Below are positions 1 through 64,000 of a stretch of DNA of 64,000 bases, piece by piece. Under the pieces are notes generated by a model, which did no database searches, was not told where the DNA came from, and saw nothing but the letters and a program-made list of their open reading frames with translations. Position numbers and translations under genes: made by a program. Numbering within the stretch: the first letter of the stretch is position 1; every line of letters begins with the position of its first letter. The DNA is from an uncultured Hyphomicrobiales bacterium (lineage in GTDB: Bacteria; Pseudomonadota; Alphaproteobacteria; Rhizobiales; Xanthobacteraceae), in NCBI GenBank assembly GCA_903878085.1, contig CAIRGJ010000062.1, positions 1 through 64,000 on the forward strand, read 5' to 3'.

Positions 1-221
1 AAGCGGGGAGTGAATCTTTTGGATGTCCGCTGGCCCTGTGCACTCCGCTGGGCTCCCTCTCCCCTGGGGGGAGAGGGTTGGGGTGAGGGGGCAAGTGACC
101 TACGAAATTGCCGTTCCCCCTCACCCGGATCGCTTCGCGATCCGACCTCTCCCCCCAGGGGAGAGGGAGCCCAGCGGAGTGCACAGGGCCAGCGGACATC
201 CAAAAGATTCACTCCCCGCTT
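1..221. repeat. Perfect 76-bp inverted repeat, long hairpin
   Basis: Bases 1-76 are the exact reverse complement of bases 146-221, with a 69-nt spacer that itself holds a weaker G-rich/C-rich dyad. The left arm may continue beyond the window edge. The right arm contains the last 13 bases of rmuC including its stop, so the left arm carries a mirrored copy of the rmuC 3' end. The CTCTCCCC/GGGGAGAG core resembles dispersed intergenic palindromes of Rhizobiales. It could act as a bidirectional terminator. Confidence 0.9.
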
Positions 222-1303
222 CCAATCTTGCGCGTCATCGGCGCCGGAATGATCTGCGCGCTGGGCGCTTCGTCGCTGAACTCGACGCTCTGGATCTTCT
301 CGCCGCGGCTCAGGATCTTGTCCGCCGAGATGACGATCTGTTCGATGTCCTTGTTGACGGTGCCGAAGTGCCGGTCGAGATTCTCGACGCGGTCCTTGAG
401 GCGCTGCACGTCGCCGATCATCAATCCGACTTCCGTCAAAATCCGGTCGGCCGCCTCGCGCATGCGGGCGTCCTTCTGGATCTGCTGCACCACCTGGATC
501 GCCAGCATCAGCAGCGACGGCGACACGATGATGACGCCGGAGCGGTAGCCCTTCTGCAACACGTCGTCGAAGCCGTCATAGAGTTCGGCAAACATCGACT
601 CCGACGGGATGAACATGAAGGCGACGTCCTGCGTCTCGCCCTTGATCAGATATTTGCCGGAAATGTCGTCGATATGCTTGCCGAGATTCTGCCGCAACTG
701 GCGCGTGGCCTGCAGCCGCTCGTCGTCGGTCTTGGCGTTTTCCAGCGCGGTGGTGGCTTCCAGTGGAAATTTGGCGTCGATGATGAGGTGGCGATTGTCC
801 GGCATATGGATGCAGCAATCCGGCCGGGAATTGTTCGACAGCGTGAATTGGAATTCATAGGCGCCCTGCGGCAGGGCGTCGGCGATGATGGCTTCCATCC
901 GGCCCTGGCCGAAGGCGCCGCGGCGCTGCTTGTTGTCGAACACTTTTTGCAGCGACGTCACCGTGGTCGCGAGATCCGTGATGTTCTTCTGCGCCGAGTC
1001 GATCACCGCCAGCCGCGCGTGCAACTGCTGCAAATGGTCGGTGGTGTTCTTGGTGGTGGTCTTCATCGACTCGCCGATGTTCTGCGACACCGCGTCGAGC
1101 CTTGTGTTCACGGTCTGCTGCAACTGGGTGTGCGAGTTCTGCAGCCAGCTGCCCATGGCATCGAGCCGGGCGTTGAGCTCCATGAGCCGCTGCTCGGCGG
1201 CCGGATCGATCACCGGGGCGCGCGGCCGCAGCAGCAGCACGATGATGGCGATGACCCCGATCGCGATGACCAGGCCGAGGACGATGAGCAAGGTTTCGGA
1301 CAT
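209..1303 (-). CDS. rmuC: DNA recombination protein RmuC
   Basis: This 364-residue protein belongs to the RmuC family, which limits inverted-repeat and recombination-associated rearrangements and is predicted to carry a nuclease-like fold. One N-terminal membrane helix (about residues 4-24) is followed by a coiled-coil stretch with Gln/Asn/Thr-rich heptads and then the conserved core containing IIDAKFPLEA and VAFMFIPSES. I chose the ATG at 1303 because the helix starts straight after it; the frame stays open upstream to 1438 but reads as non-membrane, basic sequence. It is divergent from def. The stop codon lies inside the right arm of the 76-bp inverted repeat. Confidence 0.93.
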   Translation of the reverse strand: MSETLLIVLGLVIAIGVIAIIVLLLRPRAPVIDPAAEQRLMELNARLDAMGSWLQNSHTQLQQTVNTRLDAVSQNIGESMKTTTKNTTDHLQQLHARLAVIDSAQKNITDLATTVTSLQKVFDNKQRRGAFGQGRMEAIIADALPQGAYEFQFTLSNNSRPDCCIHMPDNRHLIIDAKFPLEATTALENAKTDDERLQATRQLRQNLGKHIDDISGKYLIKGETQDVAFMFIPSESMFAELYDGFDDVLQKGYRSGVIIVSPSLLMLAIQVVQQIQKDARMREAADRILTEVGLMIGDVQRLKDRVENLDRHFGTVNKDIEQIVISADKILSRGEKIQSVEFSDEAPSAQIIPAPMTRKIGSGE

Positions 1304-1454
1304 GGACTGGCTTCTACCGTGATTCGCGGTGCGCATGCGAACGAAGGGCGAACGATAGGGCGGCGAGGCCCGCGGCTCAAGAGTGCCCCGGAAAGACCGG
1401 AATCCCGGCATTCCTCGCATTGACCGCGCCGGGTACACCCCTTAAATCGCCTTT

Positions 1455-2027
1455 ATGGCGATCCGCGACATCCTCATCATCCCCGACAAGCGCTTGCGGG
1501 CGAAATCCGAGCCGGTCAAGGCAATCGACGCGTCCGTGCGGGCGCTGGTCGGCGATATGTTCGAGACCATGTATGCCGCGCCCGGCATCGGGCTGGCCGC
1601 CATCCAGATCGGCGTGGCCCACCGCGTGGTGACCATGGACCTCGCCGCCAAGGATGCCCCGCCGGAGCCGAAGGTCTTCATCAACCCGGAAATCGTCGGC
1701 GCCTCGGCGGAGAAGTCGACCTACGAGGAAGGCTGTCTGTCGATCCCGGAATATTACGAAGCGGTCGAGCGGCCGCAGGCGGTGAAGGTCAAGTATCTCG
1801 ACCTCGACGGCAAAGCGCAGGAGATCGAGGCCGACGGCCTGCTCGCCACCTGCCTGCAGCACGAGGTCGACCATCTCAACGGCGTTCTGTTCATCGACCA
1901 TATTTCCAAGCTCAAGCGCGACATGGTGATGAAGAAGTTCAAGAAGGCGGCCAAGAAAGCCGATAGCGACAAGCCCAACTCCGACGAATTGGCCGGGGAC
2001 AAAGAGCCGTCGCATCATATCGGCTGA
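1455..2027 (+). CDS. def: Peptide deformylase
   Basis: Def removes the N-formyl group from nascent polypeptides. All three family motifs are present: [10 protein letters not shown] (motif 1, with I in place of the usual P before Q), EGCLSIP (metal-ligand Cys) and QHEVDHLNG (two His ligands and the catalytic Glu). Its length of 190 residues is slightly above the usual 165-180 because of a Lys-rich C-terminal tail. It is followed 67 nt downstream by fmt, which performs the opposite modification on initiator Met-tRNA; def-fmt is a very common bacterial pair. Confidence 0.97.
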
Positions 2028-2076
2028 GCGCATGATCCCGAAAAGTGGGAACCGGTTTTCGGACCAGATCATGCGC
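2028..2076. repeat. Palindromic intergenic repeat between def and fmt
   Basis: This 49-bp imperfect palindrome begins immediately after the def stop. The ends GCGCATGATC and GATCATGCGC are perfect inverses, and the centre is AACCGGTTTT. The same type of element is scattered between genes in Bradyrhizobium and relatives (recalled, not searched). In the def-fmt transcript it would fold into a hairpin without blocking fmt. Confidence 0.8.
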
Positions 2077-2094
2077 ACTTAAAAAAGAGCCAGC

Positions 2095-3018
2095 ATGTCC
2101 CTTCGCCTGATCTTCATGGGCACGCCCGACTTCGCGGTGCCGACGCTGCTGGCGCTGGGCGCCGCCGGTCACGAGATCGCGGCGGTCTATACGCGCGCGG
2201 CCAAGCCCGGCGGCCGGCGCGGGCTCGAACTGGTGCCGTCGCCGGTCGAGCGCGAGGCGACGCGGCTCGGCATTCCGGTGTTGACGCCGAAGACGCTCAA
2301 GACGCCGGAAGCGCAGGCTGAATTCGCGGCGTTCAACGCCGACGCCGCCGTGGTGGTGGCCTATGGCCTGATCCTGCCCAAGCCCGTGCTCGATGCGCCG
2401 CAGCTCGGCTGTTTCAACGTGCACGCCTCGCTGTTGCCGCGCTGGCGCGGCGCCGCCCCGATCCACCGCGCGGTCATGACCGGAGATCATGAAACCGGCG
2501 TCACCATCATGCAGATGGACGAGGGCCTCGACACCGGCGCCATGGCGACGATGGAGCGCACGACAATCGGCGCGGACGTCACGACCGGCGACCTGCACGA
2601 CGCGTTGGCGCGGCTCGGCGCCGATCTCTTGGTGCGGGCGCTGGGTGCGGCGGAACGCGGCACACTGACGCTGACGCCGCAGCCGGAGGCGGGCGTCACT
2701 TACGCGGCGAAAATCAGCAAGGACGAAACCCGGATCGACTGGTCAAAGCCGGCGAGCCAGGTGCACGACCATATTCGCGGGCTGTCGCCATTCCCCGGCG
2801 CCTGGTTCGAACTCGACGGCGTGCGGGTGAAGGTGCTGCGCACGACGCGCGGCGAAGGGAAGGGCGCGCCCGGCACGACGCTCAACGACAGACTCACCGT
2901 CGCCTGCGGCGACGGCGCCGTGCGGCTAATTCAGGTGCAGCGCGCCGGCAAGCAGCCGATGAGTGCGGAAGAATTCCTGCGCGGCACGGCGGTCAAAGCG
3001 GGTTCGCAACTTCTTTGA
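2095..3018 (+). CDS. fmt: Methionyl-tRNA formyltransferase
   Basis: Fmt formylates the amino group of initiator Met-tRNA using 10-formyl-tetrahydrofolate. The 307-residue length is typical. The N-terminal Rossmann-like domain opens with [12 protein letters not shown] and carries the folate/catalytic motif [14 protein letters not shown]. The C-terminal OB-like tRNA-binding domain contains [10 protein letters not shown]. It is probably co-transcribed with def. Its last 26 nt overlap the convergent flavin-family gene. Confidence 0.97.
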
Positions 3019-3532
3019 ATTTAGCCGCGTGAAAGCTCGCCCAATGGTGCCGGCGCGCCTCGATGAATTCGGCAAGATCGGCATCGGTGACACCAATGAG
3101 GTCGGCATGTCCGAAGCCCTTCGAATAGTCGAGGACGGAGACGATCTCGGGCGTCAGCCGCAGCATCGGCACCGCGGCGGGATCCGGACGCGGCATGACT
3201 TTGTATTCGGGATAGCGGCGCAGCTGAATTTCCGCCACATGATCGATCTCGCCCTGATCGGTGACTTCGACGGCGCGCGCCGCAATCGACAGGCCCTTGA
3301 TTTGCAGCGGCTGCGGGTAGTCCTTGGCGATGGCCAGCGATACGCGCGGGTCGCGCATGATGTTGGCGCATTTCTGGCTGTCGCGAGAGATAAAACAATA
3401 GATGATGAGCCCGTCATTGGCGTAACCGACCACCGTGGCCTGGGGCCAGCCGTCTTCCCGGTTGGTGGCGATCGTCATGATACGGTGCTGGTTGAGCAGA
3501 TCGACGATTTGCTGCTTGAATTCACGGTTCAT
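2993..3532 (-). CDS. Pyridoxamine 5'-phosphate oxidase family protein
   Basis: This 179-residue protein has the FMN-binding split-barrel fold: an N-terminal helix and the [19 protein letters not shown] strand pair, then [17 protein letters not shown] and DPRVSLAI. Members include flavin-dependent oxidoreductases and general-stress proteins; the substrate cannot be read from sequence. The ATG at 3532 has a GAGGG about 8 nt upstream, better than the in-frame start at 3559. It is convergent with fmt (26-nt overlap) and divergent from truA with a 69-nt gap. Confidence 0.85.
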
Positions 3533-3601
3533 GGACAAAGCCCTCAATTTCAAGGCCAATCTAGAGAACCCGCCTGCCGGCGGACTTGAGGTAGATCAAT
3601 C

Positions 3602-4339
3602 GTGCCCCGCTACAAGCTCATCGTTGAATATGATGGCGCGCCGTTTTGCGGCTGGCAGACCCAAGCGGACCAGCTTACCGTGCAGGGTGTGCTGACCACG
3701 GCGGTCGAGGCGCTGTCGGGCGAGAAAACGCTGGTGCAGGGCGCCGGGCGTACCGACGCCGGCGTGCACGCGCGCGGTCAGGTGGCGCATGTCGACCTGA
3801 CCAAAGACTGGGAGACCGACACGGTGCGCGACGGGCTCAACGCGCACCTGCGGCCGCATCCGGTCGCCGTGCTGTCGGCCGAACGCGTTGGCGGCGATTT
3901 CAACGCCCGCATGTCCGCGGTGAAGCGGCATTATCTGTACCGCATCGTCAACCGCCGTCCCGATCTGACCTTCGATCTGAAATATGCCTGGCGGGTGGCG
4001 CGGCCGCTCGACGTCGCGGCGATGCATGACGCCGCGCAGCGGCTGGTCGGCAACCACGATTTCACGACGTTCCGCTCTACCGAATGCCAGGCCAACTCGC
4101 CGGTCAAGACGCTCGACAGGCTCGACGTCGTGCGCGACGGGCTGGAGTTGCGCGTGCTCGCATCGGCCCGTTCGTTCCTGCACAATCAGGTGCGCTCGAT
4201 GGTCGGCTCGCTGGTGATGGTCGGGTCGGGGAACTGGAGCGCCGACGATCTGACGCGCGTGCTCATGGCGCGCGACCGCACAGCCTGCGGCCAGGTCGCA
4301 CCGCCGGACGGGCTGTATTTGATGAAGGTCGATTATTAA
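3602..4339 (+). CDS. truA: tRNA pseudouridine(38-40) synthase TruA
   Basis: TruA isomerises uridines 38-40 in the anticodon stem of many tRNAs. The 245-residue length is normal. The catalytic aspartate lies in [14 protein letters not shown], and the second half has the expected [11 protein letters not shown] and [11 protein letters not shown] segments. In related genomes truA often follows fmt and precedes dapE; here a convergent flavin-family gene and a histidine kinase gene sit on either side. Confidence 0.96.
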
Positions 4340-4344
4340 TCCGC

Positions 4345-4411
4345 CCATTCCCGCGAAAGCGGGAATCCAGGACTTGGCTAAGCACTGGGTCCCCGCTTTT
4401 GCGGGGACGAA
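4345..4411. repeat. Double-hairpin intergenic repeat downstream of truA
   Basis: Two stem-loops, CCCGCGAAAGCGGG (4350-4363) and CCCCGCTTTTGCGGGG (4391-4406), are separated by a short linker. This is a recognisable Rhizobiales interspersed repeat. It may act as the truA terminator. Confidence 0.75.
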
Positions 4412-4696
4412 CGGAAAGTAAAAAAACTTATCCCCGCGCGCTCAACCGCACTTATATTCATCCCGCCTCGCTCGCAGCGGCGTCATCTCGAGGTGACGTT
4501 GCGCTGTGAGCCAAGGCCGGCGTGCCATTCCCTCGCGGAACGGAAAAGGAAACGACGGCCTACCCGGGGCCGCAAAGAACGCGGGCGATGATGCTTGTCC
4601 GCTCTTGACCCACATCGGCCATGTGCACGGGAGCGCCTCTCAAGAATCCTGCGCCCGGTAAATCAGATCGTTAGAATTACCATTCGTTGCTGATGT
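4412..4696. other. Non-coding spacer between truA and a histidine kinase gene
   Basis: I see no supported gene here. There is a short dyad CGTCATCTCGAGGTGACG near 4482-4499 and no convincing promoter. It lies between the 3' ends of two convergent genes. Confidence 0.5.
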
Positions 4697-5776
4697 TCAA
4701 TTCTCTTGGCTTATTGTCTCTGCATCATCGATGTGGAGGGAAATCGGGAGTACGATTCGTATCGTCGTCCCTAGACCCTCGCCCGGGCTTAGAGCTTCAA
4801 GTTTGCCCCCGCTGCTCATGATGAAGATATTTGCGATCCACATGCCCAATCCCGAGCCTGAGATTTTTCCGATATGACGCTGGCCACGAAAGAAGCGTTC
4901 CGGAAGCTTCCGTTTTTCATCGGCGGTAAGGCCAAGACCTTCATCGCGTACCGATATTATCAACTGCTGGTTTTCAGCAAGCGCGCCCACATAAATTGTA
5001 GATTCGGCGGGCGAATATTTGGCTGCATTGGCGATAATTTGGCCGAGAGCCTGCTCTATTAACACAGGGTCGACATCAACGAGCGGCAGATCTGCGGCAA
5101 GGTTCAAATCAATTCGATGGCTAGGGTATCGGAGGCTAATGCGTTCGATCGCTGCATCTATAATATCTTTCGGATCGGTCCAATCACGGCGGGATTGCAA
5201 GCCTTTGCTCGTGATCCGTGCGGCGTCTAGCAAGTTCTGAATATCGTTATTAAGCCGCATGGCTTCATCACGGATGCCCTTGGCTAATGACGCAAGGCGC
5301 GGGTCCTTTGCGACAGTCGGTGTTTCGGCGAGCACCGACACTCCACCTAAAATCGAGGCAAGAGGCGTTCGCAGTTCGTGGGAGACGGAGCCGATCAATG
5401 CATCGCGAAGCTGATTGGCTTCGGTGAGTGTCTTGGCGATTGTCCTTGCCGACTCAATCTTTAAAGAAAGAAACGTCGTGAGTGCGACAGCCAAGAGGCT
5501 GATTGCGGTGTTGATTAGGCCCGTTTGCAGGTCTCCGGTACGCGTCACATAAAAGGCGGAGACTGTTAGCGCCATACACCCTACGGCCACAAATACAACG
5601 CCGCGTCTACTACAGAAGCGGACCGACATCAGCACGACCGCAACGTATAAAACCGCGGCAGCGATCTCTAAATCGGTTGTCGCATCGACCGCAAAGATTG
5701 CTGCAGCTAGCGCTATGGTAACGATTGGAAGAGAAATTGAACTCTTAGGTGCCTGAAAACGAGATTTGAGTTTCAT
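4697..5776 (-). CDS. Membrane sensor histidine kinase, KdpD-C-terminus-like
   Basis: The 359-residue protein has an N-terminal block of about four membrane helices (residues 15-105) with no large periplasmic loop. The phosphoacceptor helix follows with SHELRTPL (His 133), then the ATPase domain with NAAKYSP, DEGLGL and GSGLGMWI. The DUF4118-like membrane part and the H-box most resemble the C-terminal half of KdpD-type kinases. No response regulator is adjacent, so the partner is unknown. I used the ATG at 5776 because it starts just before the basic and hydrophobic segment. The gene is visibly lower in GC than its neighbours and sits between truA and dapE, suggesting insertion into a conserved neighbourhood. 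Confidence 0.85.
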   Translation of the reverse strand: MKLKSRFQAPKSSISLPIVTIALAAAIFAVDATTDLEIAAAVLYVAVVLMSVRFCSRRGVVFVAVGCMALTVSAFYVTRTGDLQTGLINTAISLLAVALTTFLSLKIESARTIAKTLTEANQLRDALIGSVSHELRTPLASILGGVSVLAETPTVAKDPRLASLAKGIRDEAMRLNNDIQNLLDAARITSKGLQSRRDWTDPKDIIDAAIERISLRYPSHRIDLNLAADLPLVDVDPVLIEQALGQIIANAAKYSPAESTIYVGALAENQQLIISVRDEGLGLTADEKRKLPERFFRGQRHIGKISGSGLGMWIANIFIMSSGGKLEALSPGEGLGTTIRIVLPISLHIDDAETISQEN

Positions 5777-5782
5777 CCTGAA

Positions 5783-5846
5783 AATGTCCGAACCGCGGTC
5801 CTGCACGCCAGATAATACCAAATGTTAGCGGGGCAAAGCGGACATT
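5783..5846. repeat. Inverted repeat of the ATGTCCGC family
   Basis: AATGTCCG (5783-5790) is matched by CGGACATT (5839-5846) in the 110-nt gap between the kinase and dapE. The same arms recur at 19.8 and 27.7 kb. It may be a mobile or terminator-like dispersed element. Confidence 0.55.
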
Positions 5847-5887
5847 GCCAGCCGCTGCCGAATACGCTCGATTTATGAGCGCAATTT

Positions 5888-6982
5888 CTAGCCGAAATAC
5901 GTGTCGATGATTTTGCGATAGATCGTCGTCAGCGCGCGCAAGTCGGCGATCGGCACGCGCTCGTCGATCGCATGCATGGTCTGTCCGACCAGGCCGAATT
6001 CCACCACCGGGCAATAATGCGTGATGAAGCGCGCGTCCGACGTGCCGCCGGTGGTCGACAGCTCCGGCTTGCGGCCGGTCACTTCGGCGACCGCGTTCGA
6101 TACCAATTCGGTGAACGGGCCGGGCTGGGTGACGAAGACGCCGGCGTTCGACGGCTCAAACTTGAACGCAAATTTGATCTTGCCGTCGGCAGCTTTGGCC
6201 GCACGCGCCTCGAGCAGCGCCTTCAGCGAGTCCAGCGTGTGGCAATCGTTGAAGCGGATGTTGAAGCGCGCCCGCGCCTCGCCGGGAATGAGGTTGACGG
6301 TTTTGTTGCCGACATCGATCGTGGTGAATTCCAGATTCGACGGCTGAAACGTGGCGCTGCCCTTGTCGAGCGGCTCGTTCTGCAGCGCGTCGATCAGTGT
6401 GACGATGCCGCGCACCGGATTGTCGGCGCGCTGCGGATAGGCGACATGGCCGGATTTTCCGGTAACGATCAGCGTGCCATTGAGCGAACCGCGGCGGCCG
6501 ATCTTGATGGTGTCGCCGAGTTCGTCCTGATTGCTCGGCTCGCCGAGAATGCAGTGATCGAACTTCTCGCCGCGCTCCGCCGCCCAGGCTAGCAGCTTCG
6601 GCGTGCCGTTGACCGCGATGCTTTCCTCGTCGCCGGTGATCAGGAACGAGATCGAGCCCTTGCCGTCTTTTTGCGGCTTGCCGCCACTAGCCGCGAGATG
6701 ATCGAGCACGGCGGCGACACAGCAAGCGATGCCGCCCTTCATGTCGACCGCGCCGCGGCCGTACAGTTGGCCCTTGTCGACCGCGCCGGAAAACGGCGGA
6801 TGCGTCCAGGCTTTCTCGTCGCCGGGCGGCACCACGTCGGTATGGCCGGCAAACATCAAATGCGGCGCGGCGGTGCCGATGCGGGCGTAGAAGTTCTCGA
6901 CGTCCTCGGCGCCCGGCTCGCTGAAGATCATGCGATGCACGGTGAAACCGGCCGCCTTCAACGTCTTTTCGAGAAACGACAA
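5888..6982 (-). CDS. dapE: Succinyl-diaminopimelate desuccinylase, main reading frame after an N-terminal stop
   Basis: DapE hydrolyses N-succinyl-LL-diaminopimelate in the succinylase branch of lysine/peptidoglycan precursor synthesis. The zinc and catalytic residues are present: [28 protein letters not shown] and the C-terminal SGGTSDARF-type segment (here [10 protein letters not shown]). The normal N-terminal helix is encoded upstream in the same frame but is cut off by TAA at 6994-6992. The frame given here starts at TTG 6982, four codons after that stop, and would yield a 364-residue protein missing about 25 residues. The gene follows dapD by 11 nt. Either translation reinitiates, the base is a sequence error, or the gene is newly broken. 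Confidence 0.85.
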
Positions 6983-6991
6983 TGCGCCGCC

Positions 6992-7057
6992 TTACGCCGG
7001 CGTCACCGACGGGCAGCGCAGCAGATCGCGGGCAATGGCAACGGGATCGGCGATCAT
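6992..7057 (-). pseudogene. dapE: N-terminal dapE fragment ending in an in-frame TAA
   Basis: From ATG 7057 the frame reads MIADPVAIARDLLRCPSVTPA and then TAA. This is the expected DapE N-terminus, and the reading continues in the same frame with GGALSFLEK after the stop. The likely ancestral codon is GAA, so one G-to-T change explains it. The ATG lies 11 nt after the dapD stop, as expected for the true dapE start. Confidence 0.85.
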
Positions 7058-7068
7058 CGGCAGAGTCT

Positions 7069-7914
7069 TTAATCCCTCAACAACTCATTGATGCTGGTCT
7101 TGGAGCGGGTGCGCTCGTCGACGCGCTTGACGATCACGGCGCAATACAGGCTCGGCCCTGGCTCGCCGTTTGGCAAAGGCTTGCCGGGCATCGTTCCCGA
7201 TACCACGACCGAATAGGGCGGCACTTCGCCGTAAAAAATCTTGCCGGTGGCGCGGTCGACGATTTTGGTCGACATGCCGAGATAGACGCCCATGCCGAGC
7301 ACGGAGCCTTCGTGCACGATTACGCCCTCGACCACTTCCGAGCGCGCGCCGATAAAGCAGTTGTCCTCGATCACCACCGGTCCGGCCTGCAACGGCTCCA
7401 GCACGCCGCCGATGCCGACGCCGCCCGACAAATGGCAGTGCTTGCCGATCTGCGCGCAGGAGCCGACGGTGGCCCAGGTGTCGACCATGGTGCCTGAATC
7501 GACGCGGGCGCCGAGATTGACGAAGGACGGCATCAGCACGACGTTCGGCGCGATATAGGCGGAGCGGCGCACCACCGAGCCCGGCACGGCGCGAAAGCCG
7601 GCCTTTTTGAACTTGGCCGCGGTCCAGCCCTTGAGCTTGGAGTCGACCTTGTCCCACCAGACGGCCTTGCCGGGGCCGCCCGCGATCACGCTCATGTCGT
7701 TGAGCCTAAACGACAGCAGCACGGCCTTTTTCAGCCACTGATTGACCTGCCAGTTGCCGTCGCTCTGGCGCTCGGCGACGCGGGCCTCGCCGCGGTCAAG
7801 TAGATCGAGGGCGGTATCGACCGCCTTGCGCACGGCGCCCTTGGTCTTTGGCCCGATTTTATCGCGGCCCTCGAAGGCGTCGTCGATGGTTTTGGCAAGC
7901 TTGTCGTTGGACAT
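7069..7914 (-). CDS. dapD: Tetrahydrodipicolinate N-succinyltransferase
   Basis: DapD transfers succinyl from succinyl-CoA to tetrahydrodipicolinate, the step that commits to the succinylase DAP route completed by DapE. The 281-residue protein has the N-terminal helical region, then left-handed beta-helix hexapeptide repeats (for example [32 protein letters not shown] and [16 protein letters not shown]). It starts at ATG 7914 and is immediately upstream of dapE in one transcription unit. Confidence 0.97.
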
Positions 7915-7968
7915 TGATGGCCCCGGAATTGCGTGGTTCCGGGTTGTCGGGGGCCAGGGGCGGGGCTG

Positions 7969-8676
7969 TCAAGCCGGGAAGATGATCTTCTGCAAAAACC
8001 CGGTCAAATCGTCGGTGACGTGATCGATGTGCGGATCGTCGCGGCCCTGCAACTCCCAGGCCTCGCGGATGACCTTGTTGTCGGGTGTCGGCACCACCAG
8101 CACGGTGACCATGCCCATCGCGTGCGGCACGGCCAGATTGCGGGCCAGATCCTCGAACATCGCCGCCTTGGCCGGATCGACGTCATGGCGCGTCAGAAAC
8201 CGCTCATAGGCGACCGCCGACGGCTTGGGCTCCAGCTCGGCGGCGACGATGTCGAAGATGTCCTCGAAATGCTCGTGCACTTCGAGCTTCTTCATCACCG
8301 CATCGGCGTGCTTGCGGGTGCCGTTGGTCAGGATCAGCTTGCGGCCCGGCAGCTTTTGCAGCACCGCGCCGAGCGCCGGGTTGGGCTCAAGTACCGAGTG
8401 GTCGATCTCGTGCACGTAGTCGAGGTATTCGGCGTGATCGAGCGCGTGCTCGGTCATCAGGCCGCGCATCGTGGTGCCGTAGCGCTTGTAGTAGTCCTTT
8501 TGCACGCGGAAGGCTTCGTCGGGCGACACTTTGAGAAACTCGACGATGAAAGAGCGGATGCGGTCGTCGACCTGCTGCCACAGCAGATGATGCGGGTAGA
8601 GCGTGTTGTCGAGATCGAACACCCACGCGCTAATATGGCTGAAATCGCGCGGCGCCGGCGGTGTGGATTTTGACAC
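7969..8676 (-). CDS. HAD-superfamily pyrimidine 5'-nucleotidase
   Basis: The 235-residue protein has the HAD motif I FDLDNTLYP (nucleophile Asp 21, acid/base Asp 23), motif II in LILTNGTRKHA, and the downstream AAMFEDLARNL segment. The NTLYPHH pattern is that of the SDT1/PHM8-like pyrimidine 5'-nucleotidase group, which dephosphorylates UMP/CMP-type substrates; exact specificity is inferred. It starts with GTG at 8676, preceded by AGGAA, and lies 3 nt after the stop of the DUF1036 gene, so the two are probably translationally coupled. Confidence 0.88.
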   Translation of the reverse strand: MSKSTPPAPRDFSHISAWVFDLDNTLYPHHLLWQQVDDRIRSFIVEFLKVSPDEAFRVQKDYYKRYGTTMRGLMTEHALDHAEYLDYVHEIDHSVLEPNPALGAVLQKLPGRKLILTNGTRKHADAVMKKLEVHEHFEDIFDIVAAELEPKPSAVAYERFLTRHDVDPAKAAMFEDLARNLAVPHAMGMVTVLVVPTPDNKVIREAWELQGRDDPHIDHVTDDLTGFLQKIIFPA

Positions 8677-8679
8677 GTC

Positions 8680-9675
8680 TTATTGTTCCTTGAAACGCAC
8701 GGTGGTCGCGGGCTTGCCAGTGAGATCGACGTCGGCGAAAGCGGTGGAATTCAGGCCGCGCGCCGCGCAGTCCTTTTGGTCGCTGAGTTCGAATTTGCCG
8801 TCGCGGGTGCACAGCGCCACGTCGCCGTTCCACGCGAGCGGCTGCTCGCCGCGTTTGACCGGACGGCCATTGGCGTCGACCGCCTCGGCATAGCTGTACA
8901 CCTTGCGCGCATCGCCGCGCAGGTCCGGCCGCACGCACTGACCGGCATCGACGCGATACCAGCCGCGGGTCACGGTCGCGCCGCCCTCGATGGTGCCGAT
9001 CGCGGCCATCACCGTGTATTTGGTATCGTTGCACCAGGAGAAGCCGCGGCCTTCCGGGTTGCGCGCGGCGTCGAGCAGCGTGGCGAAAAAGTCCGGGCTG
9101 GTCGCGGCCTCGGCGGGCAGTTTGCTGTCGCTCAGGAACTTCGCCAGCGCGCCTTGCGTCTTGGCGCCCTGCACGCCGTCGATCGGGTTGGCGTCGTAAC
9201 CGGCGATCACCAGCAGCCGCTGGATGCCGGCGAGCCGCGCCTGGTCGTCGTCGTAATCGGCTTCTTCCGCCAGATTGACCGCAGGGCCTTTCGGCGAATC
9301 CGACGGCCGCGCCGCAGAAAAATGCGCCTGCTGGCTCAGCGGACAACCGCGCGCGTTGGCGATCTCGAAGCTGCCGTCGCGAATGCAGAAGCCGGCATTG
9401 CCATCCTGCGGCAGCGGCGCGCTGCCATAGACCGGCGGCGTGCGCGTATGGACGTAGACCATCTCGGCATCGAACGGACCGTCGACGACCTGCTTGCACG
9501 CCCCGGGATCGATGGTGAACCAGCCGCGCGTTGCGACATTGGCGCGCTTTTCCAGGCCGATGGCGGCGTCCATCCGATAGCTGGTGCGATTGCACAGCGT
9601 GAGCTCGGCATGCGCGGGCACGGCGAGCGTGGCGCACAGCGCCGCCGCGCCTGAAAGGCTGAGCAGACGAATCAT
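8680..9675 (-). CDS. Exported protein with two DUF1036 domains
   Basis: A signal peptide (about residues 1-23, ending at AHA) suggests export to the periplasm. Two DUF1036 domains follow, at about 24-110 (LTLCNRTSYRMDAAIG) and about 215-320 (SWCNDTKYTVMAAIG), each with paired cysteines. Between them a helix-rich stretch around 150-190 (GIQRLLVIAGYDANPIDGVQ) looks like a degenerate peptidoglycan-binding type 1 domain. The biochemical role is unknown; a cell-envelope function is an inference. It lies 31 nt downstream of argB on the same strand. Confidence 0.85.
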   Translation of the reverse strand: MIRLLSLSGAAALCATLAVPAHAELTLCNRTSYRMDAAIGLEKRANVATRGWFTIDPGACKQVVDGPFDAEMVYVHTRTPPVYGSAPLPQDGNAGFCIRDGSFEIANARGCPLSQQAHFSAARPSDSPKGPAVNLAEEADYDDDQARLAGIQRLLVIAGYDANPIDGVQGAKTQGALAKFLSDSKLPAEAATSPDFFATLLDAARNPEGRGFSWCNDTKYTVMAAIGTIEGGATVTRGWYRVDAGQCVRPDLRGDARKVYSYAEAVDANGRPVKRGEQPLAWNGDVALCTRDGKFELSDQKDCAARGLNSTAFADVDLTGKPATTVRFKEQ

Positions 9676-9706
9676 GCCGGCATGGTAACGGATGATGCGC
9701 TCGCCT

Positions 9707-10603
9707 TCAGCGATGCATCAGCGTGCCGGCGCCGTGGTCGGTCAGCAATTCGAGCAGCACAGCGTGCGGAACTTTGCCGTCCATGATGACCACGCCCTCG
9801 ACGCCCTGATCGAGCGCATAGATGCAGGTCTCGACTTTCGGGATCATGCCGCCCGAAATGGTGCCGTCGGCGATCAGGCGGCGCGCGTCGGCGACCGACA
9901 ATTCGCTGATCAGGCTCTTCGACTTGTCGAGCACGCCCGGCACGTCGGTGAGCAGCAGCAGCCGCTTGGCCTTGAGCGCGCCGGCAATGGCGCCGGCGAA
10001 GGTGTCGGCATTGACGTTGAAGGTGCCGCCGTCTGTGGAGGTCGCGACCGGCGCCAGCACCGGGATCATCTCTTTGCCGAGGATCGCATTGAGCACGAAC
10101 AGATCGACCTTGTCGGGTTCGCCAACGAAGCCGAGGTCGACGACCTTCTCGATGTTGGAATCGGGATCGACCACGGTGCGCGTGACCTTTTTGGCCTGCA
10201 CCATGTTGCCGTCCTTGCCGCACAGGCCGACGGCCTTGCCGCCGGCGTCGTTGATGTAGCCGACGATCTGCTTGTTGATCGAACCGGCCAGCACCATCTC
10301 GACGATCTCGATGGTGGCGGCATCGGTGATACGCAGGCCGGCGGCGAATTCGGATTTGATGCCCAGCTTCTTGAGCATGGCAGCGATCTGCGGGCCGCCG
10401 CCGTGCACCACGACCGGATTGATCGCGGCCTGTTCCAAGAGCACGATGTCGCGGGCGAAATCGCGGGCGTTCTGCTCGTCGCCCATGGCATGACCGCCGT
10501 ATTTCACGACGATGATTTCCTCGTCGTATTGCTGCATATGCGGCAGCGCTTCCGACAGGATACGGGCCTGCTCTTGGGGGTCGATCTTGGGGGCTTTGCT
10601 CAT
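9707..10603 (-). CDS. argB: Acetylglutamate kinase
   Basis: ArgB phosphorylates N-acetyl-L-glutamate in arginine biosynthesis. The 298-residue protein shows the amino-acid-kinase motifs [13 protein letters not shown] (nucleotide) and [13 protein letters not shown] (substrate), and [12 protein letters not shown]. This length fits the longer, usually arginine-sensitive hexameric form; feedback inhibition is inferred from that. It starts at ATG 10603 and follows engB after 116 nt. Confidence 0.96.
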
Positions 10604-10685
10604 CGCAGGGGCTTCCTCCGGATGAGGGCGGTTCTAGCCGATGAGCCCATAGCGGACAATGCTTCAGCGCTTACGTTCGTCCACA

Positions 10686-10729
10686 AAAGCGCTTTAGCGC
10701 GTCTTCCTGAGAAAGCGCGCTAGCGCTTT
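10686..10729. terminator. Inverted repeat at the engB 3' end
   Basis: Bases 10686-10701 (AAAGCGCTTTAGCGCG) pair with 10716-10729 (CGCGCTAGCGCTTT), with a two-base bulge and 14-nt loop. The right arm contains the engB stop codon (10720-10722). It is a plausible terminator or attenuator between engB and argB, without a clear U-tract. Confidence 0.5.
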
Positions 10730-11370
10730 CTTTCATCCAAAAGCCGGGCGATCGCGGCGCGCAACTGCTCCATGCCGGCGCCCTCATGGGCCGAGGTGGT
10801 CAGCACGCCGGGGAATGACCCCGGCTTTTTGAGCAGAGCGGCCTCGACCTCGACGATGCGGTCCTTGAGCTCGGACGGCTTGATGGCGTCGCACTTGGTG
10901 AGAACCACCTGATAGCTGACCGCGGAAGCGGCGAGCTCTTTGAACATCGGCTCATCGGTGTCCTTGAGGCCGTGGCGGGCATCGATCAGCACATAGACGC
11001 GGGCCAGATTGGCGCGGCCGCGCAGATAGGCGGTGATGGTGCCGGTCCAGGCCGTCACCTTGGTCTTGGACGCCGCGGCGTAACCGTAGCCGGGCATGTC
11101 CACGATATTGAGCTCGGAGCCGCCGTTGAAGAAAATCAGTTCCTGGGTGCGGCCGGGCGTGCGCGAGGTCCGCGCCAGCGCCTTGCGGTTGGTCAACGCA
11201 TTGACCAGGCTCGATTTGCCGACATTGGAACGCCCGGCAAAGGCGATCTCGACGCCGCGCATCGGCGGCAGCGAGAAGTCCGAACTGGCGGCGGCCACGA
11301 AATCCCACTCCGCCGCAAACAGCTTGCGGCCGGTCTCGATCTCGTGACGCGTGAACTCGGCGTTGGTCAT
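10720..11370 (-). CDS. engB: Ribosome-biogenesis GTPase EngB (YihA/YsxC)
   Basis: EngB is an essential GTPase of 50S assembly. The 216-residue protein has G1 GRSNVGKS, G3 DMPGYGYA and G4 TKCD, with the usual short N-terminal extension. It starts at ATG 11370 and lies 69 nt downstream of yidC. The yidC-engB-argB order is standard for Rhizobiales. Confidence 0.96.
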   Translation of the reverse strand: MTNAEFTRHEIETGRKLFAAEWDFVAAASSDFSLPPMRGVEIAFAGRSNVGKSSLVNALTNRKALARTSRTPGRTQELIFFNGGSELNIVDMPGYGYAAASKTKVTAWTGTITAYLRGRANLARVYVLIDARHGLKDTDEPMFKELAASAVSYQVVLTKCDAIKPSELKDRIVEVEAALLKKPGSFPGVLTTSAHEGAGMEQLRAAIARLLDERKR

Positions 11371-11386
11371 TGTTTTGAATCTAAGC

Positions 11387-11420
11387 CATTCCGGGTTCGC
11401 GGGATCCGCGCCCCGGAATG
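11387..11420. repeat. Palindromic repeat between yidC and engB
   Basis: CATTCCGGG (11387-11395) and CCCGGAATG (11412-11420) are perfect inverses. This is a common Rhizobiales intergenic palindrome and possibly a terminator for yidC. Confidence 0.65.
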
Positions 11421-11439
11421 ACGAGGGCCGGCCGCAGCC

Positions 11440-13278
11440 TTAAGCCTTCTTCTTTTTCGGAAGCATCGCCTTGATGTTGTCGAACAGCTCGATCTTGGCG
11501 CCGTGCTTGCGCATGATGATGCTCTGCTGCGCGACCGACAGCGAGTTGTTCCAGGCCCAATAGATAACCAGACCGGCCGGGAAGCTCGCCAGCATGAACG
11601 TGAAGATCAGCGGCATCCAGTTGAAGATCATGGCCTGGGTCGGATCCGGCGGCGCCGGGTTGAGCTTCATCTGCGCCCACATGGTGATGCCCATGATCAC
11701 GCCCCACAGGCCGACATGCAGGAAGCTGCCGACGACGGGCAGGGTGGTCGGGTCGAAGGGAATGAGGCCGAACAGATTGAACAGATTGGTCGGATCTGGC
11801 GCCGACAGATCGTGAATCCAGCCGAAGAACGGCGCGTGCCGCATTTCGATGGTGACGAAGAGAACCTTGTAGAGCGAGAAGAACACCGGGATCTGCACCG
11901 CGATCGGCAGACAGCCGGCCAGCGGATTGATCTTTTCTTTCTTGTACAGCTCCATCAGCTCTTGCTGCTGCTTGGCCTTGTCGTCCTTGTGGCGTTCGCG
12001 CAGCGCCGTCATCTGCGGCTGCACCGCCTTCATCTTCGCCATCGAGGCATAGGACTTGTTGGCGAGCGGGAAGAATGCCGCCTTGATCAGCACGGTGACG
12101 AGCAGGATCGCCAGGCCGAAGTTGCCGACCAGGCGGTAGATATAGTCGATCACGAAGAACAGCGGCTTGGTGATGAAATAGAACCAGCCCCAGTCGATCA
12201 GCAGATCGAAATGGTTGAGGCCGAGATTGGTGTTGTAATCGTTGACGACGCGGACTTCCTTGGCGCCGGCGAACAGCCGCGCGTCGGCGGTTCCGGTGGC
12301 GCCCGGCGCGATGGTGCGGGCGTCGAGCAGGTAGTCGGTCCGATAGGTCTTGATCGTGCCGACGGCGTCGGCCTTGAAATTGGCCAGCGCATGCGCGTCG
12401 GTCTGCGGCAGCAACACCGCGGCCCAATATTTATCGGTAATGCCGAGCCAGGCATTGGTGGCATCGAAGTTCATCAGCTTCTTGTCGTCGATCGACTTGT
12501 AGGTGATTTCCTCGGAGCTCTTGTCGCCGAACTTGCCGATCATGCCTTCGTGCAAAATGTAGTAGCCGAGCGTCGGCGGCGCGCCGTGCCGCGAGATCAG
12601 CGCGAAGGGGTACAGCGAAACCGGCTTGTCGCTTTTGTTGGCGACCTCGTCCTTGACGGTGAACAGATATTTGTCGTCGACCGCGATGGTGCGGCGGAAT
12701 TCCAGGCCCTGGCCGTTATCGAAGGTCAGCGTCACCGGATGCTCGACGCTCAGCGCGCCGGTGCTCGATTGCTTCCACACCGTGTCGGCGGTCGGAACGA
12801 CGACCGTGCCGCCGGCGGCGTTGGTCCAGCCGAATTCGGCGTAGAACGGCTCGGGGCTGCCGGACGGCGACAGCAGCACGATCGGCGGCGATTTCGGGTC
12901 GACGGTCTCGCGGAACTTGACCAGCGCCAGGTCGTCGATGCGGCCGCCCTTGAGCGCGATCGAGCCTTCCAGGCTGCCGGTGGCGATCGGGACGCGCGGC
13001 GATGACGCCAACGCTGCGGCGCGGGTGGTCGGCGCGCCGACCGAAGGCGGTGCTGGCTGGCCGGGAACTTGCGGCGGTGCTCCGGCGACGCCCGGTGCTG
13101 GCGCGGCCTGGCCGGCCTCGGCAGGCTTCGGCGGATTTAACTTCTGCGCCTGCTGCTGTTGCTGCGCCAGTTGCTCCTGGCGCGCCTTCTCTTGCGGGAT
13201 GGCGAAGAAATATTGCCAGACGATCAGCACGATGGCCGACAGTACAATGGCGAGGATGGTATTCTTGCTATCGGTCAT
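11440..13278 (-). CDS. yidC: Membrane protein insertase YidC
   Basis: YidC inserts and folds inner-membrane proteins with or without SecYEG. The 612-residue length fits proteobacterial YidC: an N-terminal membrane helix (about 8-27), a Gln/Pro/Ala-rich linker, a large periplasmic domain (about 110-360), then the conserved five-helix insertase core (about 385-590) and a basic KKKKKA tail. Its start overlaps the rnpA stop by 4 nt (ATGA), so the two are translationally coupled. Confidence 0.97.
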   Translation of the reverse strand: MTDSKNTILAIVLSAIVLIVWQYFFAIPQEKARQEQLAQQQQQAQKLNPPKPAEAGQAAPAPGVAGAPPQVPGQPAPPSVGAPTTRAAALASSPRVPIATGSLEGSIALKGGRIDDLALVKFRETVDPKSPPIVLLSPSGSPEPFYAEFGWTNAAGGTVVVPTADTVWKQSSTGALSVEHPVTLTFDNGQGLEFRRTIAVDDKYLFTVKDEVANKSDKPVSLYPFALISRHGAPPTLGYYILHEGMIGKFGDKSSEEITYKSIDDKKLMNFDATNAWLGITDKYWAAVLLPQTDAHALANFKADAVGTIKTYRTDYLLDARTIAPGATGTADARLFAGAKEVRVVNDYNTNLGLNHFDLLIDWGWFYFITKPLFFVIDYIYRLVGNFGLAILLVTVLIKAAFFPLANKSYASMAKMKAVQPQMTALRERHKDDKAKQQQELMELYKKEKINPLAGCLPIAVQIPVFFSLYKVLFVTIEMRHAPFFGWIHDLSAPDPTNLFNLFGLIPFDPTTLPVVGSFLHVGLWGVIMGITMWAQMKLNPAPPDPTQAMIFNWMPLIFTFMLASFPAGLVIYWAWNNSLSVAQQSIIMRKHGAKIELFDNIKAMLPKKKKA

Positions 13279-13637
13279 TGCGATCCCGTATTACCTTCGC
13301 TCTTTATTTGGCGCCCCGCCTGAAGCCGGCGCAGTGCGCCGTCGAAGTCCTGTGCGATCCGCGCGTAGGGCACCTTGAGCGCCGCCCGCCTGCCGACCAG
13401 CACATAGTCATATCCGCGCTGCATGTCAGTGGTGCTAGAGAGCCGCACGATTTCCCTCAACCGGCGGCGGACCCGGTTGCGTTCGACGGCGTTGCCGACT
13501 TTCTTCGATACGGTAAACCCAAGACGCACGGGCCCGTCATCGGCCCGCTTGCGTGCTTGCAGCACAAAAGCGGCGGCCGGCACCTTGATCCCGGTCGCCG
13601 CTGCTAGAAAGTCCGCCCGTTGCTTCAATCGTTCCAT
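13275..13637 (-). CDS. rnpA: Ribonuclease P protein component
   Basis: RnpA is the protein subunit that helps the RNase P RNA cut tRNA 5' leaders. The 120-residue basic protein carries the family signature VERNRVRRRLREIVR, preceded by RLGFTVSKKVGNAV. It starts at ATG 13637, 28 nt after rpmH, and overlaps yidC by 4 nt, giving the conserved rpmH-rnpA-yidC string. Confidence 0.97.
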   Translation of the reverse strand: MERLKQRADFLAAATGIKVPAAAFVLQARKRADDGPVRLGFTVSKKVGNAVERNRVRRRLREIVRLSSTTDMQRGYDYVLVGRRAALKVPYARIAQDFDGALRRLQAGRQIKSEGNTGSQ

Positions 13638-13665
13638 GGAAGCAGATGCGGGCTAAGCCCCGCCG

Positions 13666-13800
13666 TTAGGCGGAGAGCCGCTTGCGTCCGCGACCGCGCC
13701 GCGCCGAGAGCACCTTGCGGCCGCCTTTGGTCGCCATGCGGGCGCGAAAACCGTGACGGCGCTTGCGTACAAGCTTGCTCGGTTGATAGGTCCGCTTCAC
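13666..13800 (-). CDS. rpmH: 50S ribosomal protein L34
   Basis: This short 44-residue gene is read from GTG 13800. Its product starts [18 protein letters not shown] and ends [10 protein letters not shown], the universal L34 sequence. GGAG lies 9-12 nt before the start. It heads the rpmH-rnpA-yidC unit. The 240 nt upstream separate it from the divergent TVP38 gene. Confidence 0.98.
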
Positions 13801-14040
13801 GATTAAATTCTCCGAAAGTCGCGCCGTGGCGGCGAGGGTGTCAAAGCCGCCCCCAAATCCGCATTTAAAAACCCGAATTGGTCAGGATCGGCACGTGTTT
13901 CCGGGGCTTATAAGGGAGGGGGCTTGGCCCGTCAATGCGACCGGCAGCCCCGTCGCGGGAACCGGGGCCGACCGGTCACTTAAGCCTCACAAGGCGGTGA
14001 GACCGGCGGTTAATGGCCTCCGCTCGTGTATATAGCGCGG

Positions 14041-14829
14041 ATGGCCGCAAGCTCCCCTGCAACCGATCCGCCGCGCGGTCCGATCCGCCGTCTGGCGCCG
14101 TTGATTGCGGTCATTTTGCTCGCCGGCCTTGCCTATTACGCCTTCGGCCGCGAGGAACTCTCGCTTGAGGCGCTGGTCCGCCACCGCGTGGCCATTGACG
14201 GATTTGTGACGGAGCACCGCGCCCTCGCCTTGCTCGCCTTCATCGGCCTTTATATTACCGCCGTTGCGCTGTCGGTGCCGGGGGCCCTGTTTCTGACGGT
14301 GAGCGGCGGTTTCCTGTTCGGGCTGGTGGCCGGGGCCGCCGCCGCAGTGATCGGAGCCACCATCGGCGCGACACTCATTTTTCTGGTGGCGCGCAGCGCC
14401 TTTGGCGAGTTTTTGCAGCGGCGGGCGGGCCCGCGCGCCAGCCAATTGGCGCAAGGCTTTCGTGACGATGCCTTCAGCTATCTGTTGTTTCTGCGGCTGG
14501 TGCCGGCGTTTCCGTTTTTTCTGGTCAATGTGGTGCCGGCTTTCGCCGGCGTGCGGCTCGCGCCCTTCGTCGCGGCCACCGCGCTCGGCATTATCCCGGC
14601 GTCTATCGTTTACGCCTACGCCGGCATCGGCCTCGACAGCGTCATCGCGACACAGAAAGCCGCTTATGAGGCGTGTCTCGCCGCCGGCCGTTCCGGCTGC
14701 CACCTGAGCTTCGATGTGCGCGACGTTCTGACGCCGCAACTGCTCGGCGCGCTGGTTGCGCTCGGTCTGCTAGCCCTGGTGCCGGTGGCGGTGCGGCGGC
14801 TGCGGGCGCGCCGGAGCGTGGCGCCGTGA
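14041..14829 (+). CDS. TVP38/TMEM64 family membrane protein
   Basis: The 262-residue integral membrane protein has the VTT (SNARE-associated/DedA-like) domain: hydrophobic helices around residues 18-38 and 65-95, the GGFLFGLVAGAAAAVIGATI stretch, FLRLVPAFPFFLVN and further C-terminal helices. Family members are linked to lipid scrambling or transport; the substrate here is unknown. I prefer ATG 14041 over GTG 14026 because the upstream residues add nothing conserved. It is followed 46 nt later by a mercuric-reductase-like flavoprotein, a recurrent pairing (sometimes a fusion) in bacteria. Confidence 0.9.
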   Translation: MAASSPATDPPRGPIRRLAPLIAVILLAGLAYYAFGREELSLEALVRHRVAIDGFVTEHRALALLAFIGLYITAVALSVPGALFLTVSGGFLFGLVAGAAAAVIGATIGATLIFLVARSAFGEFLQRRAGPRASQLAQGFRDDAFSYLLFLRLVPAFPFFLVNVVPAFAGVRLAPFVAATALGIIPASIVYAYAGIGLDSVIATQKAAYEACLAAGRSGCHLSFDVRDVLTPQLLGALVALGLLALVPVAVRRLRARRSVAP

Positions 14830-14875
14830 ACTGCGCTATGATTGGAACCTGAATTCGCGAGATTATTTCTAGGTC

Positions 14876-16294
14876 ATGGCGGAAACACTCACCCCCGATA
14901 TTTGCGTGATCGGCGCCGGCTCCGCCGGGCTGTCGGTGGCCGCGGCGGCAGCGGCCTTCGGCGTGCCGACGGTGCTGATCGAAAATCACAAGATGGGCGG
15001 CGACTGTCTCAATACCGGCTGTGTGCCGTCGAAGGCCTTGCTGGCGGCGGCCAGACGCGCGGCGCTGATGCAGAATTCCGGCGCCTTCGGCGTCGCCGCG
15101 CAACGTGTCAGCGTCGATTTCGCCAAAGTGCACGCACACGTCCATCGCGTGATCGCCGCACTCGCGCCGGCCGATTCCGCCGAGCGCTTCACCGGTCTTG
15201 GCGTGCGCGTGATCAAGGGCCATGCCGCGTTCAAGGATCGCCGGACGGTCGCGGTCGGCGATACCGAAATTCGCGCTCGGCGTTTCGTGATTGCGACCGG
15301 CTCGGCGCCGGCGGTGCCGCCAATTCCCGGTCTCGACCAGGGGCCGTATTTCACCAATGAAACGATTTTCAATCTCACTGCGCTGCCAAAACATCTGATC
15401 GTCATCGGCGCAGGCCCGATCGGCCTCGAACTGGCGCAAGCCTTCCGCCGTCTCGGCAGCGACGTGACCGTGCTCGAAGCGGCGCATCCGCTCGCCAAGG
15501 ACGATCCCGAATGCGCCGCTATCGTAGTGACGCAGCTTGAACGCGAGGGCGTCGTCGTCCGCAGCGGCGTGAAGATCTCCGGCGTCGCCTGCGCCGTGGG
15601 TGACGCCACCGTGACGCTTGAGGGCGGCGCGACCGTTGCGGGCACGCATCTGCTGGTCGCCACCGGGCGTCAGCCGGTGACCGCGGGGCTCGGACTGGAA
15701 GCCGCCGGCATTCGCCACGACGGCGCCGGCATCGCTGTCAACAAGAAGCTCAAGACCAGCAACAGCCGCGTCTATGCGATCGGCGATGCCGCGGCCGAGC
15801 AGTTGCAGTTCACCCACGCCGCGAATTATCACGCCGGTCTGGTGATCAGGAACGCGCTGTTCCGTTTGCCGGTGCGCGCCAGTAACGACGTCATTCCGTG
15901 GGTGACCTATACCGAGCCGGAACTGGCGCAGACCGGCGTGAGCGAAGCCGAAGCGCGCAAGCGCGGCCTGAAAATCCGTATCGTGCGCTGGCCCTATCAC
16001 GACAATGACCGCGCGCAGACCGAGCGCGAGACGCACGGCCACATCAAGGTCGTCACCACCGCGAAAGGCAAGATTCTCGGCGCCACCATTGTCGGCAGCC
16101 AGGCCGGCGAGTTGATCTCGATGTGGACGCTGGCGATCGCGCAGGGCCTGAACATCCGCGCCCTCACGGGCGTCGTGGTGCCTTATCCGACCTTGTCGGA
16201 AATCGGCAAACGCGCGGCCATCGACTATTTCACGCCAAGTTTGACGAGCCCGTGGGTGCGGCGCATCATAACTTGGCTGCGACTTTTCGGCTGA
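14876..16294 (+). CDS. FAD-dependent pyridine nucleotide-disulfide oxidoreductase
   Basis: The 472-residue flavoenzyme has the FAD site CVIGAGSAGLSVA, the redox-active pair in GGDCLNTGCVPSKALL, an NAD(P)-binding GAGPIGLELAQAF and the second FAD motif VYAIGDAA. The C-terminal dimerisation domain lacks an extra Cys pair, so true mercuric reductase activity is not supported. It belongs to the mercuric-reductase/dihydrolipoamide-dehydrogenase-like group found beside TVP38 proteins. The physiological disulfide or quinone substrate is unknown. Confidence 0.9.
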   Translation: MAETLTPDICVIGAGSAGLSVAAAAAAFGVPTVLIENHKMGGDCLNTGCVPSKALLAAARRAALMQNSGAFGVAAQRVSVDFAKVHAHVHRVIAALAPADSAERFTGLGVRVIKGHAAFKDRRTVAVGDTEIRARRFVIATGSAPAVPPIPGLDQGPYFTNETIFNLTALPKHLIVIGAGPIGLELAQAFRRLGSDVTVLEAAHPLAKDDPECAAIVVTQLEREGVVVRSGVKISGVACAVGDATVTLEGGATVAGTHLLVATGRQPVTAGLGLEAAGIRHDGAGIAVNKKLKTSNSRVYAIGDAAAEQLQFTHAANYHAGLVIRNALFRLPVRASNDVIPWVTYTEPELAQTGVSEAEARKRGLKIRIVRWPYHDNDRAQTERETHGHIKVVTTAKGKILGATIVGSQAGELISMWTLAIAQGLNIRALTGVVVPYPTLSEIGKRAAIDYFTPSLTSPWVRRIITWLRLFG

Positions 16295-16301
16295 GGCATC
16301 A

Positions 16302-17816
16302 TTGGAACCGGACACCGCGCCCCCAAGCGAGCCTTTTGCGTCCAACCCGCCGCGTACGTCGCGCGGTGTCGAGCGGCTGCGCCTCGGCCTGTCCGGCAAG
16401 CTGCTGTTCCTCACGATTTTGTTCGTGATGGTGGCGGAAATTCTGATCTACGTGCCGTCGATCGCCAACTTCCGCCTGAACTGGCTCAACGACCGTCTGG
16501 CGGCTGCGCATACTGCGGCGCTGGTGCTTGACGCCGCGCCTAGCGGTATGGTGCCGGAAAGCCTGGCCAAGCAGATATTGGAAAGTATCGGCGCCCGCGC
16601 GGTGGCCATGAAGATGGGCGATCAGCGCCGCTTGCTTGCCGTTACTAGTTTACCGTCCAAGATCGAAAACGATTTCGACATGCGCAACGTGATGTGGTGG
16701 AGCGCCATCACCAACGCGTTCGAAGTGATGTTCTTCGACGAGCCCGACGACGTGATACGGGTGGTCGGCCCGGCACCGATGGGCGGCGACTTTCTTGAAA
16801 TCATTCTCGACGAAGCGCCGCTGCGCACCGCGATGGTGAAGTTCTCCATCAACATTTTGCTGCTGTCGCTGGCGATCTCCGGCATCACCGCCATGTTGGT
16901 ATTTTTCGCGCTGCATTATCTGCTGGTGCGCCCGATGGGCCGTATCACAGCAAACATGATCGCGTTTCGCGCCGATCCGGAAAATCCGTCGCTGATCATT
17001 TCCGAATCCGGCCGACAGGATGAAGTCGGCACTGCTGAATTTGAGCTCGGCGCCATGCAGCGCGAACTTGCGTCGATGCTGCAGCAGAAAAACCGGCTGG
17101 CCGCGCTCGGTCTCGCGGTGTCGAAAATCAATCACGATCTGCGCAATCTGCTGGCCTCGGCGCAACTGTTTTCCGATCAACTTTCGAACCTGCCCGATCC
17201 GAAAGTGCAGCGCTTCGCGCCCAAGTTGATGCACGCGATCGAGCGCGCCATCGCCTTCTGCCAATCGACGTTGTCCTACGGCGCCGCGCAAGAAGCGCCG
17301 CCCGAGCGCAAGACCGTCGCGGTCGAGCCGCTGATCGAGGAGGTGCACGAGGCGCTCGGACTGAGCCTCGACGTGCCGGTCCGTTGGATCGTGGCGGTCG
17401 AGCGCGGCCTCACGGTCGATGCCGATCACGATCAATTGTTCCGCGTGCTGGTCAACGTGACGCGCAACGCCATGCAGGCATTGGAGGTGCGCGGCGCGCG
17501 CGATCCGGCGCGCGACCAGATCCGCATCACCGGGCGGCGCGAAGGCGCCGTGGCGGTGATCGAGGTTTCCGACACCGGGCCTGGCGTCTCCGAGCGCGCG
17601 CGAGCCCATATGTTCCAGGCGTTTCAGGGCTCGACCCGCTCGGGCGGCACCGGCCTCGGTCTGGCGATCTCGGCGGAACTGGTGCGCGCCCATGGCGGCG
17701 AAATCCGCCTGGTGCCGGGAACCATCGGCGCGACCTTCAGCATCATGATTCCGGACCGTGCGGTCGATCTCAATTCCCACCGCGGCGCGCGCGCGGGCCT
17801 TGGCGCAAGACCTTAG
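16302..17816 (+). CDS. HAMP-containing sensor histidine kinase
   Basis: The 504-residue kinase has membrane helices at about 33-53 and 183-208 framing a sensor domain of about 130 residues. A HAMP-like linker, a DHp helix with an atypical H-box (SKINHDLRNLL, His 278) and the ATPase domain with NVTRNAMQAL, DTGPGVS and GGTGLGLAIS follow. It starts with TTG 16302, 7 nt after the oxidoreductase stop, with GAGG just upstream; no better start precedes the first helix. No response regulator is adjacent. Tandem placement suggests it senses an envelope or redox state linked to the two preceding genes. Confidence 0.87.
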   Translation: MEPDTAPPSEPFASNPPRTSRGVERLRLGLSGKLLFLTILFVMVAEILIYVPSIANFRLNWLNDRLAAAHTAALVLDAAPSGMVPESLAKQILESIGARAVAMKMGDQRRLLAVTSLPSKIENDFDMRNVMWWSAITNAFEVMFFDEPDDVIRVVGPAPMGGDFLEIILDEAPLRTAMVKFSINILLLSLAISGITAMLVFFALHYLLVRPMGRITANMIAFRADPENPSLIISESGRQDEVGTAEFELGAMQRELASMLQQKNRLAALGLAVSKINHDLRNLLASAQLFSDQLSNLPDPKVQRFAPKLMHAIERAIAFCQSTLSYGAAQEAPPERKTVAVEPLIEEVHEALGLSLDVPVRWIVAVERGLTVDADHDQLFRVLVNVTRNAMQALEVRGARDPARDQIRITGRREGAVAVIEVSDTGPGVSERARAHMFQAFQGSTRSGGTGLGLAISAELVRAHGGEIRLVPGTIGATFSIMIPDRAVDLNSHRGARAGLGARP

Positions 17817-17902
17817 CCTGTCAGGAACATCCGCCTTCGCGCGGTGTTCGTTCGATAAGGGCACGCTGGTCTTCGAGACGGATTTTGACATTGAACATTG
17901 GC

Positions 17903-18973
17903 ATGGCACCGCAGCCCGTGACGCTGCTCGCACTTGCGACCGCAGTGCCGCCGCACCGGCTGGAGCAATCGGCCGTGGCGACTTTCGCACGCCGTATCTA
18001 TGCCAAGCCGTTCGCCCGCTATCCGAAGCTCGCCGATGTTTTTGTCAACGCCGGAATCGAGCAGCGCTATTCGGTGCGCCCGCTCGACTGGTTTGAAGCG
18101 CCGCACGACTGGACCGAACGCACGAAGGCCTATCTCGACGGCGCCAGCGCGCTGTTCGTGCAGGCCGCGCAGTCGGCGCTCGATCGGGCCGGGATTTTGG
18201 CGCGCGACGTCGATGTGATCGTCACCGTCTCCTCAACGGGCATTGCGACACCAAGCCTTGAAGCGCGCGTCGGCGCGCAACTCGGGCTCAAGCCAAGCGC
18301 GGCACGCGTGCCGGTGTTCGGTCTCGGCTGTGCCGGCGGCGTCTCGGGGCTTTCGATCGGCGCCCGGCTGGCGCGCGCGGTGCCGGGCGAGAAGGTGCTG
18401 GTGGTCGTGGTCGAGCTGTGCACCTTGGCGTTCCGTTCCGACCGTAGCGCCAAGGCCGACGTGATTTCGTCGGCGCTGTTCGGCGATGGCGCCGCCGCGG
18501 TGGTGCTGCGCGCCGAGCACCGCGACGCTGCCTTGCGCATCGGCGCCGCCGCCGAGCACACGTGGCCCAATACGCTTGATGTCATGGGCTGGACCGTCGA
18601 TCCGGTCGGCTTCGGCTTCGGCTTCGGCTTCGGCGTCGTGCTGTCGCGCTCGTTGCCGCGCTTCGTCGAGCAGCGGTTGGCGGCGCCGGCGCGGCGCTTC
18701 GTCAACGCCGCGAAGTTGATCGCGCCGCAGTTCATCTGCCATCCCGGCGGTGCCAAGGTGCTCGATGCGGTCGAGACCGCGCTCGAATTGCAAAAGGGCA
18801 CGCTGCGCGACGAGCGCGATGTATTGCGCAGCCATGGCAACATGTCGGCGCCGAGCGTGCTGTTTGTGCTCGAACGCGCTCTCAAGCGCGGCTTGCGCGG
18901 ATCGGCGGTGCTCACCGCGCTCGGTCCCGGCTTCACCGCGAGCTTCCTGGCGCTGGAGGCGGCGTATGGGTGA
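17903..18973 (+). CDS. Type III polyketide synthase (chalcone/stilbene synthase family)
   Basis: This 356-residue homodimeric-type ketosynthase condenses malonyl-CoA onto an acyl-CoA starter. The catalytic triad is visible: Cys 143 in GLGCAGG, His 280 in FICHPGG and Asn 313 in HGNMSAPS. Bacterial relatives make alkylresorcinols or alkylpyrones. The product here is inferred only from the overlapping ICMT-like methyltransferase gene. A (GGCTTC)4 tract encodes a GF repeat at residues 236-243, just before the conserved GFGVVLSR. The start ATG 17903 gives the expected MAPQPVTLLALATAVP beginning. Confidence 0.92.
   Translation: MAPQPVTLLALATAVPPHRLEQSAVATFARRIYAKPFARYPKLADVFVNAGIEQRYSVRPLDWFEAPHDWTERTKAYLDGASALFVQAAQSALDRAGILARDVDVIVTVSSTGIATPSLEARVGAQLGLKPSAARVPVFGLGCAGGVSGLSIGARLARAVPGEKVLVVVVELCTLAFRSDRSAKADVISSALFGDGAAAVVLRAEHRDAALRIGAAAEHTWPNTLDVMGWTVDPVGFGFGFGFGVVLSRSLPRFVEQRLAAPARRFVNAAKLIAPQFICHPGGAKVLDAVETALELQKGTLRDERDVLRSHGNMSAPSVLFVLERALKRGLRGSAVLTALGPGFTASFLALEAAYG
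18608..18631 (+). repeat. Hexanucleotide tandem repeat (GGCTTC)4 inside the PKS gene
   Basis: Four exact GGCTTC units encode Gly-Phe repeats at about residues 236-243 of the type III PKS. Unit gain or loss keeps the frame, so it would change loop length only. Confidence 0.9.
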
Positions 18974-19532
18974 AGGAGGATGGCTGGTCGCATTCCTCGT
19001 GGTCCAGCGGTTGGCCGAACTGGCGTTGGCGGCCCGGAACACGCGGCGGCTGCGCGCCGCCGGCGGCGTCGAATTCGGCGCTTCGCATTATCCGCTGATG
19101 GTCGCGCTGCATGCGTTCTGGCTCGTCGGCCTCTGGCTGCTTGGCCATGACCGCGGCATCGACCCGGTCTGGCTTGCGGCCTTCGCCGTTTTGCAGGCCG
19201 GCCGGGTCTGGGTAATTGCCAGTTTGGGATCGCGCTGGACCACCCGCGTGATCGTCGTGCCGGGTTCCTTGGCCGTGGTGCGCGGGCCATATCGCTGGCT
19301 GCGCCATCCGAACTACCTGATCGTCGCTCTGGAAATCGCGGTGGTTCCGCTGGCGCTGGGATTGCCGGCCTTTGCGCTGGTGTTTTCGCTCCTAAATGCG
19401 GCGTTATTGGCCTATCGCATCCATGTCGAAAATCGGGCGCTTGGCTGGGCCATAGAGGCCGGCAGCGTTAACGCTGCCGGCCAAATTACGACCCAAATTA
19501 CGACCCTTGCCAATGAAACCCCAAGGCGATAG
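18966..19532 (+). CDS. Isoprenylcysteine carboxyl methyltransferase-like membrane protein
   Basis: The 188-residue membrane protein has four or more hydrophobic segments and the ICMT/phospholipid-methyltransferase signature GPYRWLRHPNYLIVALE, followed by a C-terminal RIHVENRAL helix that binds SAM in the family. Its start overlaps the PKS stop by 8 nt. Such genes pair with type III PKSs in several bacteria, where they O-methylate the resorcinol or pyrone product. The C-terminus ends in a short duplicated ITTQITT encoded by a 12-nt direct repeat. Confidence 0.88.
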   Translation: MGEGGWLVAFLVVQRLAELALAARNTRRLRAAGGVEFGASHYPLMVALHAFWLVGLWLLGHDRGIDPVWLAAFAVLQAGRVWVIASLGSRWTTRVIVVPGSLAVVRGPYRWLRHPNYLIVALEIAVVPLALGLPAFALVFSLLNAALLAYRIHVENRALGWAIEAGSVNAAGQITTQITTLANETPRR

Positions 19533-19574
19533 CTATGCCCCCGATCCTGCGGCTTAATTTCGGCCGCGGCATTG

Positions 19575-19651
19575 GCGCCCGTAGCTCAGCTGGATAGAGC
19601 ACTAGACTACGAATCTAGGGGTCAGGAGTTCGAATCTCTTCGGGCGCGCCA
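19575..19651 (+). tRNA. tRNA-Arg (anticodon ACG)
   Basis: The acceptor stem GCGCCCG (19575-19581) pairs with CGGGCGC (19641-19647). The D arm GCTC..GAGC and the anticodon stem CTAGA/TCTAG with loop CTACGAA give anticodon ACG. The T loop is TTCGAAT, and CCA is encoded (19649-19651). The 77-nt cloverleaf is complete. Confidence 0.96.
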
Positions 19652-19856
19652 AAACACGGCCAGTCAGAATAAAACTAAGAACCCCGCGTTTGCTGGCGCC
19701 GTGGTCATCGGTGGGTTTTCAGAAGCAACTGCTACGTTGATGCAGTCGCGGCTCGCGCTGAGCCGACCGGCAAAAGCCGTCGATCAATGTCCGCTTTCGG
19801 GGGTAATGCAGACGTGGCTCGGACCCAATGCCATATCCGCTACCCAAAGCGGACAT
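19643..19856. repeat. Dispersed repeat, copy A, overlapping the tRNA-Arg 3' end
   Basis: From GGCGCGCCAAA at the tRNA end to about 19815 this sequence aligns with 27906-28079 (shared blocks include GAATAAAACT, GAACCCCGCGTTTG, TCAGAAGCAACTGC and GTCGCGGCTCGCGCTGAGCC). The segment ends with an 11-bp inverted repeat, ATGTCCGCTTT (19787-19797) and AAAGCGGACAT (19846-19856). No gene is supported in this spacer. The tail may end transcription of the convergent TetR gene. Confidence 0.75.
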
Positions 19857-19864
19857 AGCTCGGA

Positions 19865-20590
19865 TTAAGAGGATCCGATCCTTGATCGCTTTGCTTTTCG
19901 CTCGGGAGCCTTGTCGAGCTTACTATCGGCGTGGCGCCTGAGTACCAGCGCTTTTTTTGTCGGGTTCATTCCGCCTATAAACAAAGTCAGTGCGCGCTGC
20001 AGCGCGACCATCCCCTCCCGCAAATCCGGGGCGTCGTGGGACAGCCAACGGCGTAATTCGACTTGGAAAATACAGAAGATCGTCCAGCCGACGAATTCCG
20101 GTGTGTCGTTTGGGGAAGCGCTCTTTTGCGCGACTGCAAGCGTTACGACTTTGCCAAGAAGGTCTATCAAACCCTCGCGGGTTGCCTGGAACCGGCCGGC
20201 CTGTGCGCCTGAATCGTAGAAGACCATTTCGCGCAGTACGAGCCGCGACAATGCCGGCTGTCGTCCAAAAAACTCGTAGTGACGCCGGGACACATCGAGA
20301 AGGTTTTCGAGCAGGGACGCTTTTTCAGTGACGGATGCTCCAGCCTCCTTTGCGATGTTTTCAAGCTCGTCATTCACAATGAGGAACAGCAAGTCGCGCT
20401 TATTGGCCGCATAAACAAAAATAGTGCCCAAACCGACGTCCGCGCGAATGGCGATTTCGCGGGTCATAGTGTCGTCAAAGCCTTTTTCAACGAACAACTC
20501 CCGCGCCGCGTCTTTGATGCGACGAAGCTTGTCGAGCTTGTTGCGCTCCCGCTGCCCCATGGGGCGAGGAGCCGGGTCTAGCATTGCCAT
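19865..20590 (-). CDS. TetR family transcriptional regulator
   Basis: The 241-residue protein has an N-terminal helix-turn-helix domain at about residues 20-66 (IKDAARELFVEKGFDDTMTREIA... VYAANKRDLLF) and a helical ligand-binding C-terminal domain. It is divergent from the ABC/hydrolase operon, and the intergenic region holds two identical-type palindromes overlapping the operon promoter, so it is most likely the local repressor. The inducer is unknown, but should be the transported substrate or a breakdown product. Confidence 0.9.
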   Translation of the reverse strand: MAMLDPAPRPMGQRERNKLDKLRRIKDAARELFVEKGFDDTMTREIAIRADVGLGTIFVYAANKRDLLFLIVNDELENIAKEAGASVTEKASLLENLLDVSRRHYEFFGRQPALSRLVLREMVFYDSGAQAGRFQATREGLIDLLGKVVTLAVAQKSASPNDTPEFVGWTIFCIFQVELRRWLSHDAPDLREGMVALQRALTLFIGGMNPTKKALVLRRHADSKLDKAPERKAKRSRIGSS

Positions 20591-20670
20591 TTTGGATCAA
20601 CTCAATCTGGGCGCTTTAGCTTCATGTTCGTCCATAAAGCTTCGGTTAGCCGATTCCCGACCGGAAAACC

Positions 20671-20710
20671 TTGACAGGATTATGAACTCGTTCAATTATG
20701 AACCTGTTCA
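20671..20710 (+). promoter_or_regulatory. Sigma-70-like promoter with twin TetR operators
   Basis: TTGACA (20671-20676) is followed after 17 nt by AATTAT (20694-20699), a fair -35/-10 pair pointing into the ABC operon. Two palindromes of form TGAAC-N2-GTTCA lie at 20683-20694 and 20699-20710, centres 16 bp apart, covering the spacer and -10. This is a typical repressor layout. Confidence 0.72.
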
Positions 20711-20770
20711 ATAAAAAAAGCCAGCGCTTCAAACAATTGCGAATGGCCGTAGAGCGTCGGGAGAGCGGAC

Positions 20771-21589
20771 GTGCAGGTGAAGGCGAAGCAAACCGTGGGC
20801 GGCGGCAAAGCCGCGGCGACCACGCCGGGCATGTCGATGTACCAGGTGAGTCTGTCTTACGGCGCGTCCTCGCCGGAGCGGCGTTTGATCCTGGAAAACA
20901 TCACGCTCGACGTCCGCGAAGGCGAGTTCTTGTGCATCGTCGGTCCGTCGGGGTCCGGCAAAACGACGTTGCTGAGAATGCTCTCCGGCCTCGTTAAGCC
21001 GACGACGGGTGAAGTTCGATTTCGCGGTCAGGTCGTTTCCGGTCCCTCGCGCGAACGCGCCATCATTTTCCAGGATTATTCCAAAGCTCTGCTGCCGTGG
21101 CGCACCGTCGCCGGTAACATCGCGCTTAGCCTGGAAGCCGAAGGCATGCGCCCGGCTGACCAACAGCCCATCGTAGCGGCGCTGCTTTCGAAGATGGGCA
21201 TCGTTCGCGCCGCAAACCAATTTCCGGGCCAACTTTCCGGCGGGATGCAGCAGCGCGTGCAGATCGCGCGTTGTCTCGCGCAACGTCCCAAGATCTTGCT
21301 GATGGATGAGCCGTTCGGCGCGCTCGACGCCATGACGCGCCAAGCGCTTCAAGACGAGATTTTAATTCTGAGCGGCGAACAGCGGATGACCGTGGTCTTC
21401 ATCACCCACGATCTCGAGGAAGCAATTTACCTCGGCGATCGTGTGGTCGTCTTGGGCGACACGCCGGCCCGAATTATTGAAACGATCGACGTCGATCTGC
21501 CCCGCCCGCGCGATCAACTGACCACGCGCGAAGACCCCCGATTTCTCGCCCACCGCCATCGCCTCTTTGGCCTCTTGCGGAGGCATTGA
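20771..21589 (+). CDS. ABC transporter ATP-binding protein, nitrate/sulfonate/taurine type
   Basis: The 272-residue ATPase shows Walker [10 protein letters not shown], signature LSGGMQQR, Walker [13 protein letters not shown] and the switch His in FITHDLEEA. It most resembles SsuB/TauB/NrtD-type subunits that power uptake of small organic solutes. GTG 20771 is preceded by GGGAGAG. A later ATG at 20831 is an alternative start. It heads a same-strand run of seven genes ending at 27568, with close spacing (permease ATG 3 nt after its stop). Confidence 0.9.
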
Positions 21590-21592
21590 GCA

Positions 21593-22345
21593 ATGAAACG
21601 CATTCTCATCGGCTCGATTCTGCCGGCGCTCTTCATCGCTAGTTGGGAAATATCGAGCCGCACCGGCTTGCTGACACTTGAGTCTCTGTCGCGGCCTTCG
21701 GACATCCTTCGGGCCGGCATAGCCGGCCTCGCGGACGGCTCAATTCTCGTCGCCACCGGACAAACATTCGAGACCGCGCTGTTCGGCCTGGCGGTTGCGG
21801 CTGTCGCCGGCATCATCGCTGGCGCCGTGCTCGGCCTATCGCCGGTTCTTGAGCGCGTAGTCGATCCGACCATAGAAGCATTGCGGCCGATTCCGGCGGT
21901 CGCCTTCATTCCGCTCGCTCTCATGATGTTCGGCTTCGGCATATCGATGGAAGCGACCATCGTGGCTTACGCGTGTGTATGGCCGATCTTGATCGTCACA
22001 ATCTCCGCCGTAAAAGCGATTGAGCCGCGCCTGCTGGAGGTTGCCGACACCCTCGAAATGAATTTCGTTGAGCGGCTCCGCAAGATCATTCTTCCTGCGG
22101 CGTTCGTCAGGATCAATGTAGGGCTGCGTGTTGCTACCGGCATCGCACTCGTTGTCGCGGTCACCGTCGAGATCGTCCTCAATCCACGCGGGCTTGGTTA
22201 CAGCCTGATGCTGGCTCAACAGTCGCTGCGCGTGGACATCATGTACGCCCAACTATTGTGGTTGTGCGTGATCGGCTACGTCCTCAATGCGCTCCTGCGC
22301 AACATTGGTCCAGCTTCGATTGTCTTATCGAGGGCGGGCCGATGA
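21593..22345 (+). CDS. ABC transporter permease (SsuC/TauC family)
   Basis: The 250-residue inner-membrane protein has about six helices and the BPD_transp_1 coupling loop (EVADTLEMNFVERLRKIILPAA, residues about 142-163). It overlaps the following permease gene by 4 nt (ATGA). Two different permease genes imply a heterodimeric membrane channel. Confidence 0.9.
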   Translation: MKRILIGSILPALFIASWEISSRTGLLTLESLSRPSDILRAGIAGLADGSILVATGQTFETALFGLAVAAVAGIIAGAVLGLSPVLERVVDPTIEALRPIPAVAFIPLALMMFGFGISMEATIVAYACVWPILIVTISAVKAIEPRLLEVADTLEMNFVERLRKIILPAAFVRINVGLRVATGIALVVAVTVEIVLNPRGLGYSLMLAQQSLRVDIMYAQLLWLCVIGYVLNALLRNIGPASIVLSRAGR

Positions 22346-23106
22346 GGAAGATCGATCCCCTCACAATCGCGGCCTTCGGATTTGCGCTTGCACTAATTCT
22401 GGCATGGCAACTACTCGCCGAGCTGAATTTTATCTCCCCTATCTTTTTCCCGTCACCGTCGCGCGCGCTATCGGTTCTCGCTGCGCGCGTTTTGGACGGT
22501 TCGATCTGGACGCCATTCTTCGCGACCGCATTGCGGATGCTATTCGGGTGGGCGCTCGCATCGCTTGCCGGCATCGCAATCGGCGCTGCGATCGGGTCGT
22601 CGCGTCTTGCGCGTGATCTTTTGGAGCCGACGCTCGATTTCATCCGGCCGTTGCCCGCGTCCGCGATGATCCCGATTGCGGTTCTATTTCTAGGATTATC
22701 GAATGCGATGTCGCTTTCCGTCATCGCATTCGGCGCCATCTGGCCGGTTCTGCTGGCAACGGTTCACGGCTTTAGTTCGGTGCAGCCGGAGCTGCGGCAA
22801 GTCTCGGATGTCCTCGGTTTCAGCCGCTTCGAATTCCTCAAAAAGATCGCGTTGCCGTCCGCCTTTCCAGACATCATCGCCGGCCTTCGCGTCAGTTTGG
22901 CGATTTCGCTTATTCTCGCGGTCGTGACCGAAATGCAGGCCTCGCTGCCGGGCCTAGGGTGGGACATTTTCTTCGCCCAGCGCATGTATCGCAGCGCCGA
23001 CCTCTACGCAGGGCTCGTTCTGCTCGGCGTCATGGGGCTCACCGCCAATCACGCACTCATGCTGTTTGAACGCCGCGTTCTGCGCTGGCGAAATTTGCAC
23101 GCTTAA
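22342..23106 (+). CDS. ABC transporter permease (SsuC/TauC family), second subunit
   Basis: This 254-residue membrane protein starts MRKIDPLTIAAFGF at ATG 22342, inside the stop of the preceding permease gene. It has about six helices and the EAA-like loop QVSDVLGFSRFEFLKKIALPSAFP. It is likely the heterodimer partner of the upstream permease. Confidence 0.9.
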   Translation: MRKIDPLTIAAFGFALALILAWQLLAELNFISPIFFPSPSRALSVLAARVLDGSIWTPFFATALRMLFGWALASLAGIAIGAAIGSSRLARDLLEPTLDFIRPLPASAMIPIAVLFLGLSNAMSLSVIAFGAIWPVLLATVHGFSSVQPELRQVSDVLGFSRFEFLKKIALPSAFPDIIAGLRVSLAISLILAVVTEMQASLPGLGWDIFFAQRMYRSADLYAGLVLLGVMGLTANHALMLFERRVLRWRNLHA

Positions 23107-23131
23107 CAAAATAACCTGGGAGGGAAGCACT

Positions 23132-24052
23132 ATGAGAAATATTCTAAAGCTTGCGGCTCTGGGATGTCTGGCGGTTTCTTACCTCGCAACTCCGGCCATT
23201 GCCGAACCGGCCAAAGTGGCCATCGGCTATCCGCCTGCAACGGATTTTCTGGCGGTTTATGTGGCCAAAGAGAAGGGCATCTTTGCCAAACACAACATCG
23301 ACGCGACGCCGACAAAGCTACCCGTCGTCACCAACATTCCTTCGGCCGTCGTGTCTGGGAGTATCCAGATCGGCATGACCACCGTGCCGGTTCTGTTGCA
23401 GGCGGTCGATGGCGGTCTCGACTTTGTGTTGATCGCAGGCGCTGCCCATCACACCAAGGCAAGTCCGTTCATCAGCCTGATAGCGCGCAAAGACGTAAAG
23501 ATCGAAAAGCCGGCGGATATCGTCGGCAAGAAAGTAGGCGTGCCCGGCATCAACAGCGTGATCGATGTGATGTTCCGCAAATGGTTGATCAACAACAAGG
23601 TGCCCGTCGATCAAGTCAAGATTATCGAGGCGCCGCTGCCGCAGCTTCCCGATTTACTGAAAGGCGGCACGCTCGATCTGGTTGCCATCGTCGAACCCAT
23701 GCGGACGCGGATTATCGCAAGCGATACCGGTTACGTCGCTGCGGAATATGTCGGGGAAGTTGATCCCGACGTCTTGATCAGCGCCTGGATGACGACCGGC
23801 GATTGGGCAAGGAAAAATCCGCAAGTCATCAAGGATTTCCGCGCTGCCATCGACGAAGGTCTTGCCTTCATAAAATCAAATCCGGACGAGGCCAAAGAAA
23901 TCGAGAAGAAATATCTCGGCTTCAATTCGCCGCGTTTCCCGACGTTTGAAAACAAGGCCAAGTCCGACGATCTCAAGGTCTTTATCGGCATCGGCAAGGA
24001 ACTTGGCCTTTATCGCGCTGCGCTCGATCCGACGAAGCTGGTGCTCCCGTAA
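23132..24052 (+). CDS. ABC transporter substrate-binding protein, NMT1/THI5-like
   Basis: The 306-residue periplasmic protein has a signal peptide (about 1-24, cut near ATPAIA), then an SsuA/NMT1-like fold: KVAIGYPPATDFLAVYVAKEKGIF, TVPVLLQAVDGG and GKKVGVPGINSVIDVMF. Family ligands include sulfonates, pyrimidine precursors and aromatic acids; this ligand is unknown. ATG 23132 follows a strong GGGAGGG. Its order (ATPase, two permeases, then binding protein) is unusual, and it leads directly into the catabolic genes. Confidence 0.9.
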   Translation: MRNILKLAALGCLAVSYLATPAIAEPAKVAIGYPPATDFLAVYVAKEKGIFAKHNIDATPTKLPVVTNIPSAVVSGSIQIGMTTVPVLLQAVDGGLDFVLIAGAAHHTKASPFISLIARKDVKIEKPADIVGKKVGVPGINSVIDVMFRKWLINNKVPVDQVKIIEAPLPQLPDLLKGGTLDLVAIVEPMRTRIIASDTGYVAAEYVGEVDPDVLISAWMTTGDWARKNPQVIKDFRAAIDEGLAFIKSNPDEAKEIEKKYLGFNSPRFPTFENKAKSDDLKVFIGIGKELGLYRAALDPTKLVLP

Positions 24053-24087
24053 ACCCGTCGAGCAAGACACCAAAGGACTCTGATTTC

Positions 24088-25896
24088 ATGACCGAAAATT
24101 CGCGTTCAGTGACCGCTTTGCCGGCGGCGAGCGACAGTCCGCCGGGCAACTACGATCGAACGCCCAGCGATCACGGAATGATTGTCGAAAAGGACGTCGC
24201 CGTGCCGATGCGCGACGGCGTCAATCTGTCGGTCGATATTTATCGCCCCGATACCGCTGGCAAGTTTCCGGCCTTGTTGGCGTTTTCGATCTACAACAAA
24301 GATCTGCAGGGGCCCGACGTCGCAAAGACGCTGCCGCCCCAGCCGGCCTGGTCTTCGCTTTGGGCCGGGTTGCTGGAAGCGGGCGACACCAAGTTCTTCG
24401 TCTCGCGAGGCTATAGCCACATCATCGGCTCGCCGCGCGGCGTCGCGAAATCCGACGGCGGCGGCAGCCGGCAATGGGACAGCTACGACCTCATCGAATG
24501 GATCGCGGCGCAGCCCTGGTGCGATGGCAACGTCGGGATGGTCGGAATCTCCGGCTTCGGCGCCGAGCAGTTCCACGTCGCGCGGCAAAATCCGCCTCAT
24601 CTCAAGGCAATCTTTCCACTCGATCCGCGCGGCGCCTACGGGACTTTGGGAAGTTTTCGCGAAGAATACCCCGGCGGCGTGCTGCATCTTTTCCGCTATC
24701 TGATCATGCATTTCGCTGCCATGCATCAGACCAAAGGCAAGCCTGGAACGCTGCCGCCGGAGCGAGAAGCGCTTTGGCAGGAGGCGATGAACAATCCGGA
24801 CTACCGGATGTATCCGCACCTTTTCAACGTGCTGACGCAAAAGGGTCAGCACATGCCGCCTTACTTCGAATTGCTGATCGATCCTTACGACAAGGAGGCG
24901 GCGGTTCGTGATGCCGAGCAATCGCTCGAACGCATCAAGGTACCGACTTATACCGGTTCGGGTTGGTACGCTTACACATACAAAACGCATTTGAACGGGG
25001 CGCAAAACTACTTCGAGAAGATCGCGGCGCCGAAGAAACTAATGTTCCTGGGTCCGGCGCATCTGGAACGCCCATTTCATAGCCTGCATGGCGAAATTCT
25101 GCGTTGGCACGATCACTGGCTGAAAAATATCGACACCGGCATCATGAACGATCCGCCGGTTCGTTATTGGGTGATGGGCGCCAATGAATGGCGCAGCGGC
25201 GCCGATTGGCCGTTGCCCGAGACTCAGTGGACGAAGTTTTATCTCAACAGTTGGGAGCGGCTACAGGCCACGCCATTCACGCCCTCCAGCGTTGACGACG
25301 AACTTCCGGCGGACGCCTTCGCCCAGATGCCGCCGACCCAGACAAACGCTGTTCAGGCGCTGCGGTATATGACCGACCCGCTGCCCGAGGACCTGCTGAT
25401 CGCGGGCCCGTCCGTCTTGAATCTGTTTGCGGCAATCGATCAAGACGACACCAACTGGATTGTGTCGCTCAAGGACGTCGGGCCCGATGGCTCGGTGCGC
25501 ACGGTACGCGAAGGTGAGCGCGACTTGCCGCGCGATTTGCATGAACGTGAATTGACACGCGGCTGGCTCAAGGCGTCGCATCGCGCCGTCGATCCGGCGC
25601 GTTCGAAACCGTGGCGCCCGTGGCATCCCTTGACCAGGCAGGCCCAGAAGAAAGTCGTTCCGGGAGAAGTCACCGAGTACGCCATCGAGATTTTGGCGAC
25701 GGCAAATCTGTTCAGGCGCGGCCATCGCATCTGCATCGATATTGCGAGCGCGGATATGCCGACCGGCGTCGGCGGCGCCACCAACGCTGAATACGTCCCC
25801 AATCACATCGTCAGCAGCAAGACGACGCTGCATAAAATCTATCACGACGGGAAACGGCCATCGCACCTGTTGCTGCCCGTCATCCCGCAAGGCTGA
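24088..25896 (+). CDS. CocE/NonD family X-Pro dipeptidyl-peptidase-like hydrolase
   Basis: The 602-residue alpha/beta hydrolase has the S15 catalytic domain, with VPMRDGVNLSVDIYRP near residue 39, the nucleophile elbow GMVGISGFG (Ser 155) and the oxyanion-region SPRGVAKSDG, followed by a C-terminal jelly-roll PepX_C domain (about 365-600, containing RRGHRICIDIASADMP). There is no signal peptide, so it is probably cytoplasmic. Family enzymes cleave esters or amides such as cocaine or glutaryl-7-ACA. The substrate is presumably what the upstream ABC system imports. Confidence 0.88.
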   Translation: MTENSRSVTALPAASDSPPGNYDRTPSDHGMIVEKDVAVPMRDGVNLSVDIYRPDTAGKFPALLAFSIYNKDLQGPDVAKTLPPQPAWSSLWAGLLEAGDTKFFVSRGYSHIIGSPRGVAKSDGGGSRQWDSYDLIEWIAAQPWCDGNVGMVGISGFGAEQFHVARQNPPHLKAIFPLDPRGAYGTLGSFREEYPGGVLHLFRYLIMHFAAMHQTKGKPGTLPPEREALWQEAMNNPDYRMYPHLFNVLTQKGQHMPPYFELLIDPYDKEAAVRDAEQSLERIKVPTYTGSGWYAYTYKTHLNGAQNYFEKIAAPKKLMFLGPAHLERPFHSLHGEILRWHDHWLKNIDTGIMNDPPVRYWVMGANEWRSGADWPLPETQWTKFYLNSWERLQATPFTPSSVDDELPADAFAQMPPTQTNAVQALRYMTDPLPEDLLIAGPSVLNLFAAIDQDDTNWIVSLKDVGPDGSVRTVREGERDLPRDLHERELTRGWLKASHRAVDPARSKPWRPWHPLTRQAQKKVVPGEVTEYAIEILATANLFRRGHRICIDIASADMPTGVGGATNAEYVPNHIVSSKTTLHKIYHDGKRPSHLLLPVIPQG

Positions 25897-25935
25897 AGCC
25901 GAAATCAACCCGATATTTTCAACCGGAGTTCTGAA

Positions 25936-26526
25936 ATGAGTCAGTCGTCGTCGCAGGCCAAGGTGGTTCCGGGGCCGGAAATCAAGCGGTTCCGGCGCGT
26001 CGTGACCGGACACGACCTGCAAGGTCAATCGGTTATCACGTCGGATGCGGCGACGCCTCACGTTATGCCGATCATGGATCAACCAAACTTCGCCGTGACC
26101 GACTTTTGGAAGACGTTTTCGACCCCCGCTGACAACAGCGACACAACCACGAGCGATCCATGCGCGCTACCGATCCAGGTTGCGCCTCCCGCCTCGGGAA
26201 GCGTCTTCCGGGTCGTCCAGTTTCCGCCCGACAAGGACTGGGCCGCCAAAGCCGCAGCCATGGGCGGTGCAGTCGCCATCGACGAGACCGCAAAATCCGC
26301 CAGCAAAGGCGGCGAGGTCCGCCACGCTCACATGCATCGAACCCGCTCCATCGACTACGCCATCGTTCTTTCAGGCGAGATCTGGGCCGTCATGGACGTG
26401 GGCGAGACCAAGCTCGTGGCAGGTGACGTGCTGGTGCAGCGGGGGACAAACCATGCTTGGGCCAATCGCTCAAACGTTCCTTGCGTGATTGCGTTCGTTC
26501 TGCTCGACGCCGTCCCGATTTCCTAA
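25936..26526 (+). CDS. Cupin domain protein
   Basis: The 196-residue protein has a single C-terminal cupin barrel. The metal-site motif HAHMHRTRSIDYAIVLSGE (about residues 132-150) and the second motif VQRGTNHAWANRS (about 170-182) give a plausible His/His/Glu/His metal centre. An N-terminal extension (VVTGHDLQGQSVI) is typical of a cupin group seen with hydrolases and oxygenases. Enzymatic or binding roles are both possible. It lies 39 nt after the hydrolase gene in the same operon. Confidence 0.82.
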   Translation: MSQSSSQAKVVPGPEIKRFRRVVTGHDLQGQSVITSDAATPHVMPIMDQPNFAVTDFWKTFSTPADNSDTTTSDPCALPIQVAPPASGSVFRVVQFPPDKDWAAKAAAMGGAVAIDETAKSASKGGEVRHAHMHRTRSIDYAIVLSGEIWAVMDVGETKLVAGDVLVQRGTNHAWANRSNVPCVIAFVLLDAVPIS

Positions 26527-26566
26527 ATTTCGCACGATCACATCATTCGATCTACGGAGAACTACC

Positions 26567-27568
26567 ATGAAGACATCTCATAAGACTGTCGGGGACAATC
26601 TCTACGTCGCAGCGCTGCTGCCTTTCGATCAACACATGAAAGTCGACGAAGCAGCGTATCGGCGGTTTTTGCAGTATTTCATCAAGAACGAAAAATTCGT
26701 TCGTGCGGGCGGCGGTCTCTGCATCAATCCCGAGGCGGGCGAGATATTTTATCTGACGCGCCAGGAAAAACGGCGCGTGCTCGAAATTGCAATGGAAGAA
26801 GCGCATGGCAAACTTCCGATTATTGCCGGTACCTGGGCGATGACGACTGACGAACAGGTCGAGACGGCAAGGGATTGCAAGGCGCTCGGCGTTGACGGCA
26901 TTTTTGTCACGCCGCCGGGCGGAGCCCAGGATGTCACCTCTTGCTGGGATGCCGACAACTATCCGGAAATTTGGCTCGATCAAATCATCGCGCAAGATCG
27001 TGCGGTTGACCTACCCATTATTACGCATCCGGTCGGCGGCGCGAAACCGCCATTTCATCCGGGTCTGCCGCTCGAAGCGACGCTGCGGATTTGCCGTGAA
27101 GTCGAGAACATCGTCGGTTGGAAAATGACCTACATGTATGACGGCTTCCGCATCATCGCGAAGGGGTTGCGCGGTCTTGATCGCCACGTCGCGGTGATGG
27201 GCGCGCTGGCGTCTCGCTTCCACGAATACAAGGCCACCAACTTGTTCGACGGGACGCTCTCGGGCTTCTGGAATTTTGCACTCGAGCCGATGGTCGATCA
27301 CTTGGCCGCCTGGGACGCCAAGGATATCGACAAGGCGAACAAGATCTGGGACGGCGGCTTGGTGCAACTGCATGAATATGTTGCCGACATGGGGCGACTG
27401 CATATTCGCTACAAAACTGCGGCGTGGCTTCGCGGCCTGATCCCAAGCCCCTACATGCGCTCGCCGATGCCGAAGCCCAGACAAGTGGAGATCGATACGC
27501 TCTATCGGCTTCTCAAGAATCTTGGTTTTGAATTGATCGAACCCAAAGAAACCAAGCTCGCGGCTTGA
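26567..27568 (+). CDS. Dihydrodipicolinate synthase family protein (class I aldolase/lyase)
   Basis: The 333-residue TIM-barrel protein keeps the likely Schiff-base lysine in NIVGWKMTYMYDGF and the early barrel strands, but not the YNxP tyrosine motif of true DapA (it reads THPVGGAKPP). It is therefore unlikely to make dihydrodipicolinate and more likely cleaves or condenses a keto acid formed from the imported compound. ATG 26567 has GGAGA 9 nt upstream. It is the last gene of the operon. Confidence 0.85.
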   Translation: MKTSHKTVGDNLYVAALLPFDQHMKVDEAAYRRFLQYFIKNEKFVRAGGGLCINPEAGEIFYLTRQEKRRVLEIAMEEAHGKLPIIAGTWAMTTDEQVETARDCKALGVDGIFVTPPGGAQDVTSCWDADNYPEIWLDQIIAQDRAVDLPIITHPVGGAKPPFHPGLPLEATLRICREVENIVGWKMTYMYDGFRIIAKGLRGLDRHVAVMGALASRFHEYKATNLFDGTLSGFWNFALEPMVDHLAAWDAKDIDKANKIWDGGLVQLHEYVADMGRLHIRYKTAAWLRGLIPSPYMRSPMPKPRQVEIDTLYRLLKNLGFELIEPKETKLAA

Positions 27569-27868
27569 GAATCCGCGCTCGGCGAGCGGCCTTCCCTCGG
27601 TGGAAGTGCCGCTGCACCGATTTGGGGTTAAGGATGTTGTCCGCTAATGGCCCGACGCGGACATGCCACCGACATCGACGAATGTCCGCTTTCCTGAATA
27701 AGGCGGACCTAAAGTGCCGCATAGCGGACATTGAGAATTTCCTGCTCCATAGGTCTAATGCGGCCGCTGACTTTTTGCGTCACGCGTCCTTGTCATTCCG
27801 ACGGGCCTGAGCTTCGACGCCCACTTGGCATCTAAGATAAGCTGGCGACCTCAGAAATTAGATCGGTA

Positions 27869-28079
27869 TCTCAATTACATACGAGTTCGTGGTTTTGTTC
27901 TGACCGGCGCGCCAAATTTCCATCATTCGGAATAAAACTGCGAACCCCGCGTTTGTGCGGGCGTTACCGACATCTGCGGCCTTCAGAAGCAACTGCAACG
28001 TCGATGCGGTCGCGGCTCGCGCTGAGCCGACTCGCAAGAGCTGCCGATCAATGTCTGCTATCAGGGTAAGAACAGACGT
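27869..28079. repeat. Dispersed repeat, copy B
   Basis: The right part (27906-28079) aligns with copy A downstream of tRNA-Arg. The left part (ACATACGAGTTCG... TTTTGTTCTGAC) aligns with copy C at 39.7 kb. GGCGCGCCAAATTTCC (27906-27921) is shared with C. Confidence 0.75.
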
Positions 28080-28096
28080 CACAATGAGAGTGCGTC

Positions 28097-28124
28097 ACGT
28101 CCGCTTCTGACTCAAAGCGGACGT
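28097..28124. terminator. Stem-loop hairpin downstream of the response-regulator gene
   Basis: ACGTCCGCTT and AAGCGGACGT form a 10-bp stem with an 8-nt loop, 44 nt past the stop of the minus-strand regulator gene. No long U-tract follows, so the termination role is inferred. Confidence 0.5.
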
Positions 28125-28167
28125 GCCAGCCGCGCTGATAAACGTCCGCTGAGGCGTGGGCTCTCAT

Positions 28168-29094
28168 TTACCGTGCGCCCAGCGTGCGCGCCGCAAGCGC
28201 TGCGGCCGACGTCCGATTTTCCACGCCAAGCTTGTTGAATATCTGCTCCAGGTGTTTGTTCACGGTTCGCGGGCTGAGCGTGAGGATTTCAGCGACGTCG
28301 CGGTTTGACTTGCCGCGCGCGATCCAGAGCAATACTTCCGCCTCGCGTTGCGTAAGTTGCAGTTTGTTGCGAAGCACCAATTGATCGTTGTTCGGATCGC
28401 CTTCGATCAGCCGAAGCAGGATTTCGTCGGAGCCGATCTGGCTGATAACCGACAATTCCAGTTTGATCGGCGAGTCGGGGGCGTCCAGGCGCATGCCCTC
28501 GGACGTGTTTGGGGGCTTGCGGTCGGCGGACTGGTGCAGCCATTCCTGGATATGGGCCGGCAAGACATAGGCATCGTTGAAATCCGGCAAGATCGTGCTC
28601 AACAGCTTGGTCGCTTGCGGCGTTGACCACAAAATCCGGCCGGCGCGATTGGCGGCAAGAAGAAACCGCCCCGAAGCGTCGAGCGCAGCGCGGGCGCTTT
28701 GCGAAATACGGGCGTTCGACAAGTGCACCCGAATGCGGGCGAGCAACTCGTCTGGTGCGATCGGTTTGGTGACGTAGTCGACGCCGCCGGCATCCAGGCC
28801 TTTGATAATGTCCCCGGTTTCGCTGAGGCCCGTCATGAAGATGATCGGCACGTGACTGAGGGCATTGTTGCGCTTCAGCCGTCGGCAGATCTCAAAACCG
28901 TCCAGGCCAGGCATAACCGCGTCCATCAGGATAACGTCCGGTGTGATGCGTTCGATCAGCGAAAGCGCCTGCTCGCCGTCGAGCGCGACCAAAACCGTCA
29001 TGCCTGCGCCTTCGATGGCGTCGGTCAGCATGCGCAGCATATTCGGCGAATCATCGACGACGAGAACAATATCGCGCGGCTCGTGGCTAACCAT
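28168..29094 (-). CDS. Response regulator, receiver plus LuxR-type HTH
   Basis: The 308-residue protein has a receiver domain (about 8-125; acidic VVDDS, phosphoacceptor in DVILMDAVMP, KPI lysine). A PAS-like middle region (about 140-235, starting ASGRFLLAANRAGRILWS) and a C-terminal LuxR/FixJ HTH (LTQREAEVLLWIARGKSNRDVAEIL) follow. It starts at ATG 29094 inside the 3' end of the kinase gene (8-nt overlap), so the two form a coupled pair. It is expected to bind the divergent control region at 32.7 kb and drive the urt-formamidase operon. Confidence 0.9.
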   Translation of the reverse strand: MVSHEPRDIVLVVDDSPNMLRMLTDAIEGAGMTVLVALDGEQALSLIERITPDVILMDAVMPGLDGFEICRRLKRNNALSHVPIIFMTGLSETGDIIKGLDAGGVDYVTKPIAPDELLARIRVHLSNARISQSARAALDASGRFLLAANRAGRILWSTPQATKLLSTILPDFNDAYVLPAHIQEWLHQSADRKPPNTSEGMRLDAPDSPIKLELSVISQIGSDEILLRLIEGDPNNDQLVLRNKLQLTQREAEVLLWIARGKSNRDVAEILTLSPRTVNKHLEQIFNKLGVENRTSAAALAARTLGAR

Positions 29095-32000
29095 GGTCGC
29101 TCCGGAACGACTCCAGGACGGCCACATAACGTTTGAGATCGAAGCCATCGGATAAGACCCTCATGTAGGACACAAAATCCTGGTGAACGGCGGAGTTGCT
29201 CTCGATCGCGTTCAGTTTGTTTTGAATGCCGCGCATGTAGCCGATCTGCCCGAGCCGGATCAGCTCGTCGATATCGCTTTGTGAGGGCATCTTCGTCGGC
29301 GTCAGCATCTCGGCGGTGATGATCTGGGGCTCGTCCGGCTTCTCGTCATGCACCCACTCGATGTCGAGCAGCGCATGAATTTTACCGAGCAATTGACGCA
29401 GATCGAACGGCTTGATCAGGTAGTCGTCATTGACAGGGTAGGGCTCGGCTTTGTGTTTGGGGTCCGGGGCGAACGCCGACAGCATGACAATGGCGGGACG
29501 GTCGGGCCGCATCAGGCGAAGCCTCTCGGCAACCTGCCAGCCATCCATGTCGGGCATGGCAACGTCGAGCAGAATCAGATTTGGCTTATGTTGTTCTGCG
29601 AGTTCAAGGCATTCCGCGCCCGAACCCGCGCTGAGAATGGTGAAGTCGAGCGGCTCGAGCAGGTCGCGAACCAAGATACGGTGGTTTTCGTCGTCATCGA
29701 CGACCATGATGGTTTGCCGCGCGCCGCGATAGGTGCGAACGCGGTCTTCCATGATTGAGGTCGTGCGTGGATTGAACACTTCGGATAGCAAAAGCTTTAC
29801 GCGGAATGTGCTGCCTTTGCCAACTTCGCTGGTAACGCTGATCTCGCCGCCCATGATCTCGGTCAGGAGGCGCGTGATGGTGAGGCCGAGTCCGGTGCCG
29901 GTCGCTTTCCGGCTTCGCGACGCACGGGCCCGTTCGAATGGCAGGAAAATTCGCTCCAGATCGTCGGCGTGGATGCCAATGCCGCTGTCTTCGACGATGA
30001 ATTCGGCGACCTGGTTGCGATAGTTCATCCGGAAAGTGACCGACCCGACGTCGGTGAACTTAATGGCATTGGACAAGAGATTGATCAGGATTTGCCGCAA
30101 TCGGTTTTCATCGGTGTTGACCGCGAAGGGTTGCCGCTCCGGCGGGAAGAAATGGAAGCCGATGCCGCGGGCGGTTGCCTGAAGCTGGAACATGCCGACC
30201 AGTTGATTCAGGAATTCCTTGGTACGGACCTCGGTTCGGTCCAGATGAAACCGTCCAGCTTCGATCTTGGAAATGTCGAGCAGCCCGTCGATGAGCCCGG
30301 ATAAATGCTCGGCGCTGTGGCGGATCACTTTCACCGCCGCCGTTCGCTTCGGCGGAATGCTGGGGTCGCGCTCCAGAACCTGCGCGTAGCCCAGGATCGA
30401 ATTCAGCGGCGTACGCAACTCGTGACTTAAGCCAACCAGATGGCGGCTTTTGGCTTCACTGGCGGCTTCGGCGACCTCTTTGGCTCGTTGCAGCTTTGCG
30501 TCGGTGCGTTTGTGGGCTTCGATCTCCTGCATCAGCAGATCGGTCTGCCGGGATGTCTCTTCCTCGGCGACGCGCCGGCTTTCTTGCGCAAGCACCAGAA
30601 GCCAAGCGCCGATGCCGGCGATGATGGTGAGGATGAAATAGACCGTCCAAAGCGCCGATTTGAGCCCGTCGCCATTGATGTAGGAATCCAGTGTGATCTG
30701 GAAATACACCATCGCCAGGACGGCGCCGATCAGCGCTGAGAATAACAACAACACGCCGAGATAGCGGCCAAGATTGGTATTGATGGTTGCGACCGCGGAT
30801 TCCGGAAACAAACGCTTCAAATTCTTCAGGAATTGATTGGAGACGCGGGCGTGCGGCTTGCAAAGGTCATGGCAGCGCGTTTCGAGCGAGCAGCATAGCG
30901 AGCAGATCGGGCCGGAATAGGCCGGGCACTGCGCCATGTCCTCGGGCTCGAACGGGTGCTCGCAGATGACGCAGCGGATGGTGGTCTGGCCGCTCCAGTC
31001 GTGCCGGGGGGAGCGCGCGATGTAGTAGGCGCCGCGGGTGGCGTAGGCGATGGCCGGCGCGGCAACGAAGGCAGTCGCCAAAGCGAGAAACGCCGCCAGC
31101 GCCTGCACCGTGGTTCCCAGCGCCCCGGTCAGTGCAAGGACGCCGACGGCTGTCGCCAGCACCATGGCGCCGACGCCGACCGGATTGATGTCGTAAAGGT
31201 GCGCGCGCTTGAACTCGATCAGCGGTGGACTGAGGCCCAACGGCTTATTGATTACGAGGTCGGCGACCAGCGCACCGACCCAGGCCACGGCGACGATTGA
31301 ATAGAACCCAAGGATGCGCTCAAGCGCTTTGAATATCCCGAGCTCCATCAGCAGCAAGGCGATGGTGACATTGAAGACCACCCAGACCACGCGTCCCGGA
31401 TGACTATGCGTCAGGCGTGAAAAGAAATTCGACCAGGCGATCGAACCCGCATAGGCGTTGGTGACGTTGATCTTGAGCTGAGAGACGATGACGAAGGCGC
31501 CGGTAAACGCCAACGCCATGTTGGGCGAGGAAAATACGTATTGAAAGGCAACCAGATACATCTGGGTCGGTTCGGCCGCCCTCTCCAGCGGGACGAGGTG
31601 TCGGACCGCGAGAAACGCGAGAAACGAGCCGGCCAAAAGCTTTAGTACGCCTGGGATGATCCAGCCGGGCCCGGCGGTCAGATTGGATATCCACCACCCG
31701 ACGCGGTTCTCGCTGTTGCGGGCCGGCAGGAACCGCAGGAAGTCGACCTGCTCGCCGATCTGCGCGATCAGCGAGAACACCACGGTCGAGGCCATGCCGA
31801 AAAGCACAAGATTGAACGAGTCGCCGGCCGGTTGCTCGGTGCCGGGGAAATGCGTCCATTCTTTGAACAGCGGCAAGTCAACCGCGGCGATAAATATGAA
31901 GGGAAGTAGATGCAGCACGATCCAGATCGGTTGGGTCCACAATTGAAATCGGCTGATGAACGTAATGCCGTGAGTGACAAGCGGAATGACGACGAGCGAG

Positions 32001-32467
32001 CTCACTACGTAGCCAATGAACAGCGGAACGCCGAAACACATTTCGAGTGCCAGCGACATGATCGCGGCTTCGATAGCGAAAAATAGAAACGTGAAAGAAG
32101 CATAGATCAGCGACGTGATGGTCGAACCGATGTAGCCGAATCCCGCGCCGCGCGTCAGCAGGTCGATATCGACGCCGTAGGTTGAGGCGTAATAAGCAAT
32201 CGGCAATCCGGTGAGAAAAATCAACGCGCCGACTAATAAGATGGCGGTCGTTGCATTGGTGAATCCGTAATTGACGGTGATGGCGCCGCCAATTGCCTCG
32301 AGGGCCAGGAATGAGATGGCGCCGATAGCGGTGTTGGCCACCCGCAAGCTCGACCAGCGCCGCGCACTCTTCGCCGTAAAGCGCAGCGCATAGTCTTCGA
32401 GCGTCTGGTTCGCGACCCACTGATTATAATTGCGGCGGACACGAACGATTTTCTGTTGCGCGGTCAT
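29087..32467 (-). CDS. NCS1-type permease fused to hybrid histidine kinase and receiver
   Basis: This is an 1126-residue multidomain membrane sensor. Residues about 45-480 form a 12-helix NCS1 (CodB-like nucleobase/allantoin permease) domain with ITVNYGFTN, GAGFGYIGS and KINVTNAYAGSIAWSNF. A cysteine cluster follows (C499, C502, C514, C522, C525, C526, C532, C536), which looks zinc-ribbon-like, then two more helices (about 568-590, 605-627) and a coiled coil. The DHp domain has SHELRTPL (His 682), the ATPase domain N800, DSGIGI and GTGLGL, and the receiver Asp 968 and Lys 1019. A conserved helical tail (about 1060-1126) ends it. It overlaps its response-regulator gene and is divergent from a urea/amide importer. 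It probably reads the substrate as a transceptor. Confidence 0.9.
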   Translation of the reverse strand: MTAQQKIVRVRRNYNQWVANQTLEDYALRFTAKSARRWSSLRVANTAIGAISFLALEAIGGAITVNYGFTNATTAILLVGALIFLTGLPIAYYASTYGVDIDLLTRGAGFGYIGSTITSLIYASFTFLFFAIEAAIMSLALEMCFGVPLFIGYVVSSLVVIPLVTHGITFISRFQLWTQPIWIVLHLLPFIFIAAVDLPLFKEWTHFPGTEQPAGDSFNLVLFGMASTVVFSLIAQIGEQVDFLRFLPARNSENRVGWWISNLTAGPGWIIPGVLKLLAGSFLAFLAVRHLVPLERAAEPTQMYLVAFQYVFSSPNMALAFTGAFVIVSQLKINVTNAYAGSIAWSNFFSRLTHSHPGRVVWVVFNVTIALLLMELGIFKALERILGFYSIVAVAWVGALVADLVINKPLGLSPPLIEFKRAHLYDINPVGVGAMVLATAVGVLALTGALGTTVQALAAFLALATAFVAAPAIAYATRGAYYIARSPRHDWSGQTTIRCVICEHPFEPEDMAQCPAYSGPICSLCCSLETRCHDLCKPHARVSNQFLKNLKRLFPESAVATINTNLGRYLGVLLLFSALIGAVLAMVYFQITLDSYINGDGLKSALWTVYFILTIIAGIGAWLLVLAQESRRVAEEETSRQTDLLMQEIEAHKRTDAKLQRAKEVAEAASEAKSRHLVGLSHELRTPLNSILGYAQVLERDPSIPPKRTAAVKVIRHSAEHLSGLIDGLLDISKIEAGRFHLDRTEVRTKEFLNQLVGMFQLQATARGIGFHFFPPERQPFAVNTDENRLRQILINLLSNAIKFTDVGSVTFRMNYRNQVAEFIVEDSGIGIHADDLERIFLPFERARASRSRKATGTGLGLTITRLLTEIMGGEISVTSEVGKGSTFRVKLLLSEVFNPRTTSIMEDRVRTYRGARQTIMVVDDDENHRILVRDLLEPLDFTILSAGSGAECLELAEQHKPNLILLDVAMPDMDGWQVAERLRLMRPDRPAIVMLSAFAPDPKHKAEPYPVNDDYLIKPFDLRQLLGKIHALLDIEWVHDEKPDEPQIITAEMLTPTKMPSQSDIDELIRLGQIGYMRGIQNKLNAIESNSAVHQDFVSYMRVLSDGFDLKRYVAVLESFRSDHG

Positions 32468-32808
32468 GACGCGCCAGCCTCGTCGCGGCGCCTGAGCCGC
32501 AATTTCGCGCCGCCTTGCAGCCTTGGGTTCACGCTTACTTGCCCCTCATTGCAACTTAGCCCCATCACGCGCGCCCGGCCGACGATAAACTGTGCAGTGT
32601 GCGATGCAAAAAAATGCACCGCATCAGCAATGCAAGGCGGGCGTCAGAATCCGCTAAAACCCCTATCTCCTGGGCATTATCCTACGCTGATATACGTAGG
32701 CGTATACGTCAATCGACGTATGCTGCAATGCACCAATCTAGCACAGCATGGCTTGCAGGAGCGCGGGACCATCGCCTCCTGGGATTAACCAAGCTCATGA
32801 GGCGACGC
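32468..32808. promoter_or_regulatory. Divergent control region of the sensor pair and the urt-formamidase operon
   Basis: This 341-nt non-coding region is relatively AT-rich. It contains TGCA-N6-TGCA (32605-32618), the dyad CCTACG (32681-32686)/CGTAGG (32695-32700) and three (T/C)ATACGT half-sites. No clear -35/-10 pair could be chosen. An in-frame upstream extension of the binding-protein gene to 32599 has no conserved content. Confidence 0.6.
32681..32722. promoter_or_regulatory. Candidate response-regulator binding sites, (T/C)ATACGT array
   Basis: TATACGT occurs at 32691-32697 and 32703-32709 as direct repeats 12 bp apart, and ACGTATG (32716-32722) is an inverted third copy. The dyad CCTACG-N8-CGTAGG overlaps the first. 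The site lies about 90-130 nt before the importer start, suitable for activation by the LuxR-type regulator. Confidence 0.55.
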
Positions 32809-34074
32809 ATGCCAAAGAAACCGCCGACCGATCGTCATTCTCCGTTCCGCCGCAAGCTTCTTCTGGGTACGGCCGCCTTATCGGCCACCGCAATGCTCGC
32901 GCCATCCAAGCTCTTCGCGCAGGCCTTCCCCACGGCCAAGGTCAATACGACCGGCTTGGCCGTGACCGACACCGAAGTTACCGTCGGCATTCTGCACTCC
33001 GTGACCGGCACAATGGCGATTTCGGAAACGGGATCGGTTGAGGCCGAGAAACTTGCAATCGAACAGATCAATGCGCAGGGCGGCGTCCTTGGGCGCAAAA
33101 TCAAGTTCATTCAGGAAGACGGCGCCAGCGACTGGCCAACATTTGCGGAAAAGGCGAAGAAGCTTCTGGTCAACGACAAATGCGCGGCCGTCATGGGCTG
33201 CTGGACCTCGGCGTCCCGCAAAGCGGTGCTGCCGGTGTTCGAGCAGTACAACGGCATGCTCTATTATCCGACCTTCTACGAAGGCCTCGAGCAGTCGAAG
33301 AACGTCATCTATACCGGCCAGGAGGCGACGCAGCAGATCATCGCCGGCCTCGACTGGGTGGAAAAAGAGAAGAGCGCCAAGACTTTCTATCTGCTTGGCT
33401 CGGACTACATCTGGCCGCGGACGTCGAACAAGATCGCCCGCAAGCACATCGAAGGTCATCTGAAGGGCTGCAAGGTGGTCGGCGAAGAATACTTCCCGCT
33501 CGGCCACACTCAGTTCAACTCGGTGATCAACAAGATCAAGCTCACCAAGCCGGACGTGATCTACGCGATCATCGTCGGCGGTTCCAACGTCGCTTTCTAC
33601 AAGCAACTCAAGGCCGCGGGTATAGATCTCAGCAAGCAGACTTTGCTGACGATCTCGGTGACCGAGGACGAGATCGACGGCATCGGTGGTGAGAACATCG
33701 CGGGCGCCTATGCCTGCATGAAGTACTTCCAGTCGCTCGACAATCCGAACAATAAGGCCTTTGTCCCGGCCTTCAAGAAGATGTGGGGCGAAAAGACCGT
33801 CATCGGCGACGTTACCCAGGCCGCTTATCTTGGGCCGTGGCTGTGGAAACTCACTGCTGAAAAGGCCGGCAGTTTCGACATCGACAAGATCGCGGCCGCG
33901 TCGCCCGGCGTGGAATTCAAGGGCGCCCCGGAAGGCTACGTCCGGATCCACGAGAACCATCATCTCTGGAGCAAGACGCGGGTCGGCCGCGCCAAGCTCG
34001 ATGGTCAGTACGAGCTCGTCTACGAAACCGCCAATCTGGTCGAGCCGGATCCATTTCCCAAGGGCTACCAGTGA
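32809..34074 (+). CDS. urtA: Urea/short-chain amide ABC transporter substrate-binding protein (UrtA-like)
   Basis: The 421-residue periplasmic binding protein starts with a twin-arginine-like signal (SPFRRKLLLGTAAL, cut near LFAQA). The mature part is a Urt/Fmd-type receptor: VTVGILHSVTGTMAISETG, MGCWTSASRKAVLPVFEQ, YYPTFYEGLEQSKNVIYTGQ and ISVTEDEIDGIGG. ATG 32809 has GAGG 6-7 nt upstream; ATG 32797 is an alternative. It leads a same-strand operon of urtBCDE, formamidase and an FmdB-like gene. Because no urease genes are in view, short amides such as formamide are as likely as urea. Confidence 0.9.
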   Translation: MPKKPPTDRHSPFRRKLLLGTAALSATAMLAPSKLFAQAFPTAKVNTTGLAVTDTEVTVGILHSVTGTMAISETGSVEAEKLAIEQINAQGGVLGRKIKFIQEDGASDWPTFAEKAKKLLVNDKCAAVMGCWTSASRKAVLPVFEQYNGMLYYPTFYEGLEQSKNVIYTGQEATQQIIAGLDWVEKEKSAKTFYLLGSDYIWPRTSNKIARKHIEGHLKGCKVVGEEYFPLGHTQFNSVINKIKLTKPDVIYAIIVGGSNVAFYKQLKAAGIDLSKQTLLTISVTEDEIDGIGGENIAGAYACMKYFQSLDNPNNKAFVPAFKKMWGEKTVIGDVTQAAYLGPWLWKLTAEKAGSFDIDKIAAASPGVEFKGAPEGYVRIHENHHLWSKTRVGRAKLDGQYELVYETANLVEPDPFPKGYQ

Positions 34075-34086
34075 TCTGACGCCAAC

Positions 34087-34109
34087 GCCCCGGCGCTTTG
34101 CGCCGGGGC
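34087..34109 (+). terminator. Intercistronic hairpin after the binding-protein gene
   Basis: GCCCCGGCGC and GCGCCGGGGC form a perfect 10-bp stem with a TTT loop, 12 nt past the urtA-like stop. There is no U-tract, so it more likely protects upstream mRNA and raises binding-protein output than ends transcription. Confidence 0.7.
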
Positions 34110-34178
34110 AAGCGCCGGCGCGTTGCGCCTGACGGTTCATCGAAATTCCGCCTGAAGCGGTGTTCACGGAGCGACGCT

Positions 34179-35105
34179 ATGCTCTTCGGCTATTCGTTCG
34201 GCGATCTCGGATCGATTCTGGTGATGCAGGGCTTCGCCGGGCTGATTCTGTTCTCGGTGTTCGTGCTGATGGCGCTCGGCCTTGCCATCATCTTCGGGCA
34301 GATGGGCGTGATCAACATGGCGCACGGGGAGTTCATGATCCTCGGCGCTTACATGACGTTCCTCAGCTCACATCTATTCCAGACCTATCTGCCGAGCTTC
34401 TTCGGCATCTATTTCTTCGTCGCTATGATAGTCGCGTTCCTGGTCTCAGGCGCCGCGGGGCTCGCGACCGAATGGCTGTTGATCCGGCACCTCTACCGCC
34501 GTCCCCTCGACACGCTGCTCGCCACCTGGGGACTGAGCCTGATAATGCAGCAGGCCTTCCGCACGATCTTTGGCGCCCGCGAAGTCGGCGTTGAGTTGCC
34601 GTCGTGGATGATGGGCTCGCTTAACGTCTCCAGCAGCATCGAAGTCCAGATCAACGGCCTGTTCGTCATGGCCTTGACGCTGATGATCACCGGCGCCGTG
34701 GCGCTGCTGATGTTCAAGTCTCGCTGGGGCCTGCAGGTTCGGGCCGTGGTCAACAACCGCGTCATGAGCGGCGCTGTCGGCATCGACACAAGGCGCATAG
34801 ACCGGCTGACGTTCGGTCTCGGTTGCGGCATTGCCGGCGTCGCCGGTTCGGCCTTCACCATGATCGGCTCGACCAGTCCCAGTGCCGGCCAACTCTACAT
34901 TGTCGACACCTTCCTCGTCGTCGTTTTCGGCGGCGCGCAGAGTCTGCTCGGCACCATCGCTTCGGCGCTGGCGATTTCGCAGTCGCAATCCACGCTCGAG
35001 TTCTTCACGTCGGGATCGAATGCCAAGGTCACGACGCTGCTGATCGTCATCGGGCTGTTGATGTTGCGCCCGCAAGGCCTGTTCGTCCTCAAGGTCAGGA
35101 AGTAA
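34179..35105 (+). CDS. urtB: Urea/amide ABC transporter permease UrtB-like
   Basis: The 308-residue LivH-type permease has about eight helices and the conserved FGQMGVINMAHGEFMILGAY motif, and ends VTTLLIVIGLLMLRPQGLF. ATG 34179 has GGAG upstream; the frame continues further upstream but reads as basic, non-membrane sequence. It pairs with the UrtC-like permease whose gene starts 7 nt after its stop. Confidence 0.92.
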   Translation: MLFGYSFGDLGSILVMQGFAGLILFSVFVLMALGLAIIFGQMGVINMAHGEFMILGAYMTFLSSHLFQTYLPSFFGIYFFVAMIVAFLVSGAAGLATEWLLIRHLYRRPLDTLLATWGLSLIMQQAFRTIFGAREVGVELPSWMMGSLNVSSSIEVQINGLFVMALTLMITGAVALLMFKSRWGLQVRAVVNNRVMSGAVGIDTRRIDRLTFGLGCGIAGVAGSAFTMIGSTSPSAGQLYIVDTFLVVVFGGAQSLLGTIASALAISQSQSTLEFFTSGSNAKVTTLLIVIGLLMLRPQGLFVLKVRK

Positions 35106-35112
35106 ATCGCCC

Positions 35113-36240
35113 ATGTCGAATTCTCTTTTCGGCAAACGCTCCTACGACGTGATCGCCTTCGTGTTGCTTGCGGTGTTGATCCTTGTCGTGCTGCCGCTGA
35201 CGCTCGACGCGTTCCGCCTCAACCTGTTCGGCAAATACCTCACCTACTCGTTTGTCGCGCTCGGGCTCGTGCTGTGCTGGGGCTACACCGGCATCCTCAG
35301 CCTGGGGCAGGGCGTGTTCTTCGGCCTCGGCGGCTACTGCATGGCGATGTTTCTTAAGCTCGAAGCCTCGAGCGTCGCCAACACCAAGATCCAGTCGACG
35401 CCGGGCATCCCCGATTTCATGGACTGGAATCAGATCACCGAACTGCCGTTTTTCTGGAGGCCATTCCACTCTCTGACGTTCACGCTCGCGGCGATCATCC
35501 TGGTGCCTTGCATCATGGCCTTCGTTTTGAGCTTCGCGATGTTCAAACGCCGGGTCGGCGGCGTCTATTTCGCCATCATCACCCAGGCTTTGTCGGCGGT
35601 GATGACCATCTTGATCATTGGCCAGCAGGGCTACACCGGCGGCGTCAACGGCATCACCGATCTGCGCACGCTGCTCGGCTGGGACATCCGCCCCGATCAC
35701 TCTAAGGTCATTCTCTATTTCGTCTGCTGCGTCTTGCTGCTCGGTTGCATCTTGCTGGGACGCTTTGTGCTCACCAGCAAGCTCGGTCGCATCCTGGTCG
35801 CCATCCGCGACAAGGAAGATCGCGTCCGGTTCTCGGGCTACGACGTCGCCAATTTCAAGGTGTTCATCTTCTGCGTCGCATCCGCGTTCGCGGCCATCGG
35901 TGGCGCCATGTTCACCTTGCAGGTTGGCTTCATGTCGCCGTCCTTCGTCGGCATCGTGCCGTCGATCGAGATGGTGATTTTCTGCGCCGTGGGCGGCCGG
36001 CAATCGCTGGTCGGCGCCGTCGCCGGCGCGCTGCTGATCAACTACGGCAAGACCGTGTTTTCCGAAAGCTTTCCAGAACTGTGGCTGTTCGCGATGGGCG
36101 GCTTGTTCATTGCCGTGGTGCTCGCGTTCCCGCGCGGCCTGGCCGGCCTGATGACCGACCAGGTGATGCCGTGGGTCACACGGATGAGGAACGGCAAGGG
36201 CGGCGCCACTCCGAGCATCAGCCCGTCGCCGGCAGAGTGA
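35113..36240 (+). CDS. urtC: Urea/amide ABC transporter permease UrtC-like
   Basis: The 375-residue LivM-type permease has about ten helices. Characteristic segments are GYTGILSLGQGVFFGLGGY and the coupling-loop region LVAIRDKEDRVRFSGYDVANFK, followed by GGAMFTLQVGFMSPSFVGI. It contains the central insertion (residues about 85-120) typical of UrtC rather than generic LivM. Confidence 0.93.
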   Translation: MSNSLFGKRSYDVIAFVLLAVLILVVLPLTLDAFRLNLFGKYLTYSFVALGLVLCWGYTGILSLGQGVFFGLGGYCMAMFLKLEASSVANTKIQSTPGIPDFMDWNQITELPFFWRPFHSLTFTLAAIILVPCIMAFVLSFAMFKRRVGGVYFAIITQALSAVMTILIIGQQGYTGGVNGITDLRTLLGWDIRPDHSKVILYFVCCVLLLGCILLGRFVLTSKLGRILVAIRDKEDRVRFSGYDVANFKVFIFCVASAFAAIGGAMFTLQVGFMSPSFVGIVPSIEMVIFCAVGGRQSLVGAVAGALLINYGKTVFSESFPELWLFAMGGLFIAVVLAFPRGLAGLMTDQVMPWVTRMRNGKGGATPSISPSPAE

Positions 36241-36250
36241 GAAGATAGGC

Positions 36251-36997
36251 ATGGCAAACAACACGGATTTCCTGCTTGCGCTCGAAGGGGTCACGGTTTC
36301 GTTCGACGGTTTCAAGGCCGTCAACGACCTCAATCTTTACATCGACAAAGGTGAGCTGCGCGTGATCATCGGCCCCAACGGCGCAGGCAAGACGACGGTG
36401 CTTGACCTGATCTGCGGCCGTACCAGGCTTTCGTCCGGCTCGATCAAATTCAAAGACGAGGAGATATCAAACCTCAAAGAGCAGCAAATCGTCCGCCGCG
36501 GCATTGGACGCAAATTCCAGACGCCTTCGATCTACGACGACCTCACGGTGTTCGAGAATCTCGAACTGTCCTTTCCGCGCGGGCGCGAAGTCTTCGGCGC
36601 GCTGTTCTGGAACCGTACGACCGAAATCATTGAGCGAGTGAGGGAGATCGCCGAGATGATCTACCTTTCGGATCAACTCGACCGTTCCGCCGAGACGCTG
36701 AGCCATGGACAGAAGCAGTGGCTCGAGATCGGCATGTTGCTGATCCAGGATCCCGAGCTGCTGATGCTCGACGAGCCGGTCGCCGGCATGAGCGTGTCGG
36801 AACGCACGAAGACCGCGGCGCTGCTCAACACCATCATCAAGAACCGCTCGGTGGTGGTGATCGAGCACGACATGAAGTTCGTCGAAAGCATCGCGCACCG
36901 CGTCACGGTACTGCACCAGGGCAAGGTCCTGTGCGAGGGCGACATGGAAAAGATCCATGCCGACCCGCGCGTCAAGGAAGTCTATCTCGGCCATTAA
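36251..36997 (+). CDS. urtD: Urea/amide ABC transporter ATP-binding protein UrtD-like
   Basis: The 248-residue LivG-type ATPase has Walker A GPNGAGKTT, the UrtD-characteristic GRKFQTPSIYDDLTVFENLE, signature LSHGQKQWLEIGM (an LSHGQ form typical of UrtD), Walker B LLMLDEPVAGM and switch EHDMKFV. It starts 10 nt after urtC and ends 11 nt before urtE. Confidence 0.94.
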   Translation: MANNTDFLLALEGVTVSFDGFKAVNDLNLYIDKGELRVIIGPNGAGKTTVLDLICGRTRLSSGSIKFKDEEISNLKEQQIVRRGIGRKFQTPSIYDDLTVFENLELSFPRGREVFGALFWNRTTEIIERVREIAEMIYLSDQLDRSAETLSHGQKQWLEIGMLLIQDPELLMLDEPVAGMSVSERTKTAALLNTIIKNRSVVVIEHDMKFVESIAHRVTVLHQGKVLCEGDMEKIHADPRVKEVYLGH

Positions 36998-37008
36998 GGA
37001 GAACTGCG

Positions 37009-37698
37009 ATGTTTAACGTCCGCGGACTCAACGTCGCCTACGGCCAGAGTCAGGTGCTGCATGGCATCGATATGTCGGTGGCGCAGGGCGAGATCGTTGC
37101 CGTGGTCGGCCGCAACGGCATGGGTAAATCGACGCTGATGAAATCGCTGATCGGCGTGCTGCCCTCGCGGTCGGGCGAAATCTCGGTCCAGGGAACGGAT
37201 GTCGCCGGCCTGCCGAGCCATTCGCGGGTCAAGCATGGCCTCGCTTATGTGCCGCAGGGCCGCCAGATTTTCGGCACCATGACAGTGAAGGAAAACATCC
37301 AGACCGGTCTGGTGGTGACGGGCAAGACCGAAATTCCCGACGAGATCTACAGCCTGTTCCCGATCCTCGCCGAATTCGAAAAACGGCGCGGCGGCAATCT
37401 ATCCGGCGGTCAGCAGCAGCAATTGGCCATTGCCCGTGCGCTCGCCAGCGATCCGAAGATTTTGCTGCTCGACGAACCGACGGAAGGCATTCAGCCGTCC
37501 ATCATCAAGGATATTGCCGTCGTGCTGAAAGAGATCAGGCAGCTGCGCAACCTAACCATCGTGGTCTGCGAGCAGGTGCTGAGTTTCGTGCTCGATGTCG
37601 CCGACCGGATCTTGGTCATGGAGAACGGCCGCATCGTGCATTCAGATCGGCGCGATCAAGTCGATGAGGCGGCGATCGCCGGTTACCTCGCCGTCTGA
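37009..37698 (+). CDS. urtE: Urea/amide ABC transporter ATP-binding protein UrtE-like
   Basis: The 229-residue LivF-type ATPase starts MFNVRGLNVAYGQSQVLHGI at ATG 37009 (AAGGAG upstream). It has Walker A GRNGMGKST, LAYVPQGRQIFGTMTVKEN, signature LSGGQQQQLAIARAL, Walker B ILLLDEPTEGIQPSII and a Cys in the switch region (VVCEQVLSF), as in other UrtE proteins. Confidence 0.94.
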   Translation: MFNVRGLNVAYGQSQVLHGIDMSVAQGEIVAVVGRNGMGKSTLMKSLIGVLPSRSGEISVQGTDVAGLPSHSRVKHGLAYVPQGRQIFGTMTVKENIQTGLVVTGKTEIPDEIYSLFPILAEFEKRRGGNLSGGQQQQLAIARALASDPKILLLDEPTEGIQPSIIKDIAVVLKEIRQLRNLTIVVCEQVLSFVLDVADRILVMENGRIVHSDRRDQVDEAAIAGYLAV

Positions 37699-37789
37699 CG
37701 TCTTTTGGAATGCCGGCGTTGAAGGGGCGCGCCGGCACAATGTTTGTGAGAAGCGCCTCGAACAGGGTTGTGCGGAAGGAGCACGTATA

Positions 37790-39019
37790 ATGGCTAAGAC
37801 CTTGATCAAAATCGACCTGTCGGAGACGCCTTACAAGAACGACATGATCCACAACCGCTGGCACCCGGACATTCCGATGGTAGCATGGGTCAAGCCGGGT
37901 GACGATTTTATCGTCGAGACCTACGACTGGACCGGCGGCTTCATCAAGGACAACGACTCCGCCGACGACGTGCGCGACATCGATTTGACCATTGTGCATT
38001 TCCTGTCGGGCCCGATCGGCGTCGAAGGGGCCGAGCCCGGCGACCTTCTGGTTGTCGATCTCCTGGATATCGGCACGCTGCCGGAGAGCCAGTGGGGCTT
38101 CAACGGCTTCTTCTCTAAGAAGAACGGCGGCGGTTTCCTCACAGAACACTTCCCGCTGGCGCAGAAATCGATCTGGGATATCTCCGGCCTCTACACGCAT
38201 TCCCGGCACGTGCCGGGCGTGAAATTTGCCGGCTTGATCCATCCCGGCCTGATTGGCTGTCTGCCGGATCAGAAGCTGCTCGATACCTGGAACAAGCGGG
38301 AAGGGGACTTTATCGCGACCGACCCGAATCGGGTGCCGCCACTCGCGGCCCCGCCGTTCGCAGCAACGGCTCATGCCGGCGCCGCGAAAGGCGACGTCAA
38401 GAACAAGATTGCGGCCGAGGGCGCCCGTACCGTGCCGCCGCGCGAACATGGCGGCAACTGCGACATCAAAGATCTGTCGCGCGGTTCGAAGATTTACTTC
38501 CCGGTCTATGTGAAGGGCGGCGGTCTTTCGATGGGAGACCTGCACTTCAGTCAGGGCGACGGCGAGATCACCTTCTGCGGCGCTATCGAAATGGCCGGCT
38601 GGGTGCACCTCAAAGTCGAGGTGCTCAAGGGTGGCATGGCGAAATACGGTATCAAGAATCCAATCTTCAAGCCGTCGCCGATCACGCCGAACTATAAGGA
38701 CTATCTGATCTTCGAAGGCATCTCGGTCGACGAGCAAGGCAAGCAGCACTATCTCGACGTCCACGTCGCCTATCGACAGGCTTGTTTGAATGCGATCGAG
38801 TACATGACAAAGTTCGGCTACACGCCGGCGCAGGCTTATTCGATCCTCGGCACCGCCCCGGTACAGGGCCATATCTCCGGCGTAGTCGATATTCCGAACG
38901 CTTGCGCCACGCTCTGGCTACCGACCGAAATCTTTGATTTCGATATCATGCCGAGCGCGGCAGGGCCGATCAAACATATCAAAGGTGGCATCGATCTTCC
39001 GCTGTCGCCGGACAAATAA
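37790..39019 (+). CDS. fmdA: Formamidase (acetamidase/formamidase family)
   Basis: This 409-residue cytoplasmic amidohydrolase converts formamide to formate and ammonia in characterised relatives. Typical segments are MIHNRWHPDIPMVAWVKPGD, LTEHFPLAQKSIWDI, PGVKFAGLIHPGLIGCLP, PPREHGGNCDIKDLSRGSKI and LHFSQGDGEI. ATG 37790 is preceded by GGAAGGAG. Placed directly after urtE, it indicates that the importer feeds an amidase, so nitrogen supply from formamide-like amides is the best reading. Confidence 0.93.
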   Translation: MAKTLIKIDLSETPYKNDMIHNRWHPDIPMVAWVKPGDDFIVETYDWTGGFIKDNDSADDVRDIDLTIVHFLSGPIGVEGAEPGDLLVVDLLDIGTLPESQWGFNGFFSKKNGGGFLTEHFPLAQKSIWDISGLYTHSRHVPGVKFAGLIHPGLIGCLPDQKLLDTWNKREGDFIATDPNRVPPLAAPPFAATAHAGAAKGDVKNKIAAEGARTVPPREHGGNCDIKDLSRGSKIYFPVYVKGGGLSMGDLHFSQGDGEITFCGAIEMAGWVHLKVEVLKGGMAKYGIKNPIFKPSPITPNYKDYLIFEGISVDEQGKQHYLDVHVAYRQACLNAIEYMTKFGYTPAQAYSILGTAPVQGHISGVVDIPNACATLWLPTEIFDFDIMPSAAGPIKHIKGGIDLPLSPDK

Positions 39020-39102
39020 CGCGTTCCCCGCGCGCGTACGGATGCGGTGTGGCCGAAAGCCATGCCGCATCCGAATTTACAACTCACATCAAGAGGCAGC
39101 CG

Positions 39103-39441
39103 ATGCCCACTTACGAATATCTCTGCGCCGATTGCGGCCCCTTTACCGAGATACGGCCGATGGCGGAAAGCGACCTTGGGCACGATTGTCCGCATTGCGG
39201 CGGCGAAGCGCCACGGGCCTATCTCACGGCACCTTATATGTCCGGCCTGTCGGCCGAGCGCCGGCTGGCCCATGCCACCAACGAGCGTAGCGCGCACGCG
39301 CCTGCGACATCGGCGAGTCTCGGCAAAGGCCACGGCGCAGGCTGCTCTTGCTGCTCCGGCAAATCGTCGCGCCTGACCCGACGCAACAAGGACGGCAGCA
39401 AGAGCTTCCCGACGAGTCGGCCCTGGATGATATCGCATTGA
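39103..39441 (+). CDS. fmdB: FmdB-type zinc ribbon regulatory protein
   Basis: The 112-residue protein begins MPTYEYLCADCG and has a four-Cys zinc ribbon (CADC ... CPHC) in residues 8-31. A low-complexity tail carries a second Cys cluster (CSCC) and basic residues. FmdB was named as a putative regulator beside formamidase in methylotrophs; its action is not established. ATG 39103 matches the family start. It is the last gene of the amide operon. Confidence 0.85.
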   Translation: MPTYEYLCADCGPFTEIRPMAESDLGHDCPHCGGEAPRAYLTAPYMSGLSAERRLAHATNERSAHAPATSASLGKGHGAGCSCCSGKSSRLTRRNKDGSKSFPTSRPWMISH

Positions 39442-39789
39442 AAGTACAACGCAGTACGATGCTTGGCAGACGGGATTCCGGCCCGCAAAGTTGATGCCGT
39501 TGCAATAGCGCCACTAGGATAGTTCAGTGTCCCTTTGGGGTTAGCGGTCGGCAAAAGGTGGACGATCCTTAGAAATCTGGTCTGGACCGTGAGTGCCTTG
39601 CTTAGTGGTCTCGAATGGAGACGGTGCCGGAGGCTCAAGCTTTCGGAATCAAATAGATATTTCATTAACATACGTGTTCGCAGTTTTGTTCTGACTGGCG
39701 CGCCAAATTTCCATCATTCGGAATAAGATTGCGAACCCCGCATACGGCGCGCTGCATCAGCGCTTTTCGGCATAATCTGCGGTCGCTAT
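39442..39789. other. Non-coding spacer carrying repeat copy C
   Basis: This 348-nt region lies between the convergent fmdB-like and GGDEF-EAL genes. No gene is supported. Its right half is repeat copy C and is AT-richer than the flanks. Confidence 0.65.
39659..39742. repeat. Dispersed repeat, copy C
   Basis: It shares ACATACGTGTTCG, TTTTGTTCTGAC, GGCGCGCCAAATTTCC, ATCATTCGGAATAA and GCGAACCCCGC with copy B at 27.9 kb, and its left part with copy D at 43.2 kb. Confidence 0.75.
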
Positions 39790-42700
39790 TTACCGCATCG
39801 CGTAATGTTTTGGGGCGGTCGCTTCACGGCCGATCAGTCTGGCATAATCCCCAATCGGCTGCGGCCGGCCGGTCAGATAACCCTGCATCGAGTCGCAACC
39901 TTCCTGGACCAGGAACGCATGCTGGATTTCGGTCTCGACGCCCTCCGCCAGGATCGGAACGTCGAGACTGTGGCCGAGACCGATCACCGCACGGACGATC
40001 GCCATCGAGTGGCGGTTGTGTTCCAGGTCACCGATAAAGGCACGATCGATCTTGATCCGGTCGAAGGCGAACGAGTGCAGATACGACAACGAGGAATATC
40101 CGGTTCCGAAGTCGTCCAACGCGATCTGCACGCCGAGCGATTTGAGCCGGCGCAGGATCGATACCGCCCGCGAAAAATCGTTGATCAACACGCCCTCGGT
40201 GATTTCCAGTTCGAGGCGACTTGGGACAAGGCCGGTTTCGAGCAATACCGAATGGACGAGGCTTGGCAGGTCGCCATGGTGGAACTGGATCGGTGAGACA
40301 TTGACGGCAATGGTGAGCGGCTGCGGCCAGGACGCTGCCTCGCGGCAGGCCTCGCGCAGCACCCATTCGCCCAGCGGAATGATGAGGCCGCTTTCCTCAG
40401 CAATGGGGATAAAGGTGGCGGGCGAGATCATGCCGCGTTTCGGACACTGCCAGCGGACCAACGCTTCAAAGCCGATGGTTTCGCCGGTCATGCGCACCTG
40501 GGGCTGGTAATGCAAGAACAGTTCCTGGTGCGCGACGGCCGATCGTAAATCTCCTTGCAGGGAGAGCCGCTCGCTCAGCTGAATGCCCATCTCAGCCTCG
40601 AAGAACAATACCGATCCGCGCGCTTCGGCTTTGGCGCGATAGAGGGCGGCATCGGCGTTGACCATCAGCGTCTTGGCGTCGGTGCCGTCGGCAGGGTAGA
40701 CCGCGCCCCCGATGCTGAGGCCGATCTCCAGCCGCCGGCCGTCGATCTCGAATTCATTCGTAAAGGTGGCGAGCAGCCGCTCGGCGAGCGCCAGGCCGGC
40801 CTCCGGTTGCGCGCCATCCGCGGCGATCAGCACGAACTCGTCGCCGCCAATGCGCGCCAGAAAAGCGCCTGCGGCGGCCGTTTGCAGGCGCCGGGTAACC
40901 TCGCACAGCAGCGCATCGCCAACCGAATGCCCGAATACGTCGTTGACTTCCTTGAAGCGGTCGAGGTCAAGGGTCAGGATGGCGAACTGGTCACGGCTTG
41001 CCGCCGCCTTAGCGAGCGTAACGGCAAAACATTCGTTGAAGGCGGCGCGGTTAGGCAGGTCCGTCAGATTGTCGAAATGCGCCATATGCGCAATGCGCTG
41101 TTCCGCGTGCCTGCGCTCTGTCACATCGTCAAGAACGGTCAACAAGTATTGCGCTTTTCCATCGTCGTTGCGAACGGCAATGCTCTTAGCCGTTGCCAGG
41201 CGAATTCCATTTCCCGGAGTGTGGACGATATGGTCCTTGACCACGATCGGTCGATGCGACTGCAACGTCTCGTTGTTCTCGGCGATGATAAAATCGGCGC
41301 GTTCCTTCGGATATATTTCGCCGATTGTCTTGCCGATGACCTGCGTTCGCGAAACGCCAAACAGCTCTTCGGTGGCCCGATTGATCAGGCTGTAGCGCCA
41401 CTGGCTGGCGTCTTCCGGCGAGTTCAGTATGTCCTTCACCAAGATCGGGGCAGGAACATGCTCGATGATCGCATCAAGGAATTTTTTGGTGCGATGCAGT
41501 TGCTCCTCGGCGAGCTTGCGCTCAGTGATGTCCTCGTGCGTGGCGACCCAGCCGCCGCCCGCCATCGGTTGATTCACGACAGTCGTGATGCGGCCGTCGC
41601 CTGTCTCATTCACGTATTTTGATATTTTACCTTGGGCAATCGTGGCCCGAAGATCGCGAACAAATTCCTCCGGGTTGCCGGAAAAGGTTCCATGCGCAAG
41701 GCGACATTTGAGTAAATCGAGAATGGTATGGCCCGACTTCGCTACTTCCGGCGGAAAATCGTACATCTGCCGATAGCGGTCGTTGCAAACGACCAGCCGG
41801 CCCGCCGCATCGAACATGGCCAGGCCCTGCGACATGTTGTCGAAAGCCATATCGCGTTGCAGGCTTTGCTCACGGAGTTTTTTTCCGACCAGCCATACAC
41901 AGATGACAACTACGCCGCCGATCGCGAGCCCTATCGCAAGGGCCGCCACGACCATCGCGACAGCGCCACGTTTCCAATTGGCGAGAGCATCCGCGACTGT
42001 CGTGGTTGCCACCAGCGCAACCGGGTAATGCGGGAGCCTGCGCGCGGAAACCAGCCGTTCCTGGCCGTCGATTATGCCGATTTCCCGCCCCGTGCCATAA
42101 TCGGACGTCGCCAGCACCTTCAAGAATTTGCTCTGGGGAAAGGACTGCCCGACGGCCGCTTCTTGTCGGGGGTAGCGGACGAGCAGAGTGCCGTCGCGAT
42201 GGAAGAGCGCAATCGAATCATTCGCTTCATGCGCAATTGTCTGGAACAGTTGCTCGAAATACTCCAACTTCATAACGCCCGTCACCACGCCCAAGAACTT
42301 GCCATTTGCACCGGTGAACTTGCGCGCGACCGGGACGAGCCAACTTCCGGTAACCGGGCTGCGCAAAGGTTTGCCTATGAGTGAGGTCAACTGCGGGTCA
42401 GCGCCGAATTCTTCGTGAGGGTCTTGATCGGGGATCTTTACGCTCGGGGCTGGCCAGGAACGAGAGAAGTTGATCAGTCTTCCTTCCGCATCTGTCAGCA
42501 CAAAGGCGTCGATATACGGTAATGCACTTACTCGATCTTTGAGGCGTTGGTGAGTGTCATAGCCGGCCATCTGGCGTTCAAAGTCTTCCGCCGACGCGAT
42601 GCCGAGACTTTGCATCCGCTCGATCATGACCGTCTGAACAAGTTCTATCGATTGGAAACTGCGGTCAATCTGCTCGGCGAGCACCAGCGCGAGACTCTCG

Positions 42701-42936
42701 AGCGCTCGCTCCTTTTCGGCAAGATCGCGATCGCGAAGATTGGAAAGCAGGCTCGCCGTCGCTGCAACGACGACTGCGACCAGAATGATTCCACAAATGA
42801 CGATCAAACGAATTGGACGTGAGTGCCACGGGACCCGCTGGGCCGCAGAATGGCCCACGGCGGTCGAGGTTCCCTCAGGGGCGGCTTGCCCCTCATGGCG
42901 TCCAGTTGCATTGCGCTGCAAAGGTAATTCGCTCAT
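39790..42936 (-). CDS. Membrane GGDEF-EAL protein with Cache and PAS domains
   Basis: This large c-di-GMP protein has about 1048 residues. One helix near residue 45 and another near 335 bracket an extracytoplasmic double-Cache-type sensor domain. Two PAS domains follow (about 360-475 and 485-610), then a GGDEF domain with intact RIGGDEFV and an EAL domain with intact FEALVRW, DDFGTGYSSLSYL and ILAEGVET. Both cyclase and phosphodiesterase activities are therefore possible. I chose ATG 42936 (MSELPLQRN); ATG 42948 is equally possible. No partner gene is adjacent. Confidence 0.92.
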   Translation of the reverse strand: MSELPLQRNATGRHEGQAAPEGTSTAVGHSAAQRVPWHSRPIRLIVICGIILVAVVVAATASLLSNLRDRDLAEKERALESLALVLAEQIDRSFQSIELVQTVMIERMQSLGIASAEDFERQMAGYDTHQRLKDRVSALPYIDAFVLTDAEGRLINFSRSWPAPSVKIPDQDPHEEFGADPQLTSLIGKPLRSPVTGSWLVPVARKFTGANGKFLGVVTGVMKLEYFEQLFQTIAHEANDSIALFHRDGTLLVRYPRQEAAVGQSFPQSKFLKVLATSDYGTGREIGIIDGQERLVSARRLPHYPVALVATTTVADALANWKRGAVAMVVAALAIGLAIGGVVVICVWLVGKKLREQSLQRDMAFDNMSQGLAMFDAAGRLVVCNDRYRQMYDFPPEVAKSGHTILDLLKCRLAHGTFSGNPEEFVRDLRATIAQGKISKYVNETGDGRITTVVNQPMAGGGWVATHEDITERKLAEEQLHRTKKFLDAIIEHVPAPILVKDILNSPEDASQWRYSLINRATEELFGVSRTQVIGKTIGEIYPKERADFIIAENNETLQSHRPIVVKDHIVHTPGNGIRLATAKSIAVRNDDGKAQYLLTVLDDVTERRHAEQRIAHMAHFDNLTDLPNRAAFNECFAVTLAKAAASRDQFAILTLDLDRFKEVNDVFGHSVGDALLCEVTRRLQTAAAGAFLARIGGDEFVLIAADGAQPEAGLALAERLLATFTNEFEIDGRRLEIGLSIGGAVYPADGTDAKTLMVNADAALYRAKAEARGSVLFFEAEMGIQLSERLSLQGDLRSAVAHQELFLHYQPQVRMTGETIGFEALVRWQCPKRGMISPATFIPIAEESGLIIPLGEWVLREACREAASWPQPLTIAVNVSPIQFHHGDLPSLVHSVLLETGLVPSRLELEITEGVLINDFSRAVSILRRLKSLGVQIALDDFGTGYSSLSYLHSFAFDRIKIDRAFIGDLEHNRHSMAIVRAVIGLGHSLDVPILAEGVETEIQHAFLVQEGCDSMQGYLTGRPQPIGDYARLIGREATAPKHYAMR

Positions 42937-42948
42937 GCCTAGCAACAT

Positions 42949-43441
42949 GACCGATTGGCAATTCGACGGTATTAATCGCGGGGAACTTGAATCCTCTAAT
43001 TCGAAATTAGTGATAATTTATTCCAAATAATCGTCTGTATCGAAATCTAGATTGTTATTATCAATGCAGGTTATCCGGGATCTTGCCTATGGCCGGACAT
43101 CGATATTAGGCAGCTTGACGCCGGGTAAAATTTGCTGAAACGACTGGGCGAAAATGGTATCAAGAGCCCTCTCGTTGGATTTGTATTATGATTTCGATAA
43201 CATAAGTGTTCGCGGTCTTATTCTGAGTGGTGCGCCGTTTTAATGACTTAACATTTGATCGCTCTTTGCAATGACGGGGTGTCGCCGAGCGCCCTGCCGA
43301 AAGTCCTTTGAGCGCATTACATCCGGCCGCTGCGCATCCGCCCGACCGAAGTGTTTGATTCAGTCAATGTCGTGCTCAACTGAGGCTTCGCGCCGGACGA
43401 GGTTTGCGTAGCGATTTGAGTGCCGGCCCCGAATCCAGCAA
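42949..43441. other. AT-rich spacer upstream of the GGDEF-EAL gene, with repeat copy D
   Basis: No gene is supported in about 490 nt. The part next to the GGDEF-EAL start (42960-43070) is AT-rich and probably holds its promoter. Repeat copy D occupies 43190-43240. The remainder shows no recognisable element. Confidence 0.55.
43190..43240. repeat. Dispersed repeat, copy D (short, diverged)
   Basis: ATAACATAAGTGTTCGCGG, TTATTCTGAGTGG and TGCGCC match the left part of copies B and C with scattered changes. It is the right-most copy and lies just before the Crp/Fnr gene. Confidence 0.6.
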
Positions 43442-44131
43442 TCACTGATCGATTAGGCTGTTTGGTTTGGCAAAACTGCGGAGGGCATCGATATCTTCGA
43501 TGATGAAGTCATGTCCGGAATTGACGACACCGTGTTTCGACAGCTGCGCCAGGTTGCGTGACAGGTTTTCCGGCGTCATTCCCAGGCGTGACGCCAGCGT
43601 CCGCTTGTCGATGCCGAGCGCTATCTGGTGCTTATTTCCCTGGTGCGCATCTTCCTGCAAGATCCAATTCGCCAGCCGTTCCGTGCTGTTGCGTAATTTC
43701 TCGTCTTTGAGTGCGCGCACGACGCAGCGATAGCGCGCGGCCAACTCGTTCACGAGCGCGCGGGCGAAAGCGGGGTCCTGATCGAACACGTCGCGCACGG
43801 CTTGCGCGGGGATCATGAGAATCTGCGCCGCCGAGAGGGTGCGGGCGGATTTGAGATAGACCTCATCTCGGATCACCGCGGCCAGGATAAACGTCGTCAT
43901 CGGCTTCAGGATGTCGAGCACCGTTTCATGCGCGTCGTGGCTGGCAAACAACTCGACCGAGCCCTCGACCACGATATGCAGGAAATCAGGCAGGTCACCT
44001 TCGCGGATCAGCGTGATGCCCTGCGGGAATCGTTGCAGGAACGCTGTGCTCATCAATTCATCGAAATGTTTTTCGCTGACGTTTGCAAACAGCGGCAGCG
44101 ACCGCACGAGATGGTTTTCAGCCTGTCGCAT
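43442..44131 (-). CDS. Crp/Fnr family transcriptional regulator
   Basis: The 229-residue regulator has a cyclic-nucleotide-binding-like beta-barrel (about 10-125, RFPQGITLIREGDLPDFLHIVVEGSVELF) and a C-terminal HTH_Crp domain (IDKRTLASRLGMTPENLSRNLAQLSKHGVV). No Fnr-type N-terminal cysteine set is seen, so direct Fe-S oxygen sensing is unlikely. I chose ATG 44131 (MRQAENHLVRSLPLF) as the family-like start. An Fnr-type box 59 nt upstream suggests autoregulation or control by another Fnr/FixK protein. Confidence 0.88.
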   Translation of the reverse strand: MRQAENHLVRSLPLFANVSEKHFDELMSTAFLQRFPQGITLIREGDLPDFLHIVVEGSVELFASHDAHETVLDILKPMTTFILAAVIRDEVYLKSARTLSAAQILMIPAQAVRDVFDQDPAFARALVNELAARYRCVVRALKDEKLRNSTERLANWILQEDAHQGNKHQIALGIDKRTLASRLGMTPENLSRNLAQLSKHGVVNSGHDFIIEDIDALRSFAKPNSLIDQ

Positions 44132-44189
44132 CGCAAGACTCCGGCTCGGGACAATAAATATAATTTTAGCGGCAACTCGCGCCCGCTTC

Positions 44190-44203
44190 TTGATATTTAT
44201 CAA
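44190..44203. promoter_or_regulatory. Fnr/FixK-type box TTGATATTTATCAA
   Basis: This is a perfect TTGAT-N4-ATCAA palindrome in the intergenic region between the Crp/Fnr gene and the divergent narK-like gene. Confidence 0.75.
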
Positions 44204-44233
44204 CTAATAATCAGGCGCAAATCAAAATAATAA

Positions 44234-44247
44234 TTGCTGATAATCAA
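44234..44247. promoter_or_regulatory. Second Fnr/FixK-type box TTGCTGATAATCAA
   Basis: It fits TTG(A/C)-N6-TCAA and is one base from TTGAT-N4-ATCAA. Its centre is 44 bp from that of the first box. It is better placed for the narK-like gene. Confidence 0.6.
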
Positions 44248-44382
44248 TACTGTAGTTGATAAAGTACGAGAGAATAAAAGCGAAGTATATCCCATAGAAA
44301 GTTGATCAAGCTCGAAACATAGGCTGCTGCGGCAGGCTTTTGTCCCCCTGAAGTCGCTACAGGCGAGAAAGGGGGCTGACTT

Positions 44383-44889
44383 ATGCATGACGAACCGGCT
44401 GCCGGGATCCAGGGCCAAGGCCACGCGCTTTGGATGTCCACCATTGCCTTCACGGTCTGCTTCGCGGTGTGGACGCTTTTCGCGATCATCGGCATCCAGA
44501 TCAAACAGGATCTGGGGCTGAATGAAACGCAGTTCGGCCTTCTGGTCGGCACGCCCATTCTCACCGGTTCGCTGGTGCGCATTTTCCTCGGCATCTGGAC
44601 CGACCAAGTCGGCGGCCGCCGTGTTTACACGGTGGTCATGCTGGCGGCCGCGCTGGCAACGTTCCTGCTGACTTACGCCCACACTTACATGAAGTTCCTG
44701 GTTGCGGCGCTCGGCGTCGTCATCGCCGCGATGGCGCGTATCGGCGCCTCATTAATGCCGGCCTGGAGCGAGCTGCTGTTGCACGTCACCGTGCTGGCGT
44801 GGTGTGTCGCGTTTTTTGGCTTTGCCGCGTCGTTTGGGCCGACGCTTGTGGGGAGGCGCCGGGCGAGCCAAATAGCCGACAGTCATTAA
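44383..44889 (+). pseudogene. Truncated NarK-type nitrate/nitrite transporter fused to an NnrS-like C-terminus
   Basis: Residues 1 to about 110 match the start of NarK/NNP major-facilitator transporters (TLFAIIGIQIKQDLGLNETQFG, PILTGSLVRIFLGIWTDQVGGRR). From about residue 112 the sequence changes to AAMARIGASLMPAWSELLLH and CVAFFGFAASFGPTLV, which resembles the C-terminal two helices of NnrS-family haem/NO-response membrane proteins. At 168 residues the protein is less than half a NarK. The best reading is a deletion that joined narK to the end of a nearby nnrS, leaving an in-frame chimera that cannot be a working transporter. It ends 1 nt before the convergent hydrolase stop. Confidence 0.65.
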
Positions 44890-44890
44890 A

Positions 44891-46015
44891 CTATTCAGCT
44901 GCGTCGCGGCTCGTAATAACCGGGGCGAGCATCCAACCTACGATGCGCGGCCAACAGCGGTCTAGGGTGTTCTTGCCCATGAACAATGCCGCGTGGCGGC
45001 ATTGAGCCGTCTCTTTTCGAACATCGAGAGAGCGAACCAAACGCTCGGTCGCGAATAGTTGCGCCGGCGCGATCAGTTCGTCGTTGTGCGCTGCCAGCAA
45101 GAATAGGGGAACCCGCACATTCATCAGATCAATTGTCTTGCCTAAGGCGACAAATTGGCCGGTCGCAATCTCGTTTCGCCTATAGAGTTTCTCGATCACC
45201 TCAAGATAGTAGGGGCCGGGCAAGTCGACGGTCCATGCATACCAGTCCCGGAATATTGTTTCGAGCTTGGCAAATGCCGGTGAGCCGATAGGCTCGGGTG
45301 TTTGCAGCATTTGCCGAACGTCTTCGGCGCTGACCGTTTCCGGCCCCCAGAACCGCTGCACTTTGCGGCCGAGCACGCGGCCATCGCCGAGAGCGACTAA
45401 TTCCTGAAACAACGCCGGAGGGCTGGCCTCCACAAGCGAAGTCAAAGCGGATGGTGCGGCGGCGATGTCGATCGGCGCGCCGGCCAGCACCAGTTTGCGG
45501 ACCTTTGCCGGAAAGCGCGCCGCATAGAGCAGCGACAGCCAGCCGCCCTGACAAAGTCCGATAAGATCGACGGCGCCACCGAGTTCGTCGACCAGAACGT
45601 TGAGGTCGGCCAGGTAATCGTCGATCCTCAAAAAACGCATGTCGTCGACAGCCGAGCGCCAATCGGTAACGAACAGTCGCTTCAGGCCGGCCTTGCGCAG
45701 TGCGGCGACGAGGCTATGTCCGGGCGCCAGATCGACGACGGCCGCGCCATGGAGCGCAAACGGCGCGCAAAGCAAAGTAGGGATGCCGTTCGCAGCGATG
45801 CTGAAATCGCGCAAGCGCACGGTTTTTAGTTCGAGCGCTATCGTGTTGGCTGTGGCCCAATGCGGCTCACGCGCCGCAGCGGCATCGTCGGTTCCGACCG
45901 CGAGGCTCGCCCATTGCTTTGCCAGCAACGACGCAGCCTCGCTCACCGACGCGGCGGCAAGAACCGGCCACATCAACGCAAGACGCGAAAAATGTTGCGC
46001 CAATGGCTCGTACAT
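44891..46015 (-). CDS. PhaC-like alpha/beta hydrolase
   Basis: The 374-residue protein has an alpha/beta hydrolase fold with a PHA-synthase-style box LIGLCQGGW (putative nucleophile Cys 155), FVTDWRSA before it, and Asp and His candidates in LLAAHNDELIAP and AQCRHAALFMG. It is much shorter than PhaC and lacks the PhaC N-terminal domain. It may be a PHA-related thioesterase, depolymerase or synthase-like protein. It is downstream of phaC on the same strand with its own Fnr/FixK-like box. Confidence 0.8.
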   Translation of the reverse strand: MYEPLAQHFSRLALMWPVLAAASVSEAASLLAKQWASLAVGTDDAAAAREPHWATANTIALELKTVRLRDFSIAANGIPTLLCAPFALHGAAVVDLAPGHSLVAALRKAGLKRLFVTDWRSAVDDMRFLRIDDYLADLNVLVDELGGAVDLIGLCQGGWLSLLYAARFPAKVRKLVLAGAPIDIAAAPSALTSLVEASPPALFQELVALGDGRVLGRKVQRFWGPETVSAEDVRQMLQTPEPIGSPAFAKLETIFRDWYAWTVDLPGPYYLEVIEKLYRRNEIATGQFVALGKTIDLMNVRVPLFLLAAHNDELIAPAQLFATERLVRSLDVRKETAQCRHAALFMGKNTLDRCWPRIVGWMLAPVITSRDAAE

Positions 46016-46052
46016 AGTGGAAATAGTAGCTACCCAGATCGACAGCCTCGCG

Positions 46053-46066
46053 TTGCGTTAAGTCAA
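46053..46066 (-). promoter_or_regulatory. FixK-like box TTGCGTTAAGTCAA
   Basis: It fits the relaxed FixK pattern TTG(A/C)-N6-(T/G)CAA and is centred about 44 nt upstream of the PhaC-like hydrolase start. It is weaker than the boxes at 44.2 kb. Confidence 0.4.
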
Positions 46067-46090
46067 AATTTCCGCGAACCGGCCGTAAAA

Positions 46091-46115
46091 TTAAAAAGAG
46101 CCAATTTCCTTGGCT
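46091..46115 (-). terminator. Rho-independent terminator of phaC
   Basis: On the minus strand AGCCAA-N5-TTGGCT (46115-46099) is followed by CTTTTT. It lies about 45 nt past the phaC stop. Confidence 0.6.
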
Positions 46116-46160
46116 TTTCCCGAAAGCGACCCGCGCCTTCGGGCGGTCCCGGCGCTTTAA

Positions 46161-47960
46161 TCAGTCTTGAAGGACATAAAGTCCCGGTGCGTCGCCACGC
46201 GCGGCATAGTCCGCGGAGGGAGCGCCCATTTGGGGCGGGTCGGCGAGCGGGCCAGAGCGAGATTTGAGCCACGCCACCCATTCCGGCCACCACGAGCCAT
46301 CCTGGCGCGGCGCTTCGGTCAAATAAGTTTCGGGATCGATATATCGGCCGTCCGCTTTCTTGGTCAGCACTTGAAAGCTATGGCCTTGATGGCCGGGCTC
46401 GGAGACGATCCCGGCATTATGGCCGCCGCTCGTCAGCAGATAGGTCACGTCAGCGTCGGTCAGAATGTTGATTTTGTAGGTCGAGCGCCAGGGTGCGACA
46501 TGATCGTGCGCGGTCCCGACGGCGAACATCGGAGCTCGAATATCGGAGAGCGCGATCGGTTTGTCGCCGACGACATATCGCCCCTCAGCAAGATCATTGT
46601 TGAGGAACAGGCGCCGCAGATATTCCGAATGCATACGATAGGGCATGCGGGTCGCATCCGTGTTCCATGCCATGAGATCGGTCATGGGTGCGCGTTCATC
46701 CATCAAGTAATCGCGGACCATGCGTGACCAGACGAGGTCGCTGGAGTTCAGCATCTGGAACGCGCCCGCCATCTGTTTCGAATCGAGGAAGCCTTGTTCC
46801 CACATCATGTCTTCGAGGAACGCGAGTTGGCTCTCATTGATAAACAGCATCAACTCGCCGGCTTCGTGGAAGTCCGTTTGGGCGGCCAGGAGTGTGATCG
46901 ATTGCAGGCGGTCGTCGCTGTCGCGCGCCATGGCCGCTGCTGCAATCGACAGCAGTGTGCCGCCCAGGCAATAGCCGACCGCATGCACTTTTCGATCCGG
47001 GACGATGGCATGAACCGCGCCGAGCGCCGCCATGACGCCGAGGCTGCGATAGTCATCCAAGCCGAGATCGCGGTCCTCAGGCGCTGGATTTTTCCACGAT
47101 ATCATAAAGACCGTGAAGCCCTGCCCGGTCAGATACCTCACCAGAGAATTCTGGCGGGAAAGATCGAGAATGTAGTATTTCATAATCCAGGCAGGAACGA
47201 TGAGCACGGGCTCTGGCTGCACCTTATCGGTCGTTGGCGCATATTGAATCAGCTCGATCAGCCGATTGCGGAAAATGACCTTGCCCGGTGTTGCCGCCAC
47301 GTCGCGTCCGACGACGAAATTTTCGGTGCCGACCGGCTTCTTGCCGCTGATCGCGCGTTCCCAGTCTTCGACCAGATTTCGCATCCCGGTGACCAGGTTC
47401 ATGCCACCTTTGCTTAAGGTGTGCCGAAGGATCTCCGGATTCGTCAGCGGAAAATTCGACGGCGAGGCCATGTCGAGCATCTGGCGCGCCGCGAATTCGA
47501 CCATGTCTTCGTGCTGCTTGGTGACGCCGCGGATGCCGGTGGTCGCGTTGTGCCACCATTGCTGATTGAACAGAAACGCCTGATACATGAAATTGTAAGG
47601 CGGCTTCTGCCACTCCGCGGCGGCGAACCGTCGATCTTGCGGCAGCGGCTCGATGCAGGCGGGGCTCTTGCTGTCTCCCGATGCGCATCGGCCGATATAA
47701 CTGGCGAAGCGGACGGCTTTTCGCGAGGCCTTGTCGATAAGCTGGAATTGTTTGCCCGGCGAAAAGGCAAGATGCGTCGCCCAGTCAAGATAAGCCGCGG
47801 TCAGCGCCGCCGGCGACAGACCCATGGTGAAACGCGCCGCTGCCGCATGCAGCGAACGGTCGACGATGTCGGAGAATGCCGTCACCGCATAAGAATCGCG
47901 TCCGTCGACAGCTTCGGCTGGAGGCTTTTCAGCGGCTCTTGGAGAAATTTGGTTGGCCAT
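46161..47960 (-). CDS. phaC: Class I poly(3-hydroxyalkanoate) synthase
   Basis: PhaC polymerises 3-hydroxyacyl-CoA into storage granules. The 599-residue protein has the N-terminal PhaC domain (KPPYNFMYQAFLFNQQWW) and the catalytic domain with lipase-like box GYCLGG (Cys 331). The Asp in GTAHDHVAPW and the His in SGGHNAGIV complete the triad, and the GSWWPEWVAWL tail is present. It starts at ATG 47960. No phaA, phaB or phasin gene is in the window. Its neighbours suggest expression under low oxygen. Confidence 0.95.
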   Translation of the reverse strand: MANQISPRAAEKPPAEAVDGRDSYAVTAFSDIVDRSLHAAAARFTMGLSPAALTAAYLDWATHLAFSPGKQFQLIDKASRKAVRFASYIGRCASGDSKSPACIEPLPQDRRFAAAEWQKPPYNFMYQAFLFNQQWWHNATTGIRGVTKQHEDMVEFAARQMLDMASPSNFPLTNPEILRHTLSKGGMNLVTGMRNLVEDWERAISGKKPVGTENFVVGRDVAATPGKVIFRNRLIELIQYAPTTDKVQPEPVLIVPAWIMKYYILDLSRQNSLVRYLTGQGFTVFMISWKNPAPEDRDLGLDDYRSLGVMAALGAVHAIVPDRKVHAVGYCLGGTLLSIAAAAMARDSDDRLQSITLLAAQTDFHEAGELMLFINESQLAFLEDMMWEQGFLDSKQMAGAFQMLNSSDLVWSRMVRDYLMDERAPMTDLMAWNTDATRMPYRMHSEYLRRLFLNNDLAEGRYVVGDKPIALSDIRAPMFAVGTAHDHVAPWRSTYKINILTDADVTYLLTSGGHNAGIVSEPGHQGHSFQVLTKKADGRYIDPETYLTEAPRQDGSWWPEWVAWLKSRSGPLADPPQMGAPSADYAARGDAPGLYVLQD

Positions 47961-48090
47961 CTCCCGATCACCCGATTCATCTGACTAAGCGCGGCGATCA
48001 AATGTTGCGCCGCAACTAAAATATAGTCGCCTTATTGTGCAGCAATATGACCTGGATCAACCGCACGAAGCGCGCCGGGGGCTGGAAATA

Positions 48091-48981
48091 CTAAGCATTT
48101 TCCAGCATGCGCTTCAGTTTCGTTTCCAATTTCGTCAAATTGGTGCCTTGGCGAAACGCCGATTGCCAGATGTCGCCTTTGCCATTGAGACGTCTGAAAA
48201 TAGTCCGCATGGCATACCGTTGCGGCCGTACGCTTTTCGTCAATTCGCGCCATTCCAATGGCGTGGAAGCGGTGGCGCCTGGAAAGGCACGCAGCGAATA
48301 AGGCGCGACAACTGTTTGGCCGATGCTGTTGCGAGCGTAGTCGAGATAAATCCGGCCATGCGCCGCCCTGTGTGCGAAACTTGTCAGCTTCGGCAGCCGC
48401 CGGTTGAGGAGGCGGCAGATCAGCTTGGCGACCCCTCGCACCTGAGCGAAATCATAGTTGCCGCGAACGGGCACAAAGACATGCAGCCCTGTCTTGCCCG
48501 AGGTCTTGACCAGACTGCGGCCTCCGGCCGAGGCAATTATCTTCTGCGTGGCGCGGGCGGCGGTGACGACCTGATCGAACGAGTTGCCGCGCGGATCGAG
48601 GTCGACCACAAGATAGTCCGGCTTGTCCAGACGCCCACCGCGCGAGAGCCAAGGATGCATCTCGATGCAGCCGAGATTGGCAAGATAGAGCAGCGTCGCT
48701 TTGTTGTTGCAGACCACATAGTGGACCATGCGGCCGGTGCTCTTCGCACGAATGGCGATCGTCTTCACGAAAGGCGGCAGATGATGGGGATCGACATTCT
48801 TTTGGAAAAAGCTGGCGCCTTTAATGCCGTTGGGATGCCGGTTAAGAACCATCGGCCGATTGCGCAGATAGGGCAGGATCGTGTCGGCGACGCGGTCGTA
48901 ATAACGGATGACGTCGCCCTTGGTGAAGCCTTCCTTGGGCCAAAAAACCTTGTCGAGATGGGTCAGAGATACATTCGTCAT
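48091..48981 (-). CDS. Stand-alone LigD-type DNA polymerase/primase domain
   Basis: The 296-residue protein corresponds to the polymerase domain of LigD, the archaeo-eukaryotic primase-like enzyme of bacterial non-homologous end joining. It starts LTHLDKVFWPKEGFTKGDVI and has the metal-binding VVDLDPRG, KTSGKTGLHVFVPV and a C-terminal DYARNSIGQTVVAPYSLRA. No ligase or nuclease domain is attached and no ku gene is in the window. ATG 48981 gives the canonical beginning; the frame is open further upstream without family similarity. Confidence 0.9.
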   Translation of the reverse strand: MTNVSLTHLDKVFWPKEGFTKGDVIRYYDRVADTILPYLRNRPMVLNRHPNGIKGASFFQKNVDPHHLPPFVKTIAIRAKSTGRMVHYVVCNNKATLLYLANLGCIEMHPWLSRGGRLDKPDYLVVDLDPRGNSFDQVVTAARATQKIIASAGGRSLVKTSGKTGLHVFVPVRGNYDFAQVRGVAKLICRLLNRRLPKLTSFAHRAAHGRIYLDYARNSIGQTVVAPYSLRAFPGATASTPLEWRELTKSVRPQRYAMRTIFRRLNGKGDIWQSAFRQGTNLTKLETKLKRMLENA

Positions 48982-49156
48982 GGCACGCCGCTCAGTTCCG
49001 CCGAATTCGCATGCGGACTTCCTTTTCCAGCGCCACCTGTGTTGGCGGCTTGTCGCTGCGCAGGCCGACGAACGCTGGGTGCCGCATGTGGCCATCGCGA
49101 TACCAAGATTACCCAATTATGACAGGATAATCGATCTGAAACGAGCGTGGCCCGGC

Positions 49157-49170
49157 TTGATATGGCTCAA
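49157..49170 (+). promoter_or_regulatory. Fnr/FixK-type box TTGATATGGCTCAA
   Basis: It matches TTGAT-N4-ATCAA at 9 of 10 positions and sits 63 nt before the DUF3775 start, consistent with class II activation of the DUF3775-acyl-CoA synthetase-ATPase run. Confidence 0.55.
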
Positions 49171-49232
49171 AGCAGCGCCGCGCTATCCGAGCTTTGCTAT
49201 TTAACTATTGTCGCAGCCGGAGGCATCCAGCC

Positions 49233-49637
49233 ATGATCACCGCACCGACATTATCTATCTCGACGGAAAAGGTTTGCTTCTTTATCGCCAAGGCGCGCGA
49301 GTTCGACGTCAAAGATGTGGTCACCGACCCGGGTTCCGGATCGAACGCTTCCGACGACGGGATGCTCGCGGTCCTGGAAGATCATGAAGACGATCCGACT
49401 GAGCAGGAGCTGAGGCTATTCATCGATGCGCTGACCGAAGACGAACAGGTCGACCTTGTGGCGCTGACGTGGCTTGGTCGAGGCGACGGTACGATCGAAG
49501 AGTGGGAAAATTTGCGGCAGGAGGCGTCCCGTCTCCACAATAAGCGCACGGCGGCATACTTGATGTCAAAGCCGATGCTGGCGGATCACCTTGAAGAAGG
49601 GCTCTCGCTGTTCGATTGTTCATGCGAAGAATCCTGA
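49233..49637 (+). CDS. DUF3775 domain protein
   Basis: The 134-residue acidic cytoplasmic protein begins with the DUF3775 pattern STEKVCFFIAKAREFDVKDV and DPGSGSNASDDGM, then LRLFIDALTEDEQVDLVALTWLGRGD. Function is unknown. ATG 49233 is preceded by GGAGG at a 10-nt distance. It appears to head an operon with the acyl-CoA synthetase and the P-type ATPase, downstream of an Fnr-type box. Confidence 0.85.
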   Translation: MITAPTLSISTEKVCFFIAKAREFDVKDVVTDPGSGSNASDDGMLAVLEDHEDDPTEQELRLFIDALTEDEQVDLVALTWLGRGDGTIEEWENLRQEASRLHNKRTAAYLMSKPMLADHLEEGLSLFDCSCEES

Positions 49638-49697
49638 CGGTCGGCGCGGCGCCCCATGACCGCTCATCGAACGACATTGCGCCAGTGAGTTAGCGGC

Positions 49698-52376
49698 ATG
49701 TCCATTCGCAATCTCGACAAGATGTTCCGTCCACGGTCGATTGCAGTTATCGGCGGCTCGGACAGGCCGCAATCCGTCGGCTCGGCGTTGATGTCCAACC
49801 TGCTGCGCGCCGGCTTCAGTGGACCGATCCTGCCGGTCAACCTGAACGCCACGGCGGTCCATGGCATCATGGCCTATAAGGATGCGGCGAGCCTGCCGAT
49901 AACGCCTGATCTCGCGATCATCGCGACGCCGCCCGACACCGTACCGGCGCTGGTCGCCGAGCTTGGCAGCCGCGGCACGCGCGCGGCCGTCGTTCTCACC
50001 GCCGGCTTTGCCGAAGGCGAAGCCGCCGTCGGCAAGCAACGCGCGGCTCAGCTTCTCACTGCTGCGCGTCCGCATCTGCTCCGCGTCGTCGGCCCCAACT
50101 GCCTCGGCATCGCCGTGCCGGGAATCGGCCTTAACGCCACGTTCGCACCCGCCGCCTTGCTGCCGGGCAACATCGCGTTCCTGACGCAGTCGGGAGCGAT
50201 GGCGACGACGGTGCTCGATTGGGCGCTGCCGCGCGGCATCGGCTTTTCGGCCATCGTCTCGATGGGTGACATGGCCGACGTCGATTTCGGCGATCTGCTG
50301 GATTACTTCGCGGTCGATGAAGCAACGCACGCAATCCTGATCTACGCCGAGGGGATCACGGAGGCGCGCAAATTCATGTCGGCCGCGCGGCGGGCCGCCC
50401 GCATCAAGCCGGTGATCGTGGTCAAGAGCGGCCGGGCGGCAGAGGGGGCCCGGGCTGCGAGTTCGCATACCGGTGCTCTGGCGGGAGCCGACAACGTGTA
50501 TGAGGCCGCCTTCCGGCGCGCTGGAATGTTGCGCGTCAATGAGGTCGAAGAACTGTTCGACGCGGCCGCGACGCTCGCCCGGACGTCGCCGCAAAGCGGA
50601 AACCGGCTCGCCATCGTCACCAATGGCGGCGGCGCTGGTGTGCTGGCGACCGATCGCCTGATCGAGGAGGGCGGCCGGCTGGCGACGTTGAGCCCCGACA
50701 CCATCGCCAAGCTCAATGCGGTTTTGCCGGCGACCTGGAGCCACGCCAATCCGGTCGACATCATCGGTGACGCCGACGCGCCGCGCTACGCCAATGCCGT
50801 CAAATGTCTCATGCAGGATCCAAACGTCGATGCCCTGCTGGTCGCTTATTGTCCGACGGCGATCGGCTCGGCGGTGGATGCAGCCAAGGGCGTCATCGAC
50901 GTTCTGTCTCAGGATGCGCCGCACAAGAAGAACGCTTTCGTTTGTTGGATGGGCGAAGCCAGCGTCACGGAGGCGCGCGCCCAGCTCGTCGCGGCGCAGA
51001 TTACGGATTTTGAAACGCCCGAGCGAGCCGTGCGGGCGTTCATGTATCTGGTGAAATACCGCGAGAGCCAGGAATTGCTGCTCGAAACGCCGTCATCCGT
51101 CGCTCTGACGCCGCCGGCGGATATCCAGCGCGCGCATGTCCTGCTGCAGCAAGTGCTGGATGACAAACGCGAATGGCTCGATCCAGCCGAGGTTGCCGCG
51201 TTCTTTTCTTGCTACGGCATTCCATTCGCACGGACGGAAGCTGTCGCCGGCGTGAACGAGGCGGTTGCGGCGGCGATGCGCATCAATGCACCGGTAGCGC
51301 TGAAGATTCGGTCGCGCGACGTCATCCATAAATCCGACGTCGGCGGCGTGGCTTTAAATCTTGCCACACCAGCCGAGGTCGAGGCCGCGGCCCGCCACAT
51401 GAATGAAAAAGTCTCTCGCGCGCTGCCTCAAGCCCGTCTTGAAGGCTTTATCCTCCAGGAAATGATCCATCGGGCCGGGGCCTACGAATTGATCGTGGGC
51501 GTCTCGACCGATGCCACCTTCGGTCCGGTCATCCTGTTTGGCCAGGGCGGCACGGCCGTCGAAATTGTGAGCGACAAGTCGCTCGAACTGCCGCCGCTCA
51601 ACACCGCGCTGGCGCGCGCGCAGATCAACCGCACGCGAATTGCCGCGCTGCTGAAGGGATTTCGCGACCGGCCGCCCGCCGATATCGACGCGGTCGTGAA
51701 TGTACTCGTTAAACTCAGCGAGATCGCCGCCGACCATGCCGAGATCACGGAGATCGACATCAACCCGCTGCTCTGCGATTCGAATGGCGTTATCGGCGTC
51801 GATGGCCGCATTCGCGTGCGCGCAACCGCCGTTGTCGCGCAATCGCGGTTGGCGATCCGCCCTTATCCGCAACAGATTGAAAGCGACATCCGCGTTCCCG
51901 ACGGGCAGCTCTATCGCGTGCGCCCGATCAAGCCCGAGGACGAGCCGGCCCTGAGTCGCTTTGCCGCCGAGGTCGATACGCACGATCTTTGGCATGCGTT
52001 CTTCGCGCCGCTGCGCGACCGCACGCACGAGACCGCCGCGCGCCTGAGTCAGATCGACTACAACCGCGAAATGACGCTCATCGCCTGGGATGGCGAAAGG
52101 ATCGCGGGCCTAGCCCGCTCAGCCGCCGATCCCGATTTCGAAAGATCGGAATGCGCCGTGATCATCCGCGCCGATCTTCGCGAGAAGGGCCTGGCGACGC
52201 GGCTGTTGCAGCAACTGTTGGCGGCCATTACCCAGCAAGGCGTTCGCCGTGCCGTGCTGGTGTTTCCCGCCGACCAGACGCGGCTGAGCCGTCTGTCCGC
52301 GGACCTTGGCTTCGAAGTTATGGCAGCTACGGCCGGCGAACCGCAGATTCGGACCGAGATGACTTTGAACAAGTAG
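49698..52376 (+). CDS. ADP-forming acyl-CoA synthetase fused to GNAT acetyltransferase
   Basis: The 892-residue protein has a CoA-binding domain (about 7-130, RPRSIAVIGGSDRPQSVG), a succinyl-CoA-ligase-like domain with the phospho-His in SSHTGALAGAD (His 257), an ATP-grasp domain (about 490-705) and a C-terminal GNAT domain (about 735-892, VIIRADLREKGLATRLLQQL). The architecture matches Pat/YfiQ-type protein lysine acetyltransferases and acetate-CoA ligase (ADP-forming) fusions. Because the His and ATP-grasp motifs look intact, ligase activity cannot be excluded. The next gene starts 28 nt after its stop. Confidence 0.9.
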   Translation: MSIRNLDKMFRPRSIAVIGGSDRPQSVGSALMSNLLRAGFSGPILPVNLNATAVHGIMAYKDAASLPITPDLAIIATPPDTVPALVAELGSRGTRAAVVLTAGFAEGEAAVGKQRAAQLLTAARPHLLRVVGPNCLGIAVPGIGLNATFAPAALLPGNIAFLTQSGAMATTVLDWALPRGIGFSAIVSMGDMADVDFGDLLDYFAVDEATHAILIYAEGITEARKFMSAARRAARIKPVIVVKSGRAAEGARAASSHTGALAGADNVYEAAFRRAGMLRVNEVEELFDAAATLARTSPQSGNRLAIVTNGGGAGVLATDRLIEEGGRLATLSPDTIAKLNAVLPATWSHANPVDIIGDADAPRYANAVKCLMQDPNVDALLVAYCPTAIGSAVDAAKGVIDVLSQDAPHKKNAFVCWMGEASVTEARAQLVAAQITDFETPERAVRAFMYLVKYRESQELLLETPSSVALTPPADIQRAHVLLQQVLDDKREWLDPAEVAAFFSCYGIPFARTEAVAGVNEAVAAAMRINAPVALKIRSRDVIHKSDVGGVALNLATPAEVEAAARHMNEKVSRALPQARLEGFILQEMIHRAGAYELIVGVSTDATFGPVILFGQGGTAVEIVSDKSLELPPLNTALARAQINRTRIAALLKGFRDRPPADIDAVVNVLVKLSEIAADHAEITEIDINPLLCDSNGVIGVDGRIRVRATAVVAQSRLAIRPYPQQIESDIRVPDGQLYRVRPIKPEDEPALSRFAAEVDTHDLWHAFFAPLRDRTHETAARLSQIDYNREMTLIAWDGERIAGLARSAADPDFERSECAVIIRADLREKGLATRLLQQLLAAITQQGVRRAVLVFPADQTRLSRLSADLGFEVMAATAGEPQIRTEMTLNK

Positions 52377-52404
52377 GTTGCGCCAGCCCTGCAGGAATTG
52401 TCGA

Positions 52405-54978
52405 ATGTCCGAGTCCATTGCGCCTGAAGCGACGCATCCCGATCATTCGCCTGACACGTCCTGGCGCGTGCCCATCGACGTGCTCCTTGCGCGCGTGACG
52501 AGCAGCCGTGACGGTCTGAGCTCTGCGGAGGCGGGCCTGCGGCTTGCCCGCTTCGGGCCGAACAGTGTGTCATCCGACCGGCGCCGCACGCTGGCGATGA
52601 AGCTCGTGCGGCGCTTCGCCGATCCGCTAGTCGCGATCTTGCTTGTCGCTGCGGGGATTTCGAGTTTAACCGGCGACATCGCCAGCTTTGCCATTATTGC
52701 CGTCGTGATCAGCCTCTCGGTGTCGGTCGATGTCTTGCAGGAGCATCGTGCCGAAACGACGGCCGAGGCGCTCAAGCGCTCGGTGGCGATCCATGCCGAC
52801 GTGTTGCGCGACGGCGTGTTCACCTCGCTTCCGGTGGATCAGATCGTTCCGGGCGACGTGATCAAGCTGCAGCCGGGCGACCTAGTGCCGGCCGATGGCG
52901 TCGTGCTGGACGGCCACGGTGCGCACGTCAACGAAGCCTTGATGACCGGCGAGCCTTTTCCGGTCGAGAAGCGGCCTGGCACCTGCGATGCCGTAGAGCC
53001 GGCCGATGCTTTCAATGCCTTGTTCGCCGGCACGTCCTTGGTGAACGGCGAAGCCACCATGCTGGCGGTGACGACGGGCGCCGCCACCCGTTTCGGCGGT
53101 ATCGCCGCGGCTCTGATGAATACCGAGCCGCCGAGCGCCTTCGAGCGCGGCATCCATCGGCTGGCGATGTTGATCCTGCGGCTCACGGTGTTTCTCGTTC
53201 TGCTGGTGCTGCTCGTCAACATCGCCTTCGGCCGGCCATTGATCGAGTCGTTCCTGTTCGCCGTCGCACTTGCCGTCGGGCTGACCCCTGAACTGCTGCC
53301 GATGGTCACCACCGTCACCTTGGCGCGCGGCGCGCTGCGGATGGCGCGCAAGCATGTCGTGGTGAAGCGGCTCGCCGCCATCCACGATCTCGGCGCGATG
53401 GATGTGCTTTGTACCGACAAGACGGGGACGCTGACGGAAGCGACGGTATCGCTCTTCGCCCATCGCGACGCCGCCGGTGCCGACAGCGACAAGGTCCTGG
53501 TGCTGGCGGCAGTGAACAGCACGTTGAGCGGAGGCATCCGAAGTACCTTGGATAGAGCCATCGTCGCGCAATGCGCCGATCACGATCTGACATCCTGGCG
53601 CAAGATCGACGAGATCCCCTTCGATTTCGAACGCCGTTGCGTCTCGGTGCTGGCGGAGCACGCGGGCAAGCGCGTCTTGGTCCTCAAGGGCGCGCCGGAG
53701 GACGTATTGGCGCGGAGCAGCCGCGTTGAAAACGCCGACGGCAGCGGACGCCCGCTCGACGATGCCGCGCGCGCCGAACTCGATCGGCTGCAGAACGATT
53801 ACGCGGCGCAGGGCTACCGGGTGCTCGCGATCGCGTGGCAAGAGCTGGCGCCGGACGCCAAGACAATTTCCGGCTCCGACGAGCACGATCTGGTCATGGG
53901 CGGCTTCTGCCTGTTCGTCGATCCGCCAAAGGCGAGCGCCGCCGCCGCGGTCGCGCGGCTTGCCGAGGCCGGCGTGCGGGTGAAGGTGATTTCCGGCGAT
54001 CACCCGGCCGTGGTGCGTCATGTGTTCGAGGCTTTGAAGATCCCAGGCGACAAGCTCCTGACCGGCGCCGAGATTGCCAAACTCAGCGACAGCGCCCTGG
54101 CCGCGCGGGCGACGTCGACCGACTTGTTTGCTCGGGTTTCTCCCGACCAGAAGACCCGCATTATCCGGGCGCTGCAGGCCCGGGGGCATATTGTCGGCTT
54201 CGTTGGCGATGGCGTGAACGATGCGCCCGCGATTCGCGCGGCTGAAGTCGGCCTGTCAGTCGAGCATGCGACCGACGTCGCGCGCAGCGCCGCCGATATC
54301 ATTCTGTTGTCGTCGGATCTCGGCGTCATCGCCGACGGCGTCGAGGAGGGGCGGCGGACCTTCGCCAACATTCTCAAATATGTGCGCATGGGCACCAGTT
54401 CAAATTTCGGCAACATGCTCTCGATGGCGATTGCCTCGCTGGTGCTGCCATTCCTACCGCTGCTGCCGATTCAAATTCTGCTCAACAATCTGCTCTACGA
54501 TCTTTCCGAAATCGGCATCCCCTTCGATCAGGTCGACCGTCGCGACCTCGCCAGCCCGCGGGCGTGGGACATGGGCGTTATCTTGCGCTTCACCTTGATC
54601 ATGGGTGGGCTGTCTTCGCTGTTTGATCTCGCGACTTTCGCCATTCTGCTCGGCGTGTTCCATGCCGGCATGGCCGAGTTCCGCACGGCCTGGTTCGCCG
54701 AATCGATGCTGACGCAGGTTCTTGTGATCTTTGTCATCCGCACTTACGGCTCGGCTTGGGTCAGCCGTCCGCATCCCGCTTTGGTGGCCAGTTCGCTCGC
54801 AGGACTAGCGGTTGCCATGGTGGTGGTGACAACGCCGCTCGGCGCGGCGCTCGGCTTCGTCATGGTCCCCTGGCCGATAGCCCTCGCGCTTGCCGTAATT
54901 GTCGTGCTGTATCTTGCAAGCGCAGAACTCGTGAAGCGCTTCGCAAGCCCGCCGATCCATCGGCGCCGCTGGCGTTAA
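52405..54978 (+). CDS. mgtA: Magnesium-translocating-type P-type ATPase
   Basis: The 857-residue P3B-like ATPase has an N-terminal cation-ATPase domain, actuator MTGEPFPVEK (181-190; TGEP in place of TGES, as in Mg importers), membrane motif LTPELLPMVTT, phosphorylation site CTDKTGTLTE (Asp 338) and hinge GDGVNDAPAIRAAEVGLSV. The C-terminal region FLPLLPIQILLNNLLYDLSEIGIPFDQVD is close to MgtA/MgtB. Mg or Ni uptake is the family role. Its presence after an acyl-CoA synthetase/GNAT gene in a low-oxygen cluster is a known type of arrangement in this group, but the link is unexplained. Confidence 0.9.
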   Translation: MSESIAPEATHPDHSPDTSWRVPIDVLLARVTSSRDGLSSAEAGLRLARFGPNSVSSDRRRTLAMKLVRRFADPLVAILLVAAGISSLTGDIASFAIIAVVISLSVSVDVLQEHRAETTAEALKRSVAIHADVLRDGVFTSLPVDQIVPGDVIKLQPGDLVPADGVVLDGHGAHVNEALMTGEPFPVEKRPGTCDAVEPADAFNALFAGTSLVNGEATMLAVTTGAATRFGGIAAALMNTEPPSAFERGIHRLAMLILRLTVFLVLLVLLVNIAFGRPLIESFLFAVALAVGLTPELLPMVTTVTLARGALRMARKHVVVKRLAAIHDLGAMDVLCTDKTGTLTEATVSLFAHRDAAGADSDKVLVLAAVNSTLSGGIRSTLDRAIVAQCADHDLTSWRKIDEIPFDFERRCVSVLAEHAGKRVLVLKGAPEDVLARSSRVENADGSGRPLDDAARAELDRLQNDYAAQGYRVLAIAWQELAPDAKTISGSDEHDLVMGGFCLFVDPPKASAAAAVARLAEAGVRVKVISGDHPAVVRHVFEALKIPGDKLLTGAEIAKLSDSALAARATSTDLFARVSPDQKTRIIRALQARGHIVGFVGDGVNDAPAIRAAEVGLSVEHATDVARSAADIILLSSDLGVIADGVEEGRRTFANILKYVRMGTSSNFGNMLSMAIASLVLPFLPLLPIQILLNNLLYDLSEIGIPFDQVDRRDLASPRAWDMGVILRFTLIMGGLSSLFDLATFAILLGVFHAGMAEFRTAWFAESMLTQVLVIFVIRTYGSAWVSRPHPALVASSLAGLAVAMVVVTTPLGAALGFVMVPWPIALALAVIVVLYLASAELVKRFASPPIHRRRWR

Positions 54979-55014
54979 GAACCGTGTTGCCGTTATTTCC
55001 CGGCCAACGGCTTT

Positions 55015-57732
55015 TTATTTGGCGATCTGCCCGAAGATGCGGTCTGGCTTGAACGGCAGCCTGTAGAAACGAACGCCGGTGGCGTCGCGGATGGCGTTGC
55101 CGAGCGCAGCGGCGACCGGATTGTACGGACTTTCGCTCATCGATTTAGCGCCGTAGGGGCCGAGCTTGTCTGTAGTCTTAGCGAACAGCACCTCGGTGCG
55201 CGGAATATCGGCGAAGGCCGGCAGGTGATAGGCGCGAAAGCTTGCCGTCGTCACGCGGCCTCGATCGTCGACCACGACTTCCTCGAACATCGCGGCGCCG
55301 AGCGCCTGCGCCACGCCGCCCTCAACCTGGGCGCGGCATTGCATCGGGTTGATGACGGTGCCGGCGTCGGCGGCCTGCACGCTCTTGAGAATGCGGATTT
55401 CGCCGCTGACCGGATGCACCGCGACGCGGAATCCCTGCACGTTGAACGCGACCGAACGCGGTGAGCCATTGGCGGTGCCGGTCGCGGAGAGATCGATGCC
55501 CGCACTCGCCGCGGCGCTGTGCAAGTCGGCAAGCGGAATGCGCCGCGTGCCGCAGGTGACGGCGTCGGCCGCCAGCGCGCAATCCGCGCGCGCGGTTTTG
55601 GAAGATTCTGCGGCAAACGCGAGCAGCTTTTCGCGCAAGGCCTCGCCGGCCAGTTGCGTGGCGCGTCCGGCGATCACGGTGCCGGTTGAGCCATAGGCGC
55701 CGGTGTCGTGGCCGCCGTGGTCGCTGTCGGACTGCCGGATATGGATATTGGATGGCTCGGTGCCGAGCGCGGTGGCGGCGACCTGTTGGTGCACGGTCGT
55801 GGTGCCGTTGCCGAATTCGGCGGTGCCGACGGTCATGTCGTAGCCGCCATCGGCGCAAAGCGTAATCGTGGTGTCGGAATAATGCCCGCCCGGTGGCACG
55901 GTATCGATCATGGTCAGCGCTGTGCCTTCGCCAACGAGCCAGTCGGGCGAGGGCGGCTTGTCGCCGTCGCCGCGTTTCATTGCCGCATCGACCAGGTCGA
56001 TGCACTGGTCGAGGCCGTAGCTGCCGAAGATCACGTCGGGCGGCGATTCCTCCGCGCCGATCATCGGCTGGCCTGGCTTCACCACGTTGCGGCGGCGGAA
56101 TTCCAGCGGGTCCATGCCGATGACGCGCGCCACCTCGTCGATCGCGGATTCCACGGCGAACAAAGTCTGCGGCAGGCCGTAACCGCGAAATGCACCGGCC
56201 GGCACGGTGTTGGTGTAGGCGGCGTAACCATCGACCTTCTTGTTGGCGCAAGCGTAGACGCTGATCGCTTCGCTGCAGGCGTGATGCAGCACCGGTCCGC
56301 CGTGATTGCCGTAGGCGCCGGTGTTGGCGACGACATGCATCTGCATGGCGCTGAGCGTGCCGTCGCGCTTGGCGCCGATCTTTACCTTGACGCGCATCGG
56401 ATGCCGCGTCGTAGCAGCGGTGAACTGCTCCTCGCGGGTGAATTCGAGCTTGACCGGGCGCTTCAGCCGTAAGGCCGCGAGGGCGACCACGTCCTCCGAC
56501 AGCATTTCCTGTTTGGCGCCGAAGCCGCCGCCGACCCGCTCGCAGAACACGCGGACTTTGGTCTCGTCGAGGCCGAACACGCGCGCCAACTCGCGGCGGG
56601 TGAGGAACGGTACTTGCGTGCTGGCGCGGACGTTCAGCCGGCCATCGTCGTCGACCCAGCCGATGGCGCACAAAGTTTCGAGATGGGCGTGCTGCACACG
56701 TGGCACATAATAGGTGCCCTCGTGGATCGCATTGGACGCGGCGAAGCCCGCCTCGACATCGCCGACATCGCCATGCACCTCGGCGACGAGATTGCGGCGC
56801 GGATCGGCCAGCGCCTTGCCGGGGTCGAGATCGTGGATCATCGGCGCGCCGTCGCGCAAAGCCTCGTCGGGGTCGAACACCGCCGGCAGGATCTCGTAGT
56901 CGACCTTGAGGCGGCGGCAGCCTTCCTCGGCGGCGGCTTCGCTGTCGGCGACGACGGCGGCAAAGCGCTGGCCGATGAAACGCACGGTGCGGTCGAGCAC
57001 CAGCGTGTCCGGCGGATCGGTACCGAGGACTTCATGGCGCGCGCTGGAGAACAAAGTCTGCGGCGCGTCCTCATAGGTGAACACCGCCTGCACGCCGGGC
57101 ACGGCGAGCGCTTCGGATTTGTCGATGGCGCGGATGCGCGCGTGCGGGTGCGGCGAGCGCGCCAGCTTCATGTGCAGCAGGCCTTCCGGCGCGACGTCGA
57201 GCGTGAAGCGTGCCTTGCCGGTGACCACGTCCGGGCCCGCCGGGGCCGGCGTGTTGTGGCCGCAGGCCGCGCCTGGCTCGGCGTCCTCAACATTGCGCAC
57301 GCCGGCAATGGCGTCGTCGATGGCGCGATAGCCGGTGCAGCGGCATAGGTTGCCCTTGAGCGCCGCGCCGAGATCGGCGCGCTGCGCCTGATTGAGCGAA
57401 GCCGCGGTCATGATCATGCCGGCGGTGCAGAAGCCGCACTGGAATCCCTGGGCATCGAGGAAGGCGCGCTGCATCGGATGCAGTTCGTTGCCCAACCCGT
57501 TAAAATTGGCGAGGCCCTCGATAGTCGTGACCTCGCGGCCCTCGGCGCGGAACGCCGGCACCAGGCAGGAGTGCACCGGCTCGCCGTCGAGATAGACCGT
57601 GCAGGCGCCGCAGTCGCCGGCGTCGCAGCCTTTCTTGACGCCGAACCAGCCCAACTGACGCAGGAAGGTGCGCAGGCATTGCCCGGCCTTTGGCGTGTCG
57701 GGAAAGCTTTTGCCATTGATCTGGAACGTCAT
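55015..57732 (-). CDS. Molybdenum hydroxylase: 2Fe-2S domain fused to molybdopterin subunit (xanthine dehydrogenase-like)
   Basis: The 905-residue protein joins two normally separate subunits. The N-terminus has two 2Fe-2S centres (C36, C41, C44, C56 and C99, C102, C130, C132). The rest is the xanthine-oxidase-type molybdopterin domain with [23 protein letters not shown] and the C-terminal GAKSMSESP containing the catalytic Glu. The FAD domain is a separate gene overlapping by 4 nt upstream. No XdhC-type maturation gene is in view. Its setting beside an 8-oxoguanine deaminase and a nucleoside-type importer points to a purine substrate. Confidence 0.9.
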
Positions 57733-58556
57733 CGCGCTTGCTCCGCCAGTTCGTTGCGGATCTCTTCGGCAAAATGCAGCGTCATGTGACGCCGCCATTC
57801 CGGCGCGCCGTGGATGTCGTCGTAATAGCCGTTCGCCGGGATTTCCCGCTCGATGCGCGCGCGCAGTTCATGACCGGAGGGCAGGTTGTTGAACGAGAAT
57901 TTCATCGGCCGCGGCGTTGAAGCGGTGACGGTGAGCACGAACTCGCCCGTCGGCGGATCGAACGTGCCGATCAGCAGCGCCGCCGAACGCCCGACCTTCG
58001 CCAGCGAGATCTGCCGGAACGCCGTGCGGCGTATCAACGCCGCCGCCGGAATGTCGATGCGGCGGAGCAATTCGTCGGCTTTAAGCACATTGCTGAGCGG
58101 CCCTTTGACGAAATCGCCGACCGGGACGCGCCGCTCGCTGCCGTCCGCCGACCAAATCGTGCAGACGCCATCCAGCGCCGCGGTCAGCGAGATCATCGGG
58201 CCGGCCGGCAGCGACATACAGAGGTTGCCGCCGACGGTTGCGGTGTTCCAGATTTTGAATGAGGCCAGAAACGCGCGGCAGCATTGGCCGATCAGTGGCG
58301 CGGCGATCCATTCCACCGGCACCGCCAGGGCGTCGAGTTTGGCGATAGTGCAGGTCGCGGCGATCTCGAGGCCAGTGGCGCTGGCGCGCAACGGCTCCCA
58401 GCCGAGCGCGCCAATGTCGATCAGGCGCGTCAGCCGGTTCTGCGGCTCGGAGAACAGCCAGGTGCCGCCGCCAAGCCAGGCGTCGCCGTCGCGCCACGTC
58501 GGCACATCCTCGCGCGTCTTGGGCCGCGCCACCTCGGTGATGGTGTTCAGGTCCAT
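57729..58556 (-). CDS. FAD-binding subunit of molybdenum hydroxylase
   Basis: The 275-residue protein has the CoxM/XdhB-type FAD domain: GDAWLGGGTWLFSEPQ at the N-terminus, TVGGNLCMSLPAGPM (FAD pyrophosphate motif) and a C-terminal CO_deh_flav domain with FRQISLAKVGRSAALLIG. It overlaps the molybdopterin gene by 4 nt and diverges from the deaminase gene with only 56 nt between starts, so the shared control region is very short. Confidence 0.9.
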   Translation of the reverse strand: MDLNTITEVARPKTREDVPTWRDGDAWLGGGTWLFSEPQNRLTRLIDIGALGWEPLRASATGLEIAATCTIAKLDALAVPVEWIAAPLIGQCCRAFLASFKIWNTATVGGNLCMSLPAGPMISLTAALDGVCTIWSADGSERRVPVGDFVKGPLSNVLKADELLRRIDIPAAALIRRTAFRQISLAKVGRSAALLIGTFDPPTGEFVLTVTASTPRPMKFSFNNLPSGHELRARIEREIPANGYYDDIHGAPEWRRHMTLHFAEEIRNELAEQAR

Positions 58557-58612
58557 GCGTACCCCTGGCCCCGGAGTTGCAGGGACTTGTATGGTGCGGG
58601 ACGGAGGGGAGA

Positions 58613-59956
58613 ATGACGATGAGCGAGGCGGTCTGGATCAAGGACCCGATGGCGATTTTGGCCGACGGCGCCGAGCGCGGCGTGGTCGTCGCCAACGGTG
58701 CGATCGTCGAACTCGTGCCCTCCGGTCATGAACCGAAAACCGCCGCCAAGCCGTTCGAGGCCCGCGATCACGTCGTGCTGCCGGGCTTGATCAACACCCA
58801 TCATCACTTCTTCCAGACGCTGACGCGCGCCGTGCCGGCAGCCCTCGACCGCGAATTGTTTCCCTGGCTCAAGGCGCTGTACCCGATCTGGGCGAAGCTG
58901 ACGCCGGAGGCGCTGGATGCCGCGGTCACCGTGGCGATGGCGGAACTGATGCTGTCGGGCTGCACCACGACCACCGATCATCACTACGTTTTTCCGAAGG
59001 GCCTCGAAGACGGCATCGACATCGAAGTGGCGGTGGCGCAGCGTCTCGGCATCCGCACGCTGTTGACGCGCGGCTCGATGAACCTGTCGGAGCGCGACGG
59101 CGGCCTGCCGCCGGACTCGGTTGTCCAGGACGAAGATACGATCCTCGCCGACAGCAAGCGGCTGGTCGACCGCTATCATGAGCGTGGGCCGGCGGCGATG
59201 ACGCAGGTGGCGCTGGCGCCATGCTCGCCGTTTTCGGTGACCACCGCGCTGATGCGCTCGACCGCCGATCTCGCAGCCACGCTCGACGTGCGCCTGCATA
59301 CGCATCTGGCCGAGACCGAGGACGAGAACAAATTCTGCCAAGAGCTTTATGGCTGCCGTCCGCTCGATTACTTGGAGGATTGCGGTTGGCTCAACAGCCG
59401 CACCTGGCTGGCGCACGGCATCCACTTCACACCCGAGGAAATGCCGCGGCTCGCCAAAGGCGGCGTCAGCATCAGCCATTGTGCCTGCAGCAACCAGACG
59501 CTGGCGTCCGGCTGTTGTCCGGTCTGCGACATGGAGAAGGCCGGCGTCAGCATCGGTCTTGGCGTTGATGGCTCGGCCTCGAACGACGAATCCAATTTGA
59601 TGCAGGAAGTTCGCGCCGCGTTCCTGCTGCAACGCGCGCGTTACGGCGTCAAAGCCGTCAGTCATAAGGACGCGTTGCGCTGGGCCACCAAAGGTTCGGC
59701 CGCTTGCGTCGGCCGGCCCGAATTGGGCGAGATCGCGGTGGGCAAACGCGCCGATCTGGCGCTGTTCAAACTCGACGAATTGCGGTTTTCCGGCCATGGC
59801 GATCCGCTCGCGGCGCTGGTGCTGTGCGGCGCGCATCGCGCCGACCGAGTCATGGTCAACGGCCGGTGGACGGTCGAAGACGGCGCCATCCCAGGCCTCG
59901 ATCTGGCCGCGCTGATGCGGCGGCATCAGGCAGCGGCGCGAAAACTGCAAAGTTGA
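58613..59956 (+). CDS. 8-oxoguanine deaminase (amidohydrolase)
   Basis: The 447-residue TIM-barrel amidohydrolase deaminates 8-oxoguanine to urate in characterised relatives. Family-specific segments are PGLINTHHHFFQTLTRAVPAA, LFPWLKALYPIWAKLTPE and TTTTDHHYVFP. The metal/catalytic residues lie in THLAETEDE, LAHGIHF and GVDGSASND. ATG 58613 follows GGAGGGGAGA; ATG 58619 is an alternative. Together with the hydroxylase and the importer it outlines a purine salvage/catabolic locus. Confidence 0.92.
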   Translation: MTMSEAVWIKDPMAILADGAERGVVVANGAIVELVPSGHEPKTAAKPFEARDHVVLPGLINTHHHFFQTLTRAVPAALDRELFPWLKALYPIWAKLTPEALDAAVTVAMAELMLSGCTTTTDHHYVFPKGLEDGIDIEVAVAQRLGIRTLLTRGSMNLSERDGGLPPDSVVQDEDTILADSKRLVDRYHERGPAAMTQVALAPCSPFSVTTALMRSTADLAATLDVRLHTHLAETEDENKFCQELYGCRPLDYLEDCGWLNSRTWLAHGIHFTPEEMPRLAKGGVSISHCACSNQTLASGCCPVCDMEKAGVSIGLGVDGSASNDESNLMQEVRAAFLLQRARYGVKAVSHKDALRWATKGSAACVGRPELGEIAVGKRADLALFKLDELRFSGHGDPLAALVLCGAHRADRVMVNGRWTVEDGAIPGLDLAALMRRHQAAARKLQS

Positions 59957-60001
59957 ATGACTCGGTAACATTACTGTTCCGCAAGTGAGAATTCTCCTCC
60001 T

Positions 60002-60089
60002 TGTCATCGCCGGGCTTGTCCCGGCGATCCCGCTTAGGGATGCAATGTGCGCGCCTAAGCGAGGTGGCCGGGACAAGCCCGGCCACGAC
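60002..60089. repeat. Inverted-repeat element between convergent genes
   Basis: GCCGGGCTTGTCCCGGC and GCCGGGACAAGCCCGGC are inverse copies flanking a central dyad. It is a familiar Bradyrhizobiaceae intergenic repeat, placed between the 3' ends of the deaminase and binding-protein genes, and probably serves both as a terminator. Confidence 0.75.
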
Positions 60090-60128
60090 AGTTTGGAGCT
60101 AGGCGAAATCCCGGATCACTTGCCCGGA

Positions 60129-61205
60129 TCACTTGCCCGGGATCTTGTCGTCGACGCCCTTGACGTAGAAGTTCATGCCGAGAATCTGGCCCGGCTCGAG
60201 ATTGGCGCCTTTGCATTCGACCGGCTTGCCGTCCTGCCCGATGACCGGACATTTGAACGGATGCAACGTGCCGGCGATGATTGCGGCTTCGGTCTTCGCC
60301 GCGAGCGCCTTCACGTCGTCGGGCATGTTGGTGTAGGGCGCCATGACGACCATCTTTTCCTTGAGGCCGTCCCAGGTGTCCTCCGCCTTCCAGGTGCCGG
60401 CCAGTGCCGCCTTCGCTTGGCGGGTATAGTACGGACCCCAGTTGTCGATGATCGAGGTGAGTTGGGTCTTCGGCCCGAACTTGATCATGTCGCTATCCTG
60501 GCCGAAAGCGAGGATGCCGCGCTGCGCGGCGACCTGCATCGGCGCCGGTGAGTCGGTGTGCTGCATGATCACGTCGGCGCCCTGGTCGGCCAGCGCCTTG
60601 GCGGCATCGGCTTCCTTGCCGGGGTCGAACCAGGTGTTCACCCAGATCACCTTGACCTTGATGTCGGGGTTGACGGTCTGCGCGCCGAGGATGGTGGCAT
60701 TGATGCCGGAGATTACTTCCGGAATCGGGAACGACGCGATGTAGCCGAGCACGCCTTTCTTCGACATCTTGCCGGCGATCACGCCCTGGATGTAGCGGCC
60801 TTCGTAGAACTTGCCGGAATAGGTGCCCATGTTGGGCGCGCTCTTGAAGCCGGTGGCGTGTTCGAACTGGATCTTCGGATACTTCTTCGCGACCTTCAGC
60901 GTCGGATCCATGTAACCGAACGAGGTGGTGAAGATCAGCGTGTGGCCGGAGCGCGCGAGCTGCTCGATCGAGCGCTCCGAGTCCGGGCCTTCGCTGACGT
61001 TCTCAAGGAACGTGGTCTCGACCTTGTCGCCAAGTTCCTTGACCATCTCCTGGCGACCGACTTCGTGACGATAGGTCCAGCCGAGATCGCCGACTGGCCC
61101 GAGATAGATGAATCCGACTTTGAGCTTTTCGGCGGCGGACGCGCTGTAGCTTGTCGCTGCAATCGCCAAGGCGGCGACCGCGGCGGTCATCATAATTTTT
61201 CTCAT
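60129..61205 (-). CDS. BMP-family ABC transporter substrate-binding protein
   Basis: The 358-residue lipoprotein-like family member has a cleavable signal (about 1-24, ending SASA, with no lipobox Cys). The Bmp/PnrA fold includes KVGFIYLGPVGDLGWTYRHE, VLGYIASFPIPEVISGINA, VIWVNTWFDPGKEADAAKAL and GADVIMQHTDSPAP. Relatives bind nucleosides or purine bases. A 13-nt tandem duplication just past the stop repeats the stop region and has no coding effect. Confidence 0.92.
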   Translation of the reverse strand: MRKIMMTAAVAALAIAATSYSASAAEKLKVGFIYLGPVGDLGWTYRHEVGRQEMVKELGDKVETTFLENVSEGPDSERSIEQLARSGHTLIFTTSFGYMDPTLKVAKKYPKIQFEHATGFKSAPNMGTYSGKFYEGRYIQGVIAGKMSKKGVLGYIASFPIPEVISGINATILGAQTVNPDIKVKVIWVNTWFDPGKEADAAKALADQGADVIMQHTDSPAPMQVAAQRGILAFGQDSDMIKFGPKTQLTSIIDNWGPYYTRQAKAALAGTWKAEDTWDGLKEKMVVMAPYTNMPDDVKALAAKTEAAIIAGTLHPFKCPVIGQDGKPVECKGANLEPGQILGMNFYVKGVDDKIPGK

Positions 61206-61290
61206 GTTTTCTGCTCCGGGTTATCAGACGGGTCGCTTCTTGGTCCCCGCAAGCACGTCGCCCGTCCGCGCGCGCTCATGGGGGATTGGC

Positions 61291-62211
61291 TTAACGGTCG
61301 GGCACGAACACCATGCCCAATGATGCCGGCGCGGCGGACCCGGCGGTGCCGCGCGCGCGCGAAATCAAGACGAGAACGATGACGGTCGCCAGATAAGGCA
61401 TCGCCGACATCAGTTGCGAAGGAATGCCGAGGCCAAAGGCCTGCGCGTGCAGCTGCAGGATCGTGACCGCGCCAAACAAGTATGCGCCGCCGACCAGCCG
61501 TAGCGGCCGCCATGACGAGAACACAACCAGCGCCAGTGCGATCCAGCCGCGGCCCGCGGTCATGCCCGGAATGAAGAACGGCGTGTAAGCCAGCGGCAGG
61601 AACGCGCCGCCAAGCCCGGCGCAGCCGCCGCCAAACAGCACCGCGAACAGGCGAATCTTGAGAACCGGATAGCCGAGCGCATGCGCGGAGGTGTGGCTGT
61701 CGCCGACCGCGCGCAGGATCAGCCCGGCGCGCGTGCGATACAGGAACCACCAGATCCCGGCCACCAGCGCGACGGAGAAATAGACGAAGCCGTCCTGGCC
61801 GAACAAGATACGGCCGACGATCGGGATGCCGGTGAGGAACGGAATATAAAGGGCGGGGGCCGGGACGATCTTCTCGCCAACAAAGCCGGCGCCGATAAGT
61901 CCCGACAGCCCGACGCCAAGAATGGTGAGCGCCAGCCCTGCCGCCACCTGGTTGACGGCCATGCCGAGCGTCAGCGCCGCAAACACCAGCGACAAAGCGG
62001 CGCCCGCGGCGATGCCGAACAGCGCGCCGATTAAGGTCGAGCCGGTGAGATAGGCGCCGGCAAAGCCGCAGGCTGCGCCCATGATCATCATGCCTTCGAC
62101 GCCGAGATTGAGCACGCCGGAGCGCTCGGCCACCAGTTCGCCCGCCGCCGCCAGCAGCAGCGGCGTCGAGGCGGCGATCACCGACAGGAAAATGGCTTCA
62201 AGCAGTCCCAT
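61291..62211 (-). CDS. ABC transporter permease, nucleoside/purine type (second)
   Basis: The 306-residue BPD_transp_2 permease has about eight helices. Family segments are ELVAERSGVLNLGVEGMMIMGA at the N-terminus and RAVGDSHTSAHALGYPVLKIR in the coupling region. It overlaps the upstream permease gene by 14 nt. Confidence 0.92.
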   Translation of the reverse strand: MGLLEAIFLSVIAASTPLLLAAAGELVAERSGVLNLGVEGMMIMGAACGFAGAYLTGSTLIGALFGIAAGAALSLVFAALTLGMAVNQVAAGLALTILGVGLSGLIGAGFVGEKIVPAPALYIPFLTGIPIVGRILFGQDGFVYFSVALVAGIWWFLYRTRAGLILRAVGDSHTSAHALGYPVLKIRLFAVLFGGGCAGLGGAFLPLAYTPFFIPGMTAGRGWIALALVVFSSWRPLRLVGGAYLFGAVTILQLHAQAFGLGIPSQLMSAMPYLATVIVLVLISRARGTAGSAAPASLGMVFVPDR

Positions 62212-63289
62212 CGGCCGCCTTTCGGAAAGGGCTGATCAGCCGGATGCGGTAGAGGATGAGGGAATCGCAGGCCAGCACGTAGAACAGCAGGATGCCCTGG
62301 AATACTTTGGTGAGATCGAGCGGGATCTTCATCGAAATTTGCGCGCCTTCGCCGCCGATGAAGGTCAGCGCCAGAAACAATCCCGCGATCAGAATGCCGA
62401 CCGGGTTCAGCCGTCCGAGGAACGCGACGATGATGGCGGTGAAGCCATAACCCGGCGAGATGCCGGGCTGCAGCACGCCGACCGGACCGGCGACTTCGAT
62501 GATGCCGGCAAGACCGGCCAGCGCGCCGGACACCGCGAAGGTGAACAGTACCAGCCGGTCCGAACTGAACCCGGCAAAGCGCGCGGCCTTCGGCGCCGCG
62601 CCGACCACGCGGATTTCGAAACCCTTGATGGTGCGGCCCAGCATCACGGTCGCCAGCATCACCACGATCAGCGCCACGATTGCGCCGGCGTGCAGCCGGC
62701 TGCCTTCGATCAGCACCGGGACGTTGGCGACCGGATCGAAGGTGGCGGTGGTCGGGAAGTTCATGCCTTTCGGGTCGCGCCAGGGTCCGCGCACCAGATA
62801 GTCCATGATCAGGTCGGCGACATAGACCAGCATCAGGCTGGTGAGGATTTCATTGGCGCCGAATTTCACTTTGCACAGCGCCGGGATCATCGCCCACAGC
62901 GCGCCGCCGAGCGCGCCCATCACCAGCATGGCCGGCAGCACCCAAGGCCCGGCGCCGGTGCCGTTGGTCACGACCGCCAGCCAGCTGCCGCAAACCGCGC
63001 CCATGATGAACTGGCCTTCGGCGCCGATATTCCAGACATTGGCGAGATAGCAGAACGACAGGCCAATCGCGATCATCACCAGCGGTGTCGCCTTCACCGC
63101 GATTTCCATCAGCGAATAAGAATCGGTCAGCGGCTCGACGAAATAGACGTTCAGCGCGGCGATCGGATTCTTACCAAGGATGGCGAACAGGATAGCCATG
63201 GTGACCAGCGTCAGCACGATGGCGATCAGCGGCGACAGGATCGCGATCTTGGTCGAGCGTTCGGCGCGCCGTTCAAGCACCAACTGCAT
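62198..63289 (-). CDS. ABC transporter permease, nucleoside/purine type (first)
   Basis: The 363-residue BPD_transp_2 permease has LGKNPIAALNVYFVEPLTDSY, FCYLANVWNIGAEGQFIMGA and RVVGAAPKAARFAGFS. It overlaps the ATPase gene by 17 nt upstream and the other permease gene by 14 nt downstream, giving a tightly coupled ATPase-permease-permease string; the binding-protein gene follows after 85 nt. Confidence 0.92.
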   Translation of the reverse strand: MQLVLERRAERSTKIAILSPLIAIVLTLVTMAILFAILGKNPIAALNVYFVEPLTDSYSLMEIAVKATPLVMIAIGLSFCYLANVWNIGAEGQFIMGAVCGSWLAVVTNGTGAGPWVLPAMLVMGALGGALWAMIPALCKVKFGANEILTSLMLVYVADLIMDYLVRGPWRDPKGMNFPTTATFDPVANVPVLIEGSRLHAGAIVALIVVMLATVMLGRTIKGFEIRVVGAAPKAARFAGFSSDRLVLFTFAVSGALAGLAGIIEVAGPVGVLQPGISPGYGFTAIIVAFLGRLNPVGILIAGLFLALTFIGGEGAQISMKIPLDLTKVFQGILLFYVLACDSLILYRIRLISPFRKAADGTA

Positions 63290-64000
63290 GACTTACCTCT
63301 ACAGTTGGTTCGGGCTGACTGACGGAACTGCCGCCCATCAGCAGGCCGAGCTTCTCGCGCGTCGCCGACGCGGCCACCAGCGGCTCGGACAGGCGGCCGT
63401 GAAACATCACGGCGATGCGGTCGGCGATTTCGGCCAACTCGTCGAGATCCTGGCTGATCACCAGCACCGCGGTGCCGCGGCCGGAGAGATCGAGCAGCGC
63501 CTGGCGGATCACCGCGGCGGCGCCGGCATCAACGCCCCAGGTCGGCTGGCTCACCACCAGCACGCCCGGTTCGCGCAGGATTTCACGGCCGACGATGAAT
63601 TTCTGCAAGTTTCCGCCCGACAGGCTGACCGCTTCCGGGTCGCGCTTGGCCTTGCGCACGTCGAAGGTCTTGGTGGTCTTGTCGACGGTTTCCAACGTCG
63701 CCGGTCTGTCGATGAAACCGTGATTGACCATGCCGCTCGCGGCGTGGCCGGTGAGCAGCGCGTTTTCCGATAACTTCATGCGCGGCGCGGTGCCGTGGCC
63801 GAGGCGTTCTTCCGGCACGAAGGCGGCGCCCAGCCGCCGCCGCTGCGTCACCGACATTAATCCGGCGGCTTCGCCGTCGATCACGACATTGCCCTCGGCG
63901 CCGGACAGCCGCTCGCCGGACAAGGCCGCGAAGAATTCGTCCTGGCCGTTGCCGGCAACCCCGGCGATGCCGAGGATCTCGCCGCCTTTGACCTCAAGCG
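63273..64000 (-). CDS. Dual-domain ABC transporter ATP-binding protein, partial at window edge
   Basis: Only the C-terminal part is in the window; the gene continues past 64000. It begins inside the second ATPase domain, with the degenerate Walker A-like GVAGNGQDE near 63960, followed by FVPEERLGHG, signature LSGGNLQKF and Walker B-like LVVSQPTWGVDAGA. This is the second half of a sugar/nucleoside-type double ATPase (YufO/RbsA-like). It powers the two permeases downstream. Confidence 0.92.
   Translation of the reverse strand, partial: LEVKGGEILGIAGVAGNGQDEFFAALSGERLSGAEGNVVIDGEAAGLMSVTQRRRLGAAFVPEERLGHGTAPRMKLSENALLTGHAASGMVNHGFIDRPATLETVDKTTKTFDVRKAKRDPEAVSLSGGNLQKFIVGREILREPGVLVVSQPTWGVDAGAAAVIRQALLDLSGRGTAVLVISQDLDELAEIADRIAVMFHGRLSEPLVAASATREKLGLLMGGSSVSQPEPTVEVSHAVGA

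Follow-up and report, generated by a model that had tools for sequence, protein, structure and literature searches.

Kinases fused to transporters are rare according to the CbrA preprint, and the known examples include CbrA, CrbS/MxtR, RpuS and PrlS, together with Ks-Amt5 (PMC7918813, PMC13022988, PMC9100948 and PMC5764959; these and the other sources cited by PMC number were available in part, and statements drawn from them hold for those parts). Fusion of SLC5 carriers to kinases, which a preliminary description of the present locus had invoked on the example of CbrA, is indeed established (PMC7918813, PMC13022988), and no NCS1-type transporter-fused kinase was found in the literature searched on such fusions. 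A second urtABCDE operon accompanied by a hybrid kinase and a LuxR-family regulator has been reported in Ectopseudomonas, with no remark on a transporter domain in the available part of the report (PMC13296017). The 'UTS' of the Klebsiella pneumoniae CG307 plasmid corresponds to UrtABC-AmiF (PMC5506382, PMC13060141), and the available parts of these two papers gave no sign of a sensor beside it under 'histidine kinase', 'luxR' or 'two-component'.

Here, a sensor kinase gene located in a 64,000-nucleotide stretch of DNA (designated here as the window) from an uncultured Hyphomicrobiales bacterium was analysed. The encoded protein is most likely a receptor kinase for urea or a short-chain amide, descended from an NCS1-like permease.

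Architecture of the sensor kinase

The sensor is encoded by a single reading frame of 1126 open codons, as had been claimed; the frame lies on the minus strand (29087–32467) and has an ATG start. ORF analysis, Pfam searches, hydropathy and a 36-row alignment resolved it, in order, into an NCS1-like permease domain, an eight-cysteine domain, two transmembrane helices, a HisKA/HATPase core, a receiver and a helical tail. A chance frame was ruled out, since at least 578 relatives were confirmed and the eight clustered cysteines are invariant in 36 of 36 aligned sensors. The kinase core (residues 673–894; 29786–30451, minus strand) encompasses HisKA (673–738) and HATPase_c (785–894), and is followed by the receiver (residues 920–1030; 29378–29710, minus strand). 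With the phospho-residues H682 and D968, each of which is invariant in the 36 full-length rows, these Pfam domains identify a hybrid histidine kinase and bear out the intact core and receiver previously described. No Pfam match to an HPt domain was obtained at E≤10 in the last 96 residues of the sensor, no common HPt-type His motif was observed in the 12 tails inspected out of 36 sensors, and a direct family search with the C-terminal tail returned no useful match.

Hydropathy, in agreement with the helices of the predicted model, placed the two additional transmembrane helices at residues 569–587 and 609–627 (30587–30763, minus strand), the first half of the sensor being polytopic. The adjoining gene on the same strand (28168–29094) encodes a LuxR/NarL-type response regulator composed of a receiver and a GerE domain (Pfam). 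Its start is probably at 29094, the open reading frame beginning at 29148, and the overlap with the sensor gene that had been pointed out therefore amounts to 8 or 62 bp, depending on the start chosen.

For the permease domain (residues 1–488; 31004–32467, minus strand), a fold search using the predicted structure revealed a LeuT fold closest to CodB/Mhp1, and 395 of 400 CodB residues were aligned to the predicted model. CodB being a 12-helix protein (PMC9379551), the model is consistent with the full 12-helix permease proposed in the preliminary description. That description had also singled out domain searches on the N-terminal half as a check, and their outcome was divided: the fold search yielded a transporter fold, whereas no useful Pfam or NCBIfam family match was obtained for residues 1–500 or 495–545 of the window protein. 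More specifically, residues 1–500 had no match to PF02133 (Transp_cyt_pur) at E≤10, a profile search found this family to be absent across the genome of origin, and it matched one of 30 relatives; at E≤0.1 it was recovered in one of 24 sensors and stand-alone permeases, a Klebsiella permease (38.1 bits). A profile built from sensors and stand-alone permeases had no match among PDB chains at E≤1, and a profile containing NCS1 members (L111 and L113) matched CodB (3.9e-27) and Mhp1 (4e-15) and was used for residue mapping only. The transporter identity is thus backed by the fold match and by intermediate sequences, and because the PF02133 match of the protein itself fails, the domain is filed as NCS1-like rather than as a curated NCS1 member. 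One weakly matching permease (L114) was dropped, as it is a sodium:alanine symporter.

Relatives of the sensor and their gene neighbourhoods

A scan of genome contigs yielded at least 578 confirmed relatives, the best 80 of which were kept and share 63–89% identity with the window protein in its first half. Of 150 genomes of the order, 33 matched the sensor domain at E≤0.001 and 30 at E<1e-100, the three weak matches being excluded; for a phylum sample of 398 genomes, the corresponding numbers were 63 and 52, with eleven weak or partial matches excluded. The protein was present in 7 of 40 genomes of its own genus. Among 72,556 plasmid records, 537 matched the sensor domain, 342 of them from Klebsiella.

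Divergently from the sensor gene, the plus strand encodes a urtA-type substrate-binding protein (32797–34074; TIGR03407, 542 bits against a cut-off of 493; likely start at 32797 in an ORF from 32599) with a Tat-like signal recognized by eye, followed by the permeases urtB (34098–35105, the true start probably lying further in) and urtC (35113–36240) and the ATPases urtD (36251–36997) and urtE (37009–37698; ORF from 36718), all four above their NCBIfam cut-offs. The formamidase gene fmdA (37790–39019; NF045496, 773 bits against a cut-off of 500; ORF from 37595) and a gene for an fmdB-type zinc-ribbon protein (39103–39441; PF09723; ORF from 39049) complete the series. Elsewhere in the window, a large protein in which PAS-, GGDEF- and EAL-like stretches were recognized by eye is encoded just past fmdB (39790–42948). 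Further along are a depolymerase-like hydrolase (44891–46015), the poly-beta-hydroxybutyrate polymerase PhaC (46161–47960) and, on the minus strand (60129–62211), a PnrA-like (Bmp) binding protein with an ABC permease, possibly a nucleoside importer.

A survey for the same fusion beside urtABCDE, as had been proposed, was performed on the best 80 of the at least 578 relatives. A divergent UrtA was identified in 69 of 72 loci, FmdA in 54 of 61 and the LuxR-type regulator in 73 of 77, after removal of 8, 19 and 3 loci with short flanks, respectively. Within the order, all 14 genomes with a formamidase-type FmdA carry the sensor (hypergeometric 8e-12 over 150 genomes, relatedness being ignored); the cut-off for this type (E≤2e-99) was set at a gap chosen after the fact, and E<1e-170 gives 13 of 13. 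The sensor occurs in 10 of the other 51 genomes of the order with any PF03069 match. In each of the 16 genomes of the order that possess the sensor without a formamidase-type FmdA, the sensor lies beside another urt operon, comprising all five genes except in L148 (urtABC only, near a contig end). The UrtA proteins of these operons are 36–42% identical to the window UrtA, and ureD and ureC follow the operon in 3 of the 16. Because the TIGR03407 urea model accepts, in the sequences tried, UrtA from either type of operon, this criterion does not distinguish urea from formamide, and both are possible signals of the sensor.

The module was found in three forms, i.e. the hybrid kinase of the window, a second type (type 2) in which the permease and cysteine domains are fused to a kinase without a receiver, and a stand-alone permease. 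In type-2 loci L094 and L100, FmdA and two receiver proteins adjoin the sensor, and a Pfam scan of L100 alone identified one of its receiver proteins as a receiver-kinase and the other as an OmpR-type regulator. A third locus, L095 on a short contig, is type-2-like with no FmdA visible there. The stand-alone permeases share 40–54% identity with the sensor domain; at six of seven aligned loci they lie next to genes for urease, formamidase or amidase, and such genes are present in seven of eight neighbourhoods with (incomplete) gene tables. For example, the permease gene lies beside ureE, ureF, ureG, ureJ, ureD and ureABC in Acinetobacter, immediately after the urease genes in Klebsiella, next to fmdA-fmdB in Moraxella, ahead of an aliphatic amidase gene in Arthrobacter and near fmdB-fmdA in Tsukamurella, while a single Methylovirgula locus combines a stand-alone permease, fmdA-fmdB, the hybrid kinase with its regulator, and an amidase. 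The gene table of one Streptomyces neighbourhood contained no urease, formamidase or amidase gene, and the record of a second one comes with no gene table. More distant NCS1-like permeases adjoin carboxyltransferase, hydantoinase/oxoprolinase or C-N hydrolase genes.

The urease-adjacent 'cytosine/allantoin permeases' of Klebsiella (L126, 6956–8563) and Acinetobacter (L119, 8950–10557) belong to the same family and may represent an unrecognized urea permease. Two further hybrid sensors from the same phylum (L101 and L102) are ~47–48% identical and adjoin LuxR-type regulators, with no urt or fmd genes found within the stretch examined. In a phylogenetic analysis, branch support was 93/97 for the stand-alone clade, 100/100 for the type-2 clade and 82/35 for the union of both; the tree, in which the outgroup branch is very long, does not settle whether the permease or the fusion came first.

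Linkage of this kind could also reflect trigger-type control, in which the NCS1-like domain itself binds little and instead conveys how active the UrtABCDE importer is, or the internal nitrogen. The frequency of divergent UrtA among the best 80 relatives is in line with such control, as is the retention of urt linkage in the 16 genomes of the order lacking a formamidase-type FmdA. However, the Methylovirgula sensor accompanies fmdA and a stand-alone permease, no urt gene being among those listed there, type-2 sensors adjoin fmdA and the predicted pocket is conserved, and we consider trigger-type control unlikely.

Predicted ligand pocket, sodium site and cysteine domain

The predicted pocket of the permease domain is formed by T126, F129, E133, Q236, E239, Q240 and N337 (sensor numbering). 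In the HMMER alignment, E133 corresponds to Mhp1 Q121, F129 to CodB W108 and Mhp1 W117 (the substrate-stacking Trp), T126 to CodB Q105 and N337 to Mhp1 N318. The same alignment placed K332 and I333 at the positions of the Mhp1 sodium ligands S312 and T313, whose side chains belong to Na2 on TM8, so that the Na2 ligands of NCS1 carriers are not kept in the sensor; for the CodB sodium threonines T278/T279 the mapping is less sure, as HMMER opens a gap there. Roles in substrate binding have been assigned to CodB Q105 and W108 and to Mhp1 Q121 and N318 (PMC9379551). Compared with other NCS1-like rows, approximately five extra residues (the QIGEQ region) precede the DxxR motif of TM6. Across 24 sensors and stand-alone permeases, T126, E133, Q236, E239, Q240, D242, R245, K332, N334, N337 and Y339 are invariant, and F129 is nearly so, with L in some rows. 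Since the predicted pocket is common to sensors and permeases, this conservation suggests a shared ligand, and the replacement of the stacking Trp of CodB/Mhp1 by F129 suggests that this ligand is small and non-aromatic.

Urea, an amide or a nucleobase had been put forward as the signal. Judged from gene content and pocket residues, urea or an amide appears to fit better than a nucleobase, because relatives adjoin urease, formamidase or amidase genes and the stacking Trp is Phe. The alternative, namely that a nucleobase, hydantoin or allantoin is the signal perceived by the NCS1-like domain, the amide genes being just one nitrogen source under its control, is considered quite improbable: it would account for the cytosine and hydantoin carried by the nearest solved structures, for the database labels of relatives as allantoin or cytosine permeases and for the hydantoinase/oxoprolinase genes adjoining some more distant NCS1-like permeases, but purine, pyrimidine and allantoin catabolic genes were not seen in the eight stand-alone neighbourhoods (whose tables are incomplete), seven of these eight contain urease, formamidase or amidase genes, and the sensor departs from the solved carriers at F129 (L in some rows) and in TM6 around QIGEQ.

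In CbrA, K196 sits at the Na2 site and uptake is proton-driven (PMC13022988). By analogy, the lysine at Na2 (K332) suggests that the permease domain of the window sensor is not coupled to sodium. A sharper form of the urea/amide receptor reading, compatible with it, is that of a true transceptor, i.e. a working carrier that also signals and for which proton coupling would be expected from the presence of K332 in the sodium site. The pocket residues common to sensors and stand-alone permeases, the K332/I333 pair and the CbrA precedent point in this direction, whereas the fused transporter domain of Ks-Amt5 lost efficient transport (PMC8534201); we give the transceptor a real, if somewhat less than even, chance.

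The eight-cysteine domain (residues 499–536; 30860–30973, minus strand) contains cysteines at positions 499, 502, 514, 522, 525, 526, 532 and 536, confirming the cluster described previously ahead of the two helices, and elsewhere in the sensor the only cysteines are C144 and C953. Fold searches returned weak finger-like matches below significance, and the domain is possibly a two-zinc treble-clef-like finger. The cluster also forms the C-terminal tail of stand-alone permeases, where it numbers four cysteines in Acinetobacter and Klebsiella and eight in Methylovirgula, whereas Arthrobacter and Tsukamurella have lost most of it; two actinobacterial stand-alone permeases (L129 and L130) keep the tail region with most of the cysteines gone. 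Because some kinase-free permeases already end in this tail, its role is probably structural, rather than that of an input gained together with the kinase. The idea that had been envisaged, of the cysteines as an input dedicated to metal or redox state, is thus not supported. The related proposal that the cluster is the primary sensor (of zinc, iron-sulfur or redox state) and the permease domain a membrane anchor gains from the invariance of all eight cysteines in 36 of 36 sensors and from their position adjoining the kinase; against it stand the occurrence of the tail on kinase-free permeases, its reduction to four cysteines or loss in others and the invariance of the pocket throughout, which leave it very doubtful.

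A candidate operator, the proposed circuit and known systems

The gap between the sensor gene and urtA contains a palindromic, operator-like site, ATACGTCAATCGACGTAT (32704–32721), identified by dyad counts and pattern scans, and a second, weaker palindrome with 2 mismatches, CTACGCTGATATACGTAG (32682–32699), the consensus being TACGTC(A/G)-N2-(C/T)GACGTA. The dyad ATACG-N8-CGTAT was observed upstream of 38 of 76 sensor genes, a count inflated by close relatives, whereas in one shuffled set no dyad was counted more than twice. Reduction of redundancy left 36 sensors (the window included), of which 34 had enough upstream sequence, and 31 of the 34 have the site with ≤2 mismatches within 450 bp upstream. 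At this stringency, 38 sites were counted in 15.3 kb of upstream sequence, compared with 100 in 585 kb of the remaining loci.

Seventeen further loci not used in the derivation, which share ≤80% nucleotide identity with the training loci in the best alignments, each contain a single site, which is exact in 13 of them, amid divergent flanks, and the reversed-sequence control gave none in 305 kb. The site lies ≤250 bp from the sensor start in 13 of the 17 and 0.6 kb away in one, while in L137, L142 and L145 it is 2.2–3.5 kb from the sensor start but close to urtA. It falls between sensor and urtA in 15 of the 17; for L142 and L148 this check failed because the urtA query included translated upstream DNA. 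Within the genome of origin, the sensor/urtA gap contains the only exact copy of the site; with ≤2 mismatches the pattern was found at two places (the other with 2 mismatches), versus five for the backwards-pattern control, and the loose pattern is therefore not enriched. No site within 2 mismatches was detected in type-2 loci L094 and L100, beside sensors L101, L102 and L104 or in stand-alone loci L119, L126 and L127. The palindrome mostly accompanies a LuxR-type regulator beside urtA and represents a candidate operator, which this regulator may bind. The conserved palindrome, whose exact form is confined to this gap of the genome, lends weight to the earlier suggestion that the sensor probably controls the divergent urt operon.

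Taken together, we favour, with reasonable though not firm confidence, a receptor kinase with an NCS1-derived sensor for urea or short-chain amides that acts through the LuxR-type regulator on urtABCDE-fmdA. Urea, formamide or a similar small amide would bind the central pocket at the junction of TM3, TM6 and TM8, and the resulting movement between bundle and hash of the LeuT fold would reach the HisKA dimer by way of the cytoplasmic eight-cysteine domain and the two-helix hairpin. H682 could then donate its phosphate to D968 of the attached receiver, to the partner regulator of LuxR type, or to both; this regulator would bind the palindrome in the divergent gap and induce urtABCDE-fmdA-fmdB, and with it uptake and hydrolysis of the ligand. 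Several findings speak against this receptor reading. The window protein lacks a direct PF02133 match, the joint profile of sensors and stand-alone permeases matches no PDB chain at E≤1, and the loose palindrome is not enriched in the genome of origin. In type-2 relatives, the sensor module is joined to a different kinase and the site is missing, and at the Methylovirgula locus, where sensor, fmdA and permease are most clearly connected, the sole site within 2 mismatches (at 12205) lies outside the sensor/fmdA gap.

The stand-alone permeases related to the sensor domain, the cysteine tail on some of them, the common predicted pocket and the palindrome are new. As the same fold occurs as plain permease, hybrid kinase and receiver-less kinase with the pocket kept, a direct comparison of transport with sensing becomes possible, which bears on how a carrier fold turns into a receptor. 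Should urea or formamide prove to be the ligand, a common nitrogen pathway would acquire a predicted set of sensor, regulator, operator and target operon, and the urease-adjacent permeases now labelled cytosine/allantoin permease would gain a candidate substrate. In its broadest form, this amounts to a further lineage of transporter-fused kinases built on an unrecognized family of NCS1-like urea/short-chain-amide permeases that also serves urease and formamidase loci alone, the fused form being a sodium-independent urea/formamide transceptor that controls urea/amide uptake operons via one operator common to alpha- and gammaproteobacteria, including a plasmid family common in Klebsiella records; we regard the chances of this broad proposal as evenly balanced. 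With urea or formamide as the ligand, the K. pneumoniae CG307 plasmid 'urea transport system' would also have a dedicated regulator that is absent from the available parts of its papers.

The sequence of K. pneumoniae pKPN3-307 type A (L118, KY271404.1) contains, at 5909–16264, a 1126-amino-acid sensor homologue annotated as PotE and a luxR gene. This locus combines a full-length homologue (58% identity in the permease domain) with luxR, UrtABC and amiF, and its palindrome has 1 mismatch. The stand-alone 'cytosine/allantoin permeases' of urease and formamidase loci (Acinetobacter, Klebsiella, Moraxella, Tsukamurella and Methylovirgula) share with the sensor 40–54% identity over the permease domain, the same pocket and often the same cysteine tail but lack the kinase, and no report of a tested substrate was found for them in the literature searched on urease permeases. 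CodB and Mhp1 differ from the sensor at E133 (Q121 in Mhp1), F129 (W117/W108) and K332/I333 (the Mhp1 Na2 hydroxyls), in the extra residues before the TM6 DxxR motif of the sensor and in its fused kinase. Ks-Amt5 similarly uses the fold of a nitrogen-compound carrier as a histidine kinase receptor (PMC5764959, PMC8534201), although its Amt fold is unrelated and its ligand is another. The SLC5/SSS-fused kinases CbrA, CrbS/MxtR, RpuS and PrlS resemble the window sensor in carrying a LeuT-fold transporter N-terminal to the kinase, CrbS/MxtR and PrlS also being hybrid kinases and PrlS having a LuxR-family regulator (PMC7918813, PMC13022988, PMC9100948). No STAC or PAS model was among the matches to residues 495–660 of the window sensor, from a library that may hold no STAC model. 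In contrast to the SLC5/SSS-fused kinases, the window sensor has a predicted fold nearest to NCS1 rather than SLC5, an eight-cysteine domain with a two-helix hairpin, and linkage to urea/amide genes.
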